Source: a virus
Reading direction: 5' to 3' (one strand)
DNA: 46,513 nucleotides
Virus record (IMG/VR): IMGVR_UViG_3300009081_000740
Span: 1-46,513 of that record
Shown: positions 1 to 46,513 of the stretch, piece by piece
Layout: each line of letters starts with the position of its first letter
How positions within the stretch are numbered: position 1 is the first letter of the stretch
Position numbers and translations under genes: made by a program
Notes under the pieces: model-generated
Told to the model about the DNA's origin: nothing
The model's database searches: none
What the model saw: only the letters and a program-made list of their open reading frames with translations

Positions 1-447
1 AGTTATGATGGTTCAGGTCATTTTCGGAGAGTTTTTAGAAATTCAAAACAATCAACAAAACTTGAAGTTGAAAAATCAATTGATGTAATGGTAAAAAATA
101 AAATACCATTAAAAATAAGTTATACAATACATAAAGGAAATTATAACAACTTTTTATATGATATGGTTTATATCTTAGAAAGGTGGGGTAAAGATATTTT
201 AGCAATAAAGTTATCTCCATTCAAGAAAGAATTGGAAGATAATTTTGGTATTAATCCAATAGATAAACTGGGACTATATGCTAATAGATTATATGCAAAA
301 TATAAGGTACCAATATGTAATTTTTCTTGTAATGTATGCAAGAAATGTGATAAAAGTGAGTTTATAGGAAATGCATATTTTTCACCAAAAGGTGATAATA
401 TAAAATATGAAGAATCTACCACAAGGAAGAATTTTGATAAATGGTAA
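1..447 (+). CDS. Radical SAM protein, C-terminal part (5' truncated by window edge)
   Basis: The reading frame is open from base 1, so the start lies outside the window. The first visible residues (SYDGSGHFRR, then a hydrophobic strand ending in HKGNYN) match the late strands of a radical SAM barrel, where an S-x-D-G turn is followed by an I/V-rich strand and an N. Near the end is a Cys cluster C-x3-C-x2-C-x2-C (CNFSCNVCKKC), which could bind an auxiliary Fe-S cluster as in SPASM or twitch C-termini. The spacing of its first three Cys oddly copies the core radical SAM motif. The N-terminal half with the expected core CxxxCxxC is not in view, so the family is inferred. The stop overlaps the ATG of the next radical SAM gene by 7 bases, which suggests translational coupling. 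Confidence 0.65.
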   Translation, partial: SYDGSGHFRRVFRNSKQSTKLEVEKSIDVMVKNKIPLKISYTIHKGNYNNFLYDMVYILERWGKDILAIKLSPFKKELEDNFGINPIDKLGLYANRLYAKYKVPICNFSCNVCKKCDKSEFIGNAYFSPKGDNIKYEESTTRKNFDKW

Positions 448-1454
448 GAGAAGATTTAGAATTAGTTGCATTTGGTGATATGGATAAATTTAACAGAGAG
501 AATGTAAAACTGTTCTGGGAACCTACACAGGTATGTAACTTCACTTGTTATTATTGTTATTATAAAACAATAAAATATCCATATCATCCAGAAAATATTG
601 ATATTGAATCAGCAATAAAGTTCATAAAAGAGATTCAAAAAGTAAAGAATGTTATTAGTATCAATATGAATGCTGCTGAACCAACATTGGTAAAAGATAT
701 TGATGTCATAGTAAAAAGAATAAAAGATTCAATGATAAGTTGTAAATCATTTAGAATGTATTCAAATATAAGTGCCAATATAGATTTATATAGAAGAATA
801 ATTAATACATTTGTAGGAAGTGATATTAATTTTGTTTTGTTTCCATCGTTTCATAACGCCTGTATAGACATTGACATTTTTATGAGTAAGATAAAAACTC
901 TAAAAGATGAATATAAAAATAATAGTAATATATTAATTGATAGTATTGATTTTATGTTAGAGGATGATAATTGTTATTCACTGGCTTCATATACATATAA
1001 TAAGTATCCTGGTATAAAATTCTCTATGAGACCTATTAGAGAAAAGAAAGTGGTATTAGATAGTAGAAATCAATTTTATCCTGATATTTACACAACTAAA
1101 GCAAATGTTGTTTCTATATATAAAGATAAAGATGGTGAATATCTTTACGAATATTTTTATCCGCATAAACTTCCACATATACCAATATTTAAAAATTGGA
1201 TATGTCAATCTTGGGAAAATATGATTTATATAGGGTCAAAAGGCTTTCTAAAATCATGTACTTTGGAAAATGATGATCTAACAATGGATATAAAAAGTAA
1301 TACAATAATAAAAAGATTGATGGATAAAAAAAGAAAAATATGTAACTGTAAGAGTTGTTATTGTGATTGGGATATACCAAAATATAAGATAACTGAATAT
1401 AACTGGCTAAAAGAATGGACAAAAGAAGATATACTGAAATTAAGAAAGTTGTAA
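441..1454 (+). CDS. Radical SAM enzyme with altered GGEP motif (337 aa)
   Basis: Radical SAM enzymes use a [4Fe-4S] cluster and S-adenosylmethionine to make a 5'-deoxyadenosyl radical. The cluster motif is C32-x3-C36-x2-C39 (CNFTCYYC). The SAM-binding GGEP motif reads AAEP (NAAEPTL), an unusual replacement of both glycines. The C-terminus carries more Cys (NWICQSW, then CNCKSCYCDW), likely an auxiliary cluster. Length and Cys pattern match the product of 4483-5496, also 337 aa, and both are followed by paralogous GT-like genes, so this is one half of a duplicated two-gene unit. The substrate is unknown. Start ATG overlaps the upstream stop. Confidence 0.85.
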   Translation: MVREDLELVAFGDMDKFNRENVKLFWEPTQVCNFTCYYCYYKTIKYPYHPENIDIESAIKFIKEIQKVKNVISINMNAAEPTLVKDIDVIVKRIKDSMISCKSFRMYSNISANIDLYRRIINTFVGSDINFVLFPSFHNACIDIDIFMSKIKTLKDEYKNNSNILIDSIDFMLEDDNCYSLASYTYNKYPGIKFSMRPIREKKVVLDSRNQFYPDIYTTKANVVSIYKDKDGEYLYEYFYPHKLPHIPIFKNWICQSWENMIYIGSKGFLKSCTLENDDLTMDIKSNTIIKRLMDKKRKICNCKSCYCDWDIPKYKITEYNWLKEWTKEDILKLRKL

Positions 1455-2239
1455 TATTTTACAACTGGTTAAATAATATAAACGGTGCCTTAATAGATGC
1501 ATTTGAATATTATATATCAATATTGGAAAAAACACCGGTACATTTTTTGATAATAAACCGAATTAATAAAAAGATTGATAATATAATTCAAGCATTTGAA
1601 AATAGATATGATTTGGATGATATAAACTGGAAAGAAAACATAATAACAATAAGTTTACCAAAACTTATAAGGTTTTCTTTTCAGACCTCATTGGTAGTTG
1701 ATTATTCAACCATATTCAAAACAAAAGGACTTTTAAGGTCAGATAGAATAATAGTAATTTCTGACTATCATACAGATGATAAAGACCATATGTATGATAA
1801 ATTAAAACAAAATGTTGAATATTATGGTGAAATGCCATTTGTATATAAAGACTACGACTATAATATGAAGTTTCTATTTCATAGATTTAAAAAATTAAAA
1901 AGTGTTAAAAACAATATATACATCAACAGTCCTTTCAATGAGGATAAAAGTTTTGTTAAGGATTTAAAATTAAATAAAAATGTGATTTTTAAATCACCAT
2001 ATCATTTAGACAATTTATTTGAACAATTTGATACATATCTATATTATCATGCAAATAAATGGTTTGACCCACACCCACGATTATTTCATGAATGTCATTT
2101 CTATAACAAAAGAATAATATATATCAATAATTACGGAGTTTTAGATGGTGGTTATTATAGATATATGGACTTAATGAAAAATGGTCTGAATAATAGATAT
2201 TTAACAGAAGATGATGAGATAGTAAAGGAATTTTTATGA
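1415..2239 (+). CDS. Putative GT-B-like glycosyltransferase, copy 1 of a paralogous pair
   Basis: A 274-aa protein without an obvious catalytic signature. It is clearly related to the product of 5483-6334: both share an FEYxIxxL segment near the N-terminus, an ExRYDL segment near residue 65-70, and a C-terminal block F-[DN]-T-Y-x-Y followed by PR-[LM]-x-x-E and K-x-I-I-Y-I-N. A late PR..E..GK.I..I pattern resembles the donor-binding half of GT-B glycosyltransferases, so that is my best guess, but the fold is inferred. The ATG lies 40 bases inside the upstream radical SAM gene. No better in-frame start is visible downstream. The stop overlaps the next ATG (ATGA). Confidence 0.55.
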   Translation: MDKRRYTEIKKVVIFYNWLNNINGALIDAFEYYISILEKTPVHFLIINRINKKIDNIIQAFENRYDLDDINWKENIITISLPKLIRFSFQTSLVVDYSTIFKTKGLLRSDRIIVISDYHTDDKDHMYDKLKQNVEYYGEMPFVYKDYDYNMKFLFHRFKKLKSVKNNIYINSPFNEDKSFVKDLKLNKNVIFKSPYHLDNLFEQFDTYLYYHANKWFDPHPRLFHECHFYNKRIIYINNYGVLDGGYYRYMDLMKNGLNNRYLTEDDEIVKEFL

Positions 2240-2799
2240 AAGAAGTATTAATGATACATGATGTTAATGAAAATATATTAAACTTACCATTAGAGGATTA
2301 TATTTTAACATTTGATGATGGTTTGTATAGTCAGTTTTATTATTGGCCATTGATAAGAAAGATTGATACTGAAAAGATATTTTTTATAACATGTTGGTAC
2401 ACCTCTAATTATTCTATTGAAAGACCTGTATTTAATGGTAAATATTATAAATTTATGAACTGTGTTGATGCAAAACAGGATTTTGAAAAATCTGGTGATA
2501 AATCCCAATATATGTCAATATGTGAAATATATAAGATATATTCAGAAGGTGGCATAATAGGTGGTCATAGTTATTTTCATCAGAGAAATTATCCAAAAAG
2601 TATAGTAGAAACATATTTTCGGTTTAAATATGATACAGAAAAAATGATGAAGTGGTTTGAAGAAAAATTAATGATAAGACCAATTCATTATTGTTTTCCT
2701 TTCAATAAAGAAAAAATGTTGATGAGAGAAATTTTAAAAAAGTATGGATTTTCAAAATTTTATGGTAGTGAAAGGATACCAGTTGAGTCATTATTATGA
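2236..2799 (+). CDS. NodB-type polysaccharide deacetylase (CE4)
   Basis: The NodB/carbohydrate esterase 4 family removes N- or O-acetyl groups from glycans with a divalent metal. The three landmarks are present: motif 1 TFDDG at residues 25-29 (D27 as likely base, D28 as metal ligand), motif 2 H111-S-Y-F-H115 (metal-binding HSxxH), and a motif-3-like CFPFN around 153-157. At 187 aa it is about the size of a bare NodB domain. It shows no signal peptide, so it likely acts in the cytoplasm on a sugar or glycolipid intermediate. It overlaps both neighbours by ATGA junctions and sits between the first GT-like gene and two tandem radical SAM genes, which links it to the same pathway. Confidence 0.82.
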   Translation: MKEVLMIHDVNENILNLPLEDYILTFDDGLYSQFYYWPLIRKIDTEKIFFITCWYTSNYSIERPVFNGKYYKFMNCVDAKQDFEKSGDKSQYMSICEIYKIYSEGGIIGGHSYFHQRNYPKSIVETYFRFKYDTEKMMKWFEEKLMIRPIHYCFPFNKEKMLMREILKKYGFSKFYGSERIPVESLL

Positions 2800-3614
2800 A
2801 TTATTTAACTTTGTTTCTTACAGAACAATGTAATAGAAAATGTGAGTATTGTGATATAGCAAGAATAAAAAAACAAAAAAGTATAAATATATTTCTTATT
2901 AATAAGTTCATACCTATAATAAAAGAATCAAAATGGAACAATATTGTATTAACGGGTGGTGAACCTACATTAGTAAAGGAAGATGTTTTAGATTATATAA
3001 TCAATGAGTTAGGTGATAAATTTTTAAAAGTTAATACTAATGGTCTTTGGATTAAAAAAGGTTATTTTGAGAAGTATTATGATAAAGTAGATAAAATACA
3101 ATTACATCCTGTTAGTGAGATAAATGAATTTTATGATAATATAATAGATGATAAAATAATCTATCATTTTCCAGTACATAAAAGAAATATCATATATCTA
3201 AGGAACTTTCTTAAAAGAAATAAAGACATTAAAATAAGATTGGCACCATATGATGAAAAATACATAAATAACGATTTTTCTTTAACTACAATGGATTTTA
3301 TTGAAATATATGATATTATAAAGAATTTTAAAAACATAACAGATGATACAAAAATACTTTTTAAAAACCTATCAAAAAATACAAATTATAATAGGTTAAA
3401 AGAATGTTGTTTTTATCCTTCCATAGATTTTGTGAATGGTCGTATTAAGAAATGCATAAAAAGTCACACATTATCTGACTGGTTTGAGTTGACAGAGGAA
3501 AATTTTAATAATATGAAAAATCTAAAATATACAAATAATGATATATGTAATAATTGTCATTTATTTATTAGAGATTATGAAAAATTGATAAGGATGTTGA
3601 TATGTTCGGATTAG
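2796..3614 (+). CDS. Radical SAM enzyme (272 aa), tandem paralogue 1
   Basis: Core cluster motif C12-x3-C16-x2-C19 (CNRKCEYC) lies very near the N-terminus, and TGGEP is at residues 53-57. The frame then has VNTNG plus a KKGYFEKYYDK stretch also found in the next gene (KMGYYKKYYDK), so the two are tandem paralogues. The C-terminal half holds CC (about residue 207), C (about 223), and C-x2-C (DICNNCH), consistent with one auxiliary Fe-S cluster in a short twitch-like domain. It starts in an ATGA overlap with the deacetylase gene and its end overlaps the next gene by 13 bases. The substrate is unknown. Confidence 0.85.
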   Translation: MNYLTLFLTEQCNRKCEYCDIARIKKQKSINIFLINKFIPIIKESKWNNIVLTGGEPTLVKEDVLDYIINELGDKFLKVNTNGLWIKKGYFEKYYDKVDKIQLHPVSEINEFYDNIIDDKIIYHFPVHKRNIIYLRNFLKRNKDIKIRLAPYDEKYINNDFSLTTMDFIEIYDIIKNFKNITDDTKILFKNLSKNTNYNRLKECCFYPSIDFVNGRIKKCIKSHTLSDWFELTEENFNNMKNLKYTNNDICNNCHLFIRDYEKLIRMLICSD

Positions 3615-4486
3615 AAGATAAGTTATCAGCGGTTAGATTTTCAATATTTATTACAGAAGTTTGTAATTTATCATGTGAATATTGCGATATACCATTACAA
3701 GAAAAAAGATTAGATTGTAATAAAGAATTATTATTGAAATATCTACCTGTGTTAGATACTTATGATTTTGAATGTTATACTTTAACAGGTGGAGAACCAG
3801 GTTTATCATCATGTATTGATGATTTTTTCAATATTGTAACCAAACCAGTAAAAGTTAATACTAATGGTGTATTTTTTAAAATGGGTTATTATAAAAAATA
3901 TTATGATAAAATTCAAGAGGTAGGTTATCATGCTATAAAAAATCCAGGTGAACCAATACCAGATTCACCATTACTAAAGGAAGAAAAAGTTACATTATAT
4001 ATACCTTTTGATAATTACAACTGGATATATATCCCCCAAATGGTAAAAGATAATCAAGATATTAGATTTAATTTTATACCATATATTAGAAAGAAGAAAG
4101 GTGATAGTAATATAAGAACCCTTACATTGGATAACATGAGAGAGTTATATAAAAGAATATGTATATATAACAACACACAATCAAGTGGATTGGCAAGTTT
4201 AATAAATGATTTGGACCATTCAAAATTAGAAATGTATAGAAAGTTCTGTCAAAACTCAAATACAAGATATTTGTTTGATTTTGTTAAGGGTCATATATAT
4301 AGATGTGCAAAGAGTAGAGTTCATAACAAAAGGGTTGAAATGAACGACGAGAATATTGAAAAAATAAAGACATTTACATTATTTGAAAAGGATGATATAA
4401 TGGACGAAGCATGTGAAGATTGTTATTATTTTACATTCTTTCTTAAATATGCAATGAGAAATGGGATATTAAAAAATAAACAATGA
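3602..4486 (+). CDS. Radical SAM enzyme (294 aa), tandem paralogue 2
   Basis: Core motif C21-x3-C25-x2-C28 (CNLSCEYC) and TGGEP at 62-66 are intact. The CEYCDI and VNTNG contexts match the upstream gene, showing tandem duplication followed by divergence. The C-terminal Cys residues (KFCQNS, YRCAKS and EACEDCYY with C-x2-C) fit an auxiliary cluster. The ATG lies inside the end of the previous gene, and the stop overlaps the next ATG (ATGA), so translation is probably coupled through the whole cassette. The two tandem copies may have taken on different substrates or may work as a pair. Sequence alone cannot separate these. Confidence 0.85.
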   Translation: MFGLEDKLSAVRFSIFITEVCNLSCEYCDIPLQEKRLDCNKELLLKYLPVLDTYDFECYTLTGGEPGLSSCIDDFFNIVTKPVKVNTNGVFFKMGYYKKYYDKIQEVGYHAIKNPGEPIPDSPLLKEEKVTLYIPFDNYNWIYIPQMVKDNQDIRFNFIPYIRKKKGDSNIRTLTLDNMRELYKRICIYNNTQSSGLASLINDLDHSKLEMYRKFCQNSNTRYLFDFVKGHIYRCAKSRVHNKRVEMNDENIEKIKTFTLFEKDDIMDEACEDCYYFTFFLKYAMRNGILKNKQ

Positions 4487-5496
4487 AAGATATAGTTTTT
4501 TCTGGTTCATTAAAGAACTTTGTTGAAAATGATATATTACAAGTCTCCTGGAATCTATTTGAGGAGTGTAATTATAATTGTTATTATTGTGGTACAAAAC
4601 AAGGAAGATATTGTAAAGATGCTGGGAATTATCTAACACCTGATGGAAAGTGTAATAGTTGGGATATGGATAAAAATCTCATAGAAAATGTAATAACAGG
4701 TATAGCAGAAGAAAAACATAAGAAAATAGATTTTACAATATCAGGTGGTGAACCAAGTATTCTAAAAGAGGATACATTTTTATTTCTATTGAATCAAATG
4801 AAAGATAAACTTTCAGATTCACTTATAACAATTAGATATATGACAAATTTATCTAATGATGTATCATATTATAAAAACATTTGGTCAATTCTCAAAGAAA
4901 AGAATATATTATTATGTACCACAATACATTATCTAATGGGATTAAAAACTTTTGAGAAAAAGATTAATAAGTTGATTAATGAACCAATTATAATAGATTT
5001 GAGAGTACCAATATCTTGTAAGTATTTAACAGAATCCCTTAAAAGATATAATTATTTAAAAAAATTAACGGGTGATAATATCTTTGTAATACCAAAGTAT
5101 ATTATGGAGTATGAGTGTGGTATTGATAATACAGTATTGAAATGGTTATTAAATGAGAATGAAAAAATTGTAAAAAAACAACCAGATATGATGACATTTG
5201 ATACTGTATTTTTTGATGGTATAAATTTCACTTTAGAAAAACATAACAGGGATATTTATTCACAATACTATAAACAAAAAATAAAATGGGTTTGTGATTT
5301 AAGTAAAAACAAATTTATTGATTTTAAAGGTAGAACCTGGAAATGTATTAATGATTCTAATCAAAATAAATTTAGTAAAAGAGATAGAGTTATATGTTCA
5401 AATTCAATGTGTTCATGTGGTCAGTATATTCCTAAGATGAATTTAAAATATTTCGGTAATTCCAATTTAATAAAAAATATGTATGATGGAAGTTGA
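4483..5496 (+). CDS. Radical SAM enzyme (337 aa), partner of second GT-like gene
   Basis: Core motif C29-x3-C33-x2-C36 (CNYNCYYC) and an intact SGGEP. A C-terminal Cys set (WVCDLS, WKCIND, then C-x4-C-x-C in ICSNSMCSC) suggests an auxiliary cluster. It has the same length and the same late Cys layout as the product of 441-1454. In both, a tryptophan-rich segment precedes the cluster motif (VSWNLFEEC here, LFWEPTQVC there). Both are followed directly by members of one GT-like family, so the pair was duplicated as a unit. Unlike the first copy, this one keeps the usual glycines of GGEP. Its end overlaps the next gene by 14 bases. Confidence 0.85.
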   Translation: MKDIVFSGSLKNFVENDILQVSWNLFEECNYNCYYCGTKQGRYCKDAGNYLTPDGKCNSWDMDKNLIENVITGIAEEKHKKIDFTISGGEPSILKEDTFLFLLNQMKDKLSDSLITIRYMTNLSNDVSYYKNIWSILKEKNILLCTTIHYLMGLKTFEKKINKLINEPIIIDLRVPISCKYLTESLKRYNYLKKLTGDNIFVIPKYIMEYECGIDNTVLKWLLNENEKIVKKQPDMMTFDTVFFDGINFTLEKHNRDIYSQYYKQKIKWVCDLSKNKFIDFKGRTWKCINDSNQNKFSKRDRVICSNSMCSCGQYIPKMNLKYFGNSNLIKNMYDGS

Positions 5497-6334
5497 TATA
5501 TTACACCACTGTAGTTCTTTTCATCCATTTAATGGTAATATATTTTATCACTTTGAGTATTTTATATTCTTATTAAAACGGGGTGTGGATGTAAGATTGG
5601 TTTATACACCTGGTTATGATATTGAATATATCATATCTGTAATGGAAGATAGATATGACTTGAAAGGTTTAAGTTATAGAAATAGAATATTCAATGATGG
5701 TATAACAAGAACGTCAAATGTCATAACAAATACAAAGGTTTTATATGATGTAAAGGGTGAAATAAAAGCAGATAAAATTCACTTAGTTAATACTTGGGCA
5801 TCTTATTATTATAAAGATGATATTGGAAAATACAAACAAGATAAAAATATAATTGAGTATAATGAATGTCCTCTTATAGGTGATGTAAATTATTTAAGAC
5901 CAATATATTTTGATTTATTGAAAAAACCAAATATAAGTGAAGATAGAGTTTATCTACATTTATCAGGTGTTAGAAAGATAAATTTCAGGGAATATGTAAA
6001 ATATGTCCTACCGATTATAAAAGGTAGAAAGGTATTGGTATCTTATCCTGAATCCCAGAAAGATGAATTTTTTTATTTGAAAACCTCCAATGTTGAAAGT
6101 TATATAAGTCATGTACCAAATTTATTTGAAAAATTCAACACTTATTTTTATATACTTCTACATGGTAAAGATTATAGTCCAAGAATGTTGATTGAATCCA
6201 CATATCTGGGTAAAGAAATAATCTATATTAATAGGACACAAAATTTATCAAATAGATATAAAGATTGTTTGTGTAAAGAAATAGAAAAATATAGAATGAG
6301 TGGAAATGATAAATTATTAGGGTGTTTTTTATGA
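5483..6334 (+). CDS. Putative GT-B-like glycosyltransferase, copy 2
   Basis: A 283-aa paralogue of the product of 1415-2239, with shared blocks FEYFIFLL, MEDRYDL, F-N-T-Y-F-Y, PRMLIE and K-E-I-I-Y-I-N. The C-terminal PR..E...GK.I.YIN pattern is reminiscent of GT-B donor-binding regions. No confident catalytic residue can be named, so the enzymatic call is tentative. Two in-frame ATGs (5483 and 5486) are possible starts, both inside the previous gene. The stop forms an ATGA overlap with the next radical SAM gene at 6331. Consistent pairing of this family with a radical SAM enzyme suggests the two act on one product. Confidence 0.55.
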   Translation: MMEVDILHHCSSFHPFNGNIFYHFEYFIFLLKRGVDVRLVYTPGYDIEYIISVMEDRYDLKGLSYRNRIFNDGITRTSNVITNTKVLYDVKGEIKADKIHLVNTWASYYYKDDIGKYKQDKNIIEYNECPLIGDVNYLRPIYFDLLKKPNISEDRVYLHLSGVRKINFREYVKYVLPIIKGRKVLVSYPESQKDEFFYLKTSNVESYISHVPNLFEKFNTYFYILLHGKDYSPRMLIESTYLGKEIIYINRTQNLSNRYKDCLCKEIEKYRMSGNDKLLGCFL

Positions 6335-7242
6335 TAGAAAGAATAGAAGGTGAAAAAGATTATAGTCCTTATATAATATGGGAAATAATTGAAAAATGTA
6401 ATTTTAATTGTGGTTATTGTACTTTTGTAAAAAATCCAAATTTTAATTGTATCTCAAATATAAAAAGGGGTATTGATACAATAACATCATCAACTGAATA
6501 TCCTATAATAGATTTTACTGGTGGTGAACCAACATTACATCCTGATTTAAGTGAGATTTTAGATTATTCAACTGAAAAAAGTAAAAATGATGTTTATGTA
6601 ACAACAAATGCATCAATGAATGTTAATGAGTTAAATAGGGTATTGGATAATGTAAAACATAAACAAAAATTAGGTTTTTATTTAACATATCATCACAAAC
6701 AAACAAATATATCACAGTATATTGAATTTGCAAATATGTTAAAAGATAATAACTGTAAAGTCTTTATTAAATTTTTATGTGATCCAAAGGATTTTAATGG
6801 TATAAAAAAATCATATGAGTATATAAAGAATATTCCTTACGATAGATTTTTTATGAAATATAGGTGGAATCATAGAAAAGAAGGTGTATATACAAATGAA
6901 TATTATGAATGGATTATTCAAAATTCAAAATCAAATGATATATATTTCAATGTTAGTTTTAATAATGAAAAAACTAAAAAATATTATTATGACTCATTAG
7001 TATATGAGGGTTTAAACAATTTTCAAGGTATGTATTGTAAGTGTTTATATTTATTATATATAAACATATTAGGAAGAATATATCCAAGTTGTTTAAAAGA
7101 AATGATGAGTTCATCAATAGGAAATTTATATACTTTACCAAATTTAAATTATATATACAATGATAAAGATAGAAAAATAAGATGTATAAAAGATGAATGT
7201 ACAGAAGTGATAAACAATCCTGATAAGTGGAGAAATAAATGA
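6331..7242 (+). CDS. Radical SAM enzyme with SPASM-like tail (303 aa)
   Basis: Core motif C23-x3-C27-x2-C30 (CNFNCGYC), TGGEPTLHP, and a TTNAS strand are typical of the radical SAM core. A C-x-C, then IYPSC and C-x4-C near the end (CKC, PSCLKE, RCIKDEC), resembles the single auxiliary cluster of SPASM/twitch enzymes, in which a Y/I-P-x-C turn is common. I chose the ATG at 6331, which overlaps the upstream stop as ATGA and has an AGGG site 7-10 bases before it. A GTG at 6322 in the same frame would add three residues. The stop overlaps the next ATG. Confidence 0.85.
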   Translation: MIERIEGEKDYSPYIIWEIIEKCNFNCGYCTFVKNPNFNCISNIKRGIDTITSSTEYPIIDFTGGEPTLHPDLSEILDYSTEKSKNDVYVTTNASMNVNELNRVLDNVKHKQKLGFYLTYHHKQTNISQYIEFANMLKDNNCKVFIKFLCDPKDFNGIKKSYEYIKNIPYDRFFMKYRWNHRKEGVYTNEYYEWIIQNSKSNDIYFNVSFNNEKTKKYYYDSLVYEGLNNFQGMYCKCLYLLYINILGRIYPSCLKEMMSSSIGNLYTLPNLNYIYNDKDRKIRCIKDECTEVINNPDKWRNK

Positions 7243-8528
7243 AATCAATTTTTGTTGTTATGAGGTCAGAAGGAGATAATGAGAATCCATTAACAGCATA
7301 TTCAATTGCGAAATCTATGATAAAAGGACTTGATTTGGCAATTTTGAATTTTCCAAGAATTGATAAAAAAGATGTGATATTTACTAATAGAACCGATTAT
7401 ACGGAGCCTTATATCTATGGTCAAACCATTGATGATGTAGTTGATAAAAAAGCAATACTAAAATTAATTGAAAATTATAATAACAATAGAGATTTTCTAA
7501 GGAATATAAAAATACCTAAGTTTAGAAGTAAATTTATAGATTCTATTTATAAAGAGGCTTGTCGTGTTTCAAAATATGATGTTGTATTTTTTTCTATATT
7601 TAGGTATCATTTTCTTTATCATTTATTATTGGCTGCTATAGCAAAATCATTAAATAATAAATTGAAGGTTGTTGTGGGTGGACCACAAATTATATTGTCT
7701 TCCTTATCAAGGGATATACTATTAAACTGTCCATTTGTTGATAAAATACTTGTCGGTAATGTTGAAGATTGTATAGATGAATATAATAAACCAGAAAAAT
7801 TGTCATTTGTTAAGAACAAAAACATTATAAATTCTATAATACCTAATTATTATCCTTTTACAAAATTTTTTAATAATACAGTTAATCTATTTACAAGTAG
7901 AAATTGTAGTTATATTTGTAAGTATTGTCCAAATGGTAATATGAATTTAAAATATTCTAAAATAGATTTGAATACTGTTGATATATGGTTAAATTATTAT
8001 AAAAAATGTAATATATATTTTACAGACCCATATATAAATCTAATAAGAAAAAGATTTGATGAAATATTAGATATGTTAAAAAAGACAAATTTTCCTGACA
8101 AATATACTATGTGGTTACATTCCAAGAAATTGAGTTTTCTTCAAATAGATAAATTAATAGAACTACAACCTAAAAGGTTATGGATGTCATATGATGTTGT
8201 GGATGTTGGATTAAGTAAATCAATGGCAAGACCAATTGATAAGTATATTGATGAAAAAATAGTTACTATAACAGATGGTGATATAAATTTGGTAGTTCCT
8301 TTTATAATTGGACTACCAGGTGAAACAAATTATACATTTGATAAAACATTAGAAAAAATAGTGCAGTTAAAAGATATATGTAACAAAAAGTTACAAATTG
8401 AAATTTTTCCTTACTTACATAATGTTGGTTCACCTCTATTTGATAGTGACCCAAATTATAAAAATGGAATATCCGAAACTATAATGAAAAAAAGATTGGT
8501 TAAGATAAAAAAATTAATCGGTAAATAA
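7239..8528 (+). CDS. Radical SAM protein with B12-binding-like N-terminal domain (429 aa)
   Basis: The N-terminal ~200 residues look like the Rossmann-type cobalamin-binding domain of B12-radical SAM proteins: a DVVFFSIFRYHF strand and helix, then VVVGGP, then the VDKILVGNVED strand and turn. The usual DxHxxG cobalamin ligand motif is not evident, so base-off histidine ligation is not supported. The radical SAM core follows with CSYICKYC (C-x3-C-x2-C, about residue 225), and FIIGLPGET is the helix-capping motif typical of MiaB/B12-type radical SAM enzymes. Such proteins catalyse methylations, ring contractions and C-C bond formation. It is the last gene of the cassette, starting in an ATGA overlap. 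The next transcription unit has its own promoter. Confidence 0.82.
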   Translation: MKSIFVVMRSEGDNENPLTAYSIAKSMIKGLDLAILNFPRIDKKDVIFTNRTDYTEPYIYGQTIDDVVDKKAILKLIENYNNNRDFLRNIKIPKFRSKFIDSIYKEACRVSKYDVVFFSIFRYHFLYHLLLAAIAKSLNNKLKVVVGGPQIILSSLSRDILLNCPFVDKILVGNVEDCIDEYNKPEKLSFVKNKNIINSIIPNYYPFTKFFNNTVNLFTSRNCSYICKYCPNGNMNLKYSKIDLNTVDIWLNYYKKCNIYFTDPYINLIRKRFDEILDMLKKTNFPDKYTMWLHSKKLSFLQIDKLIELQPKRLWMSYDVVDVGLSKSMARPIDKYIDEKIVTITDGDINLVVPFIIGLPGETNYTFDKTLEKIVQLKDICNKKLQIEIFPYLHNVGSPLFDSDPNYKNGISETIMKKRLVKIKKLIGK

Positions 8529-8530
8529 TG

Positions 8531-8559
8531 TTTACATATTGTACAAGATAGTGTATAAT
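8531..8559 (+). promoter_or_regulatory. Sigma70-like promoter for the recombination block
   Basis: TTTACA (8531-8536) and TATAAT (8554-8559) are separated by 17 bases, a near-consensus sigma70 arrangement. It lies in the 66-base gap between the radical SAM cassette and the gp47-like gene, with the SD site AAAGGAG (8581-8587 region) downstream. The -35 hexamer is preceded by TG, as in two other promoters in this window (13880-13907 and the minus-strand one at 23862-23890). Confidence 0.75.
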
Positions 8560-8594
8560 ATCTCTATTAGTTAGTTATATAAAGGAGTTAAATT

Positions 8595-9569
8595 GTGAAA
8601 AAGTTATTTGTTACGGATACTCATTTAGGTTTACAAAAATCATCTGACTTGTGGCATAATGTAACATTGAATCTTTTCAATGATATAAGAGATTATTGCT
8701 CAAGAAATAACATAACAGATATTATTCATTTAGGTGATTTCTTCCACGATAGAAAATCTTTAAATACAAAAACACAGGAAGTTGCACATACAATTGCAAG
8801 AATGTTTGAAGGTTATAAACTTTTTATAATTGTAGGTAATCACGATACCTATTTTAAAAATCAATTACACCCAACAACTCTTGAATTTCTCAAGAAATAT
8901 CCATGGATTTCAATTATAGATGAGGTAACTCATATTGATGAATTAACATTATGTCCTTGGGGTAAAATACCTCAATACCAAGGCGGTTATTGTTGTGGCC
9001 ATTTTGAGTTATCAGGTTTTCATATGAATAACTCATATGTATGTGAACATGGTATTGACCCCAAAATTTTAAAAGATTTTGAACATGTTTATTCCGGACA
9101 TTTTCATACACCATCAACTAAGGGAAACATAACATATCTTGGTTCCGCTTTTCCTCAATCATTTCACGATGTAAATTCACCACGAGGATATTATACATTT
9201 GATAATGGTGTATTAGAGTTCATTGAGTTCTTAGGTGCACCTAAATTTATAAAATGTAATACAAAAAATTTTGAATCGGTGGATTTAAAAGATAATATAG
9301 TAAAATTGACATTTTTAGAAGATTATGGAACTGTTAAGAATCAAAAGATTATTGATAAAGTAAATTCATTGAATCCACTGAAGTTGGATGTAAATTTTGA
9401 AAAAATAACAACAGATGATAATGAAAAACTGGTGTTAGATGCATTTGAATTACCTGAACATAAAGATATTATAAAGAAATATGTTGAAAATGTTGAAAAA
9501 TTACCAACTAACATCAATAAAGACTTATTAGTAAAAATGATGTATAAGTTAATGGAGGAAATACAATGA
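8595..9569 (+). CDS. sbcD: gp47/SbcD-like (Mre11-type) recombination nuclease subunit
   Basis: A metallophosphoesterase of the Mre11/SbcD/T4 gp47 family, which partners with an SbcC/gp46 ATPase to resect DNA ends for recombination-dependent replication and repair. Motifs are D8-x-H10 (TDTHLG), G47-D48 (LGDFFHDR), G81-N82-H83-D84, a GHFE about residue 136, and a GHFHTP block near 170 that gives the last metal ligands. At 324 aa it matches phage gp47 more than the longer bacterial SbcD. The start is a GTG with an AAAGGAG SD about 8 bases upstream; no ATG fits better. The gp46-like partner is at 10923, separated by four small genes. Confidence 0.92.
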   Translation: MKKLFVTDTHLGLQKSSDLWHNVTLNLFNDIRDYCSRNNITDIIHLGDFFHDRKSLNTKTQEVAHTIARMFEGYKLFIIVGNHDTYFKNQLHPTTLEFLKKYPWISIIDEVTHIDELTLCPWGKIPQYQGGYCCGHFELSGFHMNNSYVCEHGIDPKILKDFEHVYSGHFHTPSTKGNITYLGSAFPQSFHDVNSPRGYYTFDNGVLEFIEFLGAPKFIKCNTKNFESVDLKDNIVKLTFLEDYGTVKNQKIIDKVNSLNPLKLDVNFEKITTDDNEKLVLDAFELPEHKDIIKKYVENVEKLPTNINKDLLVKMMYKLMEEIQ

Positions 9570-9835
9570 GTAGTTTACCTGAAATGACAGGTGGTGTTGA
9601 TCTTTCTAATTTAAAAGATGGTTGGTTTGAATTAAATTTAGAACAAAATGATTACTGTTTATATGGTGATTTTTGTGGAATTGATAAAAATACAAGTGGC
9701 AGATTATGCATATATTGTATATATAGAAAACAACTTGATATACCAAAAATGATAAAATGTAAAATGAAAGAAAAACATGAGAAATTAGAAAAAGAAAAAT
9801 TAGAAAGAGAAGAATTGATGCATGTACAGGTGTGA
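9566..9835 (+). CDS. Small Cys-rich, probably zinc-binding protein (89 aa)
   Basis: I do not recognise the family. Visible are four cysteines, C31-x5-C37-x10-C48-x2-C51, that could coordinate one zinc, followed by a highly charged Lys/Glu helix (roughly residues 62-82) likely to form a short coiled coil. The gene starts in an ATGA overlap with the gp47-like gene and so is probably co-translated with it. A role as an accessory factor of the recombination complex is possible but is only inferred from position. Confidence 0.7.
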   Translation: MSSLPEMTGGVDLSNLKDGWFELNLEQNDYCLYGDFCGIDKNTSGRLCIYCIYRKQLDIPKMIKCKMKEKHEKLEKEKLEREELMHVQV

Positions 9836-9847
9836 GGAGATAATAAA

Positions 9848-10273
9848 ATGAGTGATACAATTGTGGTGGTTAGAAAACCAAATCCAGATTTATTTGATGG
9901 ACCAGATGCAATAAAAATTCAATTTCTTAAACCAATTTTTGAAGATGATTTTATGGAAAGAGGAATGTTAGCGTGGTTTATAAGATATGAGTGGGATAAT
10001 AAATCAGATTGCTATGCATTATATTTTGATTTTGAAGATTTTGAAAATTATAATAAAAAATATTTTACAGAGTCATATTTTGAAAATATTGATACAAAGA
10101 AGTTGGTTGAAAAAGGTCATCCAAAGAAATCACTATGGACAGCATTAGAAGCAGGTTATTATAAACCTAAAATGAGAACATATCTTTCATTACCTAATGA
10201 TGAAAGGGATGATAAGAAATTTAAACAATATTTATTGGAATATATAACACCGATATATCTTAAAGAAATTTAA
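9848..10273 (+). CDS. Hypothetical protein (141 aa)
   Basis: Not recognised. It is a soluble, acidic and aromatic-rich protein (LYFDFEDFENY region) with no membrane segment, no Cys cluster and no nucleotide-binding motif. A GAGGAGA site (9835-9841) lies a few bases before the ATG, supporting the start. It belongs to the run of small genes between the gp47- and gp46-like genes and is probably in the same transcript. Confidence 0.65.
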   Translation: MSDTIVVVRKPNPDLFDGPDAIKIQFLKPIFEDDFMERGMLAWFIRYEWDNKSDCYALYFDFEDFENYNKKYFTESYFENIDTKKLVEKGHPKKSLWTALEAGYYKPKMRTYLSLPNDERDDKKFKQYLLEYITPIYLKEI

Positions 10274-10304
10274 ACAATATTAAAAATAGAAAGGTAGAAA
10301 TAAA

Positions 10305-10778
10305 ATGGGTAGATTTGTAGATGCTGATGAGGATGTAACTAATGTTGTAAGTGCTGTGAGAGAACAATATTTTCCTGAACTTGCAAGTGCTGAAATAAAA
10401 GTTATTATGGACCAAAAGAAACGAATGTCAGGTGGTAAAATTGTTCTTGGTAGAATGAAGAAAACCAATGAACTTGAAAGACACCTTAGTGCAAATGAAA
10501 CAGGTACACAAGAAGGTTATGATTATATAATGTATCTTGATGAGTTGACTTGGAATCTTTCTGACCCAGATCAACGAAAGAAACTTGTAAGACATGAGTT
10601 GAGACATTGTGAAGTTGACAATGAATCAAACACAACTCCTTATAAGGTAAAAGGACATGATATTGAAGACTTTGAAGATGAAATTCGCTTAAATGCTGAT
10701 GACCCAGGTTGGGCAAATAGATTGGGTGAATTAGTTAAACTTGAGTATGAAGCAGAAGCTGAGAGAAGGAGAGGTTAA
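10305..10778 (+). CDS. Putative phage metallopeptidase (HExxH)
   Basis: A 157-aa protein with a zincin-type H97-E-L-R-H101 in the context LVRHELRHCEVD, preceded by a hydrophobic strand and a LDELTW segment. This matches my memory of the small putative phage metallopeptidases encoded in many tailed-phage genomes. Their substrates are not established. The third zinc ligand is not certain; H119 or a downstream acid (residues 121-126, DIEDFED) are candidates. The C-terminus is a charged helix (EYEAEAERRRG). Start ATG has AGAAAGG upstream. The next, very small gene follows after one base. Confidence 0.72.
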   Translation: MGRFVDADEDVTNVVSAVREQYFPELASAEIKVIMDQKKRMSGGKIVLGRMKKTNELERHLSANETGTQEGYDYIMYLDELTWNLSDPDQRKKLVRHELRHCEVDNESNTTPYKVKGHDIEDFEDEIRLNADDPGWANRLGELVKLEYEAEAERRRG

Positions 10779-10779
10779 T

Positions 10780-10908
10780 ATGTTTAGTTGGTTGTGGGGT
10801 TGTATAGTATTGTTTTTGAAATGTTCATTGGGTGGTATGTTATTGTCTATACCATTTGGAATAATATGGTTAATTATATTTTATTTTATTTTAAAAAATA
10901 ATATTTAA
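10780..10908 (+). CDS. 42-aa predicted membrane protein
   Basis: A short frame with an excellent SD (AAGGAGAGG about 8 bases upstream). It encodes 42 residues beginning MFSWLWGC and ending LKNNI, and is almost entirely hydrophobic, with one or two membrane segments (about residues 5-13 and 20-38). Position directly between the metallopeptidase and the gp46-like gene resembles small lysis or membrane peptides in phages, but no function can be assigned. Confidence 0.55.
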   Translation: MFSWLWGCIVLFLKCSLGGMLLSIPFGIIWLIIFYFILKNNI

Positions 10909-10922
10909 AAGTAGGTTATAAT

Positions 10923-13133
10923 ATGTTAAGTTTGGACTACATTAAATTTAAAAACTTTTTATCTTTTGGAAATAGATTACAAGAAATACCAATTTTAAAT
11001 GGTGTGAATATTGTATTAGGACATGACAAAGATAAAGATAAATCAAATGGAGCAGGGAAAAGTTCTTTTCTTGAGACTATTCCCTTTGCTCTATATGGTC
11101 AAATTCATAAAGATGTGAAACAAGAAGATATTATCAATTGGAAAAACCGAAAAGATTGTTATGTTGAGTTAGGTTTTTCTAAAGGTGATAAAAGATATAT
11201 TGTAAAACGAGGTATGAAACCTAAAGTTTTTGATATTTATGAAAATGATATTCTATTGGATAAACCAGCACACTCAAAAGATTATCAAGTAATATTGGAA
11301 AATATTATAGGTTTGAATTTTCAGACATTTATGTCATTGGTTCATACAAATATAAACTCATCAACACCTGTGTTGGCAATGAGTAAACCAGATAAAAGAA
11401 AATTTATAGAAAAAATATTTGGTCTTGAATTATATGGACTCCTTAATGAGTTATCTAATACAAAGTTAAAATGTTTAAATGATAACATAAGAGAGTTTTC
11501 AATTAAAATTGATAGTAATGCTGTTAGGTATAATGAAATAACATCAACAATAAAATCTTTAGAATTGAAGGTTAATCAAAATAGTAGAACCAGTATTGAA
11601 TTGACTGAAAAAGAAGAAACACTAAATTCATTGAAAGAAAAATTTGAAAATGGTAAAGAAGAATTGTATGATATAAAAGAAGATTTATTGGTAAAAGAGA
11701 GTGATATAGCCAGAATAAATCTAATAATGAATAACATTAAGAATAAGAATATCAATACAATAAATTACAAGATTTTACCACCGATAAATTCACGATATAA
11801 GATATTATTGGAATCAAAAAAACAGTATGATGATTTAAAAGATCAAATTTTAGAATTGGAAAAATTAAAGACTGAATATGAATCATCTTCAAATGTCAAT
11901 ATATTGATAAGTAATAAGATTGGAGAAGTATCAAAAAATGAAGAAGAAAGAATATCTTTAAAAGATAAGTGGATGAGTATTGAGCATATAATAATAAACC
12001 TTAATAAAGATATAAATTCAATAAATTCAAAGATAACTTCACTACAAAAAGATGCGGTGTGTCCTACTTGTGGTCAAAAAATAAAAGATGTTCCTGTTGA
12101 GCAAATAGAAATATTAAAAAATGAAATTGAAGAAAAGAAAAATGCTATACCCTCTGTTGAACGGGAATTAATAAACCTTAAAAAACAAGTAAAGGACAGT
12201 GAAGATTTTATAGATGATTTAAAAAACGAGAGAGATAAGTTAAGAAATGTTTATAGATTTATGTTAAACATAGAGAATAAGTTATCTAATGTAGTTGAGA
12301 TAAAAGAAAGTGATTTGGAATTATTAGTTAAGAAACAGTCAAAATATGATAGGGTTATAAAGAGATTAAATGTTATATCAGATAAATTAAACTCTAATAA
12401 ATTAACTAAAATCAAAAGTATGAATCTTCTTGAAGAAAGAAAGAGTATAATTGAAAGTGAAATCAAGAAGATGGATGATATACGAAATGATATAAAATTT
12501 TTAAAAGAAAAAATAAAATTAGAAGAAGATAACAAAAAAGAAATGGTTGAGTTGTTAGATAAACAAAAAGCCATTTTAGGTACAATAGAAACTGATAATA
12601 AAAATTATAAATCTATGATTGATGCTAAAACCAAGATGATTGATTATCTTGACGCCATTAAATGGGTTTGCAAAGATGAGAATATTAAAAAGTTTGCTAT
12701 ATCATATAAAATGCCATATCTTAATGGTAGAGTAAATCATTATTTATCAGAGGTGGGTTATGGTTTTTATGCAATAATTGATAAGTGGTTAGATACTATA
12801 ATAAAAGCACCTGGTATACCGAATGGAAGTTATGGTTCATTATCTGGTGGTGAAGCAAGAGGTATTGACCTGGCATTACAATTCGCAATTCATGATATTG
12901 CACGTTTACAATCTGGTATATGGCCTGATACCATAGTTATGGATGAAGTACTTGACAGTAGTATTGATGGTAGAGGTATTGAAAAAATAATGGGTATAAT
13001 AAAAGCAAAACAAATAGAACAAAATAATAAAATATTTATTATATCACATAGAGAAGAAATGGACCAGTTTGAACCAGATAATATTTATTTTGTAGAAAAA
13101 TCAGATGGATATTCAAAGGTGGTAGTAAAATGA
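10923..13133 (+). CDS. sbcC: gp46/SbcC-like (Rad50-type) recombination ATPase
   Basis: A 736-aa SMC-like ATPase, partner of the gp47-like nuclease. Walker A is N42-G-A-G-K46-S-S in a loop made longer by a DKDKDK stretch just before it. Two long Lys/Glu coiled-coil arms (about 170-370 and 395-580) flank a zinc-hook C380-P-T-C383. The ABC signature LSGGE is at 640-644, Walker B with MDE at 673-675, followed by a D-loop (LDSS) and the H-loop ISHRE near the C-terminus. All parts of a functional Rad50-type enzyme are present. The SD is weak (TAGG). The end overlaps the next gene by 4 bases. Confidence 0.93.
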   Translation: MLSLDYIKFKNFLSFGNRLQEIPILNGVNIVLGHDKDKDKSNGAGKSSFLETIPFALYGQIHKDVKQEDIINWKNRKDCYVELGFSKGDKRYIVKRGMKPKVFDIYENDILLDKPAHSKDYQVILENIIGLNFQTFMSLVHTNINSSTPVLAMSKPDKRKFIEKIFGLELYGLLNELSNTKLKCLNDNIREFSIKIDSNAVRYNEITSTIKSLELKVNQNSRTSIELTEKEETLNSLKEKFENGKEELYDIKEDLLVKESDIARINLIMNNIKNKNINTINYKILPPINSRYKILLESKKQYDDLKDQILELEKLKTEYESSSNVNILISNKIGEVSKNEEERISLKDKWMSIEHIIINLNKDINSINSKITSLQKDAVCPTCGQKIKDVPVEQIEILKNEIEEKKNAIPSVERELINLKKQVKDSEDFIDDLKNERDKLRNVYRFMLNIENKLSNVVEIKESDLELLVKKQSKYDRVIKRLNVISDKLNSNKLTKIKSMNLLEERKSIIESEIKKMDDIRNDIKFLKEKIKLEEDNKKEMVELLDKQKAILGTIETDNKNYKSMIDAKTKMIDYLDAIKWVCKDENIKKFAISYKMPYLNGRVNHYLSEVGYGFYAIIDKWLDTIIKAPGIPNGSYGSLSGGEARGIDLALQFAIHDIARLQSGIWPDTIVMDEVLDSSIDGRGIEKIMGIIKAKQIEQNNKIFIISHREEMDQFEPDNIYFVEKSDGYSKVVVK

Positions 13134-13519
13134 TAAGATGTTTATTTAATATACATAAATGGATAAGAGATTCTGAACTTGAAGATGAGTGGGGTATGGA
13201 TGCCTCTTATTATTGTAAAAGATGCGGTTTAATAAAGCAAATTACATTTAGCGGTAATACCTATAAGTTATATAGGTATTACCGTGAATGGTTAAAAACT
13301 GCTGGTTGGGGTGTTATGATTGGATATGATACCGTATTTGCAAAGTCAGTTGATGAATTTAAAAATGATAAACCAGAAAATTGTTATATATATGAAAATG
13401 ATATAAGAACAAGAAATTTTAAATTTGGTTATTATCTTTTTGTAAAAATTGTAGAACCAAAACATTTACATAAAAGTAATGATGAGTTATCTAAAATATA
13501 TGGAATGATAAAAGATTAA
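13130..13519 (+). CDS. Small protein with N-terminal zinc-binding C/H-K-W...CxxC motif (129 aa)
   Basis: The N-terminus has C4-x4-H9-K-W, then C29-x2-C32-G, a probable zinc-binding arrangement seen in small prophage proteins of the DUF1660 type (C..HKW..C..CG). The rest is a basic, Tyr-rich domain of unknown function. It starts in an ATGA overlap with the gp46-like gene. No enzymatic motif is seen. It could bind nucleic acid. Confidence 0.6.
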   Translation: MIRCLFNIHKWIRDSELEDEWGMDASYYCKRCGLIKQITFSGNTYKLYRYYREWLKTAGWGVMIGYDTVFAKSVDEFKNDKPENCYIYENDIRTRNFKFGYYLFVKIVEPKHLHKSNDELSKIYGMIKD

Positions 13520-13522
13520 AAG

Positions 13523-13876
13523 ATGAAAATATCGTATTGGGTAATTGAAAATCCAAAAGAAAATGTTTGTATAATTTTAAAACAAAGTTTTAATGGTGCC
13601 TCATTTGTTAATTTTGTTTCAGAACTTGAAAGTATAATTAAAAATATTGTATTGGCAGTGGTTTTTGAAAACCAATTTAAGGCTCTTTTAAGACTGGATA
13701 ATGATACAAAAATTTATATAATAAAAGAAACATTATCGGAAGAATTTTTTAGGGGTAGAAGATTTTCTGCTTTATTTTTTCAAAGAGGCATTGATGATCA
13801 TAATTTATGTATTGCGGCATCGTGTTTAGACCCGATAAAAGGATATATGGTTCAAGAATTTATTTTAAAAGAATAA
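13523..13876 (+). CDS. Hypothetical protein (117 aa)
   Basis: Not recognised. It is predicted soluble with alternating strands and helices (for example residues about 36-48 NIVLAVVFENQF). It follows its upstream neighbour after 3 bases with a weak AAAGATG context, so it is probably co-translated. It is the last gene before the promoter at 13880. Confidence 0.55.
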   Translation: MKISYWVIENPKENVCIILKQSFNGASFVNFVSELESIIKNIVLAVVFENQFKALLRLDNDTKIYIIKETLSEEFFRGRRFSALFFQRGIDDHNLCIAASCLDPIKGYMVQEFILKE

Positions 13877-13879
13877 ATG

Positions 13880-13907
13880 TTTACTTTTTTGCTTTTTATG
13901 ATATAAT
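13880..13907 (+). promoter_or_regulatory. Sigma70-like promoter ahead of the uvsX-like operon
   Basis: TTTACT (13880-13885) and TATAAT (13902-13907) with 16-base spacing lie in the gap between 13876 and 13929. As at 8531, the -35 hexamer is preceded by AATG-T so that TGTTTAC is shared. It would drive the small gene at 13929 and the recombinase at 14103. Confidence 0.65.
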
Positions 13908-13928
13908 TATAGATAATTGGGTGTAGAA

Positions 13929-14102
13929 ATGTTTGATGATTTAATTAAAGAAAAAGAAGAAGATAGAATGGTTTATTGCACTATAACAGGCAGATATAGG
14001 TATTTGTTTGATGGTTATAAAAGGTGCAGACATTGGAATGAATATGGATGTGATAAGTATTTGGTAGGTGGAAATTTTAATTGTAGTATAGAGGAGAATT
14101 GA
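13929..14102 (+). CDS. Small Cys-containing protein (57 aa)
   Basis: The 57-aa product starts MFDDLIKEKEE and has Cys at YCTITG, RCRHW, GCDKY and FNCS, possibly a small metal-binding fold. I chose the ATG at 13929: a TTG at 13917 in the same frame would sit only about 10 bases past the promoter's -10. It is directly upstream of the uvsX-like ATG with no spacer, and its last codons contain the GAGGAG that serves as the SD of uvsX. Function unknown. Confidence 0.55.
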   Translation: MFDDLIKEKEEDRMVYCTITGRYRYLFDGYKRCRHWNEYGCDKYLVGGNFNCSIEEN

Positions 14103-15254
14103 ATGAATTTTGATGAGTTGAAAAAAAGTATTGATAAAAATGTGAAAGGAGTTCATTGTTCAGTTTTATCTGAGTCAGATATAGCAACAAATAGATTTTG
14201 GGTAAGAACGCCTGCTTTAGATTTAAACAGAATACTTTCAGGTTCCCTGTATAAAGGTATTCAGTCAAGAAATCTGGTAGGCATTGTTGGTCCTGAGCAT
14301 ACAATGAAATCATCTTTTATGATTCTATGTATGGTTGAGGCTCAAAAAGAAGGTAAATCTGTTATTATAATTGATACAGAGGGTGGTATAAGTGCTGAGT
14401 TTTGTGAAAGATGGGGTTTGGACTCAACAAAGGCATTTCTGATATATACTCCTTGGATTGATAGAGTAAAATCTGTAATTGCTCAAATAAAAGATTCAAA
14501 TGAAACAGATTTAATTATAGGATTGGATTCTGTTGGTGGTTTAGATAGATATAAATCTTTTGAAGATGCTCAAAAAGGTGACCCAAAAGCAGACCAAGGT
14601 TTACTTCAAAAAGAAATAAGAAGTATGTTGAAACTTCTTCTTAATATCTGTGTTGGTCAAAACAGTATAGGTATATGTACAGGACATGTTTATGGTATGC
14701 CAAGTTCAGTTCCTATGCCTGACCAAATTGGTGGTGGTAAAGCAATGAGATTGTTTCCATCTGTTTTAATATCATTGAAGAAAAAACAATTGGAAGAAAA
14801 TGGTGTTATTGTTGGTAATGAAATAGTAGCCACAACAATTAAAAATAGAATGTATCCACCATTTCAAAAAGCACTGGTACATTTAAATTATACAGATGGT
14901 ATTCAACCATATGCTGGCTTGATTGAGTTAGGTGAAAAAGCAGGTTTAATTGAAAAGACAGGCTCATGGTATAAAATAAAAGAAACGGGTGAAAGTTTAG
15001 GTCAAGGGTCAACAAAGGCTATGGAAGCATTTGAAAATCATCCAGAATTTTTAGAGAAGATTGATAACTTTCTAAAAGATACAGGATATTCAACAATTTC
15101 AGATGAGATAAAAGAAGCAGAAGAATTGGTGTTGAAACAATTAGGACCTCAAAAAGAATTTGTAAGTGAAGATGTGGATATAGATATAGAAGTTAATACC
15201 ATAACAGAACCAGAAGAAAAGAAAGTAAAAAAGATAAAAAAGAGTAAATCTTAA
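14103..15254 (+). CDS. uvsX: RecA/UvsX-family recombinase
   Basis: RecA-type recombinases form filaments on single-stranded DNA and drive strand exchange. The P-loop is G63-P-E-H-T-M68-K69-S70: the glycine before the lysine is methionine. T4 UvsX, as I recall it, also lacks that glycine (phenylalanine), so this is a feature of the UvsX group rather than damage. Walker-B-like LIIGLDSVGG follows, then a conserved IGGGKAMR segment, and a GESLGQGSTKA block that matches the SYKGEKIGQG region of RecA. The tail is rich in Lys and Glu (last ~20 residues), as expected for the regulatory C-terminus. A GAGGAG SD precedes the ATG. Confidence 0.93.
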   Translation: MNFDELKKSIDKNVKGVHCSVLSESDIATNRFWVRTPALDLNRILSGSLYKGIQSRNLVGIVGPEHTMKSSFMILCMVEAQKEGKSVIIIDTEGGISAEFCERWGLDSTKAFLIYTPWIDRVKSVIAQIKDSNETDLIIGLDSVGGLDRYKSFEDAQKGDPKADQGLLQKEIRSMLKLLLNICVGQNSIGICTGHVYGMPSSVPMPDQIGGGKAMRLFPSVLISLKKKQLEENGVIVGNEIVATTIKNRMYPPFQKALVHLNYTDGIQPYAGLIELGEKAGLIEKTGSWYKIKETGESLGQGSTKAMEAFENHPEFLEKIDNFLKDTGYSTISDEIKEAEELVLKQLGPQKEFVSEDVDIDIEVNTITEPEEKKVKKIKKSKS

Positions 15255-15270
15255 TAGGAGAAATTTGTTA

Positions 15271-16275
15271 ATGACTAAAAAAATTATAATAACAGGTGGA
15301 TGTGGTTTTATAGGTCACCATGTAGTTGAGCACTTTTTAAAAAATACTGATTGGAAAATTGATATTTTTGATAGAATGACATATGCATCTGGTGGTCTAA
15401 TTAGAATTAGAGATATTGATGTTTTTGAAAAAGATAGTGGTAGAATAAATTTTTACGCTCTTGATATTACAAGACCAATATCATACGGTATTTTACAAGA
15501 ATGTGGTGATGTTGATTATATATTACATATGGCAGCAGAAACTCATGTTGATAATTCAATAACTGACCCAATGAAGTTTGTATATTCAAATGTTGTTGGA
15601 ACAGGTAATATGTTAGATTTTGCAAGACAATGTGGTGATTTAAAAGGTTTTTGTTATTTCTCAACTGATGAAGTATTTGGACCCGCACCAGAAGGTGTGT
15701 TATATAAAGAATGGGATAGATATAATAGTACAAACCCATATTCCGCAACAAAGGCTGGAGCCGAACAACTTTGTTTATCTTATATGAATACTTATAAACT
15801 TCCGGGTTTTATTATAAGATGTATGAATGTGTTTGGTGAAAGACAACACCCCGAAAAATTCATTCCTATGATAATTCGCAAAGTAAAAGAAGGTGATGTG
15901 GTTACAATACATTCAAATAAAGAAAAAACAAAATCAGGTTCTCGTTTTTATATTCATGCAAGAAATGTTGCCAATGCAGTTCATTTCTTATTGGATAAAT
16001 TTGAACAAAGAGAGTTTTATAATATTGTAGGTGAAAAAGAGTTGTCAAATTTGGAATTGGCCCAAACAATAGCCAAAATAATGAATAAAGAATTAAAATA
16101 TGACATGGTTGATTTTCATAGTTCAAGACCTGGACACGATCTAAGATACTCCTTGGATGGTTCAAAAATGGCATCAATGGGTTGGATTGTACCAAAAACC
16201 ATTGATAAATCATTGGAAAAAGTTGTTGATTGGACTTTAAAAAATGAAAAATGGTTATATTTAGGGGGATTTTAA
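15271..16275 (+). CDS. dTDP-glucose 4,6-dehydratase-like (RmlB-type) SDR enzyme
   Basis: An extended short-chain dehydrogenase of 335 aa. NAD-binding G9-G-C-G-F-I-G15; the RmlB-type active-site triplet S131-T-D-E (STDEVFG); catalytic Y157-x3-K161 in PYSATKAGAEQ; and an N-V-F-G-x-R-Q-x-P-E-K-F-I-P block typical of sugar-nucleotide 4,6-dehydratases. It would turn an NDP-hexose into the 4-keto-6-deoxy intermediate that is the entry point for amino- and deoxy-sugars, which suits the DegT aminotransferase encoded on the other strand at 28202. The ATG at 15271 has AGGAG ten bases upstream; an in-frame TTG at 15265 is less likely. GDP- or CDP-sugars cannot be excluded as substrates. Confidence 0.88.
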   Translation: MTKKIIITGGCGFIGHHVVEHFLKNTDWKIDIFDRMTYASGGLIRIRDIDVFEKDSGRINFYALDITRPISYGILQECGDVDYILHMAAETHVDNSITDPMKFVYSNVVGTGNMLDFARQCGDLKGFCYFSTDEVFGPAPEGVLYKEWDRYNSTNPYSATKAGAEQLCLSYMNTYKLPGFIIRCMNVFGERQHPEKFIPMIIRKVKEGDVVTIHSNKEKTKSGSRFYIHARNVANAVHFLLDKFEQREFYNIVGEKELSNLELAQTIAKIMNKELKYDMVDFHSSRPGHDLRYSLDGSKMASMGWIVPKTIDKSLEKVVDWTLKNEKWLYLGGF

Positions 16276-16640
16276 TGATTAAATGTATAAATAGATGTGA
16301 ATTTCAACATTTTGAGGATGATGTATTTTATTGTAATTTATATGAAATTTATTTAAGTGCAATGATAAATGATAATAATAAAATAGAAGTTCATAGGTGT
16401 AGTAAATGTGTTAAAGAAGCGGTAATAGGAACAGATTCAAAGGATGAGTTTGTTAGAAAGATAAAACAACATCTTGGATGGTTAATGGATTCATTTTACT
16501 CTTTAAAAGATGATATGGAACAAGAAGTAACACACTTATATAGAATAATAAAGGATTTAGAAGAAGATGAAACTGTCTGTTTTTCAAAAACTATTGGTGA
16601 TAGAAGAAGACAATCAAATGACAAAACTGAGGAAATATGA
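16275..16640 (+). CDS. Cys-rich small protein (121 aa)
   Basis: Cysteines C4, C8, C20, C41 and C44 (CINRCEF, YCNLY, RCSKC) suggest a zinc-binding N-terminal half. The C-terminal half is a charged helix (about 55-95). The family is not recognised. The ATG at 16275 shares the A of the upstream TAA (TAATG) and follows an AGGGGGA site; an in-frame start at 16251 would lie inside the dehydratase gene. Confidence 0.6.
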   Translation: MIKCINRCEFQHFEDDVFYCNLYEIYLSAMINDNNKIEVHRCSKCVKEAVIGTDSKDEFVRKIKQHLGWLMDSFYSLKDDMEQEVTHLYRIIKDLEEDETVCFSKTIGDRRRQSNDKTEEI

Positions 16641-16653
16641 CCGATTTCTTTAC

Positions 16654-16657
16654 GGAG
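16654..16657 (+). promoter_or_regulatory. SD site that sets the start of the 39-aa gene
   Basis: GGAG lies five bases before the ATG at 16663. Longer in-frame starts at 16567 and 16618 fall inside the previous gene and have poorer SD sites, so this favours the short product. Confidence 0.5.
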
Positions 16658-16662
16658 TCAGT

Positions 16663-16782
16663 ATGATAGAACAAAAAGTATCAAAAGATGTAGGAAATGA
16701 GATAACTTACTATGAGGTGATCTCAAAAAAAGAAAATTCTGTTGAATATAAACCCATATATGATGTTATGGAAGAAGATTAG
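16663..16782 (+). CDS. Very small hypothetical protein (39 aa)
   Basis: Chosen start ATG 16663 (MIEQKV) with GGAG upstream. It yields an acidic, soluble 39-residue peptide ending MEEDx with a TAG stop. Starts at 16618 or 16567 are possible in the same frame but overlap the coding region of the upstream gene by 23 or 74 bases. Function unknown. Its last bases contribute the AGGAGG of the next gene. Confidence 0.45.
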   Translation: MIEQKVSKDVGNEITYYEVISKKENSVEYKPIYDVMEED

Positions 16783-16794
16783 GAGGATGTTTTA

Positions 16795-17058
16795 ATGGCT
16801 GATAAAGCAATTTTTATTTGGAGATTTGATTATGAAATGTCTGTTGATAGAGACACTACATGGACCGCTCATATAGCAGGCTATAATGAAGATCAATGTA
16901 GAGAATATTTACATAAGGTAGTTGGAGCAGGAACAAAGGTATCATCCATTAGTCAAATATGTAGATTGGATGCAATATCTGATGAATTTAGAGAAGTTAT
17001 TGTAGAAGCCGCTTCACCAAAAAGAAAAGGTCCAGGAAGACCACCAGCAAAGAAATAA
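16795..17058 (+). CDS. Small protein with C-terminal AT-hook (87 aa)
   Basis: The last residues read KRKGPGRPPAKK, a canonical AT-hook core (G-R-P flanked by basic residues) that inserts into the minor groove of AT-rich DNA. The first ~70 residues form a small domain with aromatic strands (FIWRFDYEM) of unknown fold. AGGAGG (16782-16787) gives one of the strongest SD sites in the window, so the protein may be abundant. In such an AT-rich genome it could act as a nucleoid-like or anchoring protein. Confidence 0.65.
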   Translation: MADKAIFIWRFDYEMSVDRDTTWTAHIAGYNEDQCREYLHKVVGAGTKVSSISQICRLDAISDEFREVIVEAASPKRKGPGRPPAKK

Positions 17059-17059
17059 T

Positions 17060-17914
17060 ATGATAGGTATACATAACATAGATGTATATTTAGCAAAAAA
17101 ATTAGAAAGTGTTTTTTCTATACTGAATTTTGAACAGGTCATTGATTTTCCTAAAATTGATGGTCTGTTCATTGATTGGGTAAACAAAGAAAATCAACTA
17201 TTCATAAAACAAGCGGCAATAATTGATAATTATGTTAGAAAAAATATACCGATTATTATTTTTGATAGATATATGTCAATTACTGGTCAAGAATTTTCAT
17301 GGTTGAAAAAATTTAATGTTTATTTTTTTGAACCTGCAATTAATAATAGGTGTGAATTTGAATATTTACCTCAATGGATGCCTATAGATGAAAATCCAAA
17401 AAAACATAGAAATGATGTGAATTATAGTAATGACCTTGGATATACAGGTATTTTAAATGATAAGGTTGAAATGTTTGAAAAGTATTATAGGAATTATTCT
17501 AAATTGTATCCAGATAGAAAGGTTGTTTATAACACAAATGACCAATTGATTACATCAAAAATTGATGATTGGAATGAATGTAATTTAAAAATTGTTGATG
17601 GTTATAATTTTAACAATTTAATTTTAATAGATTCTAAAAGAAATATAGAAATTGGATATATGAGAGAAGATTTTTATAAATTATTAATCAATAATATATT
17701 ACCGATATTACCAAGAGAAAATAAATATTTTGGGTGTTTATTTAAAAATTTATGTATTGAGAGTCTAAGAGATATTGAATATTATGTCAAAGCATTTAGA
17801 GACCCAGGAATAAGATGGGCTGTTATAGATGATATTTTTATTGATATTAAAAGATTTTACCCTGAGTTTACAATAAATTATGTTTGTGATAAAATAAAGG
17901 ATAAATTAGTGTAA
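17060..17914 (+). CDS. Hypothetical protein, possibly glycosyltransferase-like (284 aa)
   Basis: No clear signature. The order of short strands and helices (IPIIIFDRYM, then LGYTGIL about residue 128, VVYNTN and EIGYMREDFY) is reminiscent of GT-B/CgeB-type proteins, in which a G-x-x-G turn after a D/N begins the C-terminal domain, but no catalytic residue can be assigned. It follows the AT-hook gene after one base. The RmlB-like and glycosyltransferase genes nearby make a sugar-related role plausible. Confidence 0.45.
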   Translation: MIGIHNIDVYLAKKLESVFSILNFEQVIDFPKIDGLFIDWVNKENQLFIKQAAIIDNYVRKNIPIIIFDRYMSITGQEFSWLKKFNVYFFEPAINNRCEFEYLPQWMPIDENPKKHRNDVNYSNDLGYTGILNDKVEMFEKYYRNYSKLYPDRKVVYNTNDQLITSKIDDWNECNLKIVDGYNFNNLILIDSKRNIEIGYMREDFYKLLINNILPILPRENKYFGCLFKNLCIESLRDIEYYVKAFRDPGIRWAVIDDIFIDIKRFYPEFTINYVCDKIKDKLV

Positions 17915-17940
17915 AAATATAAAAAGAAAGGAAATATGTG

Positions 17941-18231
17941 ATGAAGGTAGATGTGACAGTTTCAAAGAAAATGACAATTAATTCGGGTAATTATTCAAGT
18001 TTACAACCGTCGGTTTCCATAACATTAAAAGATGTGGATATGGAAAATTATAAAGATAATGTTTATGATTTAACTGTTTTGGTTGATTCTCTGTTCACCG
18101 AAAATCTTATTGAGCATTCTGAGTATATGCAAGTAATAAAAGATCATGGTTTACCACGGGCTCTTGAAGCAATTGATAAAGAAATGATGAAAAATGAAAC
18201 AGAAAGTGCAATAAAAAGACTAACAAAATAA
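17941..18231 (+). CDS. Hypothetical protein (96 aa)
   Basis: Starts MKVDVTVSKK and contains a GNYSSLQPSVSITLKD segment, that is, amphipathic strands followed by helices. Small phage proteins of this style are common, but I do not recognise a named family. The ATG at 17941 lies 8 bases after AGAAAGGA; an in-frame GTG at 17938 is also possible. Function unknown. Confidence 0.55.
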   Translation: MKVDVTVSKKMTINSGNYSSLQPSVSITLKDVDMENYKDNVYDLTVLVDSLFTENLIEHSEYMQVIKDHGLPRALEAIDKEMMKNETESAIKRLTK

Positions 18232-18240
18232 GGTGATTAA

Positions 18241-18504
18241 ATGAGTTTATTTGATGATATTTTAGGGTCCGATGAAAAAGAAGAAGAAAAATTAGAACTG
18301 GATTCGGATCCAGATTTTTTTTCTGAATTTGATTTAGAAAAAGCATTAAATGATGTTTTTGATGAATCAGATAAAAAGACATGGAGTGAAAACGAGAAAA
18401 AAGCAGTTGAAAAATCTGCAAGTAAAGTGTGGCTACCAAAGAAAACTGTGAAGGAATATTATGAAAACAGAAATAAAGATAGAAAGAAAAGTAAAAAATT
18501 CTAA
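18241..18504 (+). CDS. Hypothetical acidic/basic protein beginning MSLFDDILG (87 aa)
   Basis: The N-terminal half is strongly acidic and the C-terminal half strongly basic (NRNKDRKKSKKF), with a central helical region. The first residues, S-L-F-D-D-I-L-G, recur almost exactly at the start of the convergent gene at 19604 (G-M-F-D-D-I-L-G). The rest of the two proteins is unrelated, which suggests a shared N-terminal docking or targeting peptide. The last 44 bases overlap the next gene. Confidence 0.6.
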   Translation: MSLFDDILGSDEKEEEKLELDSDPDFFSEFDLEKALNDVFDESDKKTWSENEKKAVEKSASKVWLPKKTVKEYYENRNKDRKKSKKF

Positions 18505-19132
18505 GTTGTTAGTTGTAACACCTTTATTACCAAATCATAAAATATCAGATGATACTAAAAAAACTATAAAAAGAAATGATATTGAGTTTGATTGGATACA
18601 AGGTATCGGTGAAAATAACATACCAACAAATGTTCAGAATGCATTAGCAGAATATGAAAAGTTATATGGTATATTGAAATATTATATTATGATTGATAAT
18701 GATATAATATTGGGTAGACATATGCTTGATAAATTATATGAGGTAATTGAAAAATCACCAAATAATGTGGCATATGCCTATGCGAATTTTGAGTTTAAAG
18801 GTTATATAAATGCATCATTTCCAGCAATTCCATTTGACCCGAAAAGATTAATGTATGCAAATTATATATCATCAAACTCAATGTTCAAATGGGATATAGT
18901 AAAAAAGGTTGGTTTAGTTACAGATGATAAGTATAAAAGATTATTGGATTGGGCATTCTTATTGAAATTATATGATAATGGTTATATAGGAACACCTGCA
19001 AAAAATGCATCATTTATTGCCAAATCAACAAGGGATGATATATCTGCTGGTAATAGAGAAGACTATAATATTAAATCTAAAAGAGTTCGTGAAGACTTTA
19101 TAGATAGGATTGTAGAGAGAAAATTTATTTAA
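18461..19132 (+). CDS. Putative GT-A glycosyltransferase (223 aa)
   Basis: A strand ending in D79-N-D81 (YYIMIDNDIIL) is the DxD-type metal and sugar-nucleotide site of GT-A enzymes. Later, a SSNSMFKWDIVKKVG segment and an LLDWAFLLKL segment resemble the acceptor-side W-D/E-D helix of GT2 families. It is small and lacks the usual complete N-terminal Rossmann half. The AAGGA site 7 bases before the ATG supports the start even though it lies within the previous gene. It is the last gene on the + strand before the convergent terminators. Confidence 0.6.
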   Translation: MKTEIKIERKVKNSKLLVVTPLLPNHKISDDTKKTIKRNDIEFDWIQGIGENNIPTNVQNALAEYEKLYGILKYYIMIDNDIILGRHMLDKLYEVIEKSPNNVAYAYANFEFKGYINASFPAIPFDPKRLMYANYISSNSMFKWDIVKKVGLVTDDKYKRLLDWAFLLKLYDNGYIGTPAKNASFIAKSTRDDISAGNREDYNIKSKRVREDFIDRIVERKFI

Positions 19133-19147
19133 TCTCTAAGAAAAAAG

Positions 19148-19200
19148 TAATTAAACATAATACCCATGAAGATAATAAAGATTGGGTATTTAATTATTTT
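19148..19200 (+). terminator. Imperfect hairpin terminator after the + strand operon
   Basis: AATACCCA (19159-19166) pairs with TGGGTATT (19183-19190), and outer TAATTA arms (19148-19153 and 19191-19196) extend the stem across a small internal loop. The hairpin is followed by TTTT. It begins 16 bases after the last + strand stop codon. Confidence 0.5.
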
Positions 19201-19247
19201 AACTATGCTTAATATTAAAACTAATAACACATACTTCATTATTTTCC

Positions 19248-19278
19248 TTTAGCGGAGGGAGAATCTCCCTCCGCTAAA
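19248..19278. terminator. GC-rich perfect hairpin between convergent operons
   Basis: TTTAGCGGAGGGAGA (19248-19262) is followed after one base by its exact reverse complement (19264-19278). This is a very GC-rich perfect inverted repeat in an AT-rich region, five bases past the end of the minus-strand gene at 19284. On the + strand it is followed by AATTATTT, a weak U-tract. The minus side is less U-rich, so termination from that side is less sure. A bidirectional terminator is the simplest reading. Confidence 0.7.
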
Positions 19279-19283
19279 ATTAT

Positions 19284-19604
19284 TTAATCATCATCTTCTA
19301 CTTCAAAATCATCATCGTCGTCATCATCATCACCACAGTCACAATCTCCACCACAATCGCAACCATCATCTTGTGAAATGCAGCCTTGATTTTGACTTCT
19401 ACCTGTATCCCACACACCACCATCTGTTTTCCAGGAATTTCCATCATCTTTCGCATTCCAGATATTACAACTTTTTTCAACTTCGGATATCTTCAAAGTT
19501 TTTCTAACAGGAGGAGCATCCATAGAGTCGTCTTGATTGTCAAATATGTCATTGCCACCCAAAATATCACTAACATCGCCTAAAATATCATCAAACATTC
19601 CCAT
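19284..19604 (-). CDS. Acidic, Cys-rich tail protein of unknown function beginning MGMFDDILG (106 aa)
   Basis: The N-terminus shares M-x-[LM]-F-D-D-I-L-G with the protein at 18241. The middle contains a CNIWNAKDDG and a GVWDTG segment. The end is extreme: a C-D-C-G-G-D-C-D-C-G cluster followed by a run of eight Asp and a further acidic tail. The Cys cluster could bind metal; the polyacidic tail could mimic DNA or bind basic proteins. AAAGGA lies 8 bases before the ATG. It is the last gene of the minus-strand run, and its start overlaps the epimerase gene by 14 bases. Confidence 0.65.
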   Translation of the reverse strand: MGMFDDILGDVSDILGGNDIFDNQDDSMDAPPVRKTLKISEVEKSCNIWNAKDDGNSWKTDGGVWDTGRSQNQGCISQDDGCDCGGDCDCGDDDDDDDDFEVEDDD

Positions 19605-20406
19605 TTAAGTATTCCTTTCTTATTTGTTCTTCAAGGTTAATTTTACTTTTAAACGAAATCAGATTTTTAGCATCGTAAATATCTGCTACGTTCATCATTG
19701 TACCTATCATATCACTTTTGGGATCAGATGTAAACTTGTGATCAAAAATTTTCGCTAATTCAAAAATACTTGTTGGTTCACCGGTTCCTATATCAATCGG
19801 TTTTTCTAATTTTATATTCCAGGCAAGACAATTAAATATCGCTGCACATATATCACTTATATGTATAAAATCTCTTTTTTGTAGACCATTACCATTTATA
19901 ACTATTTCTTTGTTCTCTCTTTTTGCTTTTACAAATTTAGAAATCACTGTTGATTTTGTTTCAAGATAATCAATACCACCATATATGTTGGTAAATCTCA
20001 AAATATTTATTTTACTTCTTGGTGATCTATTTATTTTTTCTGCTTCACATTCTGCCATATACTTTGTTAATGCATAGTAATTGGCTTTTGGTGTTTTTGC
20101 GGCCTGAGAAGATGCGAATATAACTGGAATTTTACTTTGTTCCGCACTACTAAATATTCTCATTGTTGTTGATATATTATCATTATATGCTTGTTTAAGG
20201 TCATCAGAACAAGCCTTTATACCAGATAGGGCCGCTAAATGTACAATGCACTCTATTTCATTTTTTAGTATAAAATTATAATCAATTCTATCAGCTTCAA
20301 TTCCTATTTTTCTATCAACCTCTACAATTTCATAATAATTTTTTGTTAAAAATGGTATTAAATTTTTACCTATATATCCTTCACTACCTGTTACAGCTAT
20401 TCTCAT
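19591..20406 (-). CDS. NAD-dependent sugar-nucleotide epimerase/dehydratase (GalE-like SDR)
   Basis: Extended SDR fold: NAD-binding G7-x2-G10-Y-I-G13, a VHLAALSG strand at 55-62, a Ser pair at 99-100 (ASSQAAK), catalytic Y111-x3-K115 (NYYALTK), an RFTNIYGG substrate loop and a GNGLQKRDFIHISDI segment typical of GalE/UDP-sugar epimerases. At 271 aa it is shorter than most GalE proteins (about 330), mainly at the C-terminus. It probably changes the stereochemistry of a sugar nucleotide used by the neighbouring glycosyltransferases. It is linked to the upstream methyltransferase by an ATGA-type overlap. Confidence 0.83.
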   Translation of the reverse strand: MRIAVTGSEGYIGKNLIPFLTKNYYEIVEVDRKIGIEADRIDYNFILKNEIECIVHLAALSGIKACSDDLKQAYNDNISTTMRIFSSAEQSKIPVIFASSQAAKTPKANYYALTKYMAECEAEKINRSPRSKINILRFTNIYGGIDYLETKSTVISKFVKAKRENKEIVINGNGLQKRDFIHISDICAAIFNCLAWNIKLEKPIDIGTGEPTSIFELAKIFDHKFTSDPKSDMIGTMMNVADIYDAKNLISFKSKINLEEQIRKEYLNGNV

Positions 20407-21080
20407 TACATTTTCTCCTTTAAGAGTTTCTTTATAAAAAACACATATTCTTTTGGATACTCTTTATTCCAATATCCATTCCATATTATTTTTATCTCAT
20501 TTCTATGTTCTATTATAAAATCGGAAAATATACCTGAATTTTTAATATATGAATAATGTTTCCGAGGATTACCTGGAACATCATTTAATGTTATCATATA
20601 ACCACCTTCTCTTATAGCGTTCCACATATTTTCAAGTGATAACTTATAATCAGGTGTGAGACCCAGTACATGATGTGAGAAAACATAATCCCAATCTTTA
20701 TAATCCCAATGTTCATCACATAGATTTCCCCACTCCACTGGTCTACCTAAATTTTTAGCATAGTTTACATAATTATGAGATATTTCTAAACCAAGTGAAA
20801 ATATTCCATTCATTTGTAGCCAGTTACAAAATTGTCCATCTTTTGTTCCTATATCTAAAACTTTAAATTTTTCTTTTTTAAATGGGTCAATTTTTGCAAG
20901 TTTTAAAGACCATTCCCAAAGATTCTTACATCTATCAAATGATTCCCAATCTCTTATAGGGTCACTCTCTAAAACATTTTCAATATATGTTCCTTCATAA
21001 TCCAATTTTTTATTAAACTGATTTTCTTTTTTTATAATTTCACAATCAGTTATTTCCTTCATTTCTTTCCACTTAGTCAT
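20406..21080 (-). CDS. Class I SAM-dependent methyltransferase (224 aa)
   Basis: Motif I is V74-L-D-I-G-T-K-D-G-Q-F84, the glycine-rich SAM-binding loop. An acidic residue at the end of strand 2 follows (LGLEIS), and the DYVFSHHVLG segment corresponds to motif IV. The family looks like the FkbM/Methyltransf_11-type enzymes common in glycan loci. The substrate is unknown, but its place between GalE-like and GT2 genes suggests sugar or glycan methylation. Confidence 0.78.
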   Translation of the reverse strand: MTKWKEMKEITDCEIIKKENQFNKKLDYEGTYIENVLESDPIRDWESFDRCKNLWEWSLKLAKIDPFKKEKFKVLDIGTKDGQFCNWLQMNGIFSLGLEISHNYVNYAKNLGRPVEWGNLCDEHWDYKDWDYVFSHHVLGLTPDYKLSLENMWNAIREGGYMITLNDVPGNPRKHYSYIKNSGIFSDFIIEHRNEIKIIWNGYWNKEYPKEYVFFIKKLLKEKM

Positions 21081-21082
21081 TA

Positions 21083-21430
21083 TTATAACCTTGTTCCAAA
21101 CTCATTAACATATCCTTCTTTATTTCCAGTGTTAAACCCTTCTTCAAATCCGAGACTATATCCTTCTCTATGTCCAATCTCAAATCCATTGTCGTATCCA
21201 TTATTATACCCATTTTGATATGCTTCATTATGTTCTCTATAATCATCTTCAATAAATTCTTGACCATTTTTATTTGATAATGCTACTTTAAAACCTCTTT
21301 TCTCACCATTATCAAATCCAATATCATAACAGGTATCAATAACATCTAATATAAAATCCATATCTTGTGTAGGATTTTCTTCAAAATATTTTTTTATATC
21401 ATCTATATTAACATTTTTTAAATCCAACAT
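21083..21430 (-). CDS. Glycine-every-fourth-residue repeat protein (115 aa)
   Basis: The C-terminal half has nine glycines exactly four residues apart (G74 to G106, mostly followed by Tyr or Phe); a shorter copy of the same pattern lies at G38, G42 and G46. Such GX3 repeats are known from the deca-GX3 motif of Yae1/Lto1-type proteins, where they form packed helices that bind a partner. Whether this protein is related is unknown; composition may simply produce the pattern. It sits between a methyltransferase and a GT2 gene, one gene away from a radical SAM gene. Its Cys-poor, Asn/Asp/Glu-rich composition argues for a soluble protein. Confidence 0.65.
   Translation of the reverse strand: MLDLKNVNIDDIKKYFEENPTQDMDFILDVIDTCYDIGFDNGEKRGFKVALSNKNGQEFIEDDYREHNEAYQNGYNNGYDNGFEIGHREGYSLGFEEGFNTGNKEGYVNEFGTRL
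21113..21211 (-). repeat. Coding 12-base (GX3) tandem repeat region
   Basis: The part of the gene encoding residues 74-106 is built from degenerate 12-base units, each with one Gly codon, in eight consecutive intervals. The units differ at most positions, so it is an old or selected repeat rather than a fresh slippage array. Confidence 0.6.
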
Positions 21431-21460
21431 TTTTACACTCCATTTTTTATTTTTCTTATA

Positions 21461-22219
21461 TTATAATATATTTTCAAATTCTTTTGGTATTCTTTCCAGT
21501 TTTGTTTTCTCTGCACCAAAGTGTATATGATAATTGGGTTCATAAAAATAAGACTTAAAACTTTCTTCATCCGTAAAAATTGGAAATATTTTATTCTCTA
21601 TTCCTGACAAATCATGTAATAAATATTTTCTTTTACAATTAGTATAATCAACTCTATGTAAATGACAAAGAATTAAATTTTTATCTGGTTTTTCATGTTC
21701 TTTACCTTTTGTATAATGTCTTCCTCTGGACCAATTTGTTTCTTTTGTTACTATTGACTCTTTATCATATGTATTAAGTCTTATCCACCAATTTCTTTGT
21801 TTTATCAATATAGGTTTATTCCAATCTAAATGATCTTCGTTCAGCATGTGCATTACTTCATATCCTGTGCATCTTGTAATTTCATTACTTTTATTGTTTT
21901 CTATGTAATCTCTCAAATTTCCATGTTTTGTAAATATAAATTCATCAGCGTCCACGGATACAACATAATTATACTCTTTCAATAATTCAATATGTTTTTT
22001 AAGCATTATTTCGTATATCCAATCATGATTACAAAACTTCACATTTTCTCCAACTATTTCAACATTACATTTCAAATCTTTTGTACTTCCATCTGTACTA
22101 CAATGGTCTAATACATATAGATTTTCCATACCAAATAATTCTGAGTAATACTTTATCCATAATGGTAAAAAATGATATTCATTTCTAAATAAACCATAAA
22201 CTGCACAAAATTTCTTCAT
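21461..22219 (-). CDS. GT2-type (GT-A) glycosyltransferase (252 aa)
   Basis: The N-terminus (RNEYHFLPLWIKYY, then VLDHCSTDGS) has the typical strand-turn of the GT2 subfamily often annotated as Glyco_tranf_2_4, which reads N-E-x-x-x-L-x-E-W...H. The D90-A-D92 motif (VSVDADEF) binds the nucleotide-sugar with a metal ion. Downstream are HYTKGKEH and CHLHRVDY, usual for the acceptor half of this subfamily. It is in the minus-strand island and starts in an ATGA-type overlap with the radical SAM gene upstream. Confidence 0.83.
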   Translation of the reverse strand: MKKFCAVYGLFRNEYHFLPLWIKYYSELFGMENLYVLDHCSTDGSTKDLKCNVEIVGENVKFCNHDWIYEIMLKKHIELLKEYNYVVSVDADEFIFTKHGNLRDYIENNKSNEITRCTGYEVMHMLNEDHLDWNKPILIKQRNWWIRLNTYDKESIVTKETNWSRGRHYTKGKEHEKPDKNLILCHLHRVDYTNCKRKYLLHDLSGIENKIFPIFTDEESFKSYFYEPNYHIHFGAEKTKLERIPKEFENIL

Positions 22220-23217
22220 ATAAAATCCTTATGCTCCATATCATCTTCAAATTCATTTTTAATTTTTCCATATTTTTTCCAATCATCTAACATATTGATA
22301 TTATTCGTAAAAACACATCCTCTACAATCAATTTTTATATTATGTTTCATTTTAATTTTACCATCCAAAAAATCAAGTATTTCTGATGCTTTACATATCT
22401 GGTATTTTCTATCAAACATTTCAACACCATCATTTAATACAATACTATCACACGGATATACCGTACCGTTATCTATTTCACTTAAATATGGTCTGAAATA
22501 TGCTTGGTGACATATATCGGATAATGGCGTATTATGTATTTTATATTGACAAAAAAATATTTCATCATCAATAGATTTCAATATTTTATAAATTCTTTTA
22601 TATTCTGATTTCAACTTATCCTGTTCATATAAACAATCTGGTAATATTCTCACATACTTAGCTCCAAGATTATGTGCAAATTTTGCTATTTTCTTCATCT
22701 CTTCCAAAGTTTGACCTGTATATACAAAAGAACAGCCTAATGTACCTGATATTTTGGGAATACTGATAATTTTTTCCCAATCCTTAAATATATTTATACT
22801 TATTCTTACCCAAGAAAACTCATTCCAACAATCAACATTATTGGCTCTTGTTCCATTGGTTATTAAAGCAACTGAAAGTTGCTTATGTTTCAACCATTTG
22901 ACAAGTTCATTAAAATATGGATATAATGTTGGTTCACCGCCACCAGTAAGAATAACAGCTTTCAATCCACGGTGACATAACTTTTCAACATAATCCATTA
23001 TAGTGTGAAATTCTATTCTGAAATGTTTATCACGTTTCTTTACACTACAATAACTACAATTCAAATTACATGAACCTTCTGGTGATATATGTGTTGATAT
23101 TATTGAATTATTAGTACCTTTTCGGTAGTTATTCATTTTATCCATATGTTTCCAAAATTTTACACCTGTTGATGTAAATTTATGTTCGTTTGTTGTTTTC
23201 AAGTACAAAGAATCCAT
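22216..23217 (-). CDS. Radical SAM enzyme (333 aa) in the glycosyltransferase island
   Basis: Core cluster C50-x3-C54-x2-C57 (SCNLNCSYC), the canonical TGGGEPTL SAM motif, and an ALITNGT strand. The C-terminal region has DICHQ, YPCDS, QICKAS, and C-x2-C (IDCRGCV), consistent with a SPASM/twitch auxiliary cluster. A GGGAG SD 7-8 bases before the ATG supports this start, although it overlaps the methyltransferase by 38 bases. It is the eighth radical SAM gene in the window but the only one on this strand, and its motifs are the most canonical. Confidence 0.88.
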   Translation of the reverse strand: MDSLYLKTTNEHKFTSTGVKFWKHMDKMNNYRKGTNNSIISTHISPEGSCNLNCSYCSVKKRDKHFRIEFHTIMDYVEKLCHRGLKAVILTGGGEPTLYPYFNELVKWLKHKQLSVALITNGTRANNVDCWNEFSWVRISINIFKDWEKIISIPKISGTLGCSFVYTGQTLEEMKKIAKFAHNLGAKYVRILPDCLYEQDKLKSEYKRIYKILKSIDDEIFFCQYKIHNTPLSDICHQAYFRPYLSEIDNGTVYPCDSIVLNDGVEMFDRKYQICKASEILDFLDGKIKMKHNIKIDCRGCVFTNNINMLDDWKKYGKIKNEFEDDMEHKDFI

Positions 23218-23833
23218 TTCCTTTCTCCCATTCTATCCAATCCTGTTTTACATGTTTCATAAGATATTCTGCTTTTTTTACTTTGAAACCATTTTTTTCA
23301 AATTTATCTTTCCACCATTCTAATGATTCTCGTATTATATGTGTTACATCTTCTTCATGTGATGTTATTATATATTTTTCACCATCACCCAATGGTATAG
23401 AACAGAATACATTCATACCTATTATATTTAATGTTTTGATAACATTATCTATTTTTTCATATTCTATGTGTTCCAAAACATCTTTACATATCACCCAATT
23501 ATAAATATCGTTATTATGTGATATAAAAGTTTGATATTTTTCTATAGAATTAATCAAAAAAACATATTCTTTTATATCATCTGGTGCAGAATTTATTGCA
23601 TATTCACTAATATCAACACCATATGCTTTTCTATGTAATAATCTGAATGCTTTTACCATATATCCTTTTGCACAACCAAAATCAAGTATGGTATCATCTT
23701 CTTTTATACCAAGTTGTTCTATTAATGTTGCACAGAAAGGAATAGTTAATTCTGGAATCCATCTATAATTTTCATATAAACTTATTTTTGTTTTTATACC
23801 GTTCTCAAAATAATTTATATCATACTCTTGCAT
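23180..23833 (-). CDS. Class I SAM-dependent methyltransferase (217 aa)
   Basis: Motif I is I49-L-D-F-G-C-A-K-G57; strand 2 reads AYGVDIS, and the later DVLEHIEY matches motif IV of the Methyltransf_11/23 superfamily. The first 25 residues, with YFENG and Y-x-N-Y-R-W, resemble the N-terminal cap of sugar/quinone C- or O-methyltransferases. It is the first gene behind the minus-strand promoter at 23862-23890 and overlaps the next (radical SAM) gene, so the two are probably co-expressed. SD GGAGAG lies about 10 bases before the ATG. Confidence 0.83.
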   Translation of the reverse strand: MQEYDINYFENGIKTKISLYENYRWIPELTIPFCATLIEQLGIKEDDTILDFGCAKGYMVKAFRLLHRKAYGVDISEYAINSAPDDIKEYVFLINSIEKYQTFISHNNDIYNWVICKDVLEHIEYEKIDNVIKTLNIIGMNVFCSIPLGDGEKYIITSHEEDVTHIIRESLEWWKDKFEKNGFKVKKAEYLMKHVKQDWIEWEKGNGFFVLENNKRT

Positions 23834-23861
23834 AAAATATATCTCTCCATAATTTTCTTAT

Positions 23862-23890
23862 ATTATATCATATAAAATTTTAATTGTAAA
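23862..23890 (-). promoter_or_regulatory. Sigma70-like promoter on the minus strand
   Basis: Read on the minus strand: TTTACA (23890 to 23885), a 17-base spacer, and TATAAT (23867 to 23862). Again TG stands directly before the -35 hexamer. It lies in the 59-base gap upstream of the methyltransferase and would give the 23833-19284 genes their own transcript. Confidence 0.75.
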
Positions 23891-23892
23891 CA

Positions 23893-24735
23893 TTAATTAT
23901 CAGGATTTGTTAGGTCATAAAATTCAACCCAAGAATATCCAAGGGCTTTGGTTTTCTGTGAAAATCCCATTTCACCATAAACAATAGCATCAAGTTCATA
24001 ACTTTGACCGAGTGCATATGTAAAGCAACCAAATGTTTTATCCATTTTTTCAAGGAAAGATTTTCTCATAAAATAATAAGATGGTTGTACATGTTTAACA
24101 TCCTCAAATTTTGCTTTAAATGGTTTACCATTTATATCTCTCCAAACATCAATACTTAATGGACCATAATATTCATATGGGTCAAATTTAAATTTTCTTT
24201 CATATGCAGATACAAATGCGGCATTTTTATTAGATATTAATTTTTCTTTTAATATATCATACCAATTTTCTAATCTAAAATGCCAGTCACATTCTTTTGA
24301 TACCCAATATTCACAATTTACATTCTTCCAACGAGTCCAGATATCCCATAAAGAACCCCATTGCCAACCAATATTTGGTCGTTGATAAATTATTATTTCA
24401 ACTTTAGAATCATTAAGTTTTTGTCTATCTAAACTTTTTAGATAATTTATACTTTGATCATCCATTAAATGTCCATTAACAGATATAACAAGTTTCATTG
24501 AAAAATCCGTTTTAATAGAGTGGGAAGACTTATCAAAAAAATCTATATTTCTTTTTAAATTTTCCATTTCTTGTTTATTATCTGTAGGCTCTCTACATCC
24601 ATTATCCATTCTTCTTAATCCATCATTTTCGAGAAAAACTGTAAGGTTCAAAATACAATCCGTTTTATCAAAATCTGGATATTGTAATGGGTCAAAAATT
24701 CTAAGAATACCATGTTCTTTATTTCTTTTTATCAT
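23893..24735 (-). CDS. Putative glycosyltransferase, family A copy 1 (280 aa)
   Basis: Paralogue of the product of 25888-26685: both carry F-D-P-L near the N-terminus, an ISVNG strand, YQRPNIGWQWG (here) versus FQRPNVGWQWG (there), a C-[ED]-W/V acidic site, and a YGCFT[YF]ALG motif. A strand ending KECDW fits a GT-A DxD-like position, but the family itself is not one I can name. It is linked by ATGA to the family B gene upstream (24732). It is the last gene before the internal promoter. Confidence 0.6.
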   Translation of the reverse strand: MIKRNKEHGILRIFDPLQYPDFDKTDCILNLTVFLENDGLRRMDNGCREPTDNKQEMENLKRNIDFFDKSSHSIKTDFSMKLVISVNGHLMDDQSINYLKSLDRQKLNDSKVEIIIYQRPNIGWQWGSLWDIWTRWKNVNCEYWVSKECDWHFRLENWYDILKEKLISNKNAAFVSAYERKFKFDPYEYYGPLSIDVWRDINGKPFKAKFEDVKHVQPSYYFMRKSFLEKMDKTFGCFTYALGQSYELDAIVYGEMGFSQKTKALGYSWVEFYDLTNPDN

Positions 24736-25547
24736 ACTTTACCCAAATCCCCTCTTTGTGATGGTGTTTCTATATAAGGAACCCAAGGTGCCATATATGG
24801 TAAATCCATTGTTTGACTATTATGATTTCCACCAGGAACAAGTTGATTATTTTTTCTTTCTAATCTCCATCTTGCCATTCTCCAATCATTTCCAGTATGT
24901 CTTACATATCTAAAATCACCTGTTGGACCGTAGATATAGGCACCAATTTTTTCTTCACAATGTTGATTATTTTTTCTTTGTTCATGACTTCCAAAAACAT
25001 TTGTAAAATTGCCTTCTGGTCTTGTAATACTAAAACCACCAGTTCTTAGCATATTTTTTAATACAAAATCCCTTCTCCATATACCTGGGAGAAACGTCCA
25101 TCCATGATATATACAAACAGGCATACCACTAAAAAATCTTTGGTCTTGATTCATACCTGGAGATGAATTGACATTTCTTATTTTATTAAAGAAAATAAGG
25201 TTTATATTGGGATTATTATCCATAACCCATGTAATTTGATCTATATCAATAGGTCTTTCAAATATCCAATCTTCTTGAATATAAAAAATATAATCAGCGG
25301 TTAAAATATTCCTAAAATAATGAGTCAATGTTGAGCCTAAACCTATTGCGGGGTCATTTGTATTAACAGTTAAACCTTTACCTTCAAGATATTTTAAAAC
25401 TTCATTACTTTCATTTCTAAACACAAAATCTTCATGCACTATAAATTCAGGTCTTTCTCTAATTATACACATTCTATTAAATGAATTTAAGAAATATGGC
25501 CATAATTGAGGTCTACTTGAACTTGTAACCAATACTTGTAATTTCAT
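24732..25547 (-). CDS. Putative GT-A-like glycosyltransferase, family B copy 1 (271 aa)
   Basis: Begins with LVTSSSRPQLWPYF, an N-terminal strand like that of GT2-like enzymes (V-T-x-S-R-P). An IQEDWIFE segment may take the DxD role, and HxGWTFLPGIWR plus HTGNDWRMARW are strongly conserved with its paralogue at 30468-31301. ATG 25547 was chosen: its SD (AGGA, 8 bases) is good, and the resulting N-terminus aligns with the paralogue (M-[KI]-x-x-[VL]-x-V-T-S-S-S). An ATG nine bases upstream (25556) has no useful SD. Exact-match blocks of DNA shared with the paralogue suggest recent exchange. Confidence 0.65.
   Translation of the reverse strand: MKLQVLVTSSSRPQLWPYFLNSFNRMCIIRERPEFIVHEDFVFRNESNEVLKYLEGKGLTVNTNDPAIGLGSTLTHYFRNILTADYIFYIQEDWIFERPIDIDQITWVMDNNPNINLIFFNKIRNVNSSPGMNQDQRFFSGMPVCIYHGWTFLPGIWRRDFVLKNMLRTGGFSITRPEGNFTNVFGSHEQRKNNQHCEEKIGAYIYGPTGDFRYVRHTGNDWRMARWRLERKNNQLVPGGNHNSQTMDLPYMAPWVPYIETPSQRGDLGKV
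25387..25430. repeat. 44-base exact repeat, shared with 31144-31187
   Basis: Part of family B gene copy 1, identical base for base to 31144-31187 inside copy 2, including wobble positions, while flanking sequence differs. It encodes the conserved FRNESNEVLKYL region. Confidence 0.7.
25485..25529. repeat. 45-base exact repeat, shared with 31242-31286
   Basis: Near the 5' end of family B copy 1, identical base for base to 31242-31286 in copy 2. It encodes TSSSRPQLWPYFLN. Two exact blocks in otherwise diverged genes point to gene conversion. Confidence 0.7.
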
Positions 25548-25557
25548 TACACACATC

Positions 25558-25887
25558 CTACCATTTATTTTTTTTCAATCCTTCTTCATTTAAAACTATT
25601 TTTGCCCTGACATTATTATCTTCTTTAAAACCACATTTATTATATAATTTAAAGGCTAATGTATCTTTTGAATTATAACATAACTCAATTGTATCACATC
25701 CAGACTCTTTTGCTTTTATTATTGCCAATCTAACTATTGCTTCACCATAACCTTTATTTCTATAACCTTCAGTTGTTTTAACTTCTTCTAATACAGCCAA
25801 TTTTCTTGATCTCAACTCTACAATATACAAAACAGCTGATGAAATTAAAACATCATTATCTTTTATTTCCAAAAACCTTTTATCCAT
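25558..25887 (-). CDS. GNAT-family acetyltransferase (109 aa)
   Basis: GCN5-related N-acetyltransferases move an acetyl group from acetyl-CoA. Motif A (R43-N-K-G-Y-G-E-A) is the acetyl-CoA pyrophosphate loop; CDTIEL then the AFKLYNKCGF helix-strand is the usual C-terminal end. The protein is short for a GNAT (about 150 aa is typical) and starts at strand 2, so it may have lost the first helices. Within a sugar locus it could acetylate an amino sugar such as one made by the DegT aminotransferase at 28202. It ends with TAG one base before the downstream start region. Confidence 0.78.
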   Translation of the reverse strand: MDKRFLEIKDNDVLISSAVLYIVELRSRKLAVLEEVKTTEGYRNKGYGEAIVRLAIIKAKESGCDTIELCYNSKDTLAFKLYNKCGFKEDNNVRAKIVLNEEGLKKNKW

Positions 25888-26685
25888 TTATATATCATCC
25901 TTTTCAAACACATTTGCTAAAACAGAACATAACCATGTAAAACCTAATTGTTCTGTTTTATGTGAAAAACCAACTTCACCCAAAACTATACCGTCAAGTG
26001 CGTTGCTATGACCTAATGCAAATGTAAAACATCCATAAACATCATCCATTCTATCAAGTAATTTTTTAGTACATAGGTACCAACCACCTCTTGAATGTTT
26101 TGATACTCTCACATTAGGTCTATTAATTATATTATTATTACCATCACGCCACACTCTTACAGGTATATTAAAATCTGCATAAGCATGTATATTTGGTAGT
26201 GTATGATCTCCTGGTGGCATTCCAATAAATCCTACATCTTTCTTAATTCTACTCAAACATATATCAAACCAACCATTTTGAAAAAACCAAACATCACATT
26301 CACATGTACAAAAGAAATCACAATGATTTTTATATCTCATATAAACATCATGTAAACCACCCCATTGCCAACCAACATTTGGTCGTTGAAAAACAATAAT
26401 ATCAATGTTATTCGTCAATCTATTACCTATACTGTTTAAATATTTAACATAAGAATAAGATGATATGCCACCATTTACGGATATACATAATAACATTTTA
26501 AAATTTGGATTATTTGAAGGATTGACTTGTTTAAAATTTTCTATTTGAAATTTTAAACATCTAAAATCTCTATCAACACCCTGTCTTCTATCTATATTAT
26601 CAAAACAAACAGGTAAATGAAAAACTAAATCATATTTTCTGTTTGGGTTTTTTAAGGGGTCAAAGCACCTTACTTTATCAATCAT
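25888..26685 (-). CDS. Putative glycosyltransferase, family A copy 2 (265 aa)
   Basis: Paralogue of 23893-24735 (see that entry): FDPL near the N-terminus, CISVNGG, FQRPNVGWQWGG, then CECDVWF as probable metal and nucleotide-sugar site, and a YGCFTFALG plus GEVGFSHKTE C-terminal block. Similarity is high even in DNA around the QRPN motif (Trp-Gln-Trp region). It overlaps the methyltransferase gene by 8 bases. The duplicated order (family A, B, then GNAT, A) suggests expansion of a single ancestral A-B unit. Confidence 0.6.
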   Translation of the reverse strand: MIDKVRCFDPLKNPNRKYDLVFHLPVCFDNIDRRQGVDRDFRCLKFQIENFKQVNPSNNPNFKMLLCISVNGGISSYSYVKYLNSIGNRLTNNIDIIVFQRPNVGWQWGGLHDVYMRYKNHCDFFCTCECDVWFFQNGWFDICLSRIKKDVGFIGMPPGDHTLPNIHAYADFNIPVRVWRDGNNNIINRPNVRVSKHSRGGWYLCTKKLLDRMDDVYGCFTFALGHSNALDGIVLGEVGFSHKTEQLGFTWLCSVLANVFEKDDI

Positions 26686-27343
26686 TTTTATAACTTACCT
26701 TAAACATGCGATGTAGATGAACTTCTTGTGCTAAATAAGAATCAAATTCTTTTAAAGTATAATTATTATCTTTGCAAAAATTTTCTAATTGATCCATGGT
26801 ATATGTTACTAAAGCATAGCAATTTTCAATACCATAACATCCACCTTCACCTCTAATCCAATACTCATCACCTATAAACATAGAAAAAACCACATCACAT
26901 CCTCTCAATAAAGAATTTTTAAATTTCTCCATTACAATTTCAAAATCTTCAATTTTTAAATGTGTGAAAATACTTCCCAATACAATACAATCAACATTTT
27001 CAAGTGCCTCTTTTTCTATTTCTGACCCAATAAGATCAAAATGATGTTTTGGATTTGAAAAATATTCTTTAGCAATACTCAATCCAGCGGAACCATCAGG
27101 CTCAACACCATAATATGTATAATCTTTTAACCTACCACTAAGAAAATTTGATATTCTACCATTACCACACCCATAATCCAATAATTTTAAACCTTCTTTA
27201 AATTTATCCTCTAATGGGTTTATTTGTGCTGACATCCATATATTTGATTTTTGGGGATTTTCAGCACCCCAACCTTTCATTTTAAAATTTGGTCTTATTT
27301 CTGGATATCTTGCTGGTATTACTTTAATATTCTCATTACTCAT
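26678..27343 (-). CDS. Class I SAM-dependent methyltransferase (221 aa)
   Basis: Motif I is L54-L-D-Y-G-C-G-N-G-R63, a textbook SAM-binding loop, with an acidic residue at the end of strand 2 (YGVEPDG). DCIVLGSIFTHL is motif IV. The N-terminal ~35 residues include a PARYPEIRPNF segment of unknown role. It sits upstream of family A copy 2 with an 8-base overlap and is a likely glycan methyltransferase, based only on neighbours. Confidence 0.8.
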   Translation of the reverse strand: MSNENIKVIPARYPEIRPNFKMKGWGAENPQKSNIWMSAQINPLEDKFKEGLKLLDYGCGNGRISNFLSGRLKDYTYYGVEPDGSAGLSIAKEYFSNPKHHFDLIGSEIEKEALENVDCIVLGSIFTHLKIEDFEIVMEKFKNSLLRGCDVVFSMFIGDEYWIRGEGGCYGIENCYALVTYTMDQLENFCKDNNYTLKEFDSYLAQEVHLHRMFKVSYKND

Positions 27344-27357
27344 ATTTTATTCCTCAC

Positions 27358-28191
27358 TTATAATAAATCTTTTAACGCTTCTTTTAATATTGGTGTAAAA
27401 TAACATTCCTGTTTTACCAATTCCAAAGCATCATTTGCAAATTGTTCTCTTTCACTTTCATTATTTAACCAATATCTAATATAACTTATTAAACTTTCAA
27501 TGTTATCATACTCTTTAAAATGTCTCTCAGGTATAAAAGGACCATAACCACCATTTGCCTTTTCTGCCAATACAAATCTCTTATTAGCAATTGCTGGTAA
27601 TACATGAATTGGTCCGAATGACCATAAATCATGAGCTTTAATATTAAGAACTATTTTTGACCTCATTATTTTTTCTTCTCTTTCAATACCGTATAAACCC
27701 TCAGCAAATAGAAGATTCAAATCTTTAAAATTTTCTTGTATTCTATTACATATTTCCTGTCTTCTTGGTGTAATAGAACCCCAAAATAGAACATCAATAT
27801 CTTTTTTATTTGGTTCTTCAAGACCCATACTATAAGTAGGTGTATATCCCACAGGACAATAAACAACATTATGTGTACCAACAGGAATCTTTACATTTTC
27901 ATCATACATTTCAAGTACACGATTAAAACCGGCACTTAAATCATATACGCCTTTTTCTCGTCTATTCCATAATTCTTCTGTTTGAAATAATATTCTTATA
28001 CCATCTAATTTTCTTAATATATTAACATTCCTTAACGCTTTTATAACAATACTAATGTCATAAATATCAGGTGACATTTTTGAATCATCTTCAATAATTG
28101 TAGGTACACCAAGTTCTTCAAAAGAATATTTTAACATTTCTGCTGCTTCTGGTATATTAGCAGCTAATATAATTCTACAATTTCTTATCAT
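27358..28191 (-). CDS. GT-B-type glycosyltransferase (277 aa)
   Basis: C-terminal half reads DVLFWGSITPRRQEIC, the G-S/T-x-x-x-R turn that opens the nucleotide-binding domain of GT-B/CgeB-like enzymes, followed by IMRSKIVLNI and a VLPAIANKRFVL-x-E element in which the E positions the ribose. An N-terminal half with ILFQTEELW supports the two-domain architecture. It does not look like the large GT4 subfamily; it is nearer the short CgeB/PF13524-type proteins. It precedes a methyltransferase and follows the aminotransferase in the same operon. Confidence 0.68.
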   Translation of the reverse strand: MIRNCRIILAANIPEAAEMLKYSFEELGVPTIIEDDSKMSPDIYDISIVIKALRNVNILRKLDGIRILFQTEELWNRREKGVYDLSAGFNRVLEMYDENVKIPVGTHNVVYCPVGYTPTYSMGLEEPNKKDIDVLFWGSITPRRQEICNRIQENFKDLNLLFAEGLYGIEREEKIMRSKIVLNIKAHDLWSFGPIHVLPAIANKRFVLAEKANGGYGPFIPERHFKEYDNIESLISYIRYWLNNESEREQFANDALELVKQECYFTPILKEALKDLL

Positions 28192-28201
28192 AATATATTT
28201 T

Positions 28202-29314
28202 TTATTCCTTTACAGTTTTTAATATTACATCAGATACATAATTCACATCATCCAATGTCATATTAATATGCATAGGAAGATATAGATATTCACGTTCTAT
28301 TCTATCCATATTAGGAAGTATTTGTCTTTTACCACCAAAAGGAGTGAATATATCATTTCTTAAATGTATTAAATCACATTCAACACCTTGTTTTTTAATT
28401 TCATCAATATATTTATCTCTATTCTTCATTAAAATAGCAAATAACCAATAACTACCACCTGATATACAAGTAAATTTATGACATAGTTTATCTATATATC
28501 TATCTGATAATTTTTTTCTAAATTCTAAATTCTCATCAGAAAAACCCAAACCAACTAAACCCATAGTTGCTTGAATGTCATTCATATGATATTTAAAACC
28601 TGGTTCATCCATATTCATACACATTTCACGATCCGATGGAGAAAAGTCAAAATTCTTTTTTGCCCTCATATCACGGTCAATACCAAACCAACGAAGTTTT
28701 TTGGCTCTTTCATAATCTTTTTCATTTCTACAAATTAACATACCACCATCACCTGTAGTAAAATGCTTTATTGCTTGAAAACTATAACAAACAAAATCAC
28801 CATTAGGTTCTTTAATACCAAGTGATTGACATGCATCAACTACAACAGGTATATTATTTTCTCTACAATATTCATAAATTCTATCATCACATGTTATACC
28901 ACCAAGGTTGACTGTTACAACTGCTTTCGGTTTAACACCAATCATTCTTAATCTATCAATATTTTCAATAAAACTACCCCAGTTCATTGATAGGTTTTCA
29001 TTAATATCAATAAAAAGAATACCATTAGATGTTATTTTTCTAACCAGTGGTATATTTGTTGCAGTACATGTTAAAACAGGTGTTAAAACAAAATCACCTG
29101 GTTTTAAATTTAATAAATAAAATGCCAATTCAAGTGCAGCAGTTCCAGAATTTAATGCGACACAATAATCATAATCAAATTTTTTACCAAACTCAGTTTC
29201 AAATTCTTTTACTTTACCTGCTTGTGCAATCCATTTAGAATCAAAAATTTTACCAAGTTCTTCCAACCATAACTCTTTATGTATATTTGGCCAAAATAAA
29301 TTAACTTTTTTCAT
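28202..29314 (-). CDS. DegT/DnrJ/EryC1/StrS-family sugar aminotransferase
   Basis: A PLP-dependent enzyme that converts a keto-sugar nucleotide to the amino sugar. GTAALE at 57-62 is the phosphate loop; D160 and Q163 (DACQSLG) contact PLP; the Schiff-base lysine is K183 in AIKHFTTGDGG. At 370 aa it has the normal length of the family. The ATG at 29314 shares an ATGA overlap with the glycosyltransferase upstream; a longer frame to 29356 is an overlap artefact. Together with the RmlB-like dehydratase and the GNAT, it could form a keto-sugar to N-acetylated amino-sugar path. Confidence 0.9.
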   Translation of the reverse strand: MKKVNLFWPNIHKELWLEELGKIFDSKWIAQAGKVKEFETEFGKKFDYDYCVALNSGTAALELAFYLLNLKPGDFVLTPVLTCTATNIPLVRKITSNGILFIDINENLSMNWGSFIENIDRLRMIGVKPKAVVTVNLGGITCDDRIYEYCRENNIPVVVDACQSLGIKEPNGDFVCYSFQAIKHFTTGDGGMLICRNEKDYERAKKLRWFGIDRDMRAKKNFDFSPSDREMCMNMDEPGFKYHMNDIQATMGLVGLGFSDENLEFRKKLSDRYIDKLCHKFTCISGGSYWLFAILMKNRDKYIDEIKKQGVECDLIHLRNDIFTPFGGKRQILPNMDRIEREYLYLPMHINMTLDDVNYVSDVILKTVKE

Positions 29315-30471
29315 TTTAAAAAGAAATCCTCCCAATATTTTGAAACGGCATCCCAACTTCTTGTTTCTCTAACCAATTCACCCAATTTTTTACCCATTTT
29401 CTCTCTTTCATTTTTATTATTTTTCATAAAATCAATTGCATTTTCAAATTCTTTAAAAGTTGATATTTTTATTCCATTAATACCATCTTCTATAATATCA
29501 CCACATAAACCTGCATCTGTACAAATTACTGGAATATTCATTGCACCCGCTTCTAATACTGGCATCGGTCCACCTGCATATTTATCAGGAACAAGATAAC
29601 AGGATATACTTTTATAAAAGTTATGAACATCATTATGTTCATAATATGATATATCAACCAATTTATCCATATTAAAAAGATATTTTAATTTGGTTAAATC
29701 TCCTTTTGCATCATACTTTTTTGTACCACCAGCTACTTTTAATTTATAGGGGTTATTTCTCCATGAATTGAATATCCAATCACATTGTCTATGTTCTTTT
29801 TGGGCACCTAATATATATCTTGCCCATCCCGCATATCCAAAAACAGGTTCACCTATAATTGAGTCCTGTTTAAATCTTTTTATATTAACACCATGTGGAG
29901 TAAAAGATAAATTTCTTAAATTATAACCTTTTCTTCTATATACAACATTAACTTTATTTTTGGTTAATCTTTTTAAATATCTTTCTTCTCCTTCAAATCT
30001 AACTATTTTATCTTCACCATCTCCGAATCCAAGTTCATGTTTTAACCAATCAATATCAACAACTTCTTTTAATCTAATATTCATTTTTCGGTTAATATTA
30101 TTTGTAACATCACAAACTCTTTTTCTGGTTTGATAACTAACAAAAGAAACATTTAAATCATTAAGTTTTTGCCTATCAAGTTGATCTGCTTGTCCTTCTG
30201 TCCCAGGTCCACCATGAAAAGTAGTACAAATTTTTTTCATGTCATAATCACCTGCAATTATATTATCTATATATCCAGGTAGCATAATATAAATTTTATC
30301 ATATTTATCATAATCAACCTTCCAATCTATAATAGGAAAACCCATATCTTTTGCTATATTATCAGCATATCTTTTTGTAAATATAAACTTATCACTTAAC
30401 GCTGATATTATACCATCGGCCATTGAATCAACCGCCCAGCCAGGCACATCAGGTACTATAAGAACCTTCAC
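29311..30471 (-). CDS. GT4-like glycosyltransferase (386 aa)
   Basis: Two-domain GT-B protein. The N-terminal domain starts with VLIVPDVPGWA; an FTPHGVNIKRF element (PHGVN...F) is the classical start of the C-terminal domain, followed by VFGYAGW, and a PMPVLEAGAMNIPVICTD block equals the GT4 E-x7-E-like nucleotide-sugar motif. The GTG start overlaps the upstream stop. Its C-terminal GxxGDIIEDG-N-G tail is typical of retaining GT4 enzymes. Confidence 0.85.
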   Translation of the reverse strand: MKVLIVPDVPGWAVDSMADGIISALSDKFIFTKRYADNIAKDMGFPIIDWKVDYDKYDKIYIMLPGYIDNIIAGDYDMKKICTTFHGGPGTEGQADQLDRQKLNDLNVSFVSYQTRKRVCDVTNNINRKMNIRLKEVVDIDWLKHELGFGDGEDKIVRFEGEERYLKRLTKNKVNVVYRRKGYNLRNLSFTPHGVNIKRFKQDSIIGEPVFGYAGWARYILGAQKEHRQCDWIFNSWRNNPYKLKVAGGTKKYDAKGDLTKLKYLFNMDKLVDISYYEHNDVHNFYKSISCYLVPDKYAGGPMPVLEAGAMNIPVICTDAGLCGDIIEDGINGIKISTFKEFENAIDFMKNNKNEREKMGKKLGELVRETRSWDAVSKYWEDFFLK

Positions 30472-31301
30472 AATTTTATCTCCTTTGGTTCATCATTAAT
30501 TAATCTATCTATTTCATCTTTTGTATATGTCATCTTTCTTTGAGGTCTTTCTTCCATCTCTGGTAACCATTTTGCTCTATGTGGAATATCTAATATATCT
30601 GGTTTATTTGCACCACCTGGTTGACCATTTTCCATTCTCCATTTTTCCATTCTCCAATCATTACCTATATGTCTAACATATCTTGGTTCTTCTTGTTTAC
30701 CAAGCATATAAACACCAAGAATTTTTTTAGAATATTCATGATCATTTCTTTGTTCATGTGTACCAAAAGAATTTGTAAAGTATCCTTCTGACCTTTCTTT
30801 TCTCCATCTCCAATATTTTCTTACATGGTCAACTCTCCATATACCTGGGAGAAATGTCCATGAGTGATATAAACACATATCAACAAAACTATATGTGTAT
30901 TGTGGTTGTTCTATGTCATTAAAAATTTTGAAATTTCTATACTTATTAAAAAATATACAATTCACATTGGGATTTTCATCCATTACCCACATTAATTGGT
31001 CCAAATCAACATGTCTTTCAAACTCCCAATCTTCTTGTAAGTATAACACATACTTAGAATTAGAGTTCTTTAATAAAATATCAATAGACTGACCTAATCC
31101 AACAGCAGGATTGTTATGTAAAACAATAAATGATTTACTTTCGAGATATTTTAAAACTTCATTACTTTCATTTCTAAACACAAAATCCTCATGTACTATA
31201 ATATTAAATCCTGACCTACAATGAACATGTTCAAAAAACGCATTTAAGAAATATGGCCATAATTGAGGTCTACTTGAACTTGTAACAATAACATCTATCA
31301 T
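30468..31301 (-). CDS. Putative GT-A-like glycosyltransferase, family B copy 2 (277 aa)
   Basis: Paralogue of 24732-25547, with the same TSSSRPQLWPYF start, LQEDWEFE acidic site, WTFLPGIWR, FGTHEQR and HIGNDWRM motifs. It has a somewhat longer, charged C-terminus (DEIDRLIND). It contains the second members of two exact 44/45-base repeats. It is preceded by the GT-B-like gene at 31306 and overlaps the GT4 gene downstream. Confidence 0.65.
   Translation of the reverse strand: MIDVIVTSSSRPQLWPYFLNAFFEHVHCRSGFNIIVHEDFVFRNESNEVLKYLESKSFIVLHNNPAVGLGQSIDILLKNSNSKYVLYLQEDWEFERHVDLDQLMWVMDENPNVNCIFFNKYRNFKIFNDIEQPQYTYSFVDMCLYHSWTFLPGIWRVDHVRKYWRWRKERSEGYFTNSFGTHEQRNDHEYSKKILGVYMLGKQEEPRYVRHIGNDWRMEKWRMENGQPGGANKPDILDIPHRAKWLPEMEERPQRKMTYTKDEIDRLINDEPKEIKL
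31144..31187. repeat. 44-base exact repeat, partner of 25387-25430
   Basis: Identical block in family B copy 2 (see partner entry). Confidence 0.7.
31242..31286. repeat. 45-base exact repeat, partner of 25485-25529
   Basis: Identical block at the 5' end of family B copy 2 (see partner entry). Confidence 0.7.
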
Positions 31302-31305
31302 ATAA

Positions 31306-32238
31306 TCACCTATTACTAACCGTTTCTAATATTTGTAATATATATTTTAATCTAACTCTACTACTATGACATTGTTGAATATAGTTAAATGCCTTTTCTC
31401 TCATTAACTTATTATTCTTTTTATAACATTTATTTTTATAGATGTCAATCACCTTTTTTGCACTATCATCTGAATAATCATCAAATGAGTAATATAAATC
31501 TTGTGGTATTAAATAATCCATATTCTTAAACTTTCTGGCAATAAGAACAGCCCCAGTACCCATATATTGAAATGGTCTAACATCTATGTAACAATTAATA
31601 TCATAACCTGTACATAAACCAAGTATAGCATGTGCTGATACTGATAACTCGGGTGTTCTACTTCTTAAATCTTCTTTGCTTTGTGTTTGGAATATTTTTA
31701 TTGGAGTATAATTTTGAAGTTTTTGAATAAATTCAAATCTATCTTTATGTGCAGTAGGTGAACCAGTAAAGACAGGTTCATCAAAGCATAGGTCTTTTAC
31801 GGGATTAGCCATTTTTTCATATGTTAAAGAGGAATATGCTGCATAAAAAACAGGTACTTTCCATGCTATATTACATCTATGCAAGCATTCTAAATTACCA
31901 ACAAAAGCACAAAATATACTATTTGATATATCACCCATATATCTGTCTTCTATTCTGGCATCATTTAGGGTGTGTATAAATTTTGTGCCTACTGATTTAT
32001 TAATATCACTATATAATTGTAATATTTTTTCTATTGGATTTATATTTTGATGAAATGATAGGTGGGTAAAGCAATAATCTGCTTTTATATCTAATAATTT
32101 TTTCTTAATTAATTCTATGGGTGTTGATTTATAATCAATTTCAAAAACATCAACATCATTTAATTTTAAACCTTCTCTATATGTTAGTACAAACCAACTA
32201 TAACCTAAATTTGTATTACCTAATATCACAGCTTTCAT
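31306..32238 (-). CDS. GT-B-like glycosyltransferase, CgeB-type (310 aa)
   Basis: The C-terminal part has the pattern of the Glyco_trans_1_2/CgeB group: VFTGSPTAHKDRFEFI (G-S/T-x..R at the domain turn), then VRPFQYMGTGAVLIARK, corresponding to R-x-F-E-x-x-x-x-G-x-x-L, and DLYYSFDD (the 'F-x-d' tail). The N-terminal half (LGNTNLGYSWFV) forms the acceptor-side Rossmann domain. It lies between family B copy 2 and a GT4 gene. Confidence 0.72.
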   Translation of the reverse strand: MKAVILGNTNLGYSWFVLTYREGLKLNDVDVFEIDYKSTPIELIKKKLLDIKADYCFTHLSFHQNINPIEKILQLYSDINKSVGTKFIHTLNDARIEDRYMGDISNSIFCAFVGNLECLHRCNIAWKVPVFYAAYSSLTYEKMANPVKDLCFDEPVFTGSPTAHKDRFEFIQKLQNYTPIKIFQTQSKEDLRSRTPELSVSAHAILGLCTGYDINCYIDVRPFQYMGTGAVLIARKFKNMDYLIPQDLYYSFDDYSDDSAKKVIDIYKNKCYKKNNKLMREKAFNYIQQCHSSRVRLKYILQILETVSNR

Positions 32239-32257
32239 TATACAAACACCTCTTTTT

Positions 32258-33463
32258 TTATTTTAACACTTTTCTAAACATTTCTCTATAATTTTCTGCT
32301 TGTAATTTCCAAGTCCATCCTTCTTCAATTGTTTTACGAGCATTTATACCCATTTCTGCAACTTTATCTCTATTGTTTTTACACCACTCAAGTTTATCAA
32401 CATATGCATCAATATTCTTTTCAACAATAAAGCCATTATAACCATCAATAATAAACTCTGGCATATTACCTATCTTATTTGATATAATAGGTCTACCACA
32501 TGCAGCAGCCTCAAGTGCAGGATTTGGTGTACCATCTTCATCTGATGCTACAATAAAAACATCCATATTATTATACAACTCATACATTTTACAATATGGT
32601 TTTTTATTTCTATAGTCATTTAAATGGGTAATACTTTTTGTACCTGATTTTTCCATAGCAGGTATTATTATATTACATTGACCTTTTTGGTCACATTTTT
32701 TACCAACATGACCTACAACAAAATCACCTTCAAAATTTATTGGACTTTTTGGCACAAATAGATTTTCATCTACACCATTAGGAACATAATGAACATTATT
32801 ATGAAATGAAATCAACTCTTTATATAACAACATACTATTTGCATGAACATGTTCGGTTTTCATCATTGAGCCTCTTATAACTCTCAATGGTCTATGAGCA
32901 GTAACACCTGTCATCTTTTTAATATTATTGATTTTTTTAAAATAATCTATATAACTATATCCAAAAGTAAAATAAAGATCAAATTCTTTATAGATTAGAG
33001 AATTTGACCCTGGACCAATAACATAATCTATAAATATATTAAACTCATCTGAAAGATAATGTTTTAAATACTGGGATTTATTCCACCATGCCCATCCTTT
33101 AACATCACATACTAAAAGAATATTTTTAAGATTTTCATTAACTTTTATATCTTTATTAAATTCATTGAAAAAACCCATATCTATATTATTACTATGACGG
33201 TCTTCTTCAACAGATTTTACTAAGGAAGTTCGTTGAATTGTTTTAGCATTTAATTTTTCTTTAGCACTATGACTTGGAAAATTTCTTTTTAAATCTTCAA
33301 GTTCTTTTAATCTTTTTTCTTCTTCTTTTCTTTTTTCTTCTCTTTCTTTAATTGATTCTTTTCTTCTTCTTTTTATTCTTCTTTCATGTTCATAATATGC
33401 ATTTTTATAACTCATAGGCATATCTGGCCATGTTGTCATTCCTGGTACTATATTAAAATCCAT
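32258..33463 (-). CDS. GT4-like glycosyltransferase with N-terminal charged helix (401 aa)
   Basis: Residues about 25-65 form a strikingly Lys/Arg/Glu-rich helix (RRIKRRRKESIKEREEKRK), likely a coiled coil or tether, followed by a GT-B fold. YVPNGVDENLF starts the second domain, VGHVGKK and NPALEAAACGRPIIS give the nucleotide-sugar motif, and NGFIVEKN is the usual end motif. SD GGAG about 9 bases before the ATG. Why a helix of this kind is attached is not clear; it may bring the enzyme to a partner or membrane. Confidence 0.83.
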   Translation of the reverse strand: MDFNIVPGMTTWPDMPMSYKNAYYEHERRIKRRRKESIKEREEKRKEEEKRLKELEDLKRNFPSHSAKEKLNAKTIQRTSLVKSVEEDRHSNNIDMGFFNEFNKDIKVNENLKNILLVCDVKGWAWWNKSQYLKHYLSDEFNIFIDYVIGPGSNSLIYKEFDLYFTFGYSYIDYFKKINNIKKMTGVTAHRPLRVIRGSMMKTEHVHANSMLLYKELISFHNNVHYVPNGVDENLFVPKSPINFEGDFVVGHVGKKCDQKGQCNIIIPAMEKSGTKSITHLNDYRNKKPYCKMYELYNNMDVFIVASDEDGTPNPALEAAACGRPIISNKIGNMPEFIIDGYNGFIVEKNIDAYVDKLEWCKNNRDKVAEMGINARKTIEEGWTWKLQAENYREMFRKVLK

Positions 33464-33468
33464 TTATT

Positions 33469-34635
33469 CTATCTCCAATTTATTTTAGGAGTAACAACAT
33501 TTCTTAATGGAAAAAGTTCACTCTCAGCAATAGGTATTAATTTTTTTAAAGAATATGAAATTTCACCCTCAACTGTTCTTGTGGGTCTAAATCCCAATTT
33601 CATTAATTTATCAACATATGGTGTATATTGAAAACCATTTGTTGCCTCTGCTCTTGGTGTTGGTATAAATTCAGAATTTACTTCCAAACCATATCTTTTT
33701 GCCTCATTCTTTACTGCTCCGGCTAAACCAACAATATTCCAAATATCATCTAATTGATTCCAAGTTCTGTAATCACCTTTATTAGGTGGATTTTCTATTG
33801 CTAACATAAGACATTGAATTGAATCATTTATAGCAAGATAACCTCGTGATTGTAAACCATTTCCATAAATTGTTAATGGTTCTTTTATAACAGCTTGAAC
33901 AACAAATCTATTTATAACTGTTCCAAAACACTCATCCGAATCCAATCTTGTATTTGTGTTATACTTTTCAATTTCTGGTGTCCAGTTTCCATAAACAACG
34001 CCCTGCATAATATCTGTTACTCTTACACCCCACCATCTACATGCACAGTCCATATAGTATGTTGAGGCAACTTTACTTGCATGATAAAAACTTCCAGGTC
34101 TACGAGGAAATATAACATTCTTAGCAACTTTATCACCCATTTGCAAATCAAATGTACCTTCTGGTATGTCAGTACCCATGGCTGGGTCATATTCACCCAT
34201 TGAACCAATTTGAATTAAATGAGTTGATGGAGCATACTCTCTAATATAATATAACATGTTAAGTGTACCTATCAAATTATTTATAGAGGTATCCTCTGCA
34301 TCTTTTCTTGATTTTAAAGAGAATGGAGCGGAAGGTTGTTGTGCTAAATTTACTATTGTATCTGGTGAGTTTAATGATATAAACTGAACCATTTCTTCAT
34401 AATTTTGGTGTAAACTATGTTCAAAATGAACAAAGGTACCAATTTTTCTTAATAGATTTACTCTTTCATCTGGAGTTTGAATATCAAGTGCTGAAAATGA
34501 ACCTAAAGATTGAACATTTTTTCTTCTTGAATAATCATCAATACCAATTACTTTATAACCTTTTTCCAACAATCTAAGGGTAAGAGCATAACCTAAATAC
34601 CCATCCCACCCTGCAACTAACACCGTTTTCTTCAT
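33469..34635 (-). CDS. UDP-sulfoquinovose synthase-like (SQD1-family) SDR
   Basis: NAD-binding G9-W-D-G12-Y-L-G15; QQPSAPFS at 98-105 (in SQD1 the block reads R-S-A-P-Y-S); catalytic Y183-x3-K187 (FYHASK); QGVVYGNWT; and FGTVINRFVVQA, YGNGLQSRGYLAINDSIQC, characteristic SQD1 blocks. SQD1 makes UDP-sulfoquinovose from UDP-glucose and sulfite; a wider sugar specificity is possible in close homologues. The chosen ATG (34635) follows an AAAGGAG by 13 bases; a GTG at 34665 would lie inside the next gene. Presence in a phage-like locus is unusual. Confidence 0.85.
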   Translation of the reverse strand: MKKTVLVAGWDGYLGYALTLRLLEKGYKVIGIDDYSRRKNVQSLGSFSALDIQTPDERVNLLRKIGTFVHFEHSLHQNYEEMVQFISLNSPDTIVNLAQQPSAPFSLKSRKDAEDTSINNLIGTLNMLYYIREYAPSTHLIQIGSMGEYDPAMGTDIPEGTFDLQMGDKVAKNVIFPRRPGSFYHASKVASTYYMDCACRWWGVRVTDIMQGVVYGNWTPEIEKYNTNTRLDSDECFGTVINRFVVQAVIKEPLTIYGNGLQSRGYLAINDSIQCLMLAIENPPNKGDYRTWNQLDDIWNIVGLAGAVKNEAKRYGLEVNSEFIPTPRAEATNGFQYTPYVDKLMKLGFRPTRTVEGEISYSLKKLIPIAESELFPLRNVVTPKINWR

Positions 34636-34654
34636 AATATACAAATTTCTCCTT

Positions 34655-36196
34655 TTATTTTTCACCTAACATAATTTGTCTCAAATTTTTCTCTATAGGA
34701 TAAGGTCCTCTCACACCTGTTCCTTCAAAAACAAAACTAATTCGTGATGAACTATTTGTACCCGTTCTTAGAGTATAATATTTTTTACCGTCATTGTAAA
34801 CACCTTCTAACATCAATATGGCTATAGTATAAAAATCTTTTTGAGGTGTTATTCTAATACCAAGAACTTCTAATTTTGGTTTAGGTTTATTTTCTTTTAG
34901 AAATGTATCAATAGTACCTAAATAGGCAAATGAGTGACCACTACCATAATTACCGTAAACTTTCCACAATGGAAGTTTTGTACCACCAAATAACATTTCA
35001 GCAACTAATCTATTAACAGTTTCAGCAACACTTTTTTCACTACTTACCATATCAACAAGTGTTCTTACTGTTAAATAATTACTAATAAGTGTAAAAACTG
35101 CTGTTTCTGGTTTACTACTAAATTTCTTTAAACTTTTTATTTGATTACTTACAATTGCAACTGTTTCACTTGTGCCAATATTATTTTCCAATTTACTGAT
35201 TTCTTTATTGACAGCATTTATTGCTAAAGAAGGATTACTTGCAACAGTCTCTATAATTTCCTTTGTTGGTTCTGTTATACTACCTTCATTTAACTCTTGA
35301 CTTATAATTTCACTTTGACTTTCGCTTGTTCCAATCTCAATAAAAAAATCTCTTACATAATTTTGAGGTGGTGTTTTACTATGAAAAATCTTCATCCATT
35401 TACTGGTAAAAGATTTCATTACAGTTTTAATTGCTGATGTCAATTTACTCCAAACATCAGAAGCAATACTCTTTATTCTATCCCAAACACCTTCACTTAT
35501 ATAACCTGTATCTAATAGAATTTTTTCATAAATTTGGTCTTCTGTGAGTTTCTTAACTGCTTTATCGGTATCATCACCAAATTTTAAATTCCTTTTAAGG
35601 AAGTTTGTTATTTTACCAAGTTGAGCACCTTTTTCTGATTTCTTTAATGATACTTGAATTATTTTAATACCACCTGCTAAATTTATATATTCCAATTTAT
35701 CATCAGGATGTACATCACCCTTCTTTAAGGTTTCTAAAGTTTTTTCAGCTGGTGCAGTTGATATAATACAATCTGCAGTATTTGCTTTTGACCCAGGTAT
35801 TTCACCTAATACATCTTTCTCTATTTTATAATAAGTATCTATTTTATTATGTATGAAGTGATGTTTGGTACCAACAATTCGTCTTCCTACTTTTTGCATA
35901 AAATCATTCATACCACAAACTAAAGCAAATAAATCAACAATTTCTTTAACCTTTGATATATCAAGTTTTAATATCTGATTTTTACCATCTGGATTCCAAT
36001 CATATCCTTTACTAAGATATGTTTTAAAAATTTCAAGTAATTTTAAAATATCTATTTCCTTGGCATTTTCAAAGTTTTTTAAAAGTTTACCTGCTTCTTT
36101 AGCATCGTTATCACTACAAATGATACCTATAGTTGAAGCTGTTTCTAAGAAATCTGTTCGTTGATCTTCATTTAAAATGTGTTGCTCAAATCGCAT
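34655..36196 (-). CDS. Large hypothetical protein with MRFEQ N-terminus (513 aa)
   Basis: I do not recognise it. Its first residues (MRFEQHILNED) resemble those of four downstream-coded neighbours (see the leader finding). An N-terminal helical part (about 1-110) is followed by NTADCIIST and IKIIQVSLKKSEKGAQLGKI, which could be read as D...x-S-L-K-K of a degenerate nuclease fold, but this is weak. The middle (about 230-300) is rich in Trp/Lys helices; the end forms a compact beta region (ISFVFEGTGVRGPYP). No membrane segment. Could be a virion or prohead-internal protein. Confidence 0.6.
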   Translation of the reverse strand: MRFEQHILNEDQRTDFLETASTIGIICSDNDAKEAGKLLKNFENAKEIDILKLLEIFKTYLSKGYDWNPDGKNQILKLDISKVKEIVDLFALVCGMNDFMQKVGRRIVGTKHHFIHNKIDTYYKIEKDVLGEIPGSKANTADCIISTAPAEKTLETLKKGDVHPDDKLEYINLAGGIKIIQVSLKKSEKGAQLGKITNFLKRNLKFGDDTDKAVKKLTEDQIYEKILLDTGYISEGVWDRIKSIASDVWSKLTSAIKTVMKSFTSKWMKIFHSKTPPQNYVRDFFIEIGTSESQSEIISQELNEGSITEPTKEIIETVASNPSLAINAVNKEISKLENNIGTSETVAIVSNQIKSLKKFSSKPETAVFTLISNYLTVRTLVDMVSSEKSVAETVNRLVAEMLFGGTKLPLWKVYGNYGSGHSFAYLGTIDTFLKENKPKPKLEVLGIRITPQKDFYTIAILMLEGVYNDGKKYYTLRTGTNSSSRISFVFEGTGVRGPYPIEKNLRQIMLGEK

Positions 36197-36208
36197 TTTA
36201 ATTCTCCC

Positions 36209-36625
36209 CTAAAATTCATTTTTTATTACAGAAAATACAGGTCCCCATAACCAATAATCATTTATATCATATATTTTTTCTGGTTTATCTATTCTTGGGT
36301 CTATTATACATTTTTCCTTAGGAATATATATTATCCAATGCCATAAAAATTTCTTTTTATTTGCATCCACTATACAAAAATCACCTATTAAATTTTCCCA
36401 TTTTTTATTATGTTTTACTTTATAATAATTTATATTATAAAGTTTTAAGGCTTCTTCCATTTCACCTTTTAAAACATAAGGTGTATTTCTTTTTTTCTTA
36501 AAAATCTTATTCAAAAACAAATTTGAAGATTCTTCATATGTAATTCCAGCGGTTGTTGCGAAAGTACAAATACCACAATCACCATCTTTCTCCCTCATTT
36601 CAACTCTTTTTAACATATACTCCAT
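36209..36625 (-). CDS. Putative C39-like cysteine peptidase (138 aa)
   Basis: Contains D16-C17-G-I-C (GDCGICTFATTAGIT), resembling the D-C-G-x-A catalytic turn of C39/papain-like peptidases, later LWHWIIYI with a His expected at the second catalytic position, then IIDPRID with an Asp/Asn-like third residue. C17 is my catalytic candidate, C20 the alternative. It is small enough to be a single peptidase domain. No signal peptide is visible. Activity is inferred, not proven. Confidence 0.5.
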   Translation of the reverse strand: MEYMLKRVEMREKDGDCGICTFATTAGITYEESSNLFLNKIFKKKRNTPYVLKGEMEEALKLYNINYYKVKHNKKWENLIGDFCIVDANKKKFLWHWIIYIPKEKCIIDPRIDKPEKIYDINDYWLWGPVFSVIKNEF

Positions 36626-36639
36626 ATCTATTTGAATCT

Positions 36640-37263
36640 TTATTTTAATATATTACTTAATTTCCATAACTTTCTATTCATACAAATACTATATTCCTCT
36701 ATTTCTTCTATTTCATATGGCTGTTCATAAATTTCATCATATAAAAATTTATACTCAGGAAACTTATTACTATTTATAGTATTTGATTCAACATAACAGA
36801 TTTTCCATTTTATATTTTTTAGTAAATCCCATAATTTTCTATTCATTTCAATGTATATACCGCAAGCAAAAACAATATCAATAACATCATTAACAAAAAA
36901 ATTATTAATGATGTTACTTGATTCTTCTATATTAGATAAATTACATTTAATGAAATTACCTTTTGATATATATTCTGCAACTTTTAAACATGTATCATTC
37001 TTATCTATTCCCAAAACTTTTTTGGCACCTAAATTAGATACATGATTACAAAACTCACCAACATTACAACCTAAATCTAAAAATGAATTACATTTTAAAT
37101 CTAAGAAACTTAATCGTTTCTCTGTATTCATGTAACCATCTACTACTACTTTATCATTTCTTATAATAGATTGATATGAACCTGTTATTTGTAATTGACC
37201 TTTATAATAAATTCTAATATCATTTATTATACTTTTTATTATATTAAACTTCTTTTCTTCCAA
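36640..37263 (-). CDS. Class I SAM-dependent methyltransferase (208 aa)
   Basis: Motif I SFLDLGCNVGEF, strand 2 VLGIDKND and motif IV IVFACGIY identify a class I methyltransferase. Start uncertain: I used TTG 37263, which overlaps the upstream zinc protein by 20 bases; an ATG at 37350 would overlap it by 107 bases with no SD, and the added residues are typical of a shadow frame. The target is unknown; it is not in the sugar island but next to small zinc proteins. Confidence 0.7.
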   Translation of the reverse strand: MEEKKFNIIKSIINDIRIYYKGQLQITGSYQSIIRNDKVVVDGYMNTEKRLSFLDLKCNSFLDLGCNVGEFCNHVSNLGAKKVLGIDKNDTCLKVAEYISKGNFIKCNLSNIEESSNIINNFFVNDVIDIVFACGIYIEMNRKLWDLLKNIKWKICYVESNTINSNKFPEYKFLYDEIYEQPYEIEEIEEYSICMNRKLWKLSNILK

Positions 37264-37480
37264 CTTTACAATTTTCCAAAAATGTTTTATTCCATAACTG
37301 TTCAAAATTACAAATACAAGTTTTACATAAATTAATATAATTATATCCATTATCTAATTTAATAAATATTTCACATGGTTTCTGACAAACATCACAAATT
37401 TCATTAGTTAAATGTAACTCATTACCATTCTCATCTGTTTCAAAAGTTCTATAATTTTCTACAGCTTCCACTTTATACAT
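37244..37480 (-). CDS. Small zinc-binding protein (78 aa)
   Basis: CxxC pairs C29-x2-C32 plus another Cys (DVCQKPC) and C-x2-C-x-C near residues 52-57 (LCKTCIC) can hold a zinc ion. An N-terminal YRTFETDENG stretch leads in. No enzymatic motif. The SD is AAAGGA. It follows 37482 with almost no gap. Confidence 0.55.
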   Translation of the reverse strand: MYKVEAVENYRTFETDENGNELHLTNEICDVCQKPCEIFIKLDNGYNYINLCKTCICNFEQLWNKTFLENCKVGRKEV

Positions 37481-37481
37481 A

Positions 37482-37979
37482 TCACATATTCCTTTTTAAA
37501 ATTATTATATTATAGTCAACTAACTCAGATTTTTTCAATATTGCTTTTATGGTATAATTTTTTAAATCTCCAACTTCTTTGTTATTTTCTATTTCATGTT
37601 TTATTAAACTTAAAAAAGTTTTTGATTTTTTATCACCAAACACAGTCAATTCTATATTTTTTGGTTTTATCTCTGTTATCAACTCTTTTATAGCAGTTGC
37701 CACAGCACTTAAAATTTTTAATGGTATATTTTTATCTGTTAAACTTGTTATGGTTTCTTTATTACTTTCATCAGTAAAACTAAATGTTATATCCCATGTA
37801 TCTTCTTTTATCTTACCAGCATCTATTGTGTATAAATCACCATCAATTTTAAACATCCATTTAAATTTAAATTGATTGTTGGTTATTCTTTTTATATCAT
37901 AATTAAAATTTAGTTTTTCATTAATAAAGTTTGAGCAATAAAAATTTTCCATCAATTTTACATATTGCTCAAACTTCAT
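37482..37979 (-). CDS. Hypothetical protein with MKFEQ N-terminus (165 aa)
   Basis: Starts MKFEQYVKLMENF, a leader-like N-terminus shared with several neighbours. The body has a beta-rich part and a PLKILSAVATAIKELI helix followed by a strand and a K-S-K-T helix; a helix in the same order (PLFNKVITALYQFL..K..P) is seen in the protein at 40112-40606, so the two look distantly paralogous. No function known; T4-like phages carry many of this type. Confidence 0.58.
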   Translation of the reverse strand: MKFEQYVKLMENFYCSNFINEKLNFNYDIKRITNNQFKFKWMFKIDGDLYTIDAGKIKEDTWDITFSFTDESNKETITSLTDKNIPLKILSAVATAIKELITEIKPKNIELTVFGDKKSKTFLSLIKHEIENNKEVGDLKNYTIKAILKKSELVDYNIIILKRNM

Positions 37980-38245
37980 TATTTTTCACCATCTAAAGCC
38001 GGTATTCTTGGATTTTCACCATTGGCTTTCATTTTTTTATAATCATCCCAGTATCTACTTCTATTACCATCCCAATCAACTAAATCGGTTTTCGGATTAT
38101 ATTTTAATTTGAAATGTGTTGTATTGGCTGCCCTCATCATCGGTATATGACAATGAGGGCAATCTGGGTTTTCATCTTCTATATTCATAAATACATCTAT
38201 TTTTTCATAATTACATTTTTCACAGTACACATCGTAGATAGGCAT
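37979..38245 (-). CDS. FmdB-family zinc-ribbon protein, copy 1 (88 aa)
   Basis: MPIYDVYCEKC and CPHCH give a C8-x2-C11...C-x2-C zinc ribbon with the Y-x-x-x-C start of the FmdB family; the C-terminus is a YWDDYKKMKANG helix. These small regulators or assembly factors are widespread in phages; function is not established. It shares its stop with the ATG of the gene after it (TAATG). Confidence 0.8.
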   Translation of the reverse strand: MPIYDVYCEKCNYEKIDVFMNIEDENPDCPHCHIPMMRAANTTHFKLKYNPKTDLVDWDGNRSRYWDDYKKMKANGENPRIPALDGEK

Positions 38246-38280
38246 ATCAATTCCTCTTTAAAAAAAACTTTTTATTTTCT

Positions 38281-38316
38281 CTAATAACTTTCTCAACCAA
38301 TTTAAGAAATTATTAG
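38281..38316 (-). terminator. Possible hairpin/attenuator at the end of the FN3-like gene
   Basis: On the minus strand CTAATAATTTCT pairs with AGAAAGTTATTAG with a one-base bulge; the loop is about 11 bases. A run of eight T (minus strand, 38267-38260) follows only after 13 bases, so it is not a standard terminator. Confidence 0.3.
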
Positions 38317-38622
38317 TTCCCCCACCATCTCCGGTGGTACAAAATCTAAAGGGACATTTGGTGAAATTCTCATATCTGATTCATTTCCAATATCATCAAT
38401 AGCGGCGACACCAATATTGAAAATACCATCAATGTTTTGCATACCTTCCAGCGCTGCAATGTTAACCACAACAAAACCACCTGTTACAACATTACCAAGG
38501 TCAAATGATAATGAATCATATGTAACTTGGTTTGGTGCTTCCTCAATATAAAGTTTGTTTGTCACAACATCGGGTGATGGTGAGGGTGTAAATTTTAATG
38601 TTTTACTTTGTAATTTAGCCAT
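38302..38622 (-). CDS. Small protein with FN3/Ig-like domain (106 aa)
   Basis: Residues about 35-95 form a beta-sandwich pattern: VTYDSLSFDLG, GGFVVVNI, DGIFNIGVAAIDDIGNESD, VPLDFVPP. The GVAAIDDIGNES segment is a clear fibronectin type III signature (V-x-A-x-D-x-x-G-N-E-S). Such domains occur on phage virion surfaces and tail fibres. It has no signal peptide. It ends close to the FmdB gene; its start overlaps the neighbouring secreted protein by 8 bases. Confidence 0.6.
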   Translation of the reverse strand: MAKLQSKTLKFTPSPSPDVVTNKLYIEEAPNQVTYDSLSFDLGNVVTGGFVVVNIAALEGMQNIDGIFNIGVAAIDDIGNESDMRISPNVPLDFVPPEMVGELIIS

Positions 38623-39121
38623 TTGTTATTTCTCCTGTTATTTTTATTTTTTTACTTAAATCAATTGGACCTGTACCTGCTATCCATGCAAAAATCCACC
38701 AATTTCTACTTACATTATTTACCATTCCATTTGCTATAGATGTTGCATCTGGACTAACTAAATCAACTGGATTACCATTTTCATCTACTCCAGGTCTTTT
38801 CATATGAGCCTTAACTATCCAGTGACCTGTTTTGGGACATTGAATATCTGTAGTCGTTAATTTCGTTTCAACTACAAAATGTGTAATTTTTCTTTCAAAA
38901 TTATATAGATTAACAACACATGAATCTGTAACCGGATCATGATTTTCTGCAGGATTACTCCAAGCCAGTTTTAATATATCTGCAGTTGTTGTATAATATG
39001 TATAATAGTCATATTCATTAGTAGCAGCATTTACCATATAAACAAAAAATGGATTTGTTATTAAAATTAAGGCCAGAATAAAAATCGTTACATAATTATT
39101 TATCTTTTTTACTATATCCAT
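38615..39121 (-). CDS. Secreted or membrane-anchored FN3-like protein (168 aa)
   Basis: A signal-anchor occupies residues about 12-33 (FILALILITNPFFVYM), with a possible V-N-A-A cleavage site after it. The remainder (ILKLAWSNPAEN, FVVETKL, HWIVKAHMKRPG) is beta-rich and resembles an FN3/Ig-type domain, similar in spirit to the product of 38302-38622. An extracellular location is inferred. The two are adjacent and may be one adhesion unit. The ATG lies 26 bases inside the end of the FmdB gene upstream and has no strong SD. Confidence 0.6.
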   Translation of the reverse strand: MDIVKKINNYVTIFILALILITNPFFVYMVNAATNEYDYYTYYTTTADILKLAWSNPAENHDPVTDSCVVNLYNFERKITHFVVETKLTTTDIQCPKTGHWIVKAHMKRPGVDENGNPVDLVSPDATSIANGMVNNVSRNWWIFAWIAGTGPIDLSKKIKITGEITNG

Positions 39122-39284
39122 TGTTATAATTAAAACCTCTCACTTCAAAATTTGACACAGAGATAATCTTATCAACTTTACATTCACATTCGTCACATAA
39201 AACACTTGAATAATCTTCATCTACATGCATTAATTTTGTAATTATTTTACCACACTTTTTACATCTAAATTCATACAAAGGCAT
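39096..39284 (-). CDS. FmdB-family zinc-ribbon protein, copy 2 (62 aa)
   Basis: MPLYEFRCKKCGK is the hallmark start of FmdB-type zinc ribbons, and a C-x2-C pair (LCDECEC) completes it at about residue 30-35. The tail is basic and Asn-rich. It and the copy at 37979 flank the two FN3-like genes. Both could be transcription-linked regulators, but evidence is only positional. Confidence 0.78.
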   Translation of the reverse strand: MPLYEFRCKKCGKIITKLMHVDEDYSSVLCDECECKVDKIISVSNFEVRGFNYNNGYSKKDK

Positions 39285-39301
39285 AATACTAAACCCCTTT
39301 C

Positions 39302-39808
39302 CTATAATAAAATTCTTTTTAATTCACTTATTGTTTTCGGTGTTGATGTATGTAATATACCTATTCCTTTAGATGATTCCCAATCACTTATATTTTCTCT
39401 TTTATCATCTATAAGTACACTACCCAAACCTGAATATCTTCTTTTTTGGTTTCTATCTGTTATTATTGAACTTGATACAAATTCCCAACCAATGTTTTTT
39501 GCTATCCACTCTCGTTTACCTATTATGGCTTCATTTCTACATGTTTTAGGAATAGCAGTTAATATTATTGGATTATATCCTTTTATAAACTTCCAAAGTT
39601 CTTTACCATCTTCTGTCCAATCCATTGTAGACCAAAACTTTTCAGCACCGGTTTCCATTAGTTTTTCCCAGGCATATTTCTTATCTTTTTTACATAAGGT
39701 TTCCCAATTTGGATGTATTTTATTCGCTTGTTTTAAAAAATCTGTTAAAACTCCATCCAAATCACAATATATCTTAAAATGTATTAAATACTTCTCAATT
39801 AAAATCAT
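39302..39808 (-). CDS. HAD-superfamily nucleotidase-like phosphatase (168 aa)
   Basis: HAD motif I is I-Y-C-D-L-D-G-V-L-T-D (D16 and D18 catalytic); a LTAIPK segment is motif II; a conserved Lys (GKREWIAKN) motif III; VLIDDKRENI motif IV. This pattern fits the cytosolic 5'(3')-deoxyribonucleotidase (NT5C/PF06941) group, common in phages. It may recycle nucleotides, or act on RNA/DNA ends beside the cREC and 2H proteins. The start shares ATGA with the cREC gene. Confidence 0.75.
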   Translation of the reverse strand: MILIEKYLIHFKIYCDLDGVLTDFLKQANKIHPNWETLCKKDKKYAWEKLMETGAEKFWSTMDWTEDGKELWKFIKGYNPIILTAIPKTCRNEAIIGKREWIAKNIGWEFVSSSIITDRNQKRRYSGLGSVLIDDKRENISDWESSKGIGILHTSTPKTISELKRILL

Positions 39809-40137
39809 TTCTCCATCTTTCTTTTCATTGAATCTATTGCTTGTATCATCCTTTTCTTACCCACAGGATTGGCACTATGAACATTTATTTTTGGTAGTTT
39901 TTCAAATTTCTTGAAATACATTTTTTCTTCTAACCATTTAATAAAATCATATCCTGTTGGTGTATCCTCACCTAAGTCATGGTCAAGACTTAATTCCATT
40001 ATCTTTTCATAATTTTTGTTATAAAAAGTTATCAATTCTGGAACTGTTTTAAAAGAAACCCACCCTATTGGTGCCTTTCTTTCATCATCAAGCCATACTT
40101 TTATATCATTCTCACTTAAATAATTTCTTATATTCAT
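39805..40137 (-). CDS. Cyclic-phosphate-processing receiver-like (cREC) protein (110 aa)
   Basis: Contains VWLDDERKAP (D residues at 16-18), a LSLDHDLGE block (Asp/His-Asp-Asp) about residue 50, GYDFIKWLEE and VHSANPVG near 87, the pattern of the cREC family reported as cyclic-phosphate-processing receiver domain proteins, common in T4-like phages. The start MNIRNYLSEND resembles the leader shared by neighbours. SD AAAGGA is 7 bases upstream. Function by homology: RNA or nucleotide cyclic-phosphate metabolism; not demonstrated. Confidence 0.78.
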   Translation of the reverse strand: MNIRNYLSENDIKVWLDDERKAPIGWVSFKTVPELITFYNKNYEKIMELSLDHDLGEDTPTGYDFIKWLEEKMYFKKFEKLPKINVHSANPVGKKRMIQAIDSMKRKMEK

Positions 40138-40606
40138 CTAAAATCCTTTCATCTATTATATCATTTTTTCTTGAAAAAAGTACATAAATTTTATTATTTT
40201 GTTCAAATGATTTTCTATTTAAATATTTGGTAAAAACATCTTCATAATCTAATATTGATAACATTAAAGAATAAATTTTACCTAATTTTTTATCAGATGA
40301 AAATGTAAAATTATCAGGTTCTTTTAACTTTAAAAATTGATAAAGTGCAGTAATAACCTTATTAAACAAAGGTATCATAGATTTATTATTTTTCAATTCT
40401 TTTGGTAATTCTATATATTGTTCACCTTTTGAACCCACTAAGTACCAATATATATTATAAAAATCCACCATTTTTATTGCTTGAAAAACATATTTTCTTT
40501 CCTCATGAAATATATGCCACTCAATATCAGAAATCTTTTTTACATCTTTATCAGTTTTATTTAATTTTATACTTTCAATTATTTCTATAAATTCATTTAA
40601 TCTCAT
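40112..40606 (-). CDS. Hypothetical protein with MRLNEF N-terminus (164 aa)
   Basis: The start MRLNEFIEIIESI fits the leader pattern. It has a PLFNKVITALYQFL helix followed by FTFSSDKKLGKIYSL that aligns in order with a part of the 37482 protein (PLKILSAVATAIKELI, FGDKKSKTFLSLI). No catalytic signature. It separates the 2H and cREC genes and shares ATGA with the former and a 26-base overlap with the latter, so it is likely co-expressed with them. Confidence 0.55.
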   Translation of the reverse strand: MRLNEFIEIIESIKLNKTDKDVKKISDIEWHIFHEERKYVFQAIKMVDFYNIYWYLVGSKGEQYIELPKELKNNKSMIPLFNKVITALYQFLKLKEPDNFTFSSDKKLGKIYSLMLSILDYEDVFTKYLNRKSFEQNNKIYVLFSRKNDIIDERILDEYKKLFK

Positions 40607-41136
40607 TTCTTAAATTCAATTTCTTGATTTTTATTCCATAATTCAACTTCTTTTGCCTTGATTTTTTGTAATTCAGGCATACTATATTTAATATCTTCCC
40701 ATGTTTTAGATGATATTGAATCTGTTGGTATGATAAAAAGTGATATATGTGGTTTTATACTACTAAAATGTCTAACAACATAATCATCTTCAACTTTTCT
40801 AAAGGCGTTTATAAAATCCATATTGACCTTATATTCTATTACTACATAATCATCTTTTCCATTTTTACCTTTTAGTAATATTATATCTTTAGGTTCAAAT
40901 ACTATACCTTTTTTAATTGTATTGATGGTTCTCACTAAATCATCTTTAGGATATTTTTCTGGTATTTGAGCGATAGATATATGAGGTGAATCAATGTTCT
41001 TATATTTAATCTTGTTTTTTATCAACCAGCTCTTTATATAATCCTGTATTTTCTTAACTGATGATTTATCAATACCAAAGCCTATCATGGTATTATCCAT
41101 ATTTTTTGCTTCATCAAGAAAAATTTTTAATTTCAT
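40603..41136 (-). CDS. 2H phosphoesterase (2'-5' RNA ligase / cyclic phosphodiesterase type), 177 aa
   Basis: The two 2H motifs are complete: H52-I-S54 (SPHISIAQ) and H130-I-S132 (KPHISLFI), spaced about 78 residues apart as usual. These enzymes cleave or close 2',3'-cyclic or 2'-5' phosphodiester bonds on RNA ends or signalling nucleotides (T4-like phages use such enzymes against 2'-5' or cyclic-nucleotide host defences). ATG 41136 was chosen with AAAGGA upstream, ATGA overlap, and a MKLKIFLDEA leader; a longer frame to 41178 is an overlap artefact. Confidence 0.82.
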   Translation of the reverse strand: MKLKIFLDEAKNMDNTMIGFGIDKSSVKKIQDYIKSWLIKNKIKYKNIDSPHISIAQIPEKYPKDDLVRTINTIKKGIVFEPKDIILLKGKNGKDDYVVIEYKVNMDFINAFRKVEDDYVVRHFSSIKPHISLFIIPTDSISSKTWEDIKYSMPELQKIKAKEVELWNKNQEIEFKK

Positions 41137-41972
41137 TTCAATTCCTTTAAAAAACAATTTAACATTGATATGACACAATCGGTATTTGTGTCCCTATCAA
41201 CAGGAAAAGTAAAACACTTTTTATTATTAAAATAATATATGCCATCCTCTCTATGTTGTCCTACATTTTCACCCCATGAAAAAACAGGTATATTATGTAG
41301 ATTACATATTGTGGTCCAATGTGATAAAGGACATATAACCGCCTTTGCATTTTGTATTGATGAGATATTATATTTCCAACCATTTTCAAAATAATCAACT
41401 CTGTCCAATATAACATTCTCATTTTGAAAATATGTTCTTTTATCACCCGCTACAATATAATCAAGGTTTTCTATATCCAGAAATTCTTTTATTAAAAATA
41501 AAACTCGTCTACAACCATCAATATCAGGTATAAAAACTATCTTATTTTTATAATCATCATCCTCATAAAAATCAACATCTACAATTTTCTCAAATCTTTT
41601 TTTATGTGTTTCAACAGGATAATAATTTCTTGTATAATTTAATGAGTATTGGTCTATATCCTTTTTATCAACACTTTCTTTTTGAGATATTAATTCCTTT
41701 AAAGATTTTACTATTAGGTTATAATTCTTTTGATTAACAAAATCATTTATATATCCTATTTGTGTTAGTTCATCTCTTGATATACTTTCAAAAATTGATA
41801 TAACTTTTTCTGGTTCCAGAAAATCGTAATATAAAAATTTTCTATTAGAGTGTGTATTGACATATAAAGCATCATAATCCATAACATCAAACAACCATCT
41901 TGCATATGGACGAAAATTTAATATTTCTTCTTTAAATGAGCCAAGATATGGACCAACAAGTAATATACTCAC
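41133..41972 (-). CDS. Putative GT-B glycosyltransferase-like protein (279 aa)
   Basis: The C-terminal half shows AKAVICPLSHWTTICNLHNIPVFSWGE: a strand, an S-H-W-T turn and the N-I-P-V strand, much like the A-x-N-I-P-V/S-x-S-x-E element of GT9/GT-B enzymes. The first half is less clear (LLVGPYLGSF; residues 1-130 helical). The GTG start overlaps the TAG stop of the previous gene. It is the only sugar-like gene in this region. Confidence 0.5.
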   Translation of the reverse strand: MSILLVGPYLGSFKEEILNFRPYARWLFDVMDYDALYVNTHSNRKFLYYDFLEPEKVISIFESISRDELTQIGYINDFVNQKNYNLIVKSLKELISQKESVDKKDIDQYSLNYTRNYYPVETHKKRFEKIVDVDFYEDDDYKNKIVFIPDIDGCRRVLFLIKEFLDIENLDYIVAGDKRTYFQNENVILDRVDYFENGWKYNISSIQNAKAVICPLSHWTTICNLHNIPVFSWGENVGQHREDGIYYFNNKKCFTFPVDRDTNTDCVISMLNCFLKELK

Positions 41973-42448
41973 TATTTTGTAATGCCTCCGGAACCTATTA
42001 TAACATTACCGGACCAATTTTTTAATACTTCTTTCTTTTCCTCAAAAGTCTTTTTATCAATCATTATAACTTCTGTATTTTTTAATACGTCCTCAAATAC
42101 ATCATCTGATAGTAAAAACTGTTTTGAGAATAAATTTAAATTGTTAAAATTTATTAATACTTTATTATTCTTTCTAAAAAACGAAATGATTTTTGAATCT
42201 GTATTATTCTCTATATAATATTTTTTATTTGTTTCCTTTAAAATATAATTATATATCCTTACATTGTCCTCTATAACAAATCTGTTAGTAGTTGGGAATC
42301 TATCTATTACAGTTTCAACTTTTTGTTTCGTTGGTTTGAAGAAACTCAATTTTATTAGATGTATTTTTGCTATTTTTAAAAAATTATCATCATTTAAATT
42401 GTTTTCATCAATACTTAAAAAATCTGTACCCATGTTTGTAATCTTCAT
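41972..42448 (-). CDS. Hypothetical protein (158 aa)
   Basis: Not recognised. Alternating strands and helices (KVLINFNNLN, VIMIDKKTF, NVIIGSGGITK) suggest a small alpha/beta fold; the C-terminal VIIGSGG could bind a phosphate. No catalytic signature. The stop is TAG overlapping the next GTG. Confidence 0.5.
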   Translation of the reverse strand: MKITNMGTDFLSIDENNLNDDNFLKIAKIHLIKLSFFKPTKQKVETVIDRFPTTNRFVIEDNVRIYNYILKETNKKYYIENNTDSKIISFFRKNNKVLINFNNLNLFSKQFLLSDDVFEDVLKNTEVIMIDKKTFEEKKEVLKNWSGNVIIGSGGITK

Positions 42449-42466
42449 TTATTAAACCTCACCTCT

Positions 42467-43507
42467 TTAAACCAATTTTAATTTTACATATGCTTCCATG
42501 TAATTGTATGAATTTTTTAAAATATAATCATACATATTATTTATGGAACATTCAACACTTAACATATTTATATCTTTAATGTGTATATGTCCCTTTGATG
42601 GTATGAAATATTTTACGGTTTTAGAAAATTTACTTGGAGGTTTTCCCTTACCGCCTTTCATAAATCTCATCATGTTTCTATAACCAGTTTTATCCACGAA
42701 CGGGTTATCAAAAGCTAAAATTACACCTTTCTTAGTATATTTATATATCAAATCTATTAAATAATCAGAAAAATAACCACCTAAACATGATGTTCCTTGA
42801 TCACCTATTGTATAGGCATCAATTATACCTTCTGTAATTACAATGAATTTATTTTCATCAAACTTATCTTCGTTTAAAATTGCTATAGATTTTTCTAATT
42901 TTGGGTTTGTGTATTTAGGCTCAACATTTGATTTAGGTAATCTCCTGGCCTGAAAATAGATAATATTATTATTTCTATCAATAACAGGAACAATGATTCT
43001 ACCTTTATAATCTCCCTCATAACATATAAGAATGTCATAGTTGGACGGTATTTTTCTATCGTTGCAGAATTTGAGCAATTCTTCTTTATATCGTGAAAAA
43101 AGGATGCCATTACCTTCTTGATTTCTTGATATACTCTTTTCACGAATCCAATTAAAAACTTCATAATTGATTTTGTTCTCCTTTTGAATTTCGTTTAAAA
43201 ATATTTCTTTATTTGATAACCTATCTCTTACTGTATCAAAACTAAATAACTCATCTTTGACTTCTTCTAAAGACAAACCTTTCAAATTGGCATATATAGT
43301 TAAAAAAGAACCCGATTGGTTGCAATTAAAACAATTCCATATCGGGTTCCCATTCTTATAATCTAAATGAAATCTTTTCTTTCTTAAATTTTTCTTTGAA
43401 TCACCACATAATGGACAACGGGCATTCCAATGTGAACCGGTTTTATTTACAGTAACGGAAGTTAAATATTCATTAACAAATTCATTAACAACTTCATATC
43501 TAATCAT
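42467..43507 (-). CDS. DnaG/gp61-type DNA primase (346 aa)
   Basis: Zinc-binding domain: C31-x2-C34 and C59-x2-C62 (CPLCGD, NCFNCN). TOPRIM domain: E226-G-I-I-D230-A-Y is the acidic pair, and FDNPFVD (D267) is the likely second site. The usual DxD is altered: D267-N-P-F-V-D, so metal binding may be shifted. It synthesises RNA primers for lagging-strand DNA. The size is close to T4 gp61. It lies in the minus-strand replication block. Confidence 0.85.
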   Translation of the reverse strand: MIRYEVVNEFVNEYLTSVTVNKTGSHWNARCPLCGDSKKNLRKKRFHLDYKNGNPIWNCFNCNQSGSFLTIYANLKGLSLEEVKDELFSFDTVRDRLSNKEIFLNEIQKENKINYEVFNWIREKSISRNQEGNGILFSRYKEELLKFCNDRKIPSNYDILICYEGDYKGRIIVPVIDRNNNIIYFQARRLPKSNVEPKYTNPKLEKSIAILNEDKFDENKFIVITEGIIDAYTIGDQGTSCLGGYFSDYLIDLIYKYTKKGVILAFDNPFVDKTGYRNMMRFMKGGKGKPPSKFSKTVKYFIPSKGHIHIKDINMLSVECSINNMYDYILKNSYNYMEAYVKLKLV

Positions 43508-43528
43508 TTTTCAACTTTCATTTTTTTA

Positions 43529-44335
43529 TCAACAATTAAAGAAAAATTCCAATCCTTTTATTTTTTTATTATGTGCATTGACATTTTTATAATTAAAATT
43601 AACAACATCTAATGCAAATTTTGGCATTTCATCTAATTTAATATATTTTCCTTTTTCTATCTGTTCTCTCCATTCAAGACTATCATTTTTTGGATATGAG
43701 TTTTTCACCCAACCGGTTTCTTCCAATATTTTCTTTTCTTTTTTATAAAGAGGTAACATGTAACGAAACATTTTTCCTCTTATTCTTCTTATTCCTTTTA
43801 TTTTATTAAAATCTGGTGTTAACCAGAAAACCTTTTCTTTACCTAAAAATTCAGCGTTTTCTTTTAATAATGTTTTAGCAGACCTTGGATGAATTTTCTC
43901 TCCATCACTTCCAATATATACATCTGTCCAAAAAAATCCACCATAATAAAAATTTGATGCTTGATAAACATAACCAATTTTACCAACAATACCATCTGCT
44001 AAAGTATAAAGTAATAATTTTTTTGTATTTTCTATCATCCACTTTTTTACCAAAGAAATAAATTGACTTCCTGTATTCTTTGGCATATCATCTTGAATAC
44101 ACATTTTACCAATTTCATAATAATGTTCTGTTTTATAACCTGGAAATAACTTATTTATAGTTTGTAATGGTTGTGTTCCAAAACCCAAGGTTAGACAACC
44201 AACTAAATTATCATTACAAATCAAACCTAAAAAATGTTTATTTATACTTGGCATTACTTTAGAATAATGATATTTTTGTATAAAGTCAATTGCTATGTTT
44301 TTATCAACCTCACAAATACTTAACTCTTTTCCCAT
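43529..44335 (-). CDS. Mom-like GNAT-fold DNA-modification protein (268 aa)
   Basis: Residues ~1-180 match the Mom family of GNAT-like proteins: an N-terminal FIQKYHYSK, LIGCNDNLVGCLTLGFGTQP, an EIGKMCIQDDMP core, SLVKKWMIENTKKLLLYTLADGIVGKIGYVYQASNFYYGG (typical YQA-[ST]-x-F-x-Y-x-G block). Phage Mu Mom changes adenine to N6-carbamoylmethyl-adenine. The C-terminal ~80 residues add a domain rich in Lys/Arg. ATG 44335 lies 6 bases after AAGGGA; a GTG at 44350 is weaker. Confidence 0.68.
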   Translation of the reverse strand: MGKELSICEVDKNIAIDFIQKYHYSKVMPSINKHFLGLICNDNLVGCLTLGFGTQPLQTINKLFPGYKTEHYYEIGKMCIQDDMPKNTGSQFISLVKKWMIENTKKLLLYTLADGIVGKIGYVYQASNFYYGGFFWTDVYIGSDGEKIHPRSAKTLLKENAEFLGKEKVFWLTPDFNKIKGIRRIRGKMFRYMLPLYKKEKKILEETGWVKNSYPKNDSLEWREQIEKGKYIKLDEMPKFALDVVNFNYKNVNAHNKKIKGLEFFFNC

Positions 44336-44363
44336 TATTTTTCCCTTCACAAGTTCTAATCAT

Positions 44364-44528
44364 TTAATCCTCGTAATTTATACAGTCAAAATCCAATGGA
44401 CTAAACACACAATTTTTTTCTTCAATATCTTGAAAATTACCCATACTACATCTTATCTTCCCATCCCTTTGTTTTTTACAATTATAACATTTTATACATA
44501 ATATGTAAATGTCTCTATTTTTTGTCAC
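44364..44528 (-). CDS. Small Cys-rich protein (54 aa)
   Basis: Starts with GTG at 44528, seven bases after GAGG. Cysteines LCIKCYNCKKQ, IRCSMG, NCVFSP and FDCINYE suggest a compact zinc- or Fe-S-binding protein. An ATG 30 bases upstream (44558) overlaps the HTH gene by 44 bases and lacks a good SD. Function unknown. It overlaps the HTH gene by 14 bases. Confidence 0.55.
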   Translation of the reverse strand: MTKNRDIYILCIKCYNCKKQRDGKIRCSMGNFQDIEEKNCVFSPLDFDCINYED

Positions 44529-44868
44529 TCCTGAACCTCTTTGAAGCAGCCAACTCAATTTCTTTACGAATTTCCGGTGGAAATAATGTAAAAAACTTTT
44601 TCATTTCTGCTGTTGTATTTGCTGCATCCCATCCAATAGCCATCATTGCAGCAATTTCAAATGCATCCATATCTCTATTCTCTTTCTTTAAAAATGCAAA
44701 TGCCTTTCCCATTGCTCTTTTTAGTGTGTTAGAAACTGCTTGTCTTGTGATACCAAGTTCTTTTGCAATTTCCTGTCCACTCATTTGTGGCATTTTAGTA
44801 TAACCAGTATCAACTATACTATCACTACCTTCTTTAATATTTTCAAAAGTTTCTCTCAGTGTTGCCAT
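44515..44868 (-). CDS. Sigma-70 region-4-like HTH protein (117 aa)
   Basis: Residues about 29-52 read MSGQEIAKELGITRQAVSNTLKRA, a textbook sigma-region-4 helix-turn-helix (x-L/Q-E-I-A-x-x-L-G-I-T/S-R-Q-x-V). No region 2 is present. It may be a late-transcription co-factor, a sigma mimic, or a repressor. An acidic/Met helix follows (EIAAMMAIGWDAANTT). Located downstream of nrdJ by 49 bases, with an AAGGAG SD. Phages with a divided sigma factor (for example T4 gp33/gp55 type) use such parts; that is analogy only. Confidence 0.7.
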   Translation of the reverse strand: MATLRETFENIKEGSDSIVDTGYTKMPQMSGQEIAKELGITRQAVSNTLKRAMGKAFAFLKKENRDMDAFEIAAMMAIGWDAANTTAEMKKFFTLFPPEIRKEIELAASKRFRSDKK

Positions 44869-44917
44869 AAAATTTAATCTCCTTAAATTGATTGTGTTGT
44901 TATATTATTTATTTATT

Positions 44918-46513
44918 TTACGAACATTTAGAATAACCACAACCACCTTCTTCTTTCAAACAAGTCCAACAACCTTCCATAGGTCTATATGTATTTTTAC
45001 CACATTTAGGACAAACTTCACCAGATAACTCACCTTCATATCTTTTTCCCGAATAATAACGATTTAATAATTGACCTAAACCATCAGGAATACTAAGAAT
45101 TTGTGATGGTTTTTTATCATCTGGTTCAAATCTATACCAAGTTGGTTTATCACTATTTATACCCATCAAAGTTTTAGATATTGATTCAACAGACACACCT
45201 GATTGTAATGCGATAGATACCATTCTACCCATTGCTTCGGAAAATGTATTTAAAATCTGACCTGATTTACCAAGATAAATAAAAACTTCCAACGGATTAC
45301 CTTTATAATCAGAAATATTTACATACATTCTACCATTACCTGTTTCTAATTTATATCTTGTAGAGTTTAATTTAGAAGGTAAATCTGTTAGTTCAATTCC
45401 TTTCTTTTCTTCTTTACAATCAAAAGTAACAGGTTGAAATTTCTTAGAACCATCACGATAAACTGTAATACCTTTTAAACCCTTTTGCCAAGCATATTTA
45501 TATAAGTCTGCAATCTCATCTTTTGTCACTTCTTTTGGTAGATTCACCGTTGATGAAATAGCAGTTGAACAATATTTTTGAATTTCTGCCTGCATATCAA
45601 TTCTGGCTTTATAATGTATATCATGTGCAACAACAAAAACTTTTCTCACTTCTTCAGGAATACCTCTAATACCCTTTAGTGACCCCTTATTTTTAACAAT
45701 TTTTTCAAGTAAATCAGTTGTATACCATTCTTCATTTTTAAATTTTTCATGAAAAATTGGATTGGATATAGCACCAACTGTTCCATCAATATAATTTTTA
45801 TAAAAAACAAGACCAAATATTGGTTCTATACCATAAGATGCATCACATGATAATGCTGTTGTACCTGTTGGTTGTGCAGTGGTAAACTGAGCATTTCTAA
45901 CACCATATGCCCTTATTAATTCCCACGCATCTTTAATTTTACCAACCAATTCTTCTGGGTCAGTCTCGTCTATACCCATATGTTCAGCAAGTATTCTTTC
46001 AACATCTTCTTTATGAACATTATACTCATAAAATGGTCCATATTCTTTTGCCAATATAGCACTTTTATGAGCACAGGCAGCAGTCATCACTTTCATAACT
46101 TTACCAACAAATTTTCTACCTTCAAGTGAATCATATTTCAAGCCCAACATATAAAGTGCATCAGCAACACCCATAGGACCAATACCTACTTGTCTATATT
46201 TTTCTGCTGTTTGTCTAAATCTATCAACAAGTGGTTTTGGTTTTGAACATTCTTCTGGAAATTCCATTACATCAATAACATTGTCCATCAACTCCATTAT
46301 TTCAAAAACAGTATCATAAAAATATAACCAATTAAATACACCATCTTTTATAAATTTTGCAATGTTTACAGCACTAAGATTACAACACCCAAATGGCAAA
46401 AGAGGTTGTTCACCACAAGGATTCGTAGCCTCTATAAGATACCTTTTTATTAAAGGATTATACTTATTCATATTATCAATAAAAATAACACCTGGGTCAG
46501 CAGATTTCCATGC
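44918..46513 (-). CDS. nrdJ: Adenosylcobalamin-dependent ribonucleotide reductase, C-terminal part (5' truncated)
   Basis: The frame is open to the window edge (first visible AWKSADPGVIFID, matching the G-D-P-G-I-x-F loop of class II enzymes). N31-P-C33-G-E35 in NPCGEQPLLPFGCC is the active site: the thiyl-radical Cys plus Asn and Glu. TAQPTGTTALSCDASYGIEP is the usual phosphate-binding block. The C-terminus has a domain with EAMGRMVSIALQSGV (TSCPD-like) and a zinc-type CPKCG..CWTC..CGYSKC tail. It reduces NTPs or NDPs to deoxyribonucleotides and needs B12. Its N-terminal half is outside the window. Confidence 0.93.
   Translation of the reverse strand, partial: AWKSADPGVIFIDNMNKYNPLIKRYLIEATNPCGEQPLLPFGCCNLSAVNIAKFIKDGVFNWLYFYDTVFEIMELMDNVIDVMEFPEECSKPKPLVDRFRQTAEKYRQVGIGPMGVADALYMLGLKYDSLEGRKFVGKVMKVMTAACAHKSAILAKEYGPFYEYNVHKEDVERILAEHMGIDETDPEELVGKIKDAWELIRAYGVRNAQFTTAQPTGTTALSCDASYGIEPIFGLVFYKNYIDGTVGAISNPIFHEKFKNEEWYTTDLLEKIVKNKGSLKGIRGIPEEVRKVFVVAHDIHYKARIDMQAEIQKYCSTAISSTVNLPKEVTKDEIADLYKYAWQKGLKGITVYRDGSKKFQPVTFDCKEEKKGIELTDLPSKLNSTRYKLETGNGRMYVNISDYKGNPLEVFIYLGKSGQILNTFSEAMGRMVSIALQSGVSVESISKTLMGINSDKPTWYRFEPDDKKPSQILSIPDGLGQLLNRYYSGKRYEGELSGEVCPKCGKNTYRPMEGCWTCLKEEGGCGYSKCS

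Follow-up and report, generated by a model that had tools for sequence, protein, structure and literature searches.

Gene content of the cassette

The first 8,528 nucleotides of the window, by which we mean the whole 46,513-nucleotide stretch of DNA analysed, contain ten open reading frames (ORFs). Seven encode radical SAM (rSAM) proteins, two encode paralogous GT-B-like proteins, and one encodes a NodB deacetylase.

1..447, + strand: g1, 3' part of an rSAM gene of fam0, the family of ~270-400 aa rSAMs that accompany Cys-array tail-fibre genes (HMM; phrog_19488)
441..1454, + strand: g2, rSAM with a C-terminal Cys (twitch/SPASM-like) cluster (Pfam Radical_SAM, E 2.8e-8)
1415..2239, + strand: g3, GT-B-like, family phrog_14526 (PHROG, E 8.6e-10)
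2236..2799, + strand: g4, NodB-type polysaccharide deacetylase (Pfam PF01522, E 5e-5; PHROG 26430)
2796..3614, + strand: g5, rSAM (Pfam, E 8e-10)
3602..4486, + strand: g6, rSAM, paralogue of g5 (30% identical to it)
4483..5496, + strand: g7, rSAM with a C-terminal Cys cluster (Pfam, E 3e-8; fam3 HMM, E 2.6e-11)
5483..6334, + strand: g8, GT-B-like, paralogue of g3 (24% identical, E 6e-13; phrog_14526)
6322..7242, + strand: g9, rSAM, QueE-sized (Pfam, E 1e-8; fam3 HMM, E 3e-25; 33% to CPt10 gp089)
7239..8528, + strand: g10, rSAM with a B12-binding domain, class B methylase-like (Radical_SAM and B12-binding, both under the Pfam cut-off)

Successive ORFs from g1 to g10 overlap by 7, 40, 4, 4, 13, 4, 14, 13 and 4 bases, in keeping with the single overlapping operon of the original prediction. 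The seven rSAM genes that it described, one of them partial, lie at the predicted positions, and CxxxCxxC is kept at the core position in six of them (441-1454, 2796-3614, 3602-4486, 4483-5496, 6322-7242 and 7239-8528). Pfam Radical_SAM matched five of the six intact ORFs at E 2.5e-5 to 8e-10 and the sixth, 7239-8528, at E 1e-4; the scores of 3602-4486 and 7239-8528 fall under the curated Pfam cut-off. These six proteins, and the seventh as found complete in a sister phage (contig G001), belong to the radical SAM superfamily.

The gene g1 is cut by the left end of the window. Its remainder carries the C-terminal Cys motif CNFSCNVCKKC, matches the PHROG family phrog_19488 ('radical SAM'), and scores E 1.9e-36 against a fam0 HMM built without the window or the sister phage. 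In G001 the gene is complete; it shares 58% identity with g1 and has the core motif CNMSCDYC. g2 is related to the fam3 rSAMs of other array-bearing phages (E 1e-16).

The metal-site motifs of the NodB/CE4 family are intact in g4, with TFDDG at position 25 and HSYFH (HxxxH) at 111, and the NodB gene of the original prediction stands on both the Pfam match and these motifs. The two 'GT-like' genes that it also named are more tentative. Neither 1415-2239 nor 5483-6334 matched Pfam or NCBIfam, and searching PDB sequences with a profile of the GT-like proteins returned nothing. The AlphaFold model of the GT-B-like protein is good (pLDDT 89.7, pTM 0.90), and its best structural neighbours in the PDB are GT-B transferases, at E >= 0.014 and TM <= 0.49, values short of significance, which weakly supports a putative GT-like assignment for g3 and g8. 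A viral scan with the closer subset of the divergent GT-like alignment gave ten loci, two of which, distant at 33%, belong to phages that have neither array nor rSAM; the family alone is therefore not diagnostic.

The record itself is viral, an IMG/VR fragment with UvsX, an SbcC-like exonuclease, a T4-type primase, ribonucleotide reductase and Mom-like genes, which answers the alternative that the window is bacterial chromosome. A second island at 19.6-34.7 kb holds GT, methyltransferase, epimerase and aminotransferase genes and one more rSAM.

As originally suggested, the cassette rSAMs were compared with known families. All matches of g1-g10 to named NCBIfam rSAM families (PapB, SCIFF, QueE, viperin, MoaA, PhpK and others) were far under the cut-offs, and QueE, viperin and MoaA identities were dropped on this ground. 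In NCBIfam, g10 comes closest to TIGR04479, where it reaches 45 bits and the cut-off is 600; its CysS match is weak. A single-protein scan of viral sequences with g9 and a tblastn search of named phages with g10 gave no match. Modification of DNA or nucleosides through QueE-like steps might be proposed from the generic QueE-like matches of g5, g6 and g9 and from the Mom-like gene at 43529-44350. However, the QueE cut-off is 260 bits, of which these matches reach 32-41, and the operon has no QueC, QueD or FolE partner, and we consider this role very improbable.

A Cys-array protein upstream of the cassette in a sister phage

The order g1-g10 is fully kept in G001, at 72% DNA identity, and the dN/dS of the cassette genes between the two phages is 0.13-0.46, indicating purifying selection. 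The cassette is thus not a chance assembly.

G001 also extends beyond the cut end of the window, where the original prediction had advised looking for further members. The order there is tail genes, fam1, a small ORF, fam2, a Cys-array protein, U5, two GT-like genes, a late sigma factor and then g1-g10. The additional fam1 and fam2 genes encode RiPP-maturase-like rSAMs. The Cys-array protein is flanked by such rSAMs, and its gene lies 3.3 kb upstream of gene 1; in the phage of the window, an array gene would be expected about 3.6 kb to the left of base 1. The small ORF between fam1 and fam2 may be a recognition partner. The earlier statement that no RiPP precursor is visible was thus a product of truncation: the window, cut at its left end, has no Cys array within it. 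The SPASM domain TIGR04085 scores 39.5 bits in G001 fam1, above its cut-off of 27, and 22.1 bits in fam2, below it. Against the named NCBIfam rSAM families, all fam1 and fam2 matches were far under cut-off. The U5 model has weak viral neighbours only, which indicate no function.

Fam1 aligns over its full length with PapB (147 bits) and with 5wgg (E 1e-17). The nearest solved relative of both fam1 and fam2 is 5wgg (CteB, a SCIFF thioether maturase), and that of fam0 is SkfB; for all three families it is a RiPP thioether maturase. The phage loci resemble the systems in which SPASM rSAMs perform such maturation (PapB ranthipeptides, SCIFF/CteB, SkfB) in that a Cys-rich candidate substrate is encoded next door. 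They differ in that the phage rSAMs lie below all named-family cut-offs and in having as candidate substrate an array of heptads carried by a phage fibre, without a short leader-core precursor.

Cys-array tail fibres and rSAMs across phages

Three rSAM families adjoin a tail-fibre protein that terminates in cysteine heptads, (CTC[N/D]CNY)n, also written CTC[N/D]CN[Y/F], in G001 as in more than 20 unrelated clusters of phages. The array either runs to the C-terminus or stops just short of SDxRLK, the Ser-Lys motif of S74; in several proteins PF13884 (S74) follows it immediately. The motif is almost virus-specific: viral sequences gave 44 stretches, which fall into 26 DNA clusters, and the 84,980 prokaryote genomes gave a single contig of 3 kb, which itself has a fam2 rSAM and, upstream, a truncated ORF resembling gene 1.

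Array loci hold 102 rSAM ORFs in 431 kb, against none in 729 kb from 80 S74 tail-fibre control loci. Counted by contig, 3-16 rSAMs are present in 24 of the 26 array clusters, whereas any rSAM occurs in 1 of 20 control tail-fibre contigs (Fisher p 9e-10). Several array proteins have PF13884 in common with tail fibres of the S74 endosialidase-type chaperone class, whose 80 control loci differ in having no rSAM. rSAMs are lacking from five array contigs, which fall in two clusters, so that the array can exist without rSAMs unless these contigs are fragments. In the reciprocal direction, a search for fam1 relatives that made no use of the array motif led to 16 loci with an array, and other fam1-relative loci (L233, L238 and L249) have diverged Cys arrays. 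Of the best 32 viral relatives of fam0, 26 share their locus with a Cys array.

In most array loci the Cys-array gene stands beside fam0/fam1/fam2, the precursor-next-to-maturase arrangement of RiPP systems. As to a leader peptide or RRE recognition element, a general Pfam search found no match for array proteins without S74, the small ORF or U5. A tblastn search of named phages with one array protein also gave no match, though low-complexity filtering may mask such proteins. The array could instead yield a product for secretion, a small molecule or an antibiotic-like RiPP, freed from the fibre or the lysate and forming no part of the virion. RiPP-maturase-like rSAMs with a repeat precursor would suit this, as would the halogenase, carbamoyltransferase and amidinotransferase-like genes of sister cassettes. 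Yet no protease or exporter was seen, and the array occurs as a fusion with fibre-type proteins and with the S74 chaperone; we give such a product little probability.

Our literature search on the heptad (CTCNCNY and variants), or on rSAMs with tail fibres and post-translational modification, found no paper. The module of rSAMs and Cys-array tail fibres is widespread in phages and apparently undescribed.

Cassette homologues at array loci

Homologues of g1, g3, g4, g5 and g6 occur in two independent phages, in one locus together with the array (L356; L193/L194), and those of g3-g6 recur downstream of the array in both. The g3 homologues downstream of Cys arrays are 46-49% identical, and g4 recurs beside g3 in L353, L356 and L193. 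In L193 and L356, identities are 47-48% for g5 and 31-32% for g6.

The main rival interpretation is that the cassette makes or alters a host surface glycan (O-antigen or capsule) and thereby blocks superinfection, its proximity to tail-fibre genes reflecting a shared host-recognition island. The GT-like and NodB genes would suit this function, the second island of the window would fit it equally, and in G001 the sigma-factor gene parts the cassette from the core half of the module, where the array lies. There is also a precedent in the pelagimyophages: their host-recognition clusters are variable islands with tail fibres, glycosyltransferases and rSAM gene cassettes, read as O-chain modification, and the passages describing them mention neither a Cys array nor the rSAM trio (PMC7029224). 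However, a host glycan leaves unexplained why three rSAM families track the Cys array and why array loci repeatedly contain homologues of g3-g6, and the cassette showed no gene for a flippase, polymerase or ligase. We regard it as possible but rather unlikely.

Comparison with Campylobacter phages

Large rSAM sets have a precedent, contrary to the original prediction that no described phage system has so many: the Campylobacter phages CP220 and CPt10, reported in 2010, encode 11 and 12 rSAM proteins, five of them in an interchangeable ~10-kb cluster (PMC2853527). These T4-like phages (Firehammervirus) share several further features with the module. The five-rSAM cluster lies beside a GT-like gene of the g3/g8 family (gp083), and a fam0 rSAM (gp102), a fam2 rSAM and a Cys-array gene with 21-bp repeats (CPt10_1891) are present. 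The array protein of CP220 is CPT_0180, and the corresponding protein of phage IBB_35 is AEF56812. In contrast, they are only distantly related to the cassette, their array gene and rSAM cluster lie far apart, and an amidinotransferase takes the place of the NodB and B12-rSAM genes.

The authors of that study proposed that the rSAMs boost anaerobic host metabolism (PMC2853527). Carried over to the cassette as a set of auxiliary metabolic genes, this proposal meets no metabolic-enzyme family match above cut-off, a linkage to fibre genes, and a paralogue expansion and turnover unlike those of metabolic genes, and we judge it improbable.

A proposed module for tail-fibre modification

Our preferred reading, to which we give about an even chance, is that the cassette supplies tailoring, as the variable downstream half of a RiPP-like phage module that chemically modifies the tip of the tail fibre. 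The core half, formed by fam1 and fam2 with their SPASM-type Cys clusters and by fam0, including g1, would act on the CTC[N/D]CN[Y/F] heptads with which the mature fibre protein ends, most likely introducing thioether or other Cys cross-links. In the tailoring half, g2-g10, the further rSAMs, GT-B-like proteins and NodB deacetylase may build or attach extra groups, probably sugar-derived, on the fibre or the array. Variation of this half between phages would fit a surface under selection, either to bind receptors or to evade host defences. Of the specialised tailoring pathway first proposed, 'tailoring' is still the best word for rSAMs mixed with sugar-type enzymes, and the substrates suggested with it (unusual sugars, glycolipids or nucleoside-like molecules) are still candidates.

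We hold the broader proposition with somewhat less than even confidence: in many unrelated phages, including cultured Campylobacter phages, Cys-heptad fibre tips would be cross-linked by a team of phage rSAMs and further decorated by a fast-changing cassette, making a RiPP-like part of the virion that serves as a chemically diversified receptor-binding or shielding tip. This offers a concrete, testable function for the rSAM expansions that have been known in large phages since 2010 and were ascribed to host metabolism, and the array gene is present in cultured Campylobacter phages. If true, phages would make a part of the virion by RiPP-type radical chemistry, which would reveal a new source both of variation in host range and of enzymes for cross-linking and tailoring.

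A radical SAM cassette is conserved in a sister phage

The window, a 46.5-kb IMG/VR virus fragment with a GC content of 27%, carries T4-type replication genes and opens with ten ORFs that overlap by 4-40 bases within its first 8.5 kb. Seven encode radical SAM (rSAM) proteins, two encode paralogous GT-B-like proteins (genes 3 and 8), and one encodes a NodB deacetylase (gene 4). The overlapping seven-rSAM cassette of the original prediction is real. Pfam, PHROGs and NCBIfam searches confirmed the rSAM and NodB assignments, but no cassette protein scored high enough in them to pass the threshold of a named rSAM family. Genes 5 and 6 are clear paralogues (30% identity) and the remaining rSAM proteins are related to one another only at a distance, which rules out a single recent duplication as the origin of the seven. 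Gene 10 carries a degenerate B12-binding domain N-terminal to its rSAM domain.

Features of the window
1-8528, plus strand: rSAM cassette, cut by the left end
19591-34665, minus strand: second carbohydrate island, separate from the cassette (GT2, GT1/4, several SAM methyltransferases, DegT aminotransferase, two epimerases)
22216-23217, in that island: one further rSAM
43529-44350, minus strand: Mom-like DNA modification protein (phrog_1384, E 8e-36)
44918-46513, minus strand: ribonucleotide reductase large subunit truncated at the right end of the window, C-terminal part present; by eye it resembles the B12-dependent class II enzyme

When the cassette was sought in related phages, all of genes 1-10 were found in the same order in a 61-kb sister contig, G001 (IMGVR_UViG_3300040802_000030; DNA identity 72%). 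Protein identities of 52-76% and dN/dS values of 0.13-0.46 indicate that all ten genes are maintained as working proteins. In place of the truncated gene 1 of the window, G001 has a complete gene for a 269-aa rSAM protein. Upstream of it lie tail-fibre-like genes, a PapB-like rSAM/SPASM gene (family fam1), a small ORF and a second rSAM/SPASM gene (fam2), followed by genes for a 163-aa protein, the small protein U5, two GT-like proteins and a late sigma factor. The 163-aa protein, encoded 3.3 kb ahead of gene 1, ends in a run of cysteine heptads (the array), CVCNCNYACTCDCNYCTCNCANECSCQTYYY. This added context raises the interest of the cassette rather than lowering it. In most loci the rSAM genes flank a small ORF, roughly 100-180 aa long (L007:12828-13208; equivalents at L020:5112, L044:9139 and L013:4928), which is a possible recognition or chaperone partner.

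Cysteine arrays lie at the C-terminus or before S74 in fibre-type proteins

A degenerate DNA pattern covering two heptads was run on viral contigs and 84,980 prokaryote genomes. The viral contigs yielded 44 array stretches in 26 DNA clusters; the prokaryotes yielded one match, on a 3-kb MAG contig that carries a fam2 rSAM and, upstream, a truncated rSAM-like ORF resembling gene 1. The heptad, C-T-C-[N/D]-C-N-[Y/F], occurs in 2-28 copies (42 distinct proteins), either at the C-terminus or immediately ahead of SDxRLK, a Ser-Lys motif that marks the auto-cleaving fibre chaperone S74 (PF13884). Pfam detected S74 in five of ten array proteins tested, and in several loci the remainder of S74 is, by eye, apparently a separate small ORF. 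S74 is a chaperone that cleaves itself off the fibre protein. Since the array ends before SDxRLK, the mature C-terminus of the fibre would be the array itself.

Radical SAM genes accompany the arrays

Across 431 kb of array loci we counted 102 rSAM ORFs, against none in 729 kb of 80 control loci picked by the S74 motif. Whole array contigs carried 3-16 rSAMs in 14/14 cases in one set and 12/17 in another (the five without rSAM form two DNA clusters), against 1/20 control contigs; contig size partially confounds this contig-level test, as the controls include smaller contigs, and leaves the per-kb comparison unaffected. Per cluster, pooling loci and contigs, rSAMs accompany 24/26 array clusters versus 1/20 controls (p 9e-10). 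Three families recur, fam0 (35 ORFs), fam1 (27) and fam2 (27), with some contigs represented more than once in these counts.

A search begun from fam1, with the array motif unused, gave 16 more loci with an array, and several other fam1 loci (L233, L238, L249, L246) have a diverged Cys repeat instead. The CHSN/CHSD repeats at L238:12564-13064 (NCHSDCHSNCHSDC...) are such a diverged array adjoining the same enzymes. Beginning from fam0, the array was in the same locus for 26 of the 32 best relatives; two of the exceptions, phages CPt10 and CP220, have it elsewhere in their genomes. Separately, CPCNCNF or CTCDCNY arrays occur on contigs without any rSAM (L039, L040, L042 and L061; G017, G023-G025), which are either fragments or cases of arrays used unmodified.

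The window cassette is related to these loci. Gene 1 matched a fam0 HMM built without the window and its sister (E 1.9e-36). Genes 9, 2 and 7 match fam3, a family made up of rSAMs from the cassettes that lie downstream in other array phages. One unbroken locus, L356 (contig 3300033143_004799), has in order fam0, fam2, array, split S74, rSAMs, U5, U6 and an epimerase, then a gene 3-like gene, NodB, a GT-like gene and four rSAMs resembling genes 5 and 6; a fam1 relative lies on the same contig (L200). Contig 3300033146_002768 (L193/L194), with 16 rSAMs, has the same gene set plus two carbamoyltransferases. Genes 1, 3, 4, 5 and 6 match both contigs at 31-48%. Overall, the association and homology evidence is strong.

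Other tailoring cassettes encode a tryptophan-halogenase-family protein, transketolase-like, GT2, epimerase and amidinotransferase-like proteins, and a weak sulfotransferase match below cut-off. The halogenase-family gene at L192:1272-2540 (PF04820, E 1e-64) adjoins transketolase-like genes; another, assigned by eye, lies at L195:1231-2481. The core genes stay constant from phage to phage and the tailoring genes change, a pattern already noted between CP220 and CPt10, with the array not mentioned there (PMC2853527).

Campylobacter phages carry a heptad array and many radical SAM genes

The original prediction knew of no described phage system with so many rSAMs; Timms et al. had reported 11 and 12 rSAM proteins in CP220 and CPt10 in 2010, which contradicts it (PMC2853527). 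The same paper separately described a 21-bp repeat within CPT_0180/CPt10_1891 (PMC2853527). We found that this repeat encodes the heptad array, and that CPt10_1931, four genes downstream of CPt10_1891, is a fam2 rSAM. All 15 matched records of this phage group have the array gene, annotated as hypothetical or lyase; the CP21 annotation 'putative N-acetylneuraminate pyruvate lyase' (NC_019507 / HE815464, 74991-76589) is probably a mis-annotation. No paper joining the rSAM set and the repeat was found in the open-licence literature, preprints excluded. Array length may vary as well, since six of seven regions PCR-tested by Timms et al. varied in length inside one plaque-purified stock, and the CPt10_1891 repeat (RRx; FN667789, repeat region x) was among those tested.

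Candidate chemistry

The nearest solved structures are 5wgg for fam1 and fam2, and SkfB for fam0. SkfB makes a thioether in sporulation killing factor, and 5wgg is CteB, which makes thioethers in SCIFF peptides. With thioether maturases as nearest solved relatives and a Cys-rich repeat next door, the simplest reading of the sequences is that fam0, fam1 and fam2 would cross-link Cys residues of the adjoining array. The cassette might instead modify the host surface, the reading favoured for pelagimyophages (PMC7029224), and the window has a second glycan-type island. As for what genes 2-10 may add, a sugar would fit the deacetylase and GT-like proteins, and a methyl group would fit gene 10; the substrate and purpose of the module are inferred.
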